Below are positions 1 through 37,629 of a DNA stretch of 37,629 nucleotides, one piece after another (position 1 is the stretch's first letter; the number at the start of each line of letters is the position of its first letter). The stretch is from Rhodovulum marinum. GTDB lineage: Bacteria > Pseudomonadota > Alphaproteobacteria > Rhodobacterales > Rhodobacteraceae. Made by a program: the position numbers and the translations under genes. The stretch is taken from positions 1-37,629 of the forward strand of contig NZ_SLXP01000020.1 in assembly GCF_004343075.1 (NCBI RefSeq), read 5' to 3'. Below the pieces are notes generated by a model. That model worked only from the letters and a program-made list of their open reading frames with translations. It was not told the DNA's origin and made no database searches.

Positions 1-29
1 TCTTCGGGCTTGTGCTTCTTCTGGGGCAT
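1..29 (-). CDS. IS3-family transposase OrfA, N-terminus only (partial)
   Basis: Only the first nine or ten codons are in the window, reading MPQKKHKPE. This opening is characteristic of IS3-family OrfA, which is a helix-turn-helix DNA-binding protein. A strong purine-rich ribosome site (GGAGGACGAAGGA) lies directly before the ATG at 29. The protein normally acts with the frameshifted OrfB integrase to move the element. Nothing can be said about whether this copy is intact. Confidence 0.65.
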
Positions 30-94
30 TCCTTCGTCCTCCATCTGGCTCGAAAGCCTACTTCAGGGAGGACCACTTTTCAGGGGGCAGGCCA
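1..94 (-). mobile_element. IS3-family insertion sequence, left terminus (continues beyond window)
   Basis: Read on the minus strand from 94, the element opens with TGGCCTGCCCCCTGAAAAGT, an IS3-type terminal repeat. A short leader follows, then the start of a transposase reading frame. The element runs off the window, so its size and other end are unseen. It interrupts a serine recombinase gene, whose C-terminal part begins directly at 95. The right edge of the window carries a related terminus. Confidence 0.75.
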
Positions 95-430
95 ATGCCG
101 GATCGACTACCATCGGCGGCGGCGCTCTATGCGCGGAAGGTGGACAACCTGGCCGAGGCGTTGAGCCGCCCGGAGGAACAACAGGAAGCGGCCGAAGCGT
201 TACGAATGCTGATCGAGAAGATCGAGTTGGTCCCTGGTCCCAAGCGGGGTGAGATTGACGCCAAGCTCTACGGAGATCTCGGCACAATCCTGAATTGGAT
301 CGAGCATCAGCCAGTTGACGGGTCTGGAAAAACAAACACTCCCGGCGGACGACGCGCGGGAGTGTTGGTATCGTTGGTTGCGGGGGCTCGCAGCTACCGA
401 TACCGACACAGAATCGAAGTGGCTATATAA
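95..430 (+). pseudogene. Large serine recombinase, C-terminal remnant
   Basis: About 75 residues match the C-terminal region of serine recombinases (resolvase/invertase superfamily): the ALYARKV..L..AL stretch, the EAAEALRMLIEKIELVPGP segment and a GDLGTILNW ending. The catalytic serine domain and the DNA-binding recombinase domain are missing. The reading frame stays open to the IS junction at 94/95, so the ATG at 95 is probably fortuitous. The IS has removed or displaced the 5' part. Such recombinases integrate phages and islands, so this may mark an old island boundary. The last 25 residues are less conserved. Confidence 0.7.
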
Positions 431-467
431 GCGATTGTTTTATTTTGGATTACCCAATCTCTTCGTG

Positions 468-615
468 TCGCGTAAACCTGCTGCCGGCTCACCTCGTGGC
501 GCTGCGACACCTGCGTCACCGTCGCCCCGTCGATCCCGACCGAAGACACGATCGCCAACTTCTCCTCATCGCTCCACCGCCGCCGCCGTTCGACCCCAAG
601 CACCGCGCTCCGCAT
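468..615 (-). pseudogene. IS66 transposase accessory protein TnpA (OrfA), N-terminal fragment
   Basis: The first roughly 49 codons from the ATG at 615 encode a helix-turn-helix protein of the IS66 OrfA type, with the segments RRRWSDEEKLAIV and VSQRHEVSRQQVYA. Downstream of this the frame reads about 24 unrelated residues before stopping at 394, so the gene is truncated at about 468. In IS66 elements this protein is needed alongside TnpB and TnpC; this remnant cannot function. Confidence 0.65.
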
Positions 616-713
616 GACCCCTCCACGTAAGAGACGTCATTTGCGACGTCGCTATGCACGTGTCTTCGGCGCTAACGAACCCTTCCGGCAGGCGGTCGAA
701 ATCGGGCGCTTAC
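468..713 (-). mobile_element. IS66-family fragment with one terminal repeat
   Basis: Read on the minus strand, the outer end at 713 is GTAAGCGCCCG, the terminal repeat type of IS66 elements. The fragment then runs into the start of an orfA gene and stops near 468, where similarity ends. The rest of the element (tnpB, tnpC and the other end) is absent. Confidence 0.6.
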
Positions 714-1542
714 GTTTTACGATCTCGCCGGTCAGCACCTGCGCGCATGGGAGGCTCCTCCGCCCAAGCCGGTTTCGACACGAACCTCCGAGGCCACGGC
801 CGATGGATGCATCGACGAAGGAGCCTCGGTTTCAGCGACCGAGACCCAAGCCGGATCACCGGCCAATCCGACAGGCTGACCTCGCCCCTGGCTGCTCCGC
901 TCGCCATGCTCGGTGCCGGTGATCCACCGAGAGCTGCCGTATTCCTGCCGTTCGGACTCGATACGGCTAAGTTCCGCAGGCAGCCCTTATTCGCCGTTCG
1001 CCCTGGAGCAGCCAGCAGAGTCATCTTCGACCGGGAGGGCGGAAAGTATGATTTCGCTGCGATCGCGAGACGGACACACCGGCGATCTGGGAGCCGACAT
1101 TCCGACTGTCTGGAAACCAGCTCATTTCTGCGCCGCCGCAAGTGGGCTTCCAAAGACCTTTTCTCGGCGAATAAGTTCGCGCTGGCCGGATAGCGAAAGC
1201 CTATCAGCCCCAGCCGAGATTGCGGATGTTGCTCTCTTATTTCGGGTTCTGTTCGGCCCCCACAAGGCCGCTCTCGTAGTGGCGGAAGATGGCGCGGAAA
1301 TAGGGAGTTGTCGCCTCGCCATGTAAAGGCGGAAGGCAGGTCCCGCTGGCCAACGCCTTTCGACCTTCAACGATGCGCGATCACGACGGCATCAAAGCCC
1401 CGCATCGCTGCTGAAAGAACCGACAGACCGCCCCCATCGAACGCCACGGAAAAATCGTGATTGGCACGGTGGTCGACAGTTTCGTGAATATCGTTAAGCT
1501 TGTGACGGTTATCTGCGGCTATTCCTAGAAGGGAATTTTGGC
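714..1542. other. Unrecognised stretch between IS debris and the respiratory operon
   Basis: Several short open frames exist on both strands (up to about 179 codons), but none has a recognisable domain, a good ribosome site and coding-like composition together. It is probably decayed coding or IS-derived DNA followed by the promoter region of the gene at 1543. I see no convincing FNR/CRP-type site (TTGAT-N4-ATCAA) or sigma-70 promoter in the last 200 bases. A ribosome site GAAGGGA (1528-1534) precedes the ATG at 1543. Confidence 0.4.
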
Positions 1543-3213
1543 ATGGCACGGTCCGAGGAACGCTCCAGAAGCCTGTTCTTGCGGCTCTTTCTCGGGGTGT
1601 GCATACTCGCCGTCCTGGGCTTCTTTGTCCTCACCTCGCCCTGGACTTGGTCCCTCGTGCATCCTTCACGCGAGGTCGCGTCTATCGAAGGGGCCGACCT
1701 GGAGAACGGCGAGTTCATCTTCCTCGCGGGCGACTGCGCGACCTGCCATGCAACGCCCGGCCAGGAGGACCCGCTGGTGCTCGGCGGCGGTCGCGAGCTC
1801 GACACCGAGTTCGGCCTGTTCCGGATGCCCAACATCTCTCCGCATGACGAGGACGGCATCGGAGACTGGACGCTGGCCGAGTTCGACCGTGCGGTGCGCG
1901 AGGGCGTCGGGCCCGGAGGACTCGACGGGGAGAATTTCTACCCGTCCTTTCCCTACACCTCCTATCAGAGGATGACCGCCGAGGACGTCCGCGACATGTA
2001 TGCGTTCATCCAGTCGCTGGAGCCCGTCGCCGGCCGGATCGACGACCACGACCTGAAATTTCCCTACAACATTCGCAGGGGCGTCGGACTGTGGCGGCTG
2101 GTCTTTCTTGATGGCGAGCGCCTGCCCGAAGGCAATCCCGGGCCGCTTCCCGTGGCCGAGGACGCGAACGACCCGTTCGCGCCGGTGACCATCGACGCAC
2201 CCGACGACGTGATCCTGGCGCGCGGCAAGTACCTGGTGGAAGGGCCGGGCCATTGCGCCGAATGCCACTCGCCCCGGACCATGCTGGGGACCATCCCCGC
2301 CGGGATGCGCCACGGCGGTGGGCCGACGCCCGAGGGACACGGCCATTTCCCCAATATCTCGCCGCATGAAACGGGCATCGGCTTCTGGTCTGCCAACGCC
2401 ATCGCGAATTACCTCAAGACGGGGGTGAGCCCGATCGGAAAGCGGGCCGGCGGCGATATGGAAGAGGTCGTCGCCAACACTTCGCAGCTGAGCGATGCCG
2501 ACCGTCTGGCCATGGCTCGTTATCTCAAGACGGTCGCGCCGGTCGACAATCCGGCGCCAGGCCTGCCGGAGCCGAACCGCAGTTCGCAGGTGGTCATGCT
2601 GGAGCAATCCGGCGAGAGCGCCCGCGAGTTGCCGACATCGCCGGCCGAAGAGGTGGGCGTGGCGAGCTCGGCCTTCGTCGTGCATACCAAGTCGTTCTTT
2701 CTGGACGCCGGTGGGGCCGAGGAGGATGGCAAGCTCCTGAGCGGGACCGAGGTCGCCGTGGTCGAGGAAGGCGGCGATCTGCTGCGCGTGCGGCTGGATG
2801 GCTGGCAGCTTGTCGGGGCCGAGGCGGTGCTTTACGCCAAGCAGGGCCAGCGCATCATGCAGGCCGTCCTCGGCGAGCCGGCGATCGCGGCGCTGGAGAC
2901 GGGCGAGACCGTGACCGACCCCGATACCGGGCAGGACTGGGTATCGGTCAGCCTGGAGGGTTGGGTCGACAAGACCGGCATGCTGGTCGACGGCGACGCA
3001 CTCTGGTCCTTCACCGCCCAGATGTTCAATTCGGCTTGCGCCGCCTGCCACAGTCCGCCGGAGGCGGACCATTTCCTGGCGAACCAGTGGATCGGCACGC
3101 TGGGCTCGATGAAACGTTTCACCTCCCTCGAACCGGACGCGTATCGCCTGCTGCTCGTCTATCTGCAGAACAATGCCAAGGATTCCGGCGCGAAGGAGCG
3201 CGCCGACCTATGA
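1543..3213 (+). CDS. Membrane-anchored three-haem cytochrome c with TorC-type C-terminal module
   Basis: This is the likely electron donor to the oxidoreductase two genes downstream. It has 556 residues and one hydrophobic segment at about 11-31, probably an uncleaved periplasmic anchor. Two cytochrome c domains follow, with CATCH near 67 and CAECH near 240. They resemble the cytochrome subunit of gluconate/alcohol dehydrogenases (GDCATCH; later YPSFPYTSY, where those subunits usually have the haem ligand Met in PAMPY, here Phe). A long linker leads to an SH3-like region (about 375-475). The third haem site, CAACH near 500, sits in a TorC-like context (HFLANQWIGTLGSMKRF, then LQNNAKD). Classical TorC has a NapC/NirT tetrahaem domain in front of this module; here it is replaced. 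The stop codon overlaps the next start (ATGA at 3210). Quinol oxidation is inferred, not shown. Confidence 0.85.
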   Translation: MARSEERSRSLFLRLFLGVCILAVLGFFVLTSPWTWSLVHPSREVASIEGADLENGEFIFLAGDCATCHATPGQEDPLVLGGGRELDTEFGLFRMPNISPHDEDGIGDWTLAEFDRAVREGVGPGGLDGENFYPSFPYTSYQRMTAEDVRDMYAFIQSLEPVAGRIDDHDLKFPYNIRRGVGLWRLVFLDGERLPEGNPGPLPVAEDANDPFAPVTIDAPDDVILARGKYLVEGPGHCAECHSPRTMLGTIPAGMRHGGGPTPEGHGHFPNISPHETGIGFWSANAIANYLKTGVSPIGKRAGGDMEEVVANTSQLSDADRLAMARYLKTVAPVDNPAPGLPEPNRSSQVVMLEQSGESARELPTSPAEEVGVASSAFVVHTKSFFLDAGGAEEDGKLLSGTEVAVVEEGGDLLRVRLDGWQLVGAEAVLYAKQGQRIMQAVLGEPAIAALETGETVTDPDTGQDWVSVSLEGWVDKTGMLVDGDALWSFTAQMFNSACAACHSPPEADHFLANQWIGTLGSMKRFTSLEPDAYRLLLVYLQNNAKDSGAKERADL

Positions 3214-3863
3214 GCGCAAGCGCCGGCCTCTCCCGCGCCCCGGACCCGGCGGAGATCGAGGCCTTCGTCGCGGAGTTCCTGGGCCGCGCCTTCCTTGCGC
3301 CGCCGGATGACGCGGCGGTGGACAGCATGACCGCGCCCGAGGCGACGCGGCTGTTGCGCGAGATCGCGGCCAGCCTCTCGGAGCAGGACGCCGCCGAGAC
3401 CATGTGCGCGGCGCTCACCCGGGGTCCGCCCGGGGCGGTCGCCGCGGACCTCGCGCGGCGGCATGTGGCGCTGTTCTCGGGCGTGAGCGGCCCGCGCACG
3501 ATTCCGATCTATGAAAGCGCCTATACCGGCGGGGCCAGGCATGCGGCCGAGACCTTTGCCGACTTGCAGGCGATCCTCAGGCATCTCGACCTGCGCGTGG
3601 CCGACGACTGCGCCGAGCCGGTCGACCACCTGTCGCTGGAGCTTGCCCTCTACGCCACGGCCCTGCGCTGCGGCGATGGGGCGGCGACGGAGGCCATGCT
3701 GGACCGCCTTGCCGGCTGGGTGCCCGCGTTCTGCGCCAAGGTGGCCGCGGCCGATCCGGGCGGGGTCTACGGCGCGGCGGCGCGCCTGCTCGCCGCGCTG
3801 GTCCGGCACCGCATCCCCGCCCATTACTCCCCCCTCCAGGCAGAAGGAGCGCGCGCGACATGA
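3210..3863 (+). CDS. torD: TorD-family molybdoenzyme chaperone
   Basis: This 217-residue, probably all-helical cytoplasmic protein belongs by size, composition and position to the TorD/DmsD/NarJ family. These chaperones bind the apo-enzyme and its twin-arginine leader until the molybdenum cofactor is inserted. Visible family traits are an N-terminal LGRAFLAPP segment, a central LARRHVALFSGVSGP stretch followed by a PIYESAY-type motif, and a C-terminal helix with YGAAARLLAALV. The start at 3210 is translationally coupled to the upstream cytochrome (ATGA), and its own end overlaps the next gene by 4 bases. The client is therefore almost certainly the TorA-type enzyme at 3860. Family assignment rests on motifs plus context. 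Confidence 0.85.
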   Translation: MSASAGLSRAPDPAEIEAFVAEFLGRAFLAPPDDAAVDSMTAPEATRLLREIAASLSEQDAAETMCAALTRGPPGAVAADLARRHVALFSGVSGPRTIPIYESAYTGGARHAAETFADLQAILRHLDLRVADDCAEPVDHLSLELALYATALRCGDGAATEAMLDRLAGWVPAFCAKVAAADPGGVYGAAARLLAALVRHRIPAHYSPLQAEGARAT

Positions 3864-6334
3864 CGATATATCCAAAAGAGGCCTTTCCGGCCGTATCCCG
3901 CCGCAGCTTCCTTCAGGGCGCCGCGGCGCTGGGTGCGCTCGGCACCGGGGCCGGGCCGCTCTTGTCCCCGGGCGCCGCGGCCCAGACCGCCAGCGCAGAT
4001 ATCCTCTCGGCCTGCCATTGGGGCGTGTTCCGGGGCCGCGTCACCGACGGGCGCGTGACCGAAATGATCCCGTGGGAGGAGGATCCCGCGCCCTCGCCGC
4101 AGCTCGCCGGCGTGCTGGACTCGATCTATTCGCCCTCGCGGATCAAGTACCCGATGGTCCGCCGGGCCTGGCTGGAACAGGGCCCCGGCGCCGACCCCGA
4201 CGGCCGCGGCACGGGCGATTTCGTCCGCGTAAGCTGGGACGAGGCGCTCGACCTCGTGGCCAAAGAGCTTGTCCGCGTGCGCGAGGAACACGGCTCCACC
4301 AGCATCTTCGGCGGCTCATACGGCTGGAAGAGCCCCGGCAAGATGCACAATTGCCAGACGCTGCTGCGCCGGCTGCTGAAGCTGGAGGGCGGCTTCACGA
4401 ACTCGGCGGGCGATTATTCCACGGGCGCCGCGCAGGTCATCCTGACCCATGTCGTGGGCTCGATCGAGGTCTACGAACAGTGCACCACCTGGCCGGTCCT
4501 GGCCGAGCATTGCGAGTTGATGGTGTTCTGGGGCGCCAATCCGCTGCGCACTTCCGAGATCTGCTGGCAGGTTGCCGATCACGGCTCATTCGCCGGGGTC
4601 GACCTGATCCGCGACGCCGGAATCGAGACCATCTGCATCGACCCGATCCGCACCGAGACGGCCCAGCGCCTGGGCTCGGAATGGATCGCGCCGCGGCCGA
4701 TGACGGATGTCCCGCTGATGCTGGGGATCGCGCATACGCTCTATACCGAGGACCTGCACGACCAGGAGTTCCTCGACCGCTACACCAGCGGCTTCGACCG
4801 GTTCCTGCCCTATCTTCTGGGCGAGAGCGACGGCCAGCCCAAGACGCCGGAATGGGCGGCGGAGATCTGCGAGGTTCCGGCCGAACAGATCCGCGACCTC
4901 GCCCGGCGCTTCGCCTCGGCGCGCACCATGCTGGCGCTCGGCTATTCCACCCAGCGCCAGCACCATGGCGAGCAGGTCCACTGGATGCTGGTCACCCTGG
5001 CCTCTATGCTGGGGCACATCGGGTTGCCCGGCGGCGGCTACGGGTTGAGCTATCACTACGCCTCGGGCGGGGCGCCCACACACAATTCGCCGATCCTGAC
5101 GGCGGTGTCGGACACTCCGGGCGGCGTGGGCGGCGTGGGCGGGCCGGCCTGGCTTGCCGGGGGCGGCTCGCTGACGATCCCGGTCTCGCGCCTGGTCGAG
5201 ACGCTGCTGAACCCCGGCGCGACGATGCAGTTCAACGGCCACGAGATCGAATTGCCCGAGATCAAGCTGGCCTACTGGGCCGGCGGCAACCCCTTCGCCC
5301 ATCACCAGGACCGCAACGAGATGCTGCGCGCCTGGCGCAACCTGGAGACCTTCATCGTCAACGACTTTCAGTGGACGGCGACCGCGCGGCATGCCGACAT
5401 CGTGCTGCCGGCCACCACGTCCTACGAGCGCAACGACATCTCGCAGGTGGGCGACTACGCGCTCAGCCACATCGTCCCGATGAAGAAGCTGATCGACCCG
5501 GTCTTCGAGGCGCGGTCGGACTACGAGATCTTCACCGGGATCGCGCAGAAGCTCGGCCACGGCTATGCCTATACAGAGGGCAAGACCGAGATGGACTGGA
5601 TCCGCGGGTTCTACGAGACCGCACGGATCGAGGCCCGCGCGAAGGGCATGGAGATGCCGACCTTCGAGGCGTTCTGGGACAGCAACGAGCCGCTCGCCTT
5701 CCCACTGACCGAGGAGAGCCGCAACTTCGTCCGCTATGCCGATTTCCGCGCCGACCCGCTGTTGAACGCGCTCGGCACGCCGTCGGGGCGGATCGAGATC
5801 TTCTCGCGCAATATCGAGAAGATGAACTACGACGACTGTCCGCCGCACCCCACCTGGATGGAGCCGATAGAGCGGCTCGGGATGGAGGGACAGAAATACC
5901 CGCTTCACGTCGCGTCGAACCATCCCCGCATGCGGCTCCATTCGCAACTTTGCGGCACCTCGCTCCGCGAGGAATACGCGGTGCAGGATCGCGAGCCGTG
6001 CTGGATGAACCCGGCCGATGCCGAGGCGCGCGGGCTCGCGGATGGCGATGTGGTGCGAGTGTTCAACGACCGCGGCCAAATCCTTGCCGGCGTCGTCGTC
6101 ACTGACGAGATCCGCCCCGGCGTGGTGCGCATCGACGAAGGCGGCTGGTTCGATCCGATGAACCCGCGCGAGATCGGCAGCCTGTGCCGCTATGGCGACG
6201 TCAACAACCTGACGACGGGCATCGCGACCTCCAAGCTCGCCCAGGCCAATTGCGGCCAGACCGCCCTCGTCGAAATCGAAAAATTCGAAGGAGAGCTTCC
6301 CGATGTTCTCGTCTTCTCCGACCCCGTGTCCTGA
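3860..6334 (+). CDS. torA: Periplasmic TMAO/DMSO reductase-type molybdenum oxidoreductase
   Basis: This 824-residue enzyme probably reduces trimethylamine N-oxide, dimethyl sulfoxide or a related S/N-oxide as a terminal electron acceptor. A twin-arginine leader (SRRSFLQ at 13-19, followed by an Ala/Gly-rich hydrophobic stretch) sends it folded to the periplasm. There is no N-terminal Cys cluster, so no [4Fe-4S] centre, as in TorA/DorA/BisC. The molybdenum ligand is Ser187 in GDYSTGAAQ, followed by HVVGSIEVYEQ and a FWGANPLRTSEI cofactor-binding segment. A C-terminal dinucleotide-binding domain starts at about 700 (ASNHPRMRLHSQ, then MNPADAEARGLADGDVV). Length is normal and the gene looks intact. 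The substrate cannot be fixed from sequence alone. It follows torD with a 4-base overlap. Confidence 0.9.
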   Translation: MTIYPKEAFPAVSRRSFLQGAAALGALGTGAGPLLSPGAAAQTASADILSACHWGVFRGRVTDGRVTEMIPWEEDPAPSPQLAGVLDSIYSPSRIKYPMVRRAWLEQGPGADPDGRGTGDFVRVSWDEALDLVAKELVRVREEHGSTSIFGGSYGWKSPGKMHNCQTLLRRLLKLEGGFTNSAGDYSTGAAQVILTHVVGSIEVYEQCTTWPVLAEHCELMVFWGANPLRTSEICWQVADHGSFAGVDLIRDAGIETICIDPIRTETAQRLGSEWIAPRPMTDVPLMLGIAHTLYTEDLHDQEFLDRYTSGFDRFLPYLLGESDGQPKTPEWAAEICEVPAEQIRDLARRFASARTMLALGYSTQRQHHGEQVHWMLVTLASMLGHIGLPGGGYGLSYHYASGGAPTHNSPILTAVSDTPGGVGGVGGPAWLAGGGSLTIPVSRLVETLLNPGATMQFNGHEIELPEIKLAYWAGGNPFAHHQDRNEMLRAWRNLETFIVNDFQWTATARHADIVLPATTSYERNDISQVGDYALSHIVPMKKLIDPVFEARSDYEIFTGIAQKLGHGYAYTEGKTEMDWIRGFYETARIEARAKGMEMPTFEAFWDSNEPLAFPLTEESRNFVRYADFRADPLLNALGTPSGRIEIFSRNIEKMNYDDCPPHPTWMEPIERLGMEGQKYPLHVASNHPRMRLHSQLCGTSLREEYAVQDREPCWMNPADAEARGLADGDVVRVFNDRGQILAGVVVTDEIRPGVVRIDEGGWFDPMNPREIGSLCRYGDVNNLTTGIATSKLAQANCGQTALVEIEKFEGELPDVLVFSDPVS

Positions 6335-6659
6335 ACGCCCGTCCCGGCAAAGGGGCTCTGCTCCCCGCGCTGTCTTGGCCCTGGCTGCGGGCTTCCTGGT
6401 GCTTCCGGGGCTCGGGACCGGGGCGCTCGGCTTCGAACAGAACGCGGCACCGGCGCCCCAGGAAGATTACCTGCCGATACAAAGCCTCGGCGAAGAGCCG
6501 CCCGGCCCCGCGGAAGAGCTTCCGCAGTCGCTTCATGCCGCGTGGTGCCTTGGTCGGTACGACACTTACGATGTCGGGACCAACACCTTCCTCACCGACA
6601 ATCAGCTGCGCCGCGAATGTGTCTCGCCGTATGGCGCTGGAACAGACGGAGCGGACTGA
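6303..6659 (+). CDS. Small exported BA14K-like protein, last gene of the tor operon
   Basis: This 118-residue protein has a basic N-terminus and a hydrophobic segment (VLALAAGFLVLPGLGTGALG, about 24-43), consistent with a signal peptide or anchor. A proline/glutamate-rich linker leads to a C-terminal motif, AWCLGRYDTYDVGTNTF...RRECVSPY, which resembles the BA14K family signature of alphaproteobacteria. The two Cys could pair in the periplasm. The start at 6303 lies inside the end of torA (32-base overlap) and is preceded by a strong ribosome site, GGAGA. It is therefore co-translated with torA, and a role in the periplasmic reductase system is inferred. No function is known to me. Confidence 0.7.
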   Translation: MFSSSPTPCPERPSRQRGSAPRAVLALAAGFLVLPGLGTGALGFEQNAAPAPQEDYLPIQSLGEEPPGPAEELPQSLHAAWCLGRYDTYDVGTNTFLTDNQLRRECVSPYGAGTDGAD

Positions 6660-6696
6660 TCAGGCCAGTGCTGAGCGGACAACGGAGATGAAAGAC

Positions 6697-6820
6697 TGCC
6701 CCCGTCTTGCAGTGCCTCTTGGAGTACGCCCCTGCGGGTGGACACGATCAGGCGGCGTTTTTGACCATGGCGCAGGCGTGGCGGTCTTCGAACTGGGCGG
6801 GGCTGAGATACCCCCGCCCA
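6697..6820 (-). mobile_element. IS3-family fragment: transposase C-terminus and terminal repeat
   Basis: Read on the minus strand, 6816-6748 encodes GYLSPAQFEDRHA followed by CAMVKNAA and a stop, the standard end of an IS3-family OrfB integrase. Beyond the stop the sequence ends with GGGGGCAGT-type bases (complement of ACTGCCCCC at 6697), typical of an IS3 terminus. The rest of the element is missing. The element sits directly downstream of the tor operon. Confidence 0.7.
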
Positions 6821-7105
6821 GAAACTGAGAATGGCCGCGTAAATTCTACGACCAAGTCCCCGCAAAAACGGGGGGATTACCCGATGAAACGGGGGCCGCC
6901 GACTGCGACTTCCTCATACGTTTCATACTCCATCAGGTATGCATCCTCCACCATCAGCGTCTTCATTGCGCAATCCGACGCATCCGGTCAGCGATTCAGA
7001 CAACGTCCGGTCACGCGCTAAGGTTATCCGGTCACCGCGCGACGTTGCCGCTGAGCGTGTTTTGGTGATGTCGCCTTGAGCGGGCCTGGTCAAGCGTTTC
7101 GGCCC
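6821..7105. other. Non-coding debris between two IS fragments
   Basis: No gene is supported here. The stretch contains a short hairpin-like sequence (TCCCCG caaaaa CGGGGG near 6856-6873) without a T-run, and sequence that looks like pieces of IS ends. It may include a terminator for the tor operon, but I cannot show one. Confidence 0.35.
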
Positions 7106-7158
7106 TGGCTGTTGATTTCCGCTGAGAACTGACCCGGTTTTTCATCGAGAAGTGACCC
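7106..7158 (+). mobile_element. IS21-like terminal fragment
   Basis: The bases TTTCCGCTGAGAACTGACCC and CATCGAGAAGTGACCCGT form the imperfect direct repeat (GCTGAGAACTGACCC / TCGAGAAGTGACCC) found at the ends of many IS21-type elements upstream of istA. No istA or istB follows. The fragment abuts the stop codon of the channel gene at 7160, so its arrival may have redefined the end of that protein. Confidence 0.5.
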
Positions 7159-7159
7159 G

Positions 7160-8107
7160 TCAGACGGCCCCCGCCGGAGGGTTACCGAATATCCGTGCGA
7201 CCTCCGTTTCATGATCGACGGGAAGCATGGCTTTCCCGCGGGGACGATTCATCTCGATCTGCATGCGTGGGGTCGGGACTTTCGCTTTCCGCATCGCGCG
7301 GTCGATCAGAGACAGTAGCTCGTCCCGGCAATCGACGTCCCGTTCGAAGCGCGACAGCCAGAACCGGACCGCATAGGAGTTGCCGTCGCTTCCCAGCTCC
7401 TGGACGCGGACATCCGGTGCCGGTTCGGTCTGGATCAGGCGCGCCTCGCCCACGGCCTTCAGGATCATTTCCTTGGCGGCGTCCACGGGAACCTCATGCG
7501 CAAGCTTCAGCGACAGCTGCGCGCGATACTGCGGTTTCGGGGCGGAGTAGTTGATGATGCGTCGGCGCGCGATCTGGCTGTTCGGCAGGATCATGTAGGT
7601 CGAGTCCAGCGTCAGCACCCGTGTCGTGCGCCAGCCGATCTCGATGACCTTGCCTCGTGCGACCTGCTCGATATCGACCCAGTCCCCGATCCGGTAGGGT
7701 GCCTCGACGCCCAGTGCGATGCCGGACAGCGTGTCGGCCACGACGTTCCGGATCGCGAAACCCAGCACCGCGAGTATCAAACTCGATCCCGCAAGCGCGC
7801 CAAGAAGACCTTGTTCCAGCAAGAGCGCGGCAGAGGCAACGATTGCGGCGAAGAACAGCAGAACCGCCACGAGATCCCGAAACAGGCGCGGGTACGGGCG
7901 CTTGTCGCGTCTCCGGCGATCTGCGAACAGGCCGAACAGCCGGCTACCGAGCCAGGCCGCAGCAAGGCAACCGACGACGCCGCCAGGCAGGCGGAGAGAC
8001 AGTCCCACCCGCGGCTCGACATCCTGGTCGAAGATTACCAGGCCGGCTGAGACAAGAAGCAGAACCGAAGGCCAGATCAGCCGACGGAGATGAATGAGAA
8101 GTCTCAT
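7160..8107 (-). CDS. MscS-family mechanosensitive channel
   Basis: This 315-residue inner-membrane protein has four hydrophobic segments at about 10-25, 40-58, 78-98 and 103-128. The last is the pore-type helix, with GFAIRNVVADTLSGI. The conserved MscS beta-domain follows (PYRIGDWVDI, then GKVIEIGWRTTRVLTLD and ILPNSQIARRRIINYS), then the alpha/beta C-terminal domain. Channels of this class release solutes on osmotic down-shock. Many relatives with this N-terminus continue into a cyclic-nucleotide-binding domain. Here the protein ends (GNPPAGAV) right at an IS21-like fragment, so C-terminal truncation is possible. It lies one base after the zinc-ribbon gene and is probably co-transcribed with it. 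Confidence 0.85.
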   Translation of the reverse strand: MRLLIHLRRLIWPSVLLLVSAGLVIFDQDVEPRVGLSLRLPGGVVGCLAAAWLGSRLFGLFADRRRRDKRPYPRLFRDLVAVLLFFAAIVASAALLLEQGLLGALAGSSLILAVLGFAIRNVVADTLSGIALGVEAPYRIGDWVDIEQVARGKVIEIGWRTTRVLTLDSTYMILPNSQIARRRIINYSAPKPQYRAQLSLKLAHEVPVDAAKEMILKAVGEARLIQTEPAPDVRVQELGSDGNSYAVRFWLSRFERDVDCRDELLSLIDRAMRKAKVPTPRMQIEMNRPRGKAMLPVDHETEVARIFGNPPAGAV

Positions 8108-8108
8108 G

Positions 8109-8336
8109 TCAGCAGCCCTGTTCCTGATGCCGCGATGGTCGTCGAGACCGGCACTGGAGGCAGGTCACGGCGGCGCCGGCATGTCGCTCGACGGCGGAGC
8201 CACAACGACGACAGGAAATTCGGATAATGGGGGTAGCGCCCCCGATAATGTGCCGACAGCTGGGACAACGATGAGCGGCTGCGCGGGGAAGCGATGTCTT
8301 GCAGGACGGGCAGGCAAGCGGAAGGTGACGATTCAT
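8109..8336 (-). CDS. Small double zinc-ribbon protein
   Basis: This 75-residue protein carries four CxxC knuckles: C9/C12 (CPSC), C24/C27 (CPSC), C42/C45 (CRRC) and C59/C62 (CLQC). The spacing suggests two zinc ribbons or one four-knuckle unit binding two zinc ions. The start at 8336 was chosen because GAGGG lies just upstream and the Cys motifs begin soon after; a longer frame upstream has no ribosome site. It lies immediately before the mscS gene. A nucleic-acid or protein-binding role is typical of such ribbons but is not demonstrated here. I do not recognise a named family. Confidence 0.6.
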   Translation of the reverse strand: MNRHLPLACPSCKTSLPRAAAHRCPSCRHIIGGATPIIRISCRRCGSAVERHAGAAVTCLQCRSRRPSRHQEQGC

Positions 8337-8388
8337 GAGACCCTCTTTCAACGGGAAGTAAAGACGCCGAAGCGGCGATTGCCGATAT

Positions 8389-8439
8389 CCCGGAAGGAGC
8401 GTCGTGGCTTCGTCAGCGCATCGAGCGGCTCCTTCCGGG
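8389..8439. repeat. Perfect 12-bp inverted repeat downstream of the rnk-like gene
   Basis: CCCGGAAGGAGC (8389-8400) and GCTCCTTCCGGG (8428-8439) are exact reverse complements with a 27-base loop. On the minus strand the stem lies after the stop of the gene at 8478 and before the zinc-ribbon gene. No T-run follows, so it is not a classical intrinsic terminator. It may be an RNA stem that stabilises or processes the message between the two genes. Confidence 0.55.
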
Positions 8440-8477
8440 CAGAGCATGGGCTTCGGCAGGGCCCAGGGAATGTCTGT

Positions 8478-8921
8478 TCATTGTGCCTCCAGACCTTCGG
8501 GGGCATCCTGGGACGCGACGTGGAGCACGGTCAGAACCCGCCGCTTTCCATCCCTGGTATCCCAGTGGAGCGATGCGCCCTCTGCCAGTCCGATCAGGGC
8601 AACCCCGATCGGTGTCAGGATCGAGATCCGCCCGCGTGCGATGTCGGCGTCCTCTGGATAGACGGGCGTTACCGTCTTTTCCTGGCCGGTCGACTCATCC
8701 CGATAGGTGACCGCGCGACCGATGGCCACGACGTTCTGCGGGAGTTTCGCCGCCGGAACGATACGGGCCCGGCCGATTTCGCCGAGCAGCCGGTCGGCAA
8801 GGTCCGGGTTGCGCTGGATCGCGCCCTCCGCAAGTGCCTCGAGCCTTTCCAGGCAGTCCGCACCTATGACGATCCTGGGCCGCCGGCCGGTGTCGCGTGA
8901 CGTAGAGAGTTGTTTGTTCAT
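8478..8921 (-). CDS. Rnk-like GreA/GreB C-terminal domain protein (copy 1)
   Basis: This 147-residue protein resembles Rnk, the regulator of nucleoside diphosphate kinase, whose GreA/GreB-like C-terminal domain binds RNA polymerase. Visible features are IGADCLERLEALAEGA, GRAVTYRDE.TGQEKTVTPVYPEDADI and a C-terminal ISILTPIGVALIGLAEGASL, the FKBP-like Gre fold. It lacks the long N-terminal coiled coil of GreA, so it should not act as a cleavage factor in the secondary channel in the usual way. The start at 8921 follows GGAAAGGAAAC; an upstream ATG adds 17 residues with no site. It is preceded by a second, more distant Gre-like gene at 9005. A diverged copy of the pair lies at 19518-20458. Confidence 0.85.
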   Translation of the reverse strand: MNKQLSTSRDTGRRPRIVIGADCLERLEALAEGAIQRNPDLADRLLGEIGRARIVPAAKLPQNVVAIGRAVTYRDESTGQEKTVTPVYPEDADIARGRISILTPIGVALIGLAEGASLHWDTRDGKRRVLTVLHVASQDAPEGLEAQ

Positions 8922-9004
8922 CGTAGTTTCCTTTCCACCAACTGGCGGTGTGAGTGAACTATAGGTGGCCATGGTCCCTGATCCGCCAGGGGTGGATCAG
9001 AGCA

Positions 9005-9472
9005 TCAGGCCGCGGCTTGGTCCGGAGACGGATGCACATCCAACACCACGACGACTTCGATCTGACCGTCATCCCGCAGAAGCGGAACCTTCTGCAGTTT
9101 TCGCATCCCGATCAGGGTCGCCCCAAGCAATGAAGCAACGAGAATATGTCCCGGGACCGGCACGGGGTTCATGGAAAGCACGCCGCTGCGAGCGCCCTCA
9201 CCGCTGATCATGTAGGTGACGTGGCATCCGGCCACGACAAGATCAGGCGAGGCCGGCTCGGGAGTTCCGCGCGAGATCCGCAGCTTGTGGCGCAGCAGCC
9301 CGTTTAGCAGAGCGGGATTGGGCGAATTCCTGGTTCCGCGATAGCGAAGCAGGTGCTCGATGCCGAGCCGGTCTTCGACAGTGAGAAGAAAGCCGCGCCC
9401 GACAGCGGAGCGTTCAAAGAGCGATCGAAAGTCACTGCCGGCAGGCTGGTGGGTGATCCTGGTAATGGTCAT
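9005..9472 (-). CDS. Diverged Rnk/Gre-like protein, partner of copy 1
   Basis: This 155-residue protein has a Gre-like C-terminal half: DLVVAGCHVTYMISGEGARSG, then ILVASLLGATLIGMRKLQ and LLRDDGQIEVVVVLDV. The last segments parallel the ALIGL and RRVLTVL parts of the adjacent Rnk-like protein. The N-terminal half is unrelated to known coiled coils. Its closest relative in the window is the protein at 19518, which shares GATLxGMR and PLLRDDG. The start at 9472 follows GGGAGA. It leads the minus-strand set that continues with the Rnk-like gene. Regulation of transcription or nucleotide metabolism is inferred from the fold only. Confidence 0.65.
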   Translation of the reverse strand: MTITRITHQPAGSDFRSLFERSAVGRGFLLTVEDRLGIEHLLRYRGTRNSPNPALLNGLLRHKLRISRGTPEPASPDLVVAGCHVTYMISGEGARSGVLSMNPVPVPGHILVASLLGATLIGMRKLQKVPLLRDDGQIEVVVVLDVHPSPDQAAA

Positions 9473-9628
9473 GATATGTCTCCCGGAGCGGTAAAGCCCG
9501 CGTTCTCAGATGCAAGGATGTGAGAAAGCCCCGGGTGGTCGAAGACGCGCTTATGCGCAGACCGCCCGGGGACTCGGGCGGTTCAGAAGCAGAAACCGAA
9601 AAAGGTTTTCGTGCGTGACCATGTGGAG

Positions 9629-9656
9629 ACCTTAGTCTTTGGGCGCACCCTGTCAA
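9629..9656 (-). promoter_or_regulatory. Candidate sigma-70-type promoter for the Rnk-like pair
   Basis: On the minus strand TTGACA (9656-9651) is followed after 16 bases by TAAGGT (9634-9629). This would give a leader of about 150 bases before the start at 9472. The -35 hexamer is a perfect match and the -10 is weak. There is no competing promoter that I can see in 9473-9766. Confidence 0.4.
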
Positions 9657-9766
9657 TCTTCGAGACCGGGCGGGTTTTGGAACGGACAAGGATGCACAGA
9701 TCCCGCGAAGGTGAAGAAGGCGAATTGATGACGAGGTCCACGAGGCAGACTGTCGACGACAGGGGG

Positions 9767-9982
9767 TCACAGACGGCGCACCTCGAAGAATGAGCTACGT
9801 CGATCTTCCTGGATTGGCCAGCGGCGTGGCAGCGGGATGATGTTCGCCGATATCGTGCGACCACCATCGTCTTCCCAACGCGCCAGGCATCTGGCGCTCG
9901 GCGTCGCCGCCGAAGGTTCTATGTCCTTCGGCCCGAAAAGGTCCGGGAACAGCTCTTCGAAGTCCGCCTTGCAGATCATCAT
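9767..9982 (-). CDS. Small hypothetical acidic/aromatic protein
   Basis: This 71-residue frame begins MMICKADFEELFPDLFGP and contains CLARWEDDGG and a basic C-terminus (PLPRRWPIQEDRR). It has no signal peptide or membrane segment. The start at 9982 is supported by AAAGGAGTGACGAA just upstream; the longer frame to 10105 has no such site. It belongs to the run of minus-strand small genes before the Rnk-like pair. I do not recognise the family. Confidence 0.45.
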   Translation of the reverse strand: MMICKADFEELFPDLFGPKDIEPSAATPSARCLARWEDDGGRTISANIIPLPRRWPIQEDRRSSFFEVRRL

Positions 9983-10080
9983 TTCGTCACTCCTTTCCAT
10001 CATTTCATGGCGAGCCGCTACTCGGCCATTGCCGCGCACCACTGCCGTCCAGTGCTGTGTATTCTCGAGAATAGGACCGG

Positions 10081-10383
10081 CTATGCCGTTCGGCCGCCGC
10101 GCCACCCCGCATCGACATGCACATCCGATGAAACTGGACGCATGCTCAGTTCGCGATCCGTGAGACCATCGACGACGCGCGGGATATCACTGCGATCAAT
10201 CCCGATGTCGCGCAGCAGGCGATCGTCCATGCCTCGAAGAGTTTCGATCATTTTCCGGCGTTGCCAGCGGCGGAAGGCGGTCCGGAGCCAACGTCGAAAT
10301 GCTCCGGGCTTGCGGTTGAGCTGACTGGCCCTTCGAGGGGGTGGGAAGTGAGGGGTATTGGATTTGAAGACGTGGGGGTGCAT
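10081..10383 (-). CDS. DUF1127 (YjiS-like) small basic protein
   Basis: This 100-residue protein has a strongly basic central helix followed by the DUF1127 signature: RRWQRRKMIETLRGMDDRLL, then DIGIDRSDIPRVV (about residues 39-73). DUF1127 proteins are usually 45-75 residues. In alphaproteobacteria they have been linked to RNA turnover and to phosphate and carbon stress responses. The N-terminal 30 residues and the Asp/Gly-rich tail are extra. The start at 10383 has GGAG at the right distance; an upstream ATG at 10395 does not. Confidence 0.7.
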   Translation of the reverse strand: MHPHVFKSNTPHFPPPRRASQLNRKPGAFRRWLRTAFRRWQRRKMIETLRGMDDRLLRDIGIDRSDIPRVVDGLTDRELSMRPVSSDVHVDAGWRGGRTA

Positions 10384-10618
10384 GTCATGCTCCATGACGA
10401 AGAAACTGAACCGAGACGCACGCACCACGTCAGCTGGGTGACCCGCACAGGCGTGATCTTCCGGCCATATTGGCGCGTTTGCCACTTCGACTGATCTGTA
10501 AGAGATCGAGATGACCCCGAGGCGCGGACCGGCAAGCGGCCTGATCCCGCCCGGGGCTACCGGCGGTTCAGTGTGTTTCCTGCGTTGATCAGGAACCTCG
10601 TATGAAGACTGAACATGG

Positions 10619-10783
10619 TCATGACTGAGATATCGGCAATCCGCGTGTGTTTATCAAGAGCACGGCGTGGCCTGCGACCTTCTGGCGCCGAATGGACCTG
10701 CACCGGTTTCGTTCCGGTCTTTTGGAGCGATAGTCGCCATCAAGGAGATCGGATAGCGCCATTCTCTTTTCGGTCATCGTCAT
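10619..10783 (-). CDS. Small hypothetical basic protein
   Basis: This 54-residue frame begins MTMTEKRMALSDLLDGDY, continues with a basic middle (RSKRPERNRCRSIRRQK) and ends with a short hydrophobic stretch (AGHAVLLINTRG). ACGGAGATGACG before the ATG at 10783 is a reasonable ribosome site. There is no recognised domain, so this is only a candidate gene. Confidence 0.3.
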   Translation of the reverse strand: MTMTEKRMALSDLLDGDYRSKRPERNRCRSIRRQKVAGHAVLLINTRGLPISQS

Positions 10784-11062
10784 CTCCGTTCTCGGTCCCA
10801 GGTGTTGCAACCCGAACCTTCTCCGAAGATCGGCGGTGCGGTACCGACCGCGCACACCACTTCGATCCACCCTTCCCTGAACGCCAACATGTGTCTCCCG
10901 CGCGGTGACCACGGAGAGAACCTCAGAGGCCGGCACGCAGGATAAACGGCAGAGAGATCAGCGCTCGACCAAGGCGATTAGAGAACGCTCAGGGACAGCA
11001 TCATAATGTCCCAGCCGCTTGTGTGAGGATCGCCGGCATTCGCGAGGTCTGACCGGGCCGTG

Positions 11063-11809
11063 TCAGAGAGGCGTTGAGTGTTCTTGGAAACCCTGATCGC
11101 GTGCGGATGCAAGTATATCGATCATGGCCTCTTGCGATGGGGCTGTCGCCACGCGTATTTTACGCCAGCCTTTCCGGTCGAGGCCGCTTGCAACCTTTTC
11201 CGAAAGGACCGCGGCGGTCATGGTCTGCAGGCAAGCAGATACCCTCGCCTCCTCGCAAAGCGCGGTGAAGAAATGCGCGGTGCGATAGGACATGAAGACA
11301 ATGCAGTCGATATCGCCACGGCGGAGCAGTTCCCGTGTCGCATTCGAGAGAGATCTCGCCGGCGTGGCCCTATATGCAACGACGCGCCGCGCGTCATGGC
11401 CATGACGCTCAAGCGCCCGGGCCATGTCCTCGGTGATGTCCCACCCGCTCAGATAGGTGATCCGGCCCTCGGACGGGTTCCGTTTCTTCAGGATGAGGTC
11501 CAACAAGCTTGTCGCATCCCCGGCTGCTTCGTGAACACAGGTGAATCCCACCCGACGCAGAGGCGCAGCTGTTCCGGCACCGACAGCGTAAATCGGGACC
11601 GTCCTGCATACGGAAGGGTCATTCGCGATCCGCAGCGAGGCATAGACGGACGTGACCACGAATGCCTTGGAAGCTTCGAGGGTCTCAGGGCTGAAGTCGA
11701 CATACGACACATCCAGGATCGGCGCAAGCGAGACCTGTAAACCCATGTTTTCAAGCGACAGCTTCATGGCCTCGGCTTGCAGGGCGGGACGCGTAAGGAG
11801 AATATGCAT
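11063..11809 (-). CDS. hemD: Uroporphyrinogen-III synthase (HemD-like)
   Basis: This 248-residue cytosolic protein matches the two-domain HemD fold, which cyclises hydroxymethylbilane and inverts ring D to make uroporphyrinogen III, the precursor of haem and sirohaem. Visible features are an N-terminal LLTRPALQAEAM, then AFVVTSVYASLRIA, YAVGAGTAAPLRRVG, TYLSGWDITEDMARAL and VVAYRATPA in the second domain. Conservation across HemD is low and this is called from overall pattern. It stands alone, away from hemC or cobA, next to nitric-oxide and respiratory genes that need haem. It may be a second copy serving that demand. The start at 11809 has only a weak ribosome site. Confidence 0.75.
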   Translation of the reverse strand: MHILLTRPALQAEAMKLSLENMGLQVSLAPILDVSYVDFSPETLEASKAFVVTSVYASLRIANDPSVCRTVPIYAVGAGTAAPLRRVGFTCVHEAAGDATSLLDLILKKRNPSEGRITYLSGWDITEDMARALERHGHDARRVVAYRATPARSLSNATRELLRRGDIDCIVFMSYRTAHFFTALCEEARVSACLQTMTAAVLSEKVASGLDRKGWRKIRVATAPSQEAMIDILASARDQGFQEHSTPL

Positions 11810-11982
11810 CGAGGCCGGGCCTTTCTGTTTTCTTCGCCGCTCACTTGGAGCCCGCCGGTTCAGGGGCCTCGGTTAGGTCTTCCAGATCATCCGGCCCGTG
11901 CGCCACTTTCGGATCGTTTTTCCCGTCGATTGTCAAGTTTGCAAACCAGGCCATTGTGTTTGCGCCAATGGGCCATAACGCT

Positions 11983-12399
11983 TCAGAAATCCGGCCTTGC
12001 CGGAAGGGCAATGTCGGCGAGCGTCGAGCGGTCGAGATCGGCGAGGAAGGCGGCCTCGGCCGAGCGCAGGCGCGCCTTGAGCCGGCAGCAGCGCTCTATC
12101 GTGCAATCGCCGCCATCGGGCGCGAAGCATTCCACCAGGGCCTGCCCCTCTTCCAGCGCGCGGACGATCCTGCCCAGAGTGATCCCATCGGCAGGATGCG
12201 CGAGGATGGCCCCTCCGCCCCCGCCGCGTCTTGTCTGCACAAGGTCCGCCTGCGCCAGCCGCTGCATGATCTTGGCCAGGTGATTGCGGGACAGACCGAA
12301 TTCCTCGGCGAGTTCCGCGGTCGAGAAGGCACGGTCCGGCGCGCTTGCCATGCGCATCAGCATGCGCAGCCCGTAATCGGTGAAAGACGTGAGACGCAT
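11983..12399 (-). CDS. nsrR: NsrR, nitric-oxide-sensing Rrf2-family repressor
   Basis: This 138-residue protein has the classic NsrR opening MRLTSFTDYGLRMLMRMA and a winged helix with FGLSRNHLAKIMQRLAQ as recognition helix. The iron-sulfur region follows, with cysteines at 91, 99 and 104/105 in LVECFAPDGGDC and ERCCRLK. NsrR holds an Fe-S cluster that reacts with nitric oxide and releases DNA. The spacing of the second Cys differs slightly from the E. coli pattern, and two adjacent Cys occur at the third site. It is divergent from the truncated haemoglobin operon and shares with it the palindrome at 12421-12443, so autoregulation and repression of that operon are expected. Start 12399 follows GGAGGGG. 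Confidence 0.9.
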   Translation of the reverse strand: MRLTSFTDYGLRMLMRMASAPDRAFSTAELAEEFGLSRNHLAKIMQRLAQADLVQTRRGGGGGAILAHPADGITLGRIVRALEEGQALVECFAPDGGDCTIERCCRLKARLRSAEAAFLADLDRSTLADIALPARPDF

Positions 12400-12420
12400 G
12401 TCGGCTGAACACCCCTCCTG

Positions 12421-12443
12421 AATAGGTATTTACAATACCTATT
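12421..12443. promoter_or_regulatory. NsrR operator, perfect palindrome
   Basis: The arms AATAGGTATT and AATACCTATT are exact reverse complements around TAC, giving the 11-1-11 architecture known for NsrR sites. It lies between nsrR and the haemoglobin gene and overlaps the candidate -35 element of the latter. Repressor binding would therefore block the haemoglobin operon and probably nsrR itself. Confidence 0.8.
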
Positions 12444-12457
12444 ACTGTGGGTATGGC
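12429..12457 (+). promoter_or_regulatory. Candidate promoter of the haemoglobin-nnr operon
   Basis: TTTACA (12429-12434) and TATGGC (12452-12457) are separated by 17 bases. The -35 element lies inside the NsrR palindrome. The -10 is a partial match. Confidence 0.45.
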
Positions 12458-12482
12458 TAGAGGCAACAGACGGGAGCGCCCG

Positions 12483-12953
12483 ATGGTCGCCAATGCCTCC
12501 ACCACGGCAATCGCCAGCGCCCGGCCGGAGATGACCGCCGCGCTGATGGACGAGACCGGCCTCGATGACGATGTGCTGCGCGAGCTGGTGCACCGCTTCT
12601 ACGACCGGGTGCGGGCTGATCCGGTACTGGCGCCCATCTTCGCGGCGCGGATTACCGACTGGGCGCCGCACCTGGGTCGGATGGTGGCCTTCTTGTCCTC
12701 GGTCACGCTGATGACGGGTCGGTATCATGGGCGCCCGGTGCCGAAACACGCGCCACTGCGGCTCGGGTCGGCTCATTTCGACCGATGGCTTGCCCTGTTC
12801 CGGACAGCGGCGCGCTATGTCTGCACGCCCGCGGGCGCCGAACACGTGATCGCGCGCGCCGAGCGGATCGCCCGGTCGCTGCACATGGCCTGCACCGATG
12901 CCTGCATGGCCCCCGGGGACATCCCCGTGCTGCGGAGCGCCGCCGCCGAGTGA
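12483..12953 (+). CDS. Group III truncated haemoglobin
   Basis: This 156-residue protein matches group III (class P) truncated haemoglobins. It has LVHRFYDRVRADPVLAPIF in the B/C helix region, WAPHLGRMVAFLSSVTLMTGRYHG at the E helix, and HFDRWLALFRTAA, where the His is the proximal haem ligand. A C-terminal helix contains ARSLHMAC. Members bind haem in the cytosol and have been linked to nitric-oxide or oxygen handling at low oxygen. The start at 12483 follows GGGAG; an upstream ATG at 12447 would add 12 basic residues inside the promoter. It is the first gene behind the NsrR operator, which supports a nitrosative-stress role. Confidence 0.88.
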   Translation: MVANASTTAIASARPEMTAALMDETGLDDDVLRELVHRFYDRVRADPVLAPIFAARITDWAPHLGRMVAFLSSVTLMTGRYHGRPVPKHAPLRLGSAHFDRWLALFRTAARYVCTPAGAEHVIARAERIARSLHMACTDACMAPGDIPVLRSAAAE

Positions 12954-13047
12954 TCCGATGCCCGCCGCACGGAGCGGCGAGGCCAAGGCCGAGCTTTCGG
13001 AAGCGAACGCCGGCACCAAACAAGACAAGGCAGCAAAGGAGACAGAC

Positions 13048-13353
13048 ATGACACGCCAGGTCCTCACCGCATTCGCCGTCTGCGCCCTCGTCTTCACAAC
13101 GGTACCGGCCAAAGCCCAGGAGAACGAGTCGTCCTGGCTGCCCAGTCTGCTGACCGACACGCCCGAACAGGGCTTCGACCTTGCGGTGTTGATGGCGCGC
13201 CGCGCCGTCAAGACCACCCAGACGGACGTGGACACGTTGCACAAACTGCGCCCCGCCTATGCAAACGACCCCGACAGCCTGATCCACGTCTCGGGCGTGA
13301 TCGCCGCCTATTTCGCGACCGTCGCCGAGGCCAACGGCTACTGGCGTGACTGA
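13048..13353 (+). CDS. Small exported protein of the NsrR-controlled operon
   Basis: This 101-residue protein has a clear signal peptide (MTRQVLTAFAVCALVFTTVP, with cleavage likely after AKA, near residue 24). The mature part is about 77 residues and helical, with FDLAVLMARRAVKTTQTDVD and VIAAYFATVAEANGYW. It has no Cys after cleavage, no haem motif and no known domain. The start at 13048 has a strong ribosome site (AAAGGAGACAG). Its place between the haemoglobin and DUF488 genes suggests a periplasmic accessory role in nitrosative stress; the function is unknown. Confidence 0.7.
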   Translation: MTRQVLTAFAVCALVFTTVPAKAQENESSWLPSLLTDTPEQGFDLAVLMARRAVKTTQTDVDTLHKLRPAYANDPDSLIHVSGVIAAYFATVAEANGYWRD

Positions 13354-13371
13354 TCCGGCGCGGCTGACGGA

Positions 13372-13752
13372 ATGACTGCAATTCACGCCATCCGCATCGC
13401 ACGGGTCTATGACGATCTCGAGGGCATCTCCGGTGCGCGTGTCCTGGTCGACGGGGTCTGGCCCCGCGGGGTAAGCCGCGAGGGCCTGCAACTCGACGAC
13501 TTGATCCGCGAGGTCGCGCCATCGACCGCGCTGCGCAAGTGGTTCGGTCACGATCCCCCCCGCTGGACGGAATTCCGCGACCGATACCGCGCGGAGCTCG
13601 CGGACAATCCCGAAGCGGTCGCGCGGTGTCTGGACTGGTGCCGCGCGGGCCCGGTGGCTCTTCTCTTCGGGGCGAAGGATCGCGACCACAACCAGGCCGT
13701 GGTGTTGCGCGACCATCTGCGCGCGAGCCTGCATGGGGAGATGCCGTCGTGA
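13372..13752 (+). CDS. DUF488 (YeaO-like) protein
   Basis: This 126-residue cytosolic protein carries the DUF488 signature RVLVDGVWPRGVSREGL, then EVAPSTALRKWFGHDPPRWTEFRDRYRAEL, and ends with VALLFGAKDRDHNQAVVLRDHL. The family (YeaO) is widespread, often lies near nitrite, nitric-oxide or haemoglobin genes in proteobacteria, and has no firmly assigned activity. It follows the exported protein by 18 bases with a weak ribosome site, so it is probably in the same transcript. Confidence 0.85.
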   Translation: MTAIHAIRIARVYDDLEGISGARVLVDGVWPRGVSREGLQLDDLIREVAPSTALRKWFGHDPPRWTEFRDRYRAELADNPEAVARCLDWCRAGPVALLFGAKDRDHNQAVVLRDHLRASLHGEMPS

Positions 13753-13860
13753 GCCAAAGGATGACGCCAGGCCGCCGACCGGTCCGGGCGGTCGGGGACT
13801 CCCGCGCATCGGGCCAATCGGCGCAGTCCGCGACGGACCGCCGGCCATGAAGAGGATGAG

Positions 13861-14559
13861 ATGAACGACCAGGACAAACCGGCAGCCCGCTTCGCCTCGC
13901 CTCCCTGCATGGCGGGCGAAATCGCACCCGATTATTTCAACCCGCTCGGCACGGACTCCACGCAGGCCAGGGATGTGGCCCGATGGCGCCGGGCGGAGCG
14001 CGCGCGGCTGCGCGGCGCGCGTGGGAAGATCCCGGTGGCGGAGCACCGCAGGACAAGCCAGGCGCTGGCCGGGCATTTGCTCGATCTTCTTTCGAACCGT
14101 TTCGGCGGCGCGCGGGGCCGTGTCCTGTCCGGCTATTGGCCGATCAAGGGCGAGCCCGACCTGCGCGCAGCCCTGGCCGACCTGCACGACGCGGGCGTCA
14201 TGATCGCGCTGCCGATCGTGGAGGAAAAGGCGGCGCCCCTGGTGTTCCGCCGTTGGGCTCCGACCACCCGGATGGTGCTGGGCGACTGGAACATCCCCGT
14301 CCCGCCCGCCAAGGCGGCGCGCGTCACGCCCGCGATCATGCTCGCGCCGCTGATGGGCTGGGACGGCGCAGGCTATCGCCTTGGCTATGGCGGCGGCTAT
14401 TTCGACCGCACGCTGGCGGCGCTGTCCCCGCGCCCCGCGACCATCGGGATCGGGTTCCAGTCCGCGCAGCTCGCCACGATCTACCCCCAACCGCACGACA
14501 TCGCACTCGACTTCATCCTGACCGAGGCGGGTGTCCAGGTCACGCGGGAGGCCCCATGA
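13861..14559 (+). CDS. 5-formyltetrahydrofolate cyclo-ligase family protein
   Basis: This 232-residue protein resembles 5-formyl-THF cyclo-ligase (5,10-methenyl-THF synthetase). That enzyme uses ATP to return 5-formyl-THF to the active folate pool. Features are RRAERARLRGARGKI near 40-55, SGYWPIKGEPDLRAAL, DWNIPVPP and the conserved MGWDGAGYRLGYGGGYFDRTLA. An N-terminal extension of about 40 residues precedes the usual start. It carries GEIAPDYFNPLGTD, a segment seen in related proteobacterial proteins. The ribosome site GAGGATGAG precedes 13861, and the stop overlaps the nnrS start (ATGA). Its location in a nitric-oxide cluster is unusual for a folate enzyme. Confidence 0.82.
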   Translation: MNDQDKPAARFASPPCMAGEIAPDYFNPLGTDSTQARDVARWRRAERARLRGARGKIPVAEHRRTSQALAGHLLDLLSNRFGGARGRVLSGYWPIKGEPDLRAALADLHDAGVMIALPIVEEKAAPLVFRRWAPTTRMVLGDWNIPVPPAKAARVTPAIMLAPLMGWDGAGYRLGYGGGYFDRTLAALSPRPATIGIGFQSAQLATIYPQPHDIALDFILTEAGVQVTREAP

Positions 14560-15755
14560 GCAGCACGGCCGAGAAGATGCGGGCTTGGACCGGGCCGGCG
14601 ATCCTGAGCTTCGGGTTCCGGCCGTTCTTCCTTGGGGGCGCGCTCTGGGCGGCGCTCGCCATGGCGCTCTGGATCGGCATGCTCAGCGGACGCCTCGCCT
14701 TGCCGACCGCGTTAGACCCGATCTCCTGGCATGCGCACGAGTTCCTGTTCGGCTATCTCGGCGCGGTCGCCGCGGGCTTTCTGCTGACGGCGGTACCCAA
14801 CTGGACCGGGCGATTGCCCATCGTCGGCTGGCCACTCGGCGCGCTCTTCGCCACCTGGTGTCTCGGCCGGATCGCCGTCGCCCTGTCCGCGGAACTGCCG
14901 CCCATCTCAGTCGCTATGGCCGATCTGCTGTTCCCGGTCACACTGGCCTCGGTGCTCGGCCGCGAGATCGTCGCGGGACGCAACTGGCGCAACCTGATCG
15001 TGCTGGCCATGCTCTGCCTCTTCATCCTCGGCAACGCCCTGTTCCACTGGGAGGCTGCGCGGGGGTACCCCGGTGCACAGGGAGTGGGGCTGCGGCTGGG
15101 TCTTGGGACCGGGATCATGATGATCGGGGTGATCGGGGGGCGGATCGTGCCGTCCTTCACCCGCAACTGGCTGGTCCGGCAGCACAGCCCGGTCCTGCCC
15201 ACCCCGCCGATGCAGCGCTTCGACAAGCTGGCGCTGTTGGCGCTCGGCCTCGCGCTGTTGCTCTGGGTCATCGCGCCCATGGCGATGGTGACCGGCACGG
15301 CCCTGCAGCTCGCGGGCGGCCTGCATCTGATCCGGCTGGCGCGGTGGGCGGGGCACCGCACCAGCGCCGAGCCGCTGGTGCTGGTCCTGCATGCGGGCTA
15401 CCTCTTCGTGCCGCTCGGTGCGTTGGCCGTGGGGGCCACGGTGTTCTGGCCGGACGCGGTCGGCATGGGCTCTGCCCAGCATGTCTGGATGGCCGGTGGA
15501 CTTGGTCTGATGACGCTGGCGGTGATGACGCGCGCGACGCTCGGCCATACAGGACAGACGCTGCGCGCCGATACCGGCACGATCGCGATCTACCTGTTGC
15601 TGCTGCTTGCGGTTCTGGCACGCCTGCTTTCAGGCGCATTTCCGGGCCTTGCATCGCTGTTCCATACCCTCTCCGGCCTGACCTGGATCGGCGCCTTCGG
15701 CGGCTTTGCCATGCTATATGGGCGATACGTCCTGAGACACCGTCCGGAGCACTGA
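14556..15755 (+). CDS. nnrS: NnrS family membrane protein
   Basis: This 399-residue polytopic inner-membrane protein has about 12 hydrophobic segments. NnrS hallmarks include FGFRPFFLGGALWA near the N-terminus, WHAHEFLFGYLGAVAAGFLL, TAVPNWTGRLP and GGRIVPSFTRNWL. NnrS proteins contain haem and copper and protect against nitrosative stress; the conserved His residues in the WHAHE segment are likely metal or haem ligands. Translation is coupled to the upstream folate gene. It lies in the operon governed by the NsrR site at 12421 and is followed by an NnrU-like gene. Confidence 0.92.
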   Translation: MSSTAEKMRAWTGPAILSFGFRPFFLGGALWAALAMALWIGMLSGRLALPTALDPISWHAHEFLFGYLGAVAAGFLLTAVPNWTGRLPIVGWPLGALFATWCLGRIAVALSAELPPISVAMADLLFPVTLASVLGREIVAGRNWRNLIVLAMLCLFILGNALFHWEAARGYPGAQGVGLRLGLGTGIMMIGVIGGRIVPSFTRNWLVRQHSPVLPTPPMQRFDKLALLALGLALLLWVIAPMAMVTGTALQLAGGLHLIRLARWAGHRTSAEPLVLVLHAGYLFVPLGALAVGATVFWPDAVGMGSAQHVWMAGGLGLMTLAVMTRATLGHTGQTLRADTGTIAIYLLLLLAVLARLLSGAFPGLASLFHTLSGLTWIGAFGGFAMLYGRYVLRHRPEH

Positions 15756-15785
15756 GGGATGGGCTGAGGCGGATTCATCGCTGTC

Positions 15786-16430
15786 TTGTCAGGCTTCTTC
15801 ATCCTGCATTCCATTCCGGTGCGCCCGCCCGTCCGGTCCTGGCTGGTCAGGCGGCTGGGGCGTGCGGGCTTCGGCATCGCCTATTCGTTCCAGTCGCTGG
15901 CGATGCTTGGCGTTCTCCTGGTGGCCGCCAACCGGGCGCCGTATCTGGCCCTGTGGCCCGAGCCGCCGGGTGCCCATTGCCTTGTTCTGGTGGCGACGAC
16001 GGCGGCCATCCTGGTCCTGGTCTTCGGGTTGTTCCGCCCCAACCCCCTGTCCTTCGGCGGCCTTCGGAATACGGCGTTCGACCCGCGCGACCCGGGCATC
16101 CTGCGCTATTGCCGCCACCCGGTACTGCTGGCGCTGTTGCTGTGGTCGGGGGCGCATCTGATCGCGAACGGCGACCTGGCCCATGGCCTGATGTTCGGCA
16201 GTTTTGCCCTGTTTTCCCTGCTGGGCACGTGGGCCATCGACCGGCGGCGGCAGCGGGACATGGGGGACGAGGTCTGGCGGCGAGCCGTTGCGCAGATGCG
16301 GTCGGCGCCCATGCGTTTGCCCCCAGGCGCGAGGGCCCGCTTTGCCGGTGGCCTTGTCGCCATGGCCCTGCTCATGGTGCAGCATCCGTGGCTGGCGGGG
16401 GGCGGCATACTGGAACAGTTCACCCCATAG
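15786..16430 (+). CDS. nnrU: NnrU family membrane protein
   Basis: This 214-residue membrane protein has about six hydrophobic segments and typical NnrU motifs: an N-terminal FILHSIPVRPPVRSWLVRRLG, GRAGFGIAYSFQSLAMLG, NPLSFGG and the conserved DPRDPGILRYCRHPVLLALLLW. NnrU occurs with nitric-oxide reductase and NnrS genes in denitrifiers; its biochemistry is unknown. The only reasonable start is a TTG at 15786, or another non-ATG codon close by, since an in-frame stop lies just upstream. The N-terminus is about 10 residues shorter than usual. It lies 30 bases after nnrS. Confidence 0.82.
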   Translation: MSGFFILHSIPVRPPVRSWLVRRLGRAGFGIAYSFQSLAMLGVLLVAANRAPYLALWPEPPGAHCLVLVATTAAILVLVFGLFRPNPLSFGGLRNTAFDPRDPGILRYCRHPVLLALLLWSGAHLIANGDLAHGLMFGSFALFSLLGTWAIDRRRQRDMGDEVWRRAVAQMRSAPMRLPPGARARFAGGLVAMALLMVQHPWLAGGGILEQFTP

Positions 16431-16738
16431 GCTTATGACACGGCCCCGGTTCGTTCGGCGCACCGGAGAACATGGCCGCCGACAATGGATGCAGGTGCCG
16501 TCCCCTCCGCTGGCGGACCGCCGAGCGCGTCGCTTGCATCAACCACGCAACCCGCCACCGATGACATGCCACGGAGTCGAGCCATTTCTCCCAGTGTGCA
16601 ACCCAGAGTGTTGACGGCGGGAGGATAAGGGTCTACCCGGCAGCCACGGGATGATGGCGTCATTCCGTTCCCCCAGTATCGTCCTGCACGCCCGGATCTG
16701 TTCCAGCACCGCCGCCGCGGTGTCAGAGGAGGTTTTTC
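16431..16738. other. Intergenic region, no gene seen
   Basis: About 300 bases separate nnrU from the exporter gene. Nothing here looks coding. It presumably contains the exporter promoter, but no clear hexamers stand out. The ribosome site GAGGAGG (16726-16732) serves the ATG at 16739. Confidence 0.4.
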
Positions 16739-17686
16739 ATGGCACACCTGACCGTTGTCCCGTCCGATCTCGCCGGTTTCGAGAAGCGCGCCGGTATCGC
16801 CGCGATGTGCATGGCCATGGCGTTGCTGCCTATCGGGGACGCGATCTCGAAAACCCTGACCGGGTTTGCCACACCATTCGAAGTGACCGTCTGGCGCACA
16901 CTGGTGCAGGCGGCTTTCTTCGTCCCGGTCGCGGTGATCCTTCGGCACCATCTCAGCGGGTCACTTCTATCGGCTGCATCGCTCGTCTCGGCCCTGCTCA
17001 TTGTCACCGTGAGCCTGTCTCTGGTGACCGCCTTCGCATCGATGCCGATCGCCACCGCGATTGCGATCTTCTTCGTGGAGCCACTGCTCCTGACGCTGTT
17101 GGCCGGTCCGTTCCTCGGCGAAGTTCCGGGCCCGCGCAGGTATGCCGCGGTCGGTGTCGGCCTGATCGGGGCCCTGATCGTGATCCGGCCGAACTTCGTC
17201 GAGTTCGGGCCGGTCGTCCTGCTGCCGGTGCTGGCCGCACTGGCCTTTGCGCTCAACATGATCGTCATGCGGAAAGCGACGCGCGACCGGTCCGCGCTGA
17301 CCTTCCAGTTCGGCGCCTCTCTGTCGGCCGGAGCCATCGTTCTGGTGGCGCATCTCTTGGCAAGCGCACTCGGGTTCGAGCGGACCGCCGTCTCCGGATT
17401 GCCGGGCTGGGTTCTCTGGATCGTTCTCGCGGCTGGGGCCCTTGCGATGGTTGCATTCCTCGCGATCACCTTCGCATTCAGCAAGGCGGAGGCGAGCCTG
17501 CTTGCGCCGTTCCAGTATCTGGAGATCGTCGGCGCGACCCTTGTGGGGTACCTCGTCTTCGGCGAAATCCCGGATGGAATGACGCTGCTGGGCACGGCGA
17601 TCATCCTGGGCTCCGGCGTCTATGTGTTTTATCGCGAGCGCCAGCGCGAAGTGGAGGCCGCCACATGCCAGCCGATTGAGCGATAG
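16739..17686 (+). CDS. EamA/RhaT-type drug-metabolite transporter
   Basis: This 315-residue protein has ten predicted membrane helices in two EamA repeats. The first repeat includes LLPIGDAISKTLTGFATPFEVTVWR and a TAIAIFFVEPLLLTLLAGPFLGE segment. The second has a matching FLAITFAFSKAEASLLAPFQYLEI and VFGEIPDGMTLLGTAIILGSG. Such proteins export amino acids, metabolites or drugs; the substrate is not readable from sequence. It faces the GntR-family regulator gene tail to tail (6 bases apart), so the two share no promoter. Confidence 0.88.
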   Translation: MAHLTVVPSDLAGFEKRAGIAAMCMAMALLPIGDAISKTLTGFATPFEVTVWRTLVQAAFFVPVAVILRHHLSGSLLSAASLVSALLIVTVSLSLVTAFASMPIATAIAIFFVEPLLLTLLAGPFLGEVPGPRRYAAVGVGLIGALIVIRPNFVEFGPVVLLPVLAALAFALNMIVMRKATRDRSALTFQFGASLSAGAIVLVAHLLASALGFERTAVSGLPGWVLWIVLAAGALAMVAFLAITFAFSKAEASLLAPFQYLEIVGATLVGYLVFGEIPDGMTLLGTAIILGSGVYVFYRERQREVEAATCQPIER

Positions 17687-17692
17687 GGGGCG

Positions 17693-18388
17693 TCACCCCC
17701 TGTCGTCCGGCTGCTGCATCGCGCCCATGATGGTTCTCAGGTGGGCCCGCATTGCGGCTTCGGCGGCCTGCGGATCGCCCCGGCCAATTGCAGCGACGAC
17801 ATCGCCATGCTGATCGCTGTGCAGGCCGGCGAATTCCCTGACGCCGATCCGGCGGTAGGTCCGATCCCATTCCCTTTGCCAGGCGGCGCGACGCCGCGCG
17901 CTCGCAAGGTAGTCGAGAAACCCGCCGAGCAAGGGGTTTCCTGCGACTTCTGCCACGCCGCGATGGAACCCGGCATCGGCCGTCTCCGCCTCGGCCCGTC
18001 CAGAGGCGCCTCTTCCTTGCGCAACGAGGCCCTCGAGATAGGCCACGTCGGGCGCCGAGGCGCGTCTTGCGGCCTCTGCCGCGATTGGCGGTTCGATCAT
18101 CAGCCGGGCCTGCATAAGCTGCTCAGGGGCGGTCGCACTCAGCAGGATCGTCTCCTTGACGGGGTGGCCAAGCGGCGCGGGTCCGCGGAACGTGCCCTTG
18201 CCGACCTTCCGCCAGATTTCGCCTTCCCGTTCCATCTCCAGCAATGCCGCGCGCACGGTCTGGCGACTGCACCCCAGAAGCCCCGCAAGAGCGCGTTCGG
18301 TCGGCAGGCGATCGCCGATGAGCGGCGCTTGCTCGTCTAGAAGCGCGCGCAATCGTTCCAATGCAATGGCTGGACTCGTTCTTGGCAT
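17693..18388 (-). CDS. GntR-family regulator, FCD (FadR-like) type
   Basis: This 231-residue protein has an N-terminal winged helix (DRLPTERALAGLLGCSRQTVRAALLEMEREGEIWRKVGKGTF). A helical FCD effector domain follows, starting near 90 with LMQARLMIEPPIAAEAARRA and containing DAGFHRGVAEVAGNPLL and the metal-site histidine region LHSDQHGDVVAAI. FCD regulators bind small carboxylates and usually repress neighbouring uptake or catabolic genes. It is divergent from the TauE/SafE gene at 18480, its most likely target. Confidence 0.87.
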   Translation of the reverse strand: MPRTSPAIALERLRALLDEQAPLIGDRLPTERALAGLLGCSRQTVRAALLEMEREGEIWRKVGKGTFRGPAPLGHPVKETILLSATAPEQLMQARLMIEPPIAAEAARRASAPDVAYLEGLVAQGRGASGRAEAETADAGFHRGVAEVAGNPLLGGFLDYLASARRRAAWQREWDRTYRRIGVREFAGLHSDQHGDVVAAIGRGDPQAAEAAMRAHLRTIMGAMQQPDDRG

Positions 18389-18419
18389 TGGTCATGCGTC
18401 CAAGGTGATGCGTACCAAT
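18387..18419. promoter_or_regulatory. Possible GntR operator
   Basis: ATTGGT (18387-18392) and ACCAAT (18414-18419) form an interrupted inverted repeat in the gap between the GntR gene and the permease, with CATGCG and GATGCG inside it. The first arm overlaps the GntR start codon, which is odd for an operator, so this is tentative. Confidence 0.3.
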
Positions 18420-18479
18420 TTGCAGACCATTGCGGTTTCGCGCAAGAGCGGGTTGATGGTTCCCGGGCCGGAGGTTGCA

Positions 18480-19229
18480 ATGACCGTATACCTTGTCCTG
18501 ATCCTCACGGGCCTTGCCGCGGGCGCGCTGAACGCCGTGGCCGGAGGAGGGACCTTTCTGTCCTTTCCGGCCCTTGTCTGGACCGGCGTGCCGCCGATCA
18601 TGGCCAATGCGACCGCTACCCTTGCGGCCTTGCCCGGCTATCTCTGCAGCGCCTGGGCGTTCCGTGCGGACGTCCGTCGGGCGCGCAGCCTGCCTGTGCG
18701 TCTGGTTCTGCTTGTATCCGCATTGGGCGGAATCCTGGGCGCGGTTCTGCTGCTGGTGACGCCGAGCGCCGTCTTTTCAGGTGTGGTTCCGTGGCTGCTG
18801 GCCTTTGCCACCGCGGCCTTTGCCTTCGGCCCTCCGATCACGCGGCGCATCGCCCGCATGGGAAAGGGCACGTTTGGACTGCCGCAGGCGGCTGCCGTGC
18901 TCTTGGCGGTCACGATCTATGGCGGCTATTTCAACGGCGGCGTCGGGATCCTGCTTCTCGCAGCCTTCGGCCTGATCGGCCTTACCGACCTGAGGGAGAT
19001 GAACGGGCTGAAGAACCTTGTCTCGTCCGTCCTCTCTGCGGTCTCCGTTACGGTTTACATTGCTGCCGACCTGATCGCCTGGAAAGAAGCACTGGTTCTC
19101 GGCGCCGCATCGGCCATCGGTGGGTATATCGGCGCGGCGCTCTCGCGGCGCATCCACAATGTGAGGGCGCTCCGGGCCTTCATTGCACTGGTCGGCGCAA
19201 GCATGTCCCTCGTCTTTTTCCTGAGGTAA
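18480..19229 (+). CDS. TauE/SafE-family permease
   Basis: This 249-residue protein has seven to eight membrane helices. Both halves carry the family motif, first as GLAAGALNAVAGGGTFLSFP and then as GGYFNGGVGILLLAAFGL. NATATLAALPGY and NGLKNLVSS are also family-typical. Members export sulfite or organosulfonates such as sulfoacetate or taurine products, as well as other anions. The start at 18480 is set by GGAGG six bases upstream; the open frame extends much further but over the GntR gene. Control by the divergent FCD regulator is inferred. Confidence 0.88.
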   Translation: MTVYLVLILTGLAAGALNAVAGGGTFLSFPALVWTGVPPIMANATATLAALPGYLCSAWAFRADVRRARSLPVRLVLLVSALGGILGAVLLLVTPSAVFSGVVPWLLAFATAAFAFGPPITRRIARMGKGTFGLPQAAAVLLAVTIYGGYFNGGVGILLLAAFGLIGLTDLREMNGLKNLVSSVLSAVSVTVYIAADLIAWKEALVLGAASAIGGYIGAALSRRIHNVRALRAFIALVGASMSLVFFLR

Positions 19230-19489
19230 GTCCTTGTTGCCCAACGGAAGGCTCGAACACCCCGATGCCGTGCTACGCCGATCGGCAGAAATTGGCCGAC
19301 TTCCTGCGGTTGCGATCCCGACCGGACGACCCGGATTGACCAATCGCAACCGAGCCACTAGCTTGCTGGGATGGTGGTCTGCAATGAGCATAATGTCTTT
19401 CGTCTGCTGAACCGCCGGTAACCCCGGGCGGTCAGGGTGCATTTTCGCCAGCGTACCCCCGGGGCTCCTCGACATCCTAATCCGGAACT

Positions 19490-19506
19490 GAACGAGTGAC
19501 TCGTTC
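19490..19506. promoter_or_regulatory. Palindrome just before the Rnk-like pair (copy 2)
   Basis: GAACGAG and CTCGTTC flank TGA as a perfect 7-bp inverted repeat ending two bases before the ribosome site of the gene at 19518. It could be a repressor operator or, as RNA, a small hairpin close to the ribosome site. The copy at 9005-9472 has no such palindrome. Confidence 0.45.
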
Positions 19507-19517
19507 GAGGAGAAGCC

Positions 19518-20012
19518 ATGGTCATCGGTCCATTCGAAACCACGCGCAGAATCTCACAGAGCCCCCGTTGCGGCATGGTTGTACGACCTGCCGTCACGCT
19601 GACGCAGGCCGACCGGCATGAGCTTTCCAAGCTTGTTCGGCTTTGCGACACGGACGGAGAGATGCGATCGCTCTTCCTGCAGCATGTTCTGCGTCATAAA
19701 ATGCAAAGCGCCGCCATTGTCCCCGGTGATGTGCCGAATGATGTGGCCGCCGCCGGGTCGCATGTCGTCTATTCTCTCGGTGCCGGGGTTTCCAAAACCG
19801 GGTTGCTCAGCCATCGGGCACGCGCAGGCGGGAGGTACGGGATCATTCCGGTGTCCTCGCTTCTTGGCGCGACGCTCCTGGGAATGCGTGCCGGCACCAG
19901 TGCGCCCCTCCTTCGGGACGACGGCTCAATCGTCACGCTCTTGCTGCTTGACGTCCGACATCCGGACGATGCCGCTTCGCCTGACACGCGCAATTTACTC
20001 TTTCAAGCTTGA
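19518..20012 (+). CDS. Diverged Rnk/Gre-like protein, partner of copy 2
   Basis: This 164-residue protein is homologous over its C-terminal half to the protein at 9005-9472. Shared segments include AGSHVVYSLGAGVSKTGLL, then VSSLLGATLLGMR and PLLRDDGSIVTLLLLDVRHP. The Gre-like fold of the C-terminal domain is inferred. The N-terminal 50 residues contain VTLTQADRHELSKLVRLCD, reminiscent of Rnk N-termini. A GAGGAG site precedes the ATG at 19518, and the Rnk-like gene follows by 14 bases. A role in transcription or nucleotide-pool control is possible but not shown. Confidence 0.65.
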   Translation: MVIGPFETTRRISQSPRCGMVVRPAVTLTQADRHELSKLVRLCDTDGEMRSLFLQHVLRHKMQSAAIVPGDVPNDVAAAGSHVVYSLGAGVSKTGLLSHRARAGGRYGIIPVSSLLGATLLGMRAGTSAPLLRDDGSIVTLLLLDVRHPDDAASPDTRNLLFQA

Positions 20013-20026
20013 GGCAGGTAATCACC

Positions 20027-20458
20027 ATGAATATCCAGACTAAATCGACGTCGCGCTCAAAGCTTCGCCCCAAAATCGTCATAAGTGAAAAAGACCTCGA
20101 CCGGCTCGAAGCGTTGGCCGAGGGTGCGGCGAAGCGCAATCCGCAATTGTCCGACCGCCTTCTCGAGGAACTTGCGCGGGCGCGCATCATGCCTGCCGCC
20201 AAGTTTCCGGCGCATGTCGTGACGATCGGAAATCGCGTCACCTATCGCGACGAACTGACCCGAGAGGAGAAAACGATCAGCCTCTCCTTTCCCGAGGACG
20301 CGGATATCGGTGCGGGCCGGGTTTCGGTCATGACCCCGCTTGGCGTGGCCCTGATCGGCCTGTCCGAAGGCGCCGCCTTCCACTGGGAGACGCGGGACGG
20401 CCATCGACGGACCCTGACGGTCCTGAAGGTCACATCAAGCGAACCGGAAAAGGCGTGA
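20027..20458 (+). CDS. Rnk-like GreA/GreB C-terminal domain protein (copy 2)
   Basis: This 143-residue protein is a close relative of the gene at 8478-8921. It has ISEKDLDRLEALAEGAAKRN, GNRVTYRDELTREEKTISLS and VSVMTPLGVALIGLSEGAAF in matching order, ending RRTLTVLKV. As in Rnk, a Gre-type FKBP-like C-terminal domain follows a short N-terminal helix. The start at 20027 sits after GAGGCAGG; an earlier ATG at 20009 would add six residues inside the upstream gene's end. It is paired with the gene at 19518 in the same order as in copy 1. Confidence 0.85.
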   Translation: MNIQTKSTSRSKLRPKIVISEKDLDRLEALAEGAAKRNPQLSDRLLEELARARIMPAAKFPAHVVTIGNRVTYRDELTREEKTISLSFPEDADIGAGRVSVMTPLGVALIGLSEGAAFHWETRDGHRRTLTVLKVTSSEPEKA

Positions 20459-21263
20459 TGGACGCATATTGGAGCCCTTAACTCTCCCTGCCCATCCCTG
20501 TGAACGGAGTAAGCCACAGAATTAAGTGACGGCATGTCGTCTTCCTCGGCATCCGTCGCCGGAAAGCTACCCGTGGAAATCTACGCCAGAGCCAAAGCGA
20601 GCGTTGCGCTTGAGACAAATGCCTCCAAAATGCGGGTCTGCTGGCGATCAAGGTATGAGATCGAAAGGCGCGAAGATTCTGCTCAACCGGCCGCGACCAG
20701 GGAGTGGAACTTTCGCATGCGGCGAATGGCCGGTCTGGTGAATCGCGCCGTAGCGCTCGAGGATGTGGCGAGGCTCCGGACTGTGGGCCAACCGGCCTTA
20801 TGGCTTACTCCGCAGCACCCATTCTGTGACGGTCGCTATCTGCGCATTGCCGTCGTCCAGTTTCTCTACGCGAACGACAGCTTCAGCAGGTTCACGGCAG
20901 CGCAGATAGAGCTTTTTTCACCCTCCCAATCCATCGCTCATCCTCCCTTTCCCACAGCGTACCTGCGGCATGGGTGAGCGATGGCAATGTAGCAGCGCAC
21001 ATGGGCGCGGTATTGCAACTCGAAGATAACTTGGCCGAAGGAGGGGCTTGTTGCCATCCGCGAGAGCGCGGTCGCCTCGGGTAGATCGTGCCGCTGACTT
21101 CGCAGCCCCCTGAGACTGCTGGGCGTGCCCGCAAGGCGCGACATTCACCAACTCAGATGACGCTTCGAGTACGTCACAAAAAAGCCGGCGTGAGAAGTCA
21201 TTCTGTATGCCTTGGGCAATACCAGTGCCAACGCGCACGCCTTATCCCTGGAGGAGACGCATT
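20459..21263. other. Poorly coding stretch, no gene supported
   Basis: An open frame of 147 codons at 20534-20977 begins with Ser-rich sequence, shows no domain, has no ribosome site and looks non-coding. Base composition is visibly lower in GC than the flanks. A 10-bp inverted repeat, CCATCGCTCA (20931-20940) and TGAGCGATGG (20975-20984), lies near its end and may be a transcript stem or an element boundary. Confidence 0.35.
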
Positions 21264-21635
21264 ATGAAGCTGGGTCTGGCGGTCACAGTATACTTGTTAT
21301 CCACTGCGCTTGTTCAGGCAGAGGTCAATGCCGTGATCACCGATGGCCGGGCACCATTCGCCGAGGGGGTTCTCACCGGTTACGTCGTGCAGGCCCGTGG
21401 ACGGGTCGTCTGCAAGAACCCCTACGCCATAGGCCGTTACATTTCCTGCAAGAACGAGGTGACTGTCGGCGGAACGAAGTATCGTGCACCCCGCGAAAAG
21501 CCAGTTTGGGCGGATACCAACGGCGTCCTTGGGGCGATGATCGTAATCGGCAGCAAGGGCAACGAGATCTGCAAGAACCCAGTGGTGTACAACCAGTTCA
21601 GAGGGTCATCGAGCTTCATCGCCTGTGAGGATTGA
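21264..21635 (+). CDS. Small exported protein with a duplicated cysteine motif
   Basis: This 123-residue protein has a signal peptide (MKLGLAVTVYLLSTALVQA). The mature part contains two related units: VVCKNPYAIGRYISC followed by basic sequence, and EICKNPVVYNQFRGSSSFIAC. Each could form one disulfide (C-KNP...C). GGAGGAG precedes the ATG at 21264; a frame opening at 21207 adds residues before the signal peptide. It sits alone in low-GC DNA before the helicase gene. I do not recognise the family. Confidence 0.65.
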   Translation: MKLGLAVTVYLLSTALVQAEVNAVITDGRAPFAEGVLTGYVVQARGRVVCKNPYAIGRYISCKNEVTVGGTKYRAPREKPVWADTNGVLGAMIVIGSKGNEICKNPVVYNQFRGSSSFIACED

Positions 21636-21824
21636 CGCGGTTCCCCAGGTGAAATGGGTCTGTTCAATCCCCGAAGACGAAACGGCATTGAAAGGCTCTC
21701 GCGAAGCGAAGGGTCGCCCTGCCCACGCCAAGTGCCAACAGACACAATCTGTCTCGTTGGCCGGATCAAGGCAGGCCCTTCCATCGCATGGCAGAGCCCT
21801 CGGTCGTGCGATATGGGTGCCGAC

Positions 21825-24818
21825 ATGAAGGTTCAACGTAACAGGTTCGCGGGACTGGTTTTGTCCCTATTCGGGAAGCGATCGCGCGGTCTATCGCTCG
21901 AGGAAGACGGGCTCACAGTTCTCGGCAAACCGCTGCGACACGTCACCCTTGTGGATATCAGTGGAGCTTCGTGCGTCGAGAAGGGATTTCCGTTCTCGTC
22001 CCTGACCATTCCGCTCATGGATGGTTCCAGCCTTCGGGTTGCCGGCATCAAGCCGAAGAAGGCGGCGCCGTTCGTCACCGCCCTGAATACGGCGTGGCGG
22101 GACGCCATCGGCACGCAGATCGCCGCCCATGCCGATGAGATCGACGCGCTCGCGCAAGCCGTCGAACGCCTGGAGCTGCCCCGCCGCTATCCGGCGGCGT
22201 GCCTGCTCGAGCCCTTCGTGGAGCGCACCCGGAGGCTCTTCGCCGCGATCCCCGTCGATCTCCCCAGGGAAGCCATGCCGCCCGACCGGGCCCAGGCGCT
22301 CGACAGGATCGGCGCGTTCCATCGCGATCCGGTGCGCATGCGGGACCAGGCGATCGCCCGCTTCGTCGAGGCGGAACTTTCGGACATGCAGGACTTCTTC
22401 GACCAGATCGAGTCGAACCCGCTCACGCCGGAACAACGCCTCGCCGTGGCGACGGACGAGGACGCCACGCTCGTGCTGGCGGGTGCCGGATCGGGCAAGA
22501 CCAGCGTGATCACCGCGAAGGCGGCCTACCTGATCGAACGCGGCATCCGGCCGCCCGAGGACATCCTGTTGATGGCCTTCGGCAAGGACGCCGCGACCGA
22601 GATGGCGGGGCGGATCGAAGCGCGCTGCGGGGCACCGGTGGCGGCGAAGACCTTCCACGCGCTGGCCTATGGCATCATCGCCGAGGTGGAGGGCCAGGCC
22701 CCGGCGCTGGCGGACCATGCCTCGGATGACGCGCAGTTCAACGCGTTGATCCGGGACATCCTCCGGGACCTCGCCTCGCGCCCGGGCAAGGCCCTACACC
22801 TGCTTATCCAGTGGTTCGCCGAATTCTTCCGCCCGGAACGCAGCCCCTGGGAATTCAAGAGCAAGCACGAATATTACAGCTACGTCGAGGAACAAGAATT
22901 GCGCAGCCTGCAAGGCGAGCGCGTCCGGAGCTTCGAGGAGCTTCAGATCGCCAACTGGCTCTACCTCAACGGCATCGCCTACGAATACGAGCCGCTCTAC
23001 GAGCACCCCCTGCCGAAGACCGGCCGTGGCGCCTACACGCCGGATTTCCGGCTGACCGCGAGCGGCGTCTATATCGAACATTTCGGGGTTCGGAAAGCAC
23101 CGGGGCCGGACGGGACCGAGGTGCTCACGACCGCGCCCTATATCGACCGCGATAGCTATCTCGAGGACATGGCCTGGAAACGCGAGGTCCATGCCGAGCA
23201 CGGCACCACGCTGGTCGAGACCTACAGCTACGAACGCGTCGAGGGCCGCCTGACCAAGGCGCTGGCGGAGAAGCTGGAGCCCTACGTGACGCTGAACCCG
23301 CGTCCGCCCGAGCAGGTCTTCGAACGGCTCACGGAACTCGGCCAGGTCGATGCCTTCACCCAGACGCTCGGCACTTTCCTGCGGCACTTCAAGGGGTCCG
23401 GGCGCACGGTGGAGGAATGCCGTGAGAAGACCGAGGGGCTTAAGGAAAAGGCGCGCGGCCGGGCCTTCCTCGAGATCTTCGAGCCCGTCCATGCCGAGTA
23501 CCAGGAGCGTCTCGGACCGCGGATCGATTTCGAGGACATGATCGCTCGGGCCACGGCGCATGTGCGCGCAGGACGCTACAAGAGCCCCTTTCGCCACCTG
23601 CTGGTCGACGAGTTCCAGGACATCTCCCAGGGCCGCGCCGAGCTCTTGCGGGCCCTCAAGGCGCAGCATGCGGACGCGCGCATCTTCGCGGTCGGCGACG
23701 ACTGGCAGTCGATCTACCGCTTCACCGGGTCCGACATCCGGCTGATGCGGAACTTCGGTCAGGAATTCGGCGGCACCTTTGCCGGGAAGACCGGCATCCA
23801 TCGCACGGTCGATCTCGGCCGCACCTTCCGCAGCGTCGACCGGATCGCCCTGCCCGCCCGCAGCTTCGTGTTGAAGAACGCCTCCCAGATCACCAAGGCG
23901 GTGATCCCCGCGGGCACCGCCGCCGCCCCGGCGATCCGGGTGGCCTACGTGGCGCCGAAGCAGGAGGCGGCCGCCCTGCAGCAGGTGCTGACCGACATTC
24001 GCGGGACCATGGCCGGCACCAGCGACAAGAAAACCACCGTTCTCCTGGTGGGGCGTTACCGGCACCTTCGGCCGAAGAACATCGCGGCGTTGGAACGGGA
24101 GCACCCCGGTCTCTCGATCAGTTTCAAGACCGTCCATGCCTCCAAGGGGCTCGAGGCCGACCACGTCGTCATTCTCGGCGCCGAGAGCGGCCGGTTTGGA
24201 TTCCCCTCGGAGATCGTAGACGATCCGATCCTCGATCTCGTCCTGCCGGAGCCGGAGAAGTTCGAGCACGCCGAGGAACGCCGGGTGTTCTACGTGGCGC
24301 TGACCCGCGCGCGGAAGACCGTCACCCTCCTCGCGCCGGGCAACAAACCCTCCGCCTTCGTGCGCGAACTGATCGAAAACCCCGACTACGGCGCCGTCGA
24401 ACTCGGCGAGGCGGCCACGCCGGTCGTTCACCGCTGCCCGGCCTGCGGCGGGCGTCTAATCCCGAAACGGTCGGAGAGATCAGGCCTGCGGTTCGTCTGC
24501 GAGCACCGTCGGCACTGTCGGACATCCCGTCCGGCCTGCCCCGCCTGCGGCAATGACCTCCCGGAACGGTCGAAATCCGAACCCGACGTCTTCGTCTGTA
24601 GCTGTGGCACCCGCTTCCCGGCCTGTCCGAGCTGTGGGGACGGTTGGCTGGTCGAGCGGAAAGGCCGCTTCGGCCCGTTCCTTGGCTGCGTGACCTACCC
24701 GCGCTGCAAGGGCAGGACGCGGGTGAAGGGCAACGACAGGACATCGGGTGGCGCATCCGAAAAACCGACACGGAGCCGGGCGAAGGGCAAGCGCGGTCCG
24801 TGGAACCGAACGTCCTGA
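21825..24818 (+). CDS. HelD-like UvrD/Rep-family DNA helicase with C-terminal zinc fingers
   Basis: The protein has about 997 residues. The N-terminal 200 resemble DNA helicase IV, followed by a superfamily-1 helicase core. Motif I LAGAGSGKTS is at about 219, a split insertion contains LYLNGIAYEYEPLYEHPLP, YTPDFRL and YIEHFG, the Walker B DEFQD is near 594, FAVGDDWQSIYRFTG follows, and motif VI VFYVALTRARKTV is near 830. The tail (about 866-970) carries repeated CPAC/CPSC knuckles and GPFLGCVTYPRCKG, a topoisomerase I-type zinc finger. The YTPDF...YIEHFG part is family-typical and resembles a PD-(D/E)XK core without an obvious Lys. Start choice is uncertain: the frame opens at 21654, ATGs occur at 21813 and 21825, and none has a strong site. 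Confidence 0.85.
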   Translation: MKVQRNRFAGLVLSLFGKRSRGLSLEEDGLTVLGKPLRHVTLVDISGASCVEKGFPFSSLTIPLMDGSSLRVAGIKPKKAAPFVTALNTAWRDAIGTQIAAHADEIDALAQAVERLELPRRYPAACLLEPFVERTRRLFAAIPVDLPREAMPPDRAQALDRIGAFHRDPVRMRDQAIARFVEAELSDMQDFFDQIESNPLTPEQRLAVATDEDATLVLAGAGSGKTSVITAKAAYLIERGIRPPEDILLMAFGKDAATEMAGRIEARCGAPVAAKTFHALAYGIIAEVEGQAPALADHASDDAQFNALIRDILRDLASRPGKALHLLIQWFAEFFRPERSPWEFKSKHEYYSYVEEQELRSLQGERVRSFEELQIANWLYLNGIAYEYEPLYEHPLPKTGRGAYTPDFRLTASGVYIEHFGVRKAPGPDGTEVLTTAPYIDRDSYLEDMAWKREVHAEHGTTLVETYSYERVEGRLTKALAEKLEPYVTLNPRPPEQVFERLTELGQVDAFTQTLGTFLRHFKGSGRTVEECREKTEGLKEKARGRAFLEIFEPVHAEYQERLGPRIDFEDMIARATAHVRAGRYKSPFRHLLVDEFQDISQGRAELLRALKAQHADARIFAVGDDWQSIYRFTGSDIRLMRNFGQEFGGTFAGKTGIHRTVDLGRTFRSVDRIALPARSFVLKNASQITKAVIPAGTAAAPAIRVAYVAPKQEAAALQQVLTDIRGTMAGTSDKKTTVLLVGRYRHLRPKNIAALEREHPGLSISFKTVHASKGLEADHVVILGAESGRFGFPSEIVDDPILDLVLPEPEKFEHAEERRVFYVALTRARKTVTLLAPGNKPSAFVRELIENPDYGAVELGEAATPVVHRCPACGGRLIPKRSERSGLRFVCEHRRHCRTSRPACPACGNDLPERSKSEPDVFVCSCGTRFPACPSCGDGWLVERKGRFGPFLGCVTYPRCKGRTRVKGNDRTSGGASEKPTRSRAKGKRGPWNRTS

Positions 24819-24889
24819 GAAAAATAGGAGCGCGGCTCGGAAGATACGGGCCGGCTTGGACCCCTCACCGAAAACGCTGAGCCCGCACC

Positions 24890-26197
24890 CTAGAGGCGCC
24901 CGGCGATCCGGAGCGCGTTGGCCTCGACGAGCTGCGCGGCCTGCGCGACGTATCCAGCCGTTGCGCCCGGCAGGGCCGCGACCTCTTCGGTGACCCGCAC
25001 GCGGTTGGCCACAAGGCGATCGACGAGCTCCTGGACGCGGTTGCGGACATCGGTCGGGCGATAGCCGATCTCTTGGGCAATCGCCTCCCATTGCCGGCCC
25101 GCGATGCCGTCGGCCGTGCGTTTCTTGCCCGCGATGTTCTGGGCGTAGGCCTGCACCACATGGGGCCAGGCCAGCACCGAGGAGACATCGTAGAGGGGCG
25201 CGAGACGGGGCAGCTCGGCCAGGGGCAGGATCAGCGAATAGTTCTTCGCATGCGCGTCGGTATTGGCGACGAGGATGTTGAAGATGACCTGGTCGAGCAA
25301 AGCCAGCGCACCGCGCGCGCTGACATGCCGACCTGTGTCGAGAAGCGTCTTCAGATCGAGCCCGGGCAGCGTGCCGCGCTCGTATTTCCGGCCGGGGGGC
25401 AGGCCGTTGGCCTGCGCGAAATCCTCCTGGTGGAGGCGCACCAGCTGCCCGTGCCGGCCGAGCCTGCGGTCATAGCGCAGGACAGCGATCGCGCTGCGGC
25501 CCTCGGCGCGCAGGATGGTTGCCTGCGCCGCCTCGAGACCGATGGCCGCGGCCATCCGGAGGCACCAGACCTCGTTCTCGGTGATGCCGGGCAGGTTGGG
25601 GTTGTCCGGTTTCACGATCAGGGTCGACGGCGCCCCGTGCAGCGGGACGGCCAGGACATCCCCCGGTTCGGGCAGGCGCAGCACCGGCCTGCCATCGGGA
25701 TCTAGCACGGCGAGCGCGGATTTCCTCTGGCCGCCGGCCAGCGATTGTCGCACGCCCTCCTCCCCCACGAGGAACGGTCGGCTGCCGAGATCCTCGAAAT
25801 GGTGCTCGAGCGCCGCGGCGGGAGTGTCGATGCCGTAGAGATCGGTGAGCGGGCGATAGGCCCACCGGCTGCGGTCGGAGGCCAGCCCGAAGGAAAGCGC
25901 GCCGGCCGTATCGCCGCCGATCCGTTCGAGCATGGCCAGCGCATCCGCCTGATCGAGGCCAAGGGAGCGTGTGAGGCTGCGGAGTTGTTCCTCTTCCGGC
26001 AAGAGGTTCGCGAGCCAGGGCGAGATGATTTCGGACGTGTACGGCTCTGCACGCAGGGGCATCGTGACCGACAGGGGGAACGCGCCTGCCGTCTGCCGCC
26101 AGCGGTCCGCGTAGCGCAGCGAGAGCGCGCCATCCGCGGCGACCTCGACATCGGCCACATGCAGCGCATCGAACCAGACGGGCACGGATCGCGTCAC
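24890..26197 (-). CDS. hipA: HipA-type serine/threonine kinase toxin
   Basis: This 435-residue protein belongs to the HipA family, whose E. coli member phosphorylates glutamyl-tRNA synthetase and promotes persistence. Features are the HipA N-terminal domain (FPLSVTMPLRAEPY, then WLANLLPEEEQLR), DTAGALSFG, IVKPDNPNLPGITENEVWCLRMA, and RLHQEDFAQANGLPPGRKYE. The catalytic NILVANTDAHAKNYS and metal-binding LAPLYDVSS follow. All key kinase residues appear present, so the toxin is probably active. The GTG start at 26197 overlaps the hipB stop, coupling translation. The gene runs toward the converging helicase gene (72 bases apart). Confidence 0.92.
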   Translation of the reverse strand: MTRSVPVWFDALHVADVEVAADGALSLRYADRWRQTAGAFPLSVTMPLRAEPYTSEIISPWLANLLPEEEQLRSLTRSLGLDQADALAMLERIGGDTAGALSFGLASDRSRWAYRPLTDLYGIDTPAAALEHHFEDLGSRPFLVGEEGVRQSLAGGQRKSALAVLDPDGRPVLRLPEPGDVLAVPLHGAPSTLIVKPDNPNLPGITENEVWCLRMAAAIGLEAAQATILRAEGRSAIAVLRYDRRLGRHGQLVRLHQEDFAQANGLPPGRKYERGTLPGLDLKTLLDTGRHVSARGALALLDQVIFNILVANTDAHAKNYSLILPLAELPRLAPLYDVSSVLAWPHVVQAYAQNIAGKKRTADGIAGRQWEAIAQEIGYRPTDVRNRVQELVDRLVANRVRVTEEVAALPGATAGYVAQAAQLVEANALRIAGRL

Positions 26198-26484
26198 AGG
26201 TAATCCCCGAGATCGTAGCCTTCAGCGGGGGCGTCGCCACCGGTGCTGGCGTCGTTTGTTTGATCCTCCAGCAGGGCCCTGATCGGCACCCGAAGCGCCG
26301 CCGCGATCTTCGCGAGCGTCGTCAGCCTTGCGTCGCGCTTGCCCGTCTCGATCAGCGACAGCGCGGGCGCGCTGATCCCGGTGAGGCGGGCAAGCTGCTC
26401 GAGCGTGAGGTCCTGATCCGCACGCAGCGCCCGGACGCGCCGCCCGATATCGGCGAGAAAGTTAGATTCGATTTCAGCGGTCAT
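26194..26484 (-). CDS. hipB: HipB-type XRE antitoxin and autorepressor
   Basis: This 96-residue helix-turn-helix protein (Cro/CI type) has ALRADQDLTLEQLARLTGISAPALSLIETGKRD in the HTH and a C-terminal tail EGYDLGDYL. HipB neutralises HipA and represses the operon by binding palindromes upstream. It overlaps hipA by 4 bases. The 110 bases upstream contain three matching operators (26496, 26546, 26596). Confidence 0.9.
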   Translation of the reverse strand: MTAEIESNFLADIGRRVRALRADQDLTLEQLARLTGISAPALSLIETGKRDARLTTLAKIAAALRVPIRALLEDQTNDASTGGDAPAEGYDLGDYL

Positions 26485-26495
26485 GGCGACACAGG

Positions 26496-26511
26496 TTACC
26501 TTTTTCGGTAA
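26496..26511. promoter_or_regulatory. hip operator O1
   Basis: TTACCTTTTTCGGTAA has perfect 5-bp arms (TTACC/GGTAA). It starts 12 bases from the hipB start codon and is the best-conserved of the three sites. Confidence 0.7.
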
Positions 26512-26545
26512 ATATGCCGGCGGATGTCCGGGATTTCAAGCTGGC

Positions 26546-26561
26546 TTATCTTTATCGGTAA
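26546..26561. promoter_or_regulatory. hip operator O2
   Basis: TTATCTTTATCGGTAA matches O1 at 14 of 16 positions, with one mismatch between the arms. It begins exactly 50 bases from O1. Confidence 0.65.
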
Positions 26562-26595
26562 AACAGTATAGGTTTCGACCAAAACCAACCCGCCA

Positions 26596-26611
26596 TTACC
26601 GTATTCGATAA
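26596..26611. promoter_or_regulatory. hip operator O3
   Basis: TTACCGTATTCGATAA shares the arms and overall pattern of O1 with one arm mismatch, exactly 50 bases from O2. It lies just beyond the end of the DUF2274 gene. Confidence 0.6.
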
Positions 26612-26626
26612 GGCGGTTGGCGCCAA

Positions 26627-26884
26627 TCAGGCCTCCCCGCGCCCCGATGGCGCCTTTTCCGTCCCGCGCGGTGCGCGCCGCGCTTTCGCAAACCCACGAT
26701 CCGTCGCGATGAACCGCTCGAGCATGGGAACCACCAGCTTCTTGGCTTCAATCGGCCCCATTCCGGCTTCTCGACCGAGGATTTCCCCATAGGCGATCAG
26801 GTCGCGATGCAGCTCTGCGGGCAGCTCCACGTTAAGCTTCACCGGCTTGTCGTCCGGGATCGGTCCGAGTTTCAGCTTGGTCAT
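26627..26884 (-). CDS. DUF2274 protein of trb operons
   Basis: This 85-residue protein is the small gene usually found after trbI in alphaproteobacterial integrative elements. Visible features are KLKLGPIPDDKPVKLNVELPAELHRDLIAYGEILGRE, resembling a ribbon-helix-helix-like beginning, and VPMLERFIATDRGFAKAR. Its role is unknown; a transcriptional role is plausible from the fold-like N-terminus. It starts one base after the trbI stop. Confidence 0.8.
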   Translation of the reverse strand: MTKLKLGPIPDDKPVKLNVELPAELHRDLIAYGEILGREAGMGPIEAKKLVVPMLERFIATDRGFAKARRAPRGTEKAPSGRGEA

Positions 26885-26885
26885 G

Positions 26886-28022
26886 TCAGCCTCCGGCTGG
26901 CGCGAAGACGAGATCGCGCGTGACGATCACGCGGACGGGGAAGCCCGGGCGAATGGTGAGGGTCGGCGGGACCTCGAGTTGGCGTTGAACGATGCGCTGG
27001 CCGGCCTCGTTGATCGTGTCGAGGGCTCCGTCGCGCAAGGCACGGGCGAGGCGGTCTTCCTCCTCGAGGGAAAGTTCCGCGCCGACGGCGAGCAGGGTCG
27101 AAAGCCCTGCTCCGCGCAGGATGCTCCCCCAGTGATTGTCGACGCGGTCCTCGAGACCGGCAAAGCCCGCGGCATCCGCCCCGGGCTGGCGTTCGAGCAC
27201 GAGAGATCGCCCATCGGGGAAGATCAGCCGGTTCCAGACCAGGAGCACGCGGCGCTGGCCGACGGTGACGCTGTCATCATAGACGCCGACCAAGCGGGTG
27301 CCTTGCGGTATGAGGAGCAGGCTGCCGGTGGGGCTGTCATAGACGCTCTGGGTGACCTGCGCGGTGATCTGACCGGGAAGGTCTGACCGGATCCCGGTGA
27401 TCAGCGCGGCCGGGATGACGGAGCCGGCCTGCAGGAGGTACGGAGACGCTGGTGGCTGCACGCGGTCAGGGGCGACCGTGCGGCGGTCGATCGGCCCGGT
27501 CAGGAAGGCCTGGCGCGGATCGGTCTCCGGAGTGACCGCCATTCCACCTCCGGGTGCCGCGGGCGGAACTTGGAACCCGGTGGACGCGGGCGCTCCGGGC
27601 CGCGTCTGGAAGAAGAGGTCACTCACGCGCGCCGCTTCCAGTTCCGCAAGGCGCTGCTGTTCCGCAGGGTCCATGGTGGGCGGCGTGAGGCTCGGAGCCG
27701 CGATGGGCTGGCCGCGTTGCTGCGCGTCGAGGATGCCGCCGCCAAGGTCGCCCGGCAGGGGCGGTCCGAGGCGCGGGATCGCGTCATAGCTGCCCGGCAG
27801 ATCGCGGAGGCCATCGGCGGGTTGGCGGCGGTCCGTGGTGATCAGTTCCTCCGGTGCGGCGGTCCGGTCCGGGCGCTGAAGGCCGTAGATCAGCGCGGCA
27901 CCGATGCCAAGGCCCGCGACGACGCCGAGGCCGACAATCACCTTGCGCGAAATCCGCGTCACTCGGGGCGGATCGGCGCGCAGGCGCATGGCGGCGGCGG
28001 TGTCGGTCGATGTCTCGCTCAT
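26886..28022 (-). CDS. trbI: TrbI, conjugal transfer core-complex protein (VirB10-like)
   Basis: This 378-residue protein has a membrane anchor at about 28-46 (VGLGVVAGLGIGAALIYGL), a proline-rich periplasmic linker and a VirB10/TrbI domain. That domain contains LLQAGSVIPAALITGIRSDLPGQITAQVTQSVYDS and ends FPVRVIVTRDLVF. In VirB10 this spans the envelope and gates the outer-membrane channel. It overlaps trbG by 4 bases. The gene looks intact. Confidence 0.92.
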   Translation of the reverse strand: MSETSTDTAAAMRLRADPPRVTRISRKVIVGLGVVAGLGIGAALIYGLQRPDRTAAPEELITTDRRQPADGLRDLPGSYDAIPRLGPPLPGDLGGGILDAQQRGQPIAAPSLTPPTMDPAEQQRLAELEAARVSDLFFQTRPGAPASTGFQVPPAAPGGGMAVTPETDPRQAFLTGPIDRRTVAPDRVQPPASPYLLQAGSVIPAALITGIRSDLPGQITAQVTQSVYDSPTGSLLLIPQGTRLVGVYDDSVTVGQRRVLLVWNRLIFPDGRSLVLERQPGADAAGFAGLEDRVDNHWGSILRGAGLSTLLAVGAELSLEEEDRLARALRDGALDTINEAGQRIVQRQLEVPPTLTIRPGFPVRVIVTRDLVFAPAGG

Positions 28023-28993
28023 GTCCCTCGCTCCGCATCGTGCCTTACCACGGCCCCCTCGGTCTGGGGTTCGATCCGCAGGATGCGGACGACCTCCTGC
28101 CGGGGTCCGCGGCCAAGGCGTAGCTCGGCCGCACCGAAGAGCCGGTCGACGATCAGCACGTTGCCGTGGATGCGGGAGTTGACGATCTCCAACTCGCCAT
28201 CGGCCCCGAGCACGAAGAGCGGCGGCATCTCGCCCTGGGCAATGCCGCGCGGGAAGACGACATAGACCCTGCGCCCGTCGTCGAAGACCGAAACCGGCCG
28301 CCAGGGCGGGCTGTCGCCCTGCAGCCCGTAGCGGTGATTGCGGGCATGCGCGGGCGGGATGCGCGGCGTGGCCGGTGCGACGCGTGGGGCTTCGGGCGCG
28401 CGCGGATAGGCCCAGGAGATGGCGGGCATCCAGGTTTCTTCGCTGGCGTTGAGTTCGATCAGGTAAGTGCGACGGTCGGTCGAGATCACGAGGTTCGTGC
28501 TGATGTCGGGCCTTGTGGGTTTCACGAGGACGAGGACGCGGGTGTCGCGGCCCGCGCCGCTTTCGGTGTCCCCGATGATCCAGCGCGCGGTATCGCCGGC
28601 CGCGATCGGGCCGGTGCCCGCCAGGCGCTCGCCGGGTTCGAGCGCGATGGTCGTGATCTGGCCCGGGGCGGCGTAGACCTGATAGAGCGCACCCTCGGAC
28701 CAGGGATAGATCTGGATCGCGTTGAAATACCCGGCCTGGCGCGGTTCGACGCGGGCGGCCGCATTGGCATTGCCGACCTGGGCGACGGGTGTCGCGGCCG
28801 CCTCCCCACCCCGGCTCGGGGTCCAGGCGGGCGGAACATGGAGGGGGCGCGGCCGGTCATCGGGTGCCGTGGCAGGCGGCGACAGCAAAGGTGGGACCGC
28901 GTCGTCATAGGCGAATGCGGGCGGGCGGTCGCTGGCGCAGCCGGCGAGGAGCGTGGTGGCGAGGAGCACGGCGGGCAGGATCGGTCGGGTCAT
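28019..28993 (-). CDS. trbG: TrbG, outer-membrane core protein (VirB9-like)
   Basis: This 324-residue protein has a lipoprotein-type signal (LLATTLLAGCASDRP), so it is probably lipidated at Cys19. A TrbG/VirB9 domain follows, containing YPWSEGALYQVYAAPGQITTIALEPGE, SADRR-type segments and a C-terminal DGRRVYVVFPRGI and RLFGAAELRLG. VirB9 homologues form the outer ring of the secretion channel. It overlaps trbF and trbI by 4 bases at each end. Confidence 0.92.
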   Translation of the reverse strand: MTRPILPAVLLATTLLAGCASDRPPAFAYDDAVPPLLSPPATAPDDRPRPLHVPPAWTPSRGGEAAATPVAQVGNANAAARVEPRQAGYFNAIQIYPWSEGALYQVYAAPGQITTIALEPGERLAGTGPIAAGDTARWIIGDTESGAGRDTRVLVLVKPTRPDISTNLVISTDRRTYLIELNASEETWMPAISWAYPRAPEAPRVAPATPRIPPAHARNHRYGLQGDSPPWRPVSVFDDGRRVYVVFPRGIAQGEMPPLFVLGADGELEIVNSRIHGNVLIVDRLFGAAELRLGRGPRQEVVRILRIEPQTEGAVVRHDAERGT

Positions 28994-29679
28994 TGGCTCA
29001 TCTCCCGCGACCAGTTGATCGCGTTCACATAGATGCCGAGGGGGTTCGCCCGCAGGCGCTCGGCCGTGCGCGGCGGGTCGATCACGATGGTCAGGATCGT
29101 GGTCCAGCGTTCGGTGCGGGCGAGCTGGCCGTTCTCGTAGTGCCGCTCGGACCAGGCCACCCGGAAACTGTCCGGCGAGGCACGAATGACGCTCGAGACC
29201 TCAATCGAGACCTGGTCCTCGCCGACCCGCGTGAAGGGATCGTTGGCGCGGGCGTGGTCGTTGAGCGCCAACGCGCCGCGGTCGGTGGTGAATTCATAGG
29301 CGCGGAGCCAGTTCTGCCGGACCACGATCGGATCGGCGGGCAGGCCCCGGACCTCCTCGATGAATCGGGCGAGATGCCAGGCGATCTGCGGATCGCTGGG
29401 GCGATACCCGGCGCTGGCGGCCTCGACGGCGCGGGCCTCGCCATGCCGGTCGATCTCGACGACGTAGGGCACCACCGTGCCGCGCGCCGATTGCCAGACC
29501 AGCGCCGTGGCGAAACCGCCTGCGAGGACCAGGCAACCGAAGGCCATGAGGCGCCAGTTCTTCGCCTGCACCCGGGCGGAGCCGATGCGCTCGTCCCAGA
29601 CCTGGGCGGCCTTCTGGTAGGGAGTCTCGGGTTCCAGGGTCTTGCCGTAATGCGCGGCGGCGCGTTTGAAGAGGCTCAT
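28990..29679 (-). CDS. trbF: TrbF, inner-membrane assembly protein (VirB8-like)
   Basis: This 229-residue protein has one membrane segment at about 44-62 (LMAFGCLVLAGGFATALVW) and a periplasmic NTF2-like VirB8 domain. That domain includes PQIAWHLARFIEEVRGLP, RQNWLRAYEFTTDRGALALNDHARANDPF and IYVNAINWSREM. VirB8-type proteins nucleate assembly of the mating channel. ATGA overlaps link it to trbL and trbG. Confidence 0.92.
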   Translation of the reverse strand: MSLFKRAAAHYGKTLEPETPYQKAAQVWDERIGSARVQAKNWRLMAFGCLVLAGGFATALVWQSARGTVVPYVVEIDRHGEARAVEAASAGYRPSDPQIAWHLARFIEEVRGLPADPIVVRQNWLRAYEFTTDRGALALNDHARANDPFTRVGEDQVSIEVSSVIRASPDSFRVAWSERHYENGQLARTERWTTILTIVIDPPRTAERLRANPLGIYVNAINWSREMSQ

Positions 29680-31025
29680 TGGCGGTCGCTTTCAGAAAGG
29701 GAAACGGAGATGCCGGAGCCGGGGCTGTCCCCAGCGCGCAGCGCATGGGTGGCGGCGGAAACGCCATGGCTCATGGCCTGGCTGCGGCGCATCGAGCGTG
29801 CCCAGGCCGGTGGGCTGCCAGCGGCGTCGGACGCGGCGGTCGAGGCGCCTGGCACGCTGCCGAGCGAGGAGGTGCCGCCGGTGGCGGCAAAGCCAGCGCG
29901 CGCGCCGTCTGCATGGCTCGCCCTGACGGCGTTGCTGGCCGAGGCGGCAGCGCGGCGCAGTGGCGATGCAGCCGCGAATCCCGCGGCCTTTGCCACGCCA
30001 CCGAGACCGGAGGCGACGCTTGCGGCCCCAGTCTGGCCCATCGCTCCGAGACTGTAGGCGGTAGCCGCGGCCCCGGTGGCGGCAGCAGCCCCGCGCGTCG
30101 CGGCGGCCCCGCCCGAGGCCAGCGCCCCGGCCCCGCGGGCGCCGAGCAGGGCCCCGCCGCCTGCCGCGACGGCCGCTCCGCCCACCGCCAGCCCGGTGCC
30201 GACGGCCGCGCCTGCGCCCAGTTGCGGCCCGCCCGAGACGAGGCCCGTGGCGATGCCGGGGCCGAAGATACCGAGGCCAAGCAGTGAGAGCGCCGCCAGA
30301 ACGATCGCCATGGCCTCGTCGATGGTGGGCGTCACGCCGCCGAACCCAGCGGTGAACTGGCCGAAGAGCGTCGAGCCGATGCCGATGATCACTGCGAGCA
30401 CCAGCACCTTGATGCCGGAGGAGACGACGTTGCCCAGCACCCGCTCGGCCATGAAGGCGGTCTTGCCGAAAAGGCCGAAGGGGATCAGCACGAAGCCCGC
30501 GAGGGTCATCAGCTTGAACTCGATCAGCGTCACGAAGAGTTGCACGGCGAGGAGGAAGAAGGCCAGAAGCACCAGCGCCCAGGCGAAGAGCAGGCAGGCG
30601 ATCTGGATGAAGTTCTCGAAGAAGGCGACGAAGCCCATGAGATCGGCGGTGGATTCCAGAAGCGGCCGCCCGGCATCGAGACCGGTCTGCGCGACCCGAC
30701 CGGGACGCAGGAGATCGGCAGGGGAGAAGCCGGTGCCGGAAGCGAGCAGTCCCAGCCCCGCGAAACTGTCGAAGACGATGGCGGCCAGGCTGTTCCAGTT
30801 GGAGATGAGCCAGGCGAAGACACCGACGAAGAGGGTCTTTTTCACGAGGCGGGCGATGATGTCGTCATCGGCGCCCCAGGCCCAGAAGAGCGCGGCCAGC
30901 GTCACGTCGATCACGATGAGCGTGCTGGCGATGAAGGCGACCTCGCCCCCCAGCAGCCCGAAGCCGCTGTCGATATAGGAGGTGAAGACCCCGAGAAAGG
31001 TGTCGATGACGCCGGTGCCGCCCAT
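29676..31025 (-). CDS. trbL: TrbL, inner-membrane channel protein (VirB6-like)
   Basis: This 449-residue protein has six to seven hydrophobic segments in residues 1-280, including GFGLLGGEVAFIASTLIVIDVTLAA. Its C-terminal tail (about 285-449) is rich in Ala, Gly and Ser with low complexity. TrbL/VirB6 forms the membrane channel platform. The tail length and composition vary between relatives. It begins 3 bases after the trbK stop and overlaps trbF by 4. Confidence 0.9.
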   Translation of the reverse strand: MGGTGVIDTFLGVFTSYIDSGFGLLGGEVAFIASTLIVIDVTLAALFWAWGADDDIIARLVKKTLFVGVFAWLISNWNSLAAIVFDSFAGLGLLASGTGFSPADLLRPGRVAQTGLDAGRPLLESTADLMGFVAFFENFIQIACLLFAWALVLLAFFLLAVQLFVTLIEFKLMTLAGFVLIPFGLFGKTAFMAERVLGNVVSSGIKVLVLAVIIGIGSTLFGQFTAGFGGVTPTIDEAMAIVLAALSLLGLGIFGPGIATGLVSGGPQLGAGAAVGTGLAVGGAAVAAGGGALLGARGAGALASGGAAATRGAAAATGAAATAYSLGAMGQTGAASVASGLGGVAKAAGFAAASPLRRAAASASNAVRASHADGARAGFAATGGTSSLGSVPGASTAASDAAGSPPAWARSMRRSQAMSHGVSAATHALRAGDSPGSGISVSLSESDRQ

Positions 31026-31028
31026 GGC

Positions 31029-31301
31029 TCACTCGCCCCCGGTCCGGTCGCGTTCCCGTCCGAGGAAGCGGTCGCGGGTCTCGGCCCAGACGGCGAGACA
31101 CTCCGGATCGGAGGCCGCGGCCTCTCCCAGTTCCTGGCAGCGCCGTTGTTCAAGCCGCAGGGGATCGGTCTCCGGCATGAGGGTTGCCGCCGGACGCGTC
31201 GCCTGCCCTTCCTCATCCCGGCCCATCTCGACCACCGCTGCGGTGATCGCGATGGCGACGAAGACGACGGCGGCGATGCGCGCGAGGACCGATCCCTCCA
31301 T
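31029..31301 (-). CDS. TrbK-alt, putative entry-exclusion protein
   Basis: This 90-residue protein has an N-terminal hydrophobic segment (IAAVVFVAIAITAAVVEMG) and the conserved C-terminal LEQRRCQELGEAAASDPECLAVWAETRDRFLG of the TrbK-alt type. This type sits between trbJ and trbL. Entry exclusion stops transfer into cells that already carry the element. A longer frame to 31454 has no support; I use the ATG at 31301, 13 bases after trbJ. Confidence 0.8.
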   Translation of the reverse strand: MEGSVLARIAAVVFVAIAITAAVVEMGRDEEGQATRPAATLMPETDPLRLEQRRCQELGEAAASDPECLAVWAETRDRFLGRERDRTGGE

Positions 31302-31314
31302 GGGCCAGCCTCCC

Positions 31315-32103
31315 TCAGTTGTTGAACATCCGGGCATTGCCGGGCTGGTAGCCCGCGCCCGGGGTGAGGAAGCGCTCGCGCTGGACCCGGCCCTGTTCGG
31401 CCGCCGCGGACCGCTCGGCCTCGACGAGTGCCGAGGCGCGGCCATTGGCGGCAACGACGGCGATCAGGTCGGCGATCTGCTGGGATTGCAGCGCCAGGAG
31501 CTGGTTGCCGGCTTGGGTCGCCTGCAAGGCGCCGACGGCGGATTGGCTTTCGCCGACCAGGGTGGAGAGCTCGGCGCGCTGGCCATCGAGATTGCCGACG
31601 ACGCCGGCCTGCACGCGCAGCGCGTCCTGCAGACCGCCGACGGTGTTTTCCCAGCGAGACCGGGCATCGGCCAGAAGCTGCGCCTCGGGCGCGGCCATGG
31701 GGATGTTGGCATAGTCCTGCTGGAAGACCTGGTCGATCTGCGCGACGTCGAAAGCGATGTTCTGCGCCTGGGACAGAAGCTGCCGCGTCCGGTCGACATT
31801 CTGCCGCAGCGCCTGCAGCGAGGAATAGGGCAGGCTCGCGAGGTTGCGGGCCTGGTTCATCAGCATCTGCGCCTCGTTCTGCAGCTGGATGATCTGGTTG
31901 TTGATCTGCTCGAGCGCCCGGGCGGCGGAGAGGATGTTCTCGGCATGATTGCGCGGATCATAGACGATGCGCCCGCCTCCGCCGAAGAGGAAGGCCTGGG
32001 CGGGCGTCGCGAAGATCGGCGCGAGGCCGATTGGAGCTGCGAGCGCCAGGGCCAATGCGGAGGCGCTGGCGAGACGGGACAGGCGATGGGCGGAATGGGT
32101 CAT
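31315..32103 (-). CDS. trbJ: TrbJ, pilus-associated periplasmic protein (VirB5-like)
   Basis: This 262-residue protein has a signal peptide (SALALALAAPIGLAPIFATPAQA, cleavage near 37). The mature part is helical, rich in Gln, Asn and Ala, and includes NHAENILSAARALEQINNQI and a heptad-like IAFDVAQIDQVF stretch, as expected for a coiled-coil pilus-tip protein. The start at 32103 overlaps the trbE stop (ATGA). The larger frame reaching 32376 is antisense noise from trbE. Confidence 0.9.
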   Translation of the reverse strand: MTHSAHRLSRLASASALALALAAPIGLAPIFATPAQAFLFGGGGRIVYDPRNHAENILSAARALEQINNQIIQLQNEAQMLMNQARNLASLPYSSLQALRQNVDRTRQLLSQAQNIAFDVAQIDQVFQQDYANIPMAAPEAQLLADARSRWENTVGGLQDALRVQAGVVGNLDGQRAELSTLVGESQSAVGALQATQAGNQLLALQSQQIADLIAVVAANGRASALVEAERSAAAEQGRVQRERFLTPGAGYQPGNARMFNN

Positions 32104-34595
32104 GGGGTGGTTTCCTCTGCGGGTTCGGGGATTTGGTGGATCGGGACTTCCGGTGCCTCGGGCTCCGGCGCGAGATTGGTGAGGTCGGGGATCAACTCTG
32201 CGGCCCAAGCGACCCCACGGGCCTCGAGCCAGGCGGCGAGGAAGCCGTCGCGACCGTGGTCTGCGAGGATCTCCGAGATCAGCGTCTGGTCGGACTTGGA
32301 CGAGGCGGCGCAAAGGGCGAGGCCGACTTCCGAGAGACCGAGTTCGAAAAGCCGGTTCCCGCGCCGCGACTGGCAATAGTAGTCGCGCTTGGGCGTGGCG
32401 CGGGCGAGGATCTCGATCTGCCGGTCATTGAGGCCGAAGCGGCGGTAGATCGCGGTGATCTGGGGCTCGATCGCGCGTTCGTTGGGCAGAAGCAGCCGGG
32501 TCGGGCAGCTCTCGATGATTGCGGGCGCGATGGCGGAGGCGTCGATATCCGAGAGCGACTGGGTCGCGAAGATCACCGAAGCGTTCTTCTTGCGCAGCGT
32601 CTTCAGCCATTCGCGGAGTTGTCCCGCGAAGCCCTCGTTATCCAAAGCGAGCCAGCCCTCGTCGATGATCAGGAGCGTCGGCCGCCCGTCGAGCCGGTCG
32701 CCGATGCGGTGGAAGAGATAGGAGAGAACCGCGGGCGCCGCGGCAGTGCCAACGAGCCCCTCGATCTCGAAGGCCTGGACAGAGGCCGCGCCAAGCTCTT
32801 CGGTCTCGGCGTCGAGGAGGCGCCCATGGGCGCCGCCCAGGCAATAGGGACGCAGGGCCTGTTTCAGGTCGGAGGATTGCAGCAGGACGGCGAGACCGGT
32901 GATCGTGCGCTCGCCCACCGGGGCCGAGGCCAGCGAGGTCAGCGCGGACCAGAGATGCTCCTTCACCTCCGGCGTGATCGCGATGCCTTCGCGGGCGAGG
33001 ATCGCGCTGATCCAGCCCGCGGCCCAAGAGCGCTCGGCAGGATCGTCGATCCGGGCGAGCGGCTGGAGGGAGACCGTCGCTTCCGCATTCTCGGTCAATT
33101 CGCCCCCCAGATCATGCCAGTCGCCGCCCATGGCGAGGGTGGCAGCCCGGATCGAGCCCCCGAAATCGAAGGCGAAGACCTGGGCGCCCGGGTAGCGGCG
33201 GAACTGCAGCGCCATGAGCGCCAGCAACACGGATTTGCCCGCCCCGGTGGGACCGACGACCAGCGTATGGCCCATATCACCCACGTGGAGCGAGAGGCGG
33301 AAGGGCGTCGCGCCCTCGGTCTTGCCATAAAGCAGGGGCGGGCCGTCGAAATGCGCATCGCGCTCCTCTCCCGCCCAGACGGCGGAGAGCGGGATCATAT
33401 GGGCGAGGTTCAGGGTGGAGATCGGCGGCTGGCGGACATTGGCGTAGGCATGTCCCGGCAACGAGCCGAGCCACGCATCGACGGCGTTGACCGTCTCGAC
33501 CATGGCGGTGAAGTCCCGGCCCTGCACAACCTTCTCGACCAGGCGGAGTTTCTCGTCGGCGCGGCGCGGGTCCTCGTCCCAGACGATGAGGGTCGCCGTG
33601 ACATAGGCTTCGCCCGCGATATCGGCGCCGAGTTCCTGCAGGGCCATGTCGGCATCGGCGGCCTTGTTGGCGGCATCGGTATCGACCAGCGCCGATTGCT
33701 CGTTGGTCATCACTTCCTTCAGGATCGCGGCGATGGATTTGCGCTTGGCGAACCATTGGCGGCGGATGCGGGCGACCATCCGCGCGGCCTCCATCTTGTC
33801 CATCAGGATCGCGCGGGTCGCCCAGCGATAGGGAAAGGCCAGCCGGTTTAGGTCATCGAGGATCCCGGGCGTGGTGGCGGTCGGGAAGCCCGACAGAGTG
33901 AGAACGCGCAGATGGGCGTTCCCCAACCGCGGCTCGAGACCACCGATCAGCGGCTGGTCGGCGAGGAGCGCATCGAGATAGGCTGGGGTTTCCGGCACGC
34001 GGACGCGGTGGGCCTGCGTCGAGATGGTGGAATGCAGGTAGGTCAGCGTCTCGGGGTCATCCATCCAGCGGCATTCGGGCATGACGCCGTCGAAGAGCGC
34101 CAGCACCCGGTCGGTGCGGTCAATGAACCCGCGCAGCACCCCGCCCGCATCGATGCCGGTCTTGTCGCGGCCTTCGTAGAGCCAGCTCTCGGCCCGCGCG
34201 GCCTCCTCGGCGGGCGGCAGGTAGAGAAAGGTCATGAGATAGTCCGACTGGAAATGCACCCCCTGCTCGGCGAAGCCCGCGCGGCGCTCGGCATCGACAA
34301 GCGCCGAGGCCGGATCGGGAAAGCGGCTGTCGGGATAGTCCGCCGCCGCCACGCGCTGCGCCTCGACGAAGATCGCCCAGCCCGAGCCGAGGCGGCGAAA
34401 GGCGTTGTTGATGCGCCCCGCCACTGCGACGAGTTCCGCCGCGACCGCACTGTCGAGATCGGGGCCGCGGAATCGGGCCGAGCGCTGCAGGCTGCCATCC
34501 TTGTTCAGCACAACGCCGGGGGCCACCAGCGCCGCCCAGGGCAGGTAATCCGCCAGCCGCGTTCCTTTCCGGCGATATTCCGCGAGGTTCATCAT
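32100..34595 (-). CDS. trbE: TrbE, conjugal transfer ATPase (VirB4-like)
   Basis: This 831-residue ATPase powers pilus assembly and transfer. Walker A (GPTGAGKSVLLAL) is near 447 and Walker B (PTLLIIDEGWLALDN) near 638. The N-terminal domain contains YLPWAALVAPGVVLNKDGS, and the C-terminal part has ATQSLSDI and the family-typical RLLLPNERA. The full length suggests it is functional. Two ATGs occur in a row at the start. It follows trbD by 10 bases. Confidence 0.95.
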   Translation of the reverse strand: MMNLAEYRRKGTRLADYLPWAALVAPGVVLNKDGSLQRSARFRGPDLDSAVAAELVAVAGRINNAFRRLGSGWAIFVEAQRVAAADYPDSRFPDPASALVDAERRAGFAEQGVHFQSDYLMTFLYLPPAEEAARAESWLYEGRDKTGIDAGGVLRGFIDRTDRVLALFDGVMPECRWMDDPETLTYLHSTISTQAHRVRVPETPAYLDALLADQPLIGGLEPRLGNAHLRVLTLSGFPTATTPGILDDLNRLAFPYRWATRAILMDKMEAARMVARIRRQWFAKRKSIAAILKEVMTNEQSALVDTDAANKAADADMALQELGADIAGEAYVTATLIVWDEDPRRADEKLRLVEKVVQGRDFTAMVETVNAVDAWLGSLPGHAYANVRQPPISTLNLAHMIPLSAVWAGEERDAHFDGPPLLYGKTEGATPFRLSLHVGDMGHTLVVGPTGAGKSVLLALMALQFRRYPGAQVFAFDFGGSIRAATLAMGGDWHDLGGELTENAEATVSLQPLARIDDPAERSWAAGWISAILAREGIAITPEVKEHLWSALTSLASAPVGERTITGLAVLLQSSDLKQALRPYCLGGAHGRLLDAETEELGAASVQAFEIEGLVGTAAAPAVLSYLFHRIGDRLDGRPTLLIIDEGWLALDNEGFAGQLREWLKTLRKKNASVIFATQSLSDIDASAIAPAIIESCPTRLLLPNERAIEPQITAIYRRFGLNDRQIEILARATPKRDYYCQSRRGNRLFELGLSEVGLALCAASSKSDQTLISEILADHGRDGFLAAWLEARGVAWAAELIPDLTNLAPEPEAPEVPIHQIPEPAEETTP

Positions 34596-34605
34596 GGGCG
34601 CGCCC

Positions 34606-34887
34606 TCAAACCTCGATATGACCGGGAAGCCGCAAATGCCGGCGTCCGACCTCGACGAAATGCGGATCGCGCCGCGCGGCCCAGACCGCGACCAGGTGGC
34701 CCAGAAGGCCGATGACGATCCCGGCGACCCAGAGCTGCAGCCCGAGCCCGATGGCCCCGGCCAGTGTCCCGTTCAGGATCGCGAAGGCCCGCGGCGCACC
34801 GGCCAGCAGAATCGGCTCGGTCAGCGCCCGGTGGACCGGGACGGTGAAGCCCGGCACGTCCGCCAGCTGTTCAAACGTCCCATCCAT
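34606..34887 (-). CDS. trbD: TrbD, inner-membrane protein (VirB3-like)
   Basis: This 93-residue protein opens with PGFTVPVHRALTEPILLAGAPR, the VirB3/TrbD signature. Two hydrophobic segments around 37-70 follow (GTLAGAIGLGLQLWVAGIVIG), then HLVAVWAARRDPHFVEVGRRHLR. It overlaps trbC by one base (TGATG). Confidence 0.92.
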   Translation of the reverse strand: MDGTFEQLADVPGFTVPVHRALTEPILLAGAPRAFAILNGTLAGAIGLGLQLWVAGIVIGLLGHLVAVWAARRDPHFVEVGRRHLRLPGHIEV

Positions 34888-35219
34888 CAGATCAGCGCCC
34901 CGCCGCCGAAGCTGAAGAAGCTCAGGAAAAAGGAACTGGCCGCGAAGGCGATGGAGATGCCGAAGACGATCTGGATCAGGCGTCGAAAACCCCCAGAGGT
35001 GTCACCGAAGGCCAGCGTCAGGCCGGTGACGATGATGATGATCACCGCGATGATCTTGGCGACCGGCCCTTCGATCGACTCGAGGATCGATTGCAGCGGC
35101 GCTTCCCAGGGCATGGAAGAGCCTGCCGCCTGGGCGGGTCCGGCCAGCATGAGGGTGACGGTGGCGTAGGTGACGGCATGGGCGGCCTGCGCGCGCAGCC
35201 GGTGAAGGGATCGGGTCAT
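34887..35219 (-). CDS. trbC: TrbC, major pilin (VirB2-like)
   Basis: This 110-residue protein has a long signal peptide ending at AQA. A short mature pilin of two hydrophobic segments follows (VAKIIAVIIIIVTGLTLAF, then ISIAFAASSFFLSFFSFGG), separated by a basic loop, GGFRRL. It would be processed and polymerised into the conjugative pilus. It overlaps trbB by 4 bases. Confidence 0.9.
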   Translation of the reverse strand: MTRSLHRLRAQAAHAVTYATVTLMLAGPAQAAGSSMPWEAPLQSILESIEGPVAKIIAVIIIIVTGLTLAFGDTSGGFRRLIQIVFGISIAFAASSFFLSFFSFGGGALI

Positions 35220-36214
35220 GAGGGGTCTCCTGTGTCGGTTTTCGTCCCGGTCTGCTGCGCCGCTGGGGTGATGCGGTAGTCGCCGTCTGGCCCGAGCCCC
35301 GCGACGCGGGCGAGCTCGGCGAGGTGTCGGCTGGCCCCGCGCCCGGAGAGGACGGCGACGAGATCAATGGTCTCGGCGATGAGGGCACGCGGCACGGTCA
35401 CCACCGCCTCCTGGATGAGTTGCTCCATCCGGCGCAGGGCGCCGAGGGTCGAGCCTGCATGGATCGTGCCGATGCCGCCCGGATGACCGGTGCCCCAGGC
35501 CTTTAGCAGGTCCAGCGCCTCGGCCCCGCGCACCTCGCCGATGGGAATGCGGTCAGGGCGCAGGCGGAGCGAGGAGCGGACGAGATCGGAAAGCGAAGCA
35601 ACGCCGTCCTTGGTGCGCAGAGCGACGAGGTTGGGTGCCGTGCATTGCAGCTCGCGCGTGTCCTCGATGATGACTACGCGGTCGGACGATCCGGCCACCT
35701 CGGCCAGGAGCGCATTGGTCAGCGTCGTCTTGCCGGTCGAGGTCCCACCCGCGACGAGGATATTGGCCCGCGTGGCAACGCCCTCGCGCAACAGCGCCGC
35801 CTGGATCTCTGACATGATCCCGGAGACGACGTAATCGGCGAGCGTGAAGACCGCGACGGCGGGTTTGCGGATCGCGAAACAGGGCGCGGTGACCACGGGC
35901 GGCAGGAGCCCTTCGAAGCGTTCCCCGGTCTCAGGAAGTTCAGCCGAGACGCGCGGCCGAGCGGCATGCACCTCGGCCCCGACGTGATGGGCGACGAGCC
36001 GCACGATCCGCTCGCCATCGGCGGGCGACAGCGTGGCCCCGGTATCGGAGAGGCCCTCGGACAGCCGGTCGATCCAAAGCCGCCCGTCGGGATTGAGCAT
36101 GACCTCGACGGTCATCGGGTCTTCCAGAAACCCGGCGATGGCGGGTCCGAGCGCCGTGCGCAGCATCCGCGCGCCGCGGGCCATCGCTTCCGGTTTTCGA
36201 GCTGCCTCTGCCAT
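35216..36214 (-). CDS. trbB: TrbB, secretion ATPase (VirB11-like)
   Basis: This 332-residue ATPase has an N-terminal domain ([19 protein letters not shown]) and Walker [17 protein letters not shown] at about 152-167. A Walker B and His box follow ([14 protein letters not shown], then [15 protein letters not shown]). VirB11 proteins act with the VirB4 ATPase in pilus production and transfer. It is the first trb gene present; traG, which usually precedes it, is missing. No regulator gene lies upstream. Confidence 0.95.
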
Positions 36215-36530
36215 GCTGTCCCCGTTCCGTGAGTGGTCGCCGACGGGCGGCCCTGGATCGGGTCCATCAAGAAAAGCGGAAACCGGCTGCGCTCAACACC
36301 TCTTCAAGGTGCGTAGGGTTCTGGCGTGCGAAGACAGGGGAAAGGCGGACGGTCCGGCGGGAAGCGGTCATTCGCTGCGGGGTCATCCCGACTTAGAACA
36401 GGTTGAAAAGCAGACAATGATCTTTTGAGAACTTACATCGCAGCATGGCTATTGAGTATTGCGTGGGAATTCCTAAATGTCGTGTGTTCAATTATGTGGA
36501 CCTGCAACATTTTGTGCTTTGGGTGCTAGG
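36215..36530. other. Divergent intergenic region between trbB and the STAND gene
   Basis: This region holds the presumed trbB promoter (minus) and the STAND gene promoter (plus), but no clear hexamers. A 39-codon minus-strand frame at 36267-36386 reads protein-like (TVRLSPVFARQNPTHLEEVL) but cannot be confirmed. GC content falls sharply after about 36410, marking the junction between the trb DNA and a different block. No traG or relaxase sequence is visible. Confidence 0.4.
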
Positions 36531-37538
36531 ATGGCGATTTTTGAGATCGAAAAGGATGACTTGCTTCGGTTGTCCGATGAACGACTGGAAGAATTGATAG
36601 CGCGTCTTGCCGAGGCAGAGGTTGCCGCACATGGCCATAGCGCTGCGAGTGTTAGTTGGTCAGGCTCGATCAAGGCCCCAGATGAAGGCATCGACATCCA
36701 TGTTGAAGTGGACGCTGCCAAACTTGAAACGGGCTTCCTGGCCCGTCCAGATACGATCCTTCAGTCCAAGAAAGACTCGATGCCAAAGTCCGCAATTGCG
36801 GCGGAGATGCTGAAGGATGGAGAACTAAACCCGACCATCGCAAACCAAGCCCACATCGGCGGCAGTTACATCATCGTGAGTCTCGCCGACGATTGTTCAC
36901 CACCTATGAAGAAAGATCGCCTCGATGCCATGCGGGCAGCGGTCGCCAACGATCCAAACAAGAACAACATCCACCTCGATTTCTTCGACCGTTCAAAGCT
37001 GGTCCAATGGGTGCGGCAGCACCCGTCGGTGTTGCTGTGGCTGAAAGGCAAGCTTGGTCAGGGTTATTCGGGATGGCAACCTTATGGAGCCTGGAGCAAC
37101 CCGCCCAAAGGATCACTTGACACTCTCATTTCTGCTCCAGGCGTGACTGTCCACGTGCCGACTGAGCGAGGTCAGGAACTCACTATCGAAGACGCAATAG
37201 AACCTATGCGTCGGCTGATACGCACATCAAACAAAGCGATCCGCGTCACAGGACTTTCGGGTGTGGGTAAGACGCGGATTGTCCAAGCACTCTTTGACGA
37301 AACTGTCGGTAGCGATCCACTTGACCGGACGATCGCTGTCTATGTGGATACGGGACAAGACCCCGATCCGTCCGCATCTGCTATGCTGGATCGCCTGCTT
37401 GCCGAAGGTCGTCGCGCGGTGATGGTCCTCGACAATTGTCCCTCTGATCTGCATTCGGCATTGGCAGCCAAAGTGTCTGCTGCAAGTGGTGATGTCCGGC
37501 TGATCACGGTTGAATACGATATCAGAGACGACAAGTGA
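36531..37538 (+). pseudogene. Nuclease-STAND ATPase, 3' end cut off by an IS
   Basis: The first 335 residues of what is probably a much longer protein remain. Residues about 1-190 look like a restriction-endonuclease-type domain: LERL-like helix, D51 in PDEGIDIHVEV, then LQSKKD (Q78, K80), consistent with a PD-(D/E/Q)XK site, and later YIIVSLADDC and FFDRSKLVQWVRQHP. A P-loop ATPase core follows, with Walker A GLSGVGKT (241-248) and Walker B RAVMVLDNC (Asp301). This order fits nuclease-STAND antiviral proteins of the Avs kind. The frame stops at the TGA of the IS end TGACCTGCCCC, so the rest of the ATPase and any sensor domain are missing. GC is lower than in the neighbours. Start at 36531 chosen; site weak. 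Confidence 0.65.
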
Positions 37539-37629
37539 CCTGCCCCGATGAAGTGGTCCGGTTTCAGTCTTAGTGCATGAGGGGTCTTGGCGCTACGGCT
37601 GGTGTGGCCGGCGAAGCGGCTCCGGATGG
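37536..37629 (-). mobile_element. IS3-like insertion sequence, terminus (continues beyond window)
   Basis: The junction begins TGACCTGCCCCGATGAAGTG, closely related to the terminus at the left edge of the window. Read inward on the minus strand it appears to be the right end of the element, since a reading frame stops 34 bases inside it. With the left-edge element also on the minus strand, two copies in direct orientation would be consistent. Confidence 0.6.
37570..37629 (-). CDS. Probable IS3-family transposase C-terminus (partial)
   Basis: The last 19 codons read ASPATPAVAPRPLMH before a TAA at 37570, similar in style to the Pro/Ala-rich tails of several alphaproteobacterial IS3-family OrfB proteins. 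The catalytic DDE region lies outside the window. The call rests on the tail and on its position next to the IS terminus. Confidence 0.45.
   Translation of the reverse strand, partial: PSGAASPATPAVAPRPLMH

Follow-up and report, generated by a model that had tools for sequence, protein, structure and literature searches.

A chimeric three-haem cytochrome without a NapC half as the predicted electron donor of DorA-type reductases

Results

Gene content of the locus

The window analyzed here is a stretch of 37,629 nucleotides from Rhodovulum marinum (contig NZ_SLXP01000020.1), with insertion-sequence-like DNA at its start. Four consecutive open reading frames and the features within them concern us:

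1543..3213, + strand: chimeric three-haem cytochrome P0001, 556 aa (Pfam, NCBIfam and PDB matches; three CXXCH motifs)
1573..1632, + strand: predicted N-terminal transmembrane anchor, about residues 11-30 of P0001 (hydropathy, AF2 helix)
1678..2550, + strand: dihaem module of P0001, residues 46-336, CycG / ADH-cytochrome-subunit type (PDB matches, CycG alignment)
1735..1749, + strand: haem 1 motif CATCH, residues 65-69 of P0001 (motif alignment)
1825..1827, + strand: Met95 of P0001, candidate sixth ligand of haem 1 (chimera/CycG comparison)
2254..2268, + strand: haem 2 motif CAECH, residues 238-242 of P0001 (motif alignment)
2674..3195, + strand: TorC C-terminal monohaem module of P0001, residues 378-551 (TIGR02162 positions 210-385)
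3037..3051, + strand: haem 3 motif CAACH, residues 499-503 of P0001 (motif alignment)
3210..3863, + strand: TorD-type chaperone P0002 (PF02613, E 1e-15; PRK04976 TorD, E 4.5e-14, below cut-off)
3860..6334, + strand: predicted DorA-type DMSO/TMAO reductase P0003, 824 aa (TIGR00509, motifs)
6303..6659, + strand: small exported BA14K-like protein P0004, 118 aa (weak BA14K match, below the Pfam cut-off)

ATGA overlaps join the cytochrome gene to torD (3210-3213) and torD to the reductase gene (3860-3863), and the P0003 and P0004 frames share 32 bases (6303-6334). An earlier note on this DNA had described a translationally coupled operon of cytochrome, chaperone, enzyme and small exported protein. 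All four frames are present and overlap as described, but the last is not conserved. Among 16 loci that carry such a chimera (three, the window included, near-identical to one another; 13 not near-copies of the window), a P0004-like protein occurs only in the window and in two Rhodovulum loci nearly identical to it. Because of this confinement, P0004 was rejected as a component of the system. TorD was detected between the cytochrome and the reductase at 12 of the 16 loci and went undetected there at L033, L065, L070 and L104. None of the window's eight matches (at most two mismatches; chance mean 6.0) to what we take to be the FNR-type box pattern lies upstream of the operon, and the single promoter-like site in 1200-7200 (chance mean 0.8) is on the opposite strand within the reductase gene.

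Domain make-up of the cytochrome

The Pfam scan of P0001 returned Cytochrom_C for two stretches and no match to a NapC/NirT family. Residues 378-551 correspond to positions 210-385 of the 387 in the NCBIfam torC model TIGR02162 (E 2.9e-46; 158.5 bits, below the curated cut-off of 478.2), and since the match is limited to these positions, the model's NapC-like first half stays unmatched; the DorC of locus L105, taken as a positive control, matched at 2-386 with 658.7 bits. Residues 46-336 resemble the cytochrome subunits of fructose, alcohol and glucose dehydrogenases in the PDB (7w2j_C, E 1.9e-40; 8gy2_B, E 4.6e-40; 8hdd_B, E 1.7e-36), and P0001 has three CXXCH motifs in total, starting at residues 65, 238 and 499. 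The earlier note was thus right that the NapC part is absent and that two cytochrome c domains of ADH/GADH type are joined to the C-terminal module of TorC. A NapC-like N-terminus is ruled out by the Pfam, TIGR02162 and PDB alignments together.

Hydropathy peaks at 2.64 at residues 11-12, no 19-mer past residue 60 exceeds 1.6, and an N-terminal hydrophobic segment is found in all 16 chimeras. The AF2 model of P0001, computed without an alignment, has a mean pLDDT of 35, with helix 4-31 as its main confident part.

The first two cytochrome c domains of alcohol, fructose and aldehyde dehydrogenase cytochrome subunits (8gy2, 7w2j, 8gy3) are common to P0001, but these subunits continue into a third haem domain where P0001 has the TorC module. 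Significant alignments of P0001 to ADH/FDH-type subunits stop at residues 331-336, and no third haem domain of this type was found in the PDB alignments. Neither does a dehydrogenase partner gene adjoin the cytochrome gene, whose partner encodes DorA. Phe136 stands at the Met position of the 'YPAMPY' motif of FDH/ADH/GDH, and 8gy3 likewise has Phe there.

Although ADH/GADH-type domains were matched, the closest kin found for the N-terminal half were standalone membrane dihaem 'CycG' proteins of about 300 aa, with 39-44% identity in 21 Rhodobacterales proteins and 47-50% in four others. These 25, which are part of the matches to the N-terminal half only, served for comparison. P0001 aligns along nearly the full length of CycG, including the anchor and both haem motifs; CycG lacks the TorC module to which the dihaem half of P0001 is fused. 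Position 95 is Met in 16 of 16 chimeras and in 0 of 25 CycG-like proteins (all Ala or Val), and position 131 is Asn in every chimera and His in every CycG-like protein. A chimera record of R. sulfidophilum bears the label 'cycG'; CycFG is, we assume, the naming of Rhodobacterales dihaem cytochromes. Earlier work reportedly dealt with TMAO respiration of Roseobacter (Erythrobacter OCh114) and with R. sphaeroides cycFG.

The reductase and its clade

P0003 passes TIGR00509, the S/N-oxide reductase model (1149 against a cut-off of 1017.55). Its twin-arginine signal is visible by eye, with a PF10518 score (18.7) below the cut-off (22.7). It carries a Ser-containing GDYSTGA motif, the Ser presumably being the Mo ligand, and a SYGW motif, which we take to hold the active-site Tyr and Trp. 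Rhodobacter DorA (1eu1, 1dmr) belongs to the same family and shares SYGW, and the C. sphaeroides-like DorA of L105 is about 63% identical. P0003 is therefore listed as a predicted DorA-type DMSO/TMAO reductase. The TMAO/DMSO-reductase-type operon of the earlier note is confirmed as a DorA operon, but the trees and motifs rule out TorA in the strict sense.

The chimera loci span Rhodobacterales, Hyphomicrobiales, Rhodospirillales and one genome of another class, and a reductase gene lies immediately downstream of the chimera in all 16. Chimera-linked reductases occupy one side of a 100/100 branch in the reductase tree (15 of 15 rows) and, with a TorA-type root, form one 100/100 clade (16 of 16 rows) next to the DorC-linked DorA-type enzymes. 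The separate clade of P0003 pairs with the chimera, not with DorC as Rhodobacter DorA does. In the TorC-module tree, the chimeras also fall on one side, with a support of only 82/57. L071 and L073 were excluded as duplicates of L002 and L003, L119 (a DorA-like gene in two pieces) was excluded from every tree, the TorA-rooted tree also excludes L118, L120 and L113, and no reductase row came from L107 or L117. The single 100/100 reductase clade argues for one donor swap, which would later have been inherited and transferred. Eight plasmid records cover at least 80% of the query; six were examined, and five of these are within the 16 loci. From its occurrence on plasmids and beside conjugation genes, the cluster looks like an acquired trait for anaerobic respiration or as an electron sink.

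Genomic context and energetics

Among the 11 sampled chimera genomes, NapC (PF03264, E <= 0.001) was not found in eight, including that of the window; G263, G369 and G1245 have a NapC-family protein, which could be the donor there. The quinone-type survey covered MenA and PF02621: MenA above the cut-off was absent in 10 of the 11 (present in G340; G280 has a weak match below the cut-off), and PF02621 had no match in any. Cytochrome c1 occurs in all 10 chimera genomes tested (G1245 was outside the test), so a bc1 route is physically available.

With L036 as the sole query, a kinase-regulator pair was common to six of the 14 chimera loci compared (L002 and L003 were left out). For the two kinases scanned, the best NCBIfam match was TorS (210 and 214 bits, both short of the 676.5-bit cut-off), and kinases 28-30% identical adjoin five pentahaem loci. 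These kinase matches point to an oxide-respiration regulon. The response regulators scanned best matched PhoB, not TorR.

Computed from standard potentials only, direct transfer from ubiquinol to TMAO yields -7.7 kJ/mol, ubiquinol to TMAO through bc1 costs about +27 kJ/mol per 2 e- against 180 mV, and transfer from cytochrome c2, whose potential we assume to be +350 mV, costs about +42 kJ/mol. With ubiquinone as the quinone, these values make a bc1 or cytochrome c donor thermodynamically awkward.

Discussion

To our knowledge, periplasmic Mo-reductases are generally described as dependent on a quinol dehydrogenase of the NapC/NirT type or, as in C. jejuni, on Qcr. Pentahaem TorC/DorC (TIGR02162) shares with P0001 the C-terminal module, with its CXXCH and the Met of the NQWIG..M region, as well as the N-terminal anchor and the TorD and TorA/DorA neighbors. 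However, it has five haem motifs and a four-haem NapC/NirT half, compared with three motifs and a CycG/ADH-type dihaem half in P0001. C. jejuni TorB (Cj0265) also uses the TorC C-module without a NapC half; PMC6195509 presents it as a homologue of the TorC C-terminal domain and, unlike P0001, as a small soluble monohaem protein without a dihaem half or anchor.

Overall, we propose that the chimera would serve as a dedicated membrane-anchored electron donor of the periplasmic DorA-type reductase, in place of pentahaem DorC/TorC. Like its counterpart in E. coli TorC, for which such a role has been proposed, the TorC module would reduce the molybdenum cofactor of DorA from haem 3, and the dihaem half on its N-terminal anchor would replace the NapC half and feed haem 3. 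It would do so by oxidizing ubiquinol directly and without proton pumping, a reversal of the reaction by which its ADH relatives reduce quinone. Donation to DorA is probable, judging from the domain make-up, the operon link, the conservation, the single clade and the failure to find NapC in eight of 11 carriers. Given such donation, we lean slightly toward direct ubiquinol oxidation, with which the anchor in all 16 chimeras, the -7.7 kJ/mol, the mostly absent MenA and the ADH relatives, ubiquinone oxidoreductases according to PMC9171043, are consistent. The two steps combined stand just short of an even chance.

Several observations weigh against this proposal: the third haem domain and usual dehydrogenase partner of the ADH/FDH relatives are missing, and the genomes include those with cytochrome c1, the three with a NapC-family protein and G340 with MenA, and the regulators scanned are closer to PhoB than to TorR. 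Moreover, the NapC-free Tor system of C. jejuni runs via Qcr (PMC6195509), and in E. coli strong TorA binding is seen only with TorC and its N-terminal NapC half (PMC11727998). Because the chimera lacks that half, its docking with DorA must differ from the E. coli case.

The foremost alternative is that bc1 reduces the dihaem half, directly or via a periplasmic cytochrome c, so that the chimera would be a tethered form of the Qcr-TorB chain of Campylobacter. TorB resembles the TorC C-terminal domain, C. jejuni TMAO reduction requires QcrABC (PMC6195509), all 10 genomes tested have cytochrome c1, and dihaem domains of ADH type act as c-type electron relays. However, the C. jejuni system combines menaquinol with an atypical Qcr, and the same paper describes TMAO reduction driven by ubiquinol against the pmf as clearly unfavorable. 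The different electron entry suggested in the earlier note is plausible, but the cytochrome c or bc1 route that it named is less likely, because the standard energetics with ubiquinone are unfavorable (about +42 and +27 kJ/mol) and a MenA above the cut-off is absent from 10 of 11 genomes. We regard this alternative as rather unlikely; direct ubiquinol oxidation would suit the energetics better.

A low-potential periplasmic dehydrogenase or cytochrome, such as an alcohol or aldehyde dehydrogenase, might instead feed the dihaem half and couple periplasmic oxidation to oxide reduction. Homologous dihaem domains accept electrons from such dehydrogenases, and at L135 a standalone CycG-like gene lies directly behind a molybdenum aldehyde-oxidase-type gene. 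This appears improbable: the five chimera regions that were annotated show no dehydrogenase gene beside the cytochrome, and such a route would not require the cytochrome to be anchored in the membrane itself. We consider it very unlikely that the system operates in reverse, such that a sulfide or amine would be oxidized by the molybdoenzyme (DMS to DMSO, for instance) and the electrons handed by the chimera to the photosynthetic chain, bc1 or quinone. Rhodovulum is known to oxidize DMS with a different enzyme, and ADH-type cytochrome subunits normally take electrons from a dehydrogenase (PMC9171043), but P0003 groups with DorA-type reductases and passes the S/N-oxide reductase model, and a TorS-like kinase lies beside six of the 14 loci compared. 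Finally, an assembly artefact or a one-off fusion in the window has practically no probability left, since the fusion recurs in 16 loci, in genomes and on plasmids, 13 of them no near-copies of the window.

The unusual architecture noted earlier is kept across these loci, and the fusion is unnamed among the top-ranked literature matches, from a search that mostly excluded subscription journals; among those matches, the NapC-free chimeric donor appears to be an undescribed variant of TorC-type donors. Returning to direct ubiquinol entry, we tentatively suggest, at somewhat less than even probability, that periplasmic quinol dehydrogenases for oxide respiration were built a second time, independently, in the chimera, whose dihaem module, retuned at haem 1 (Met95, Asn131), would carry electrons from ubiquinol to DorA free of NapC/NirT. 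If so, the standalone CycG proteins of Rhodobacterales may by analogy also be quinol-linked relays. The tractable Rhodovulum, Cereibacter and Azospirillum offer a setting for the question of whether an alcohol-dehydrogenase-type cytochrome can work backwards as a ubiquinol dehydrogenase. A whole DorA-type clade pairs with a donor that keeps the TorC C-module but has an unrelated dihaem module in the place of the NapC half. This exchange sets the C-module apart as a portable adaptor. It also suggests that respiratory chains of this type are built from exchangeable parts.

Architecture of the chimeric cytochrome

The operon consists of four open reading frames, the first three of which are joined by ATGA overlaps:
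1543-3213, + strand, cytochrome P0001
3210-3863, + strand, TorD-type chaperone P0002
3860-6334, + strand, reductase P0003
6303-6659, + strand, small exported protein P0004

P0001 contains three CXXCH motifs (residues 65, 238 and 499) and a single strongly hydrophobic segment (residues ~11-30). At residues 46-336 it matches dehydrogenase cytochrome subunits (fructose, alcohol, glucose and aldehyde types; E 1e-40 to 1e-35). The stretch 378-551 aligns to positions 210-385 of the 387-position TorC model TIGR02162 and scores 158.5 bits, below the cut-off of 478.2. A family profile search gave no NapC/NirT match in P0001. As a control, the pentahaem DorC of locus L105 spans TIGR02162 positions 2-386 at 658.7 bits; because its adjoining reductase matches PDB 1eu1 (1772 bits), this locus is a Cereibacter (Rhodobacter) sphaeroides-like dorCDA. 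Profile and PDB matches thus confirm the observation of the earlier note that the NapC part is absent and that the TorC C-terminal module (C-module) is fused to a dihaem dehydrogenase-type half.

The best relatives found for the front half are standalone membrane dihaem proteins of ~300 aa. Twenty-one from Rhodobacterales are 39-44% identical to it, hydrophobic N-terminus included, and four further ones reach 47-50%. At locus L138 the standalone gene sits behind a cytochrome c'-family gene, an arrangement consistent with the R. sphaeroides cycFG operon. At another locus (L135, 3979-7949), a standalone CycG-like dihaem gene lies just behind the gene for a molybdenum aldehyde-oxidase-type large subunit.

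Met95 and Asn131 are present in 16/16 chimeras and replaced in 25/25 standalone proteins by Ala or Val and by His, respectively; Asp64 and Thr67, likewise in 16/16 chimeras, are Gly and Ser in the standalone proteins. Both groups keep His169 and Met306 and share Phe136, at the position where the YPAMPY motif of the fructose, alcohol and glucose dehydrogenase subunits supplies a Met. The alignment suggests an altered sixth ligand for haem 1 of the chimeras. Since the chimeras form one clade, their specific residues reflect common descent and do not count as 16 separate changes. All 30 aligned C-module rows retain the Met of the NQWIG..M region.

Occurrence and alternative arrangements

Only some candidates were scored per genome, so the genome-draw counts are minimum values: full-length chimeras in 9 of 390 genomes at order level, the window's own counted; full-length chimeras also in 2 of 398 at phylum level (the window's own and G1245, from another class); in the family (394 genomes), nearly full-length TIGR02162 matches at 10 places in 8 genomes and its C-terminal half alone in 5; and class-wide (385 genomes), the C-module in 6 at E <= 1e-8, with the chimera only in the window's own genome. 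Five haem motifs were present in all five opened of the six other class-wide C-module places. Eight of 72,556 plasmid records carry the chimera over at least 80% of its length (three Cereibacter, three Rhodovulum, Neorhizobium and Azospirillum; six examined).

Sixteen chimera loci were compared (the window, L002, L003, L033-L037, L065-L070, L104 and L133), the first three being near-identical. Every chimera has three CXXCH motifs and an N-terminal hydrophobic segment, and at every locus the reductase follows directly; TorD was detected in between in 12. P0004 was found only in the window, L002 and L003.

The C-module also occurs alone in this family of Alphaproteobacteria, as locus L112 indicates: a free-standing, TorB-like monohaem module of 229 aa (3012-3701, - strand) is encoded there, flanked by a TorS-like kinase gene on one side and a DorA-type gene on the other, with a full TorC in the same stretch. 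Matches to the NapC/TorC N-terminal half also lie inside open frames of ~600-666 aa in over ten genomes from the family (for example G250:C19:217174-217866 and G900:C10:18847-19419), which may be another NapC fusion or just extended frames.

Reductase clade and mobility

When 29 reductases were placed in a tree, a 100/100 branch separated the 15 chimera-linked rows from the rest. A second tree took in the other-class member, left out a few long or unpaired rows and was rooted on three TorA-type enzymes; there, the 16 chimera-linked reductases form a 100/100 clade. This clade falls in a group of 24 rows, the remaining 8 being DorA-type enzymes whose partner is pentahaem DorC, and may be either nested among these 8 or sister to them. 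The C-module tree gives the same split, weakly supported (82/57). Near-copies aside, chimera-linked reductases are 66-77% identical to P0003, DorC-linked DorA-type enzymes 57-64% and TorA-type enzymes 45-49%. The SYGW segment, which contains the active-site Tyr and Trp, occurs in 16/16 chimera-linked reductases and is common to the DorA-type rows but absent in the four TorA-type rows. Because pentahaem donors accompany the relatives of either type, DorA or TorA, the most parsimonious history is one replacement of the NapC half by a dihaem module, followed by joint inheritance and transfer.

Window 981-12649 shares 99.96% identity with DNA of R. visakhapatnamense JA181, compared with 75-82% between the bc1 regions of these genomes, which indicates recent horizontal transfer of this block. 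It also matches R. euryhalinum at 98.1% identity over 5.8 kb. Positions 1-108 (the first ~100 bases) and 6789-6882, on either side of the operon, resemble plasmid DNA at IS3-family transposase genes, and insertion-sequence remnants may flank the operon. The surroundings include:
7160-8972, MscS-type channel and Rnk regulator, downstream of the reductase both here and on Cereibacter plasmids (L033/L145)
11063-11809, HemD
13983-15755, NnrS
24890-36214, HipA-like gene, then a VirB/Trb-type conjugation set (TrbI, CagX, VirB8, TrbL, VirB4-like, T2SSE/VirB11-like)

Given the VirB/Trb-type set, the contig probably belongs to a conjugative plasmid or element.

Direction of the reaction and electron entry

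Among 14 chimera loci compared, 6 have in common a kinase and a response regulator encoded divergently from the cytochrome. Two of these pairs were scanned: the kinase scored best against TorS, though below its cut-off, and the regulator against PhoB. Beside five pentahaem loci lie kinases with 28-30% identity. These TorS-like pairs and their relatives mildly favour oxide reduction over a system that runs in reverse, in an oxidising role.

Eight of 11 sampled chimera genomes, the window's own included, gave no NapC-family protein. The other three (G263, G369 and G1245) each gave one, whose open frame, at 206-307 aa, falls short of TorC in length. Cytochrome c1 was present in 10/10 chimera genomes tested. 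Ubiquinone use is established for this group of bacteria. MenA exceeded the cut-off in 1 of 11 chimera genomes (G340; a weak match in G280 fell below it) and PF02621 matched in 0/11, so most carriers show no sign of menaquinone synthesis.

Cytochrome c2 has a potential of +350 mV. PMC6195509 quotes Em values of +90 mV for ubiquinone and +130 mV for TMAO, and a pmf of 180 mV. With these values, electron transfer to TMAO amounts to -7.7 kJ/mol per 2 e- from ubiquinol directly, about +27 kJ/mol per 2 e- from ubiquinol via bc1 against that pmf, and about +42 kJ/mol per 2 e- from cytochrome c2. The energetics therefore disfavour cytochrome c or bc1, the donor preferred in the earlier note, and count for the dihaem half as a non-pumping ubiquinol dehydrogenase. 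The interpretation in the earlier note is thus partly supported: its NapC-free architecture holds, whereas this donor is less likely. A point against direct ubiquinol oxidation is that C. jejuni, whose TorB is a homologue of the C-terminal domain of TorC, runs TMAO reduction through Qcr, although with menaquinol (PMC6195509).

Two further points count against direct ubiquinol oxidation. No quinone site was located in the dihaem half. Moreover, PMC11727998 proposes that the C-terminal domain of E. coli TorC donates directly to TorA and reports strong TorA binding only by full TorC and by its N-terminal part, which the chimera lacks. On the supporting side, alcohol dehydrogenase relatives are ubiquinone oxidoreductases (PMC9171043), and in R. 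sphaeroides the quinol pool supplies DMSO reductase with electrons (PMC4859585). We propose that the dihaem half would itself oxidise ubiquinol.
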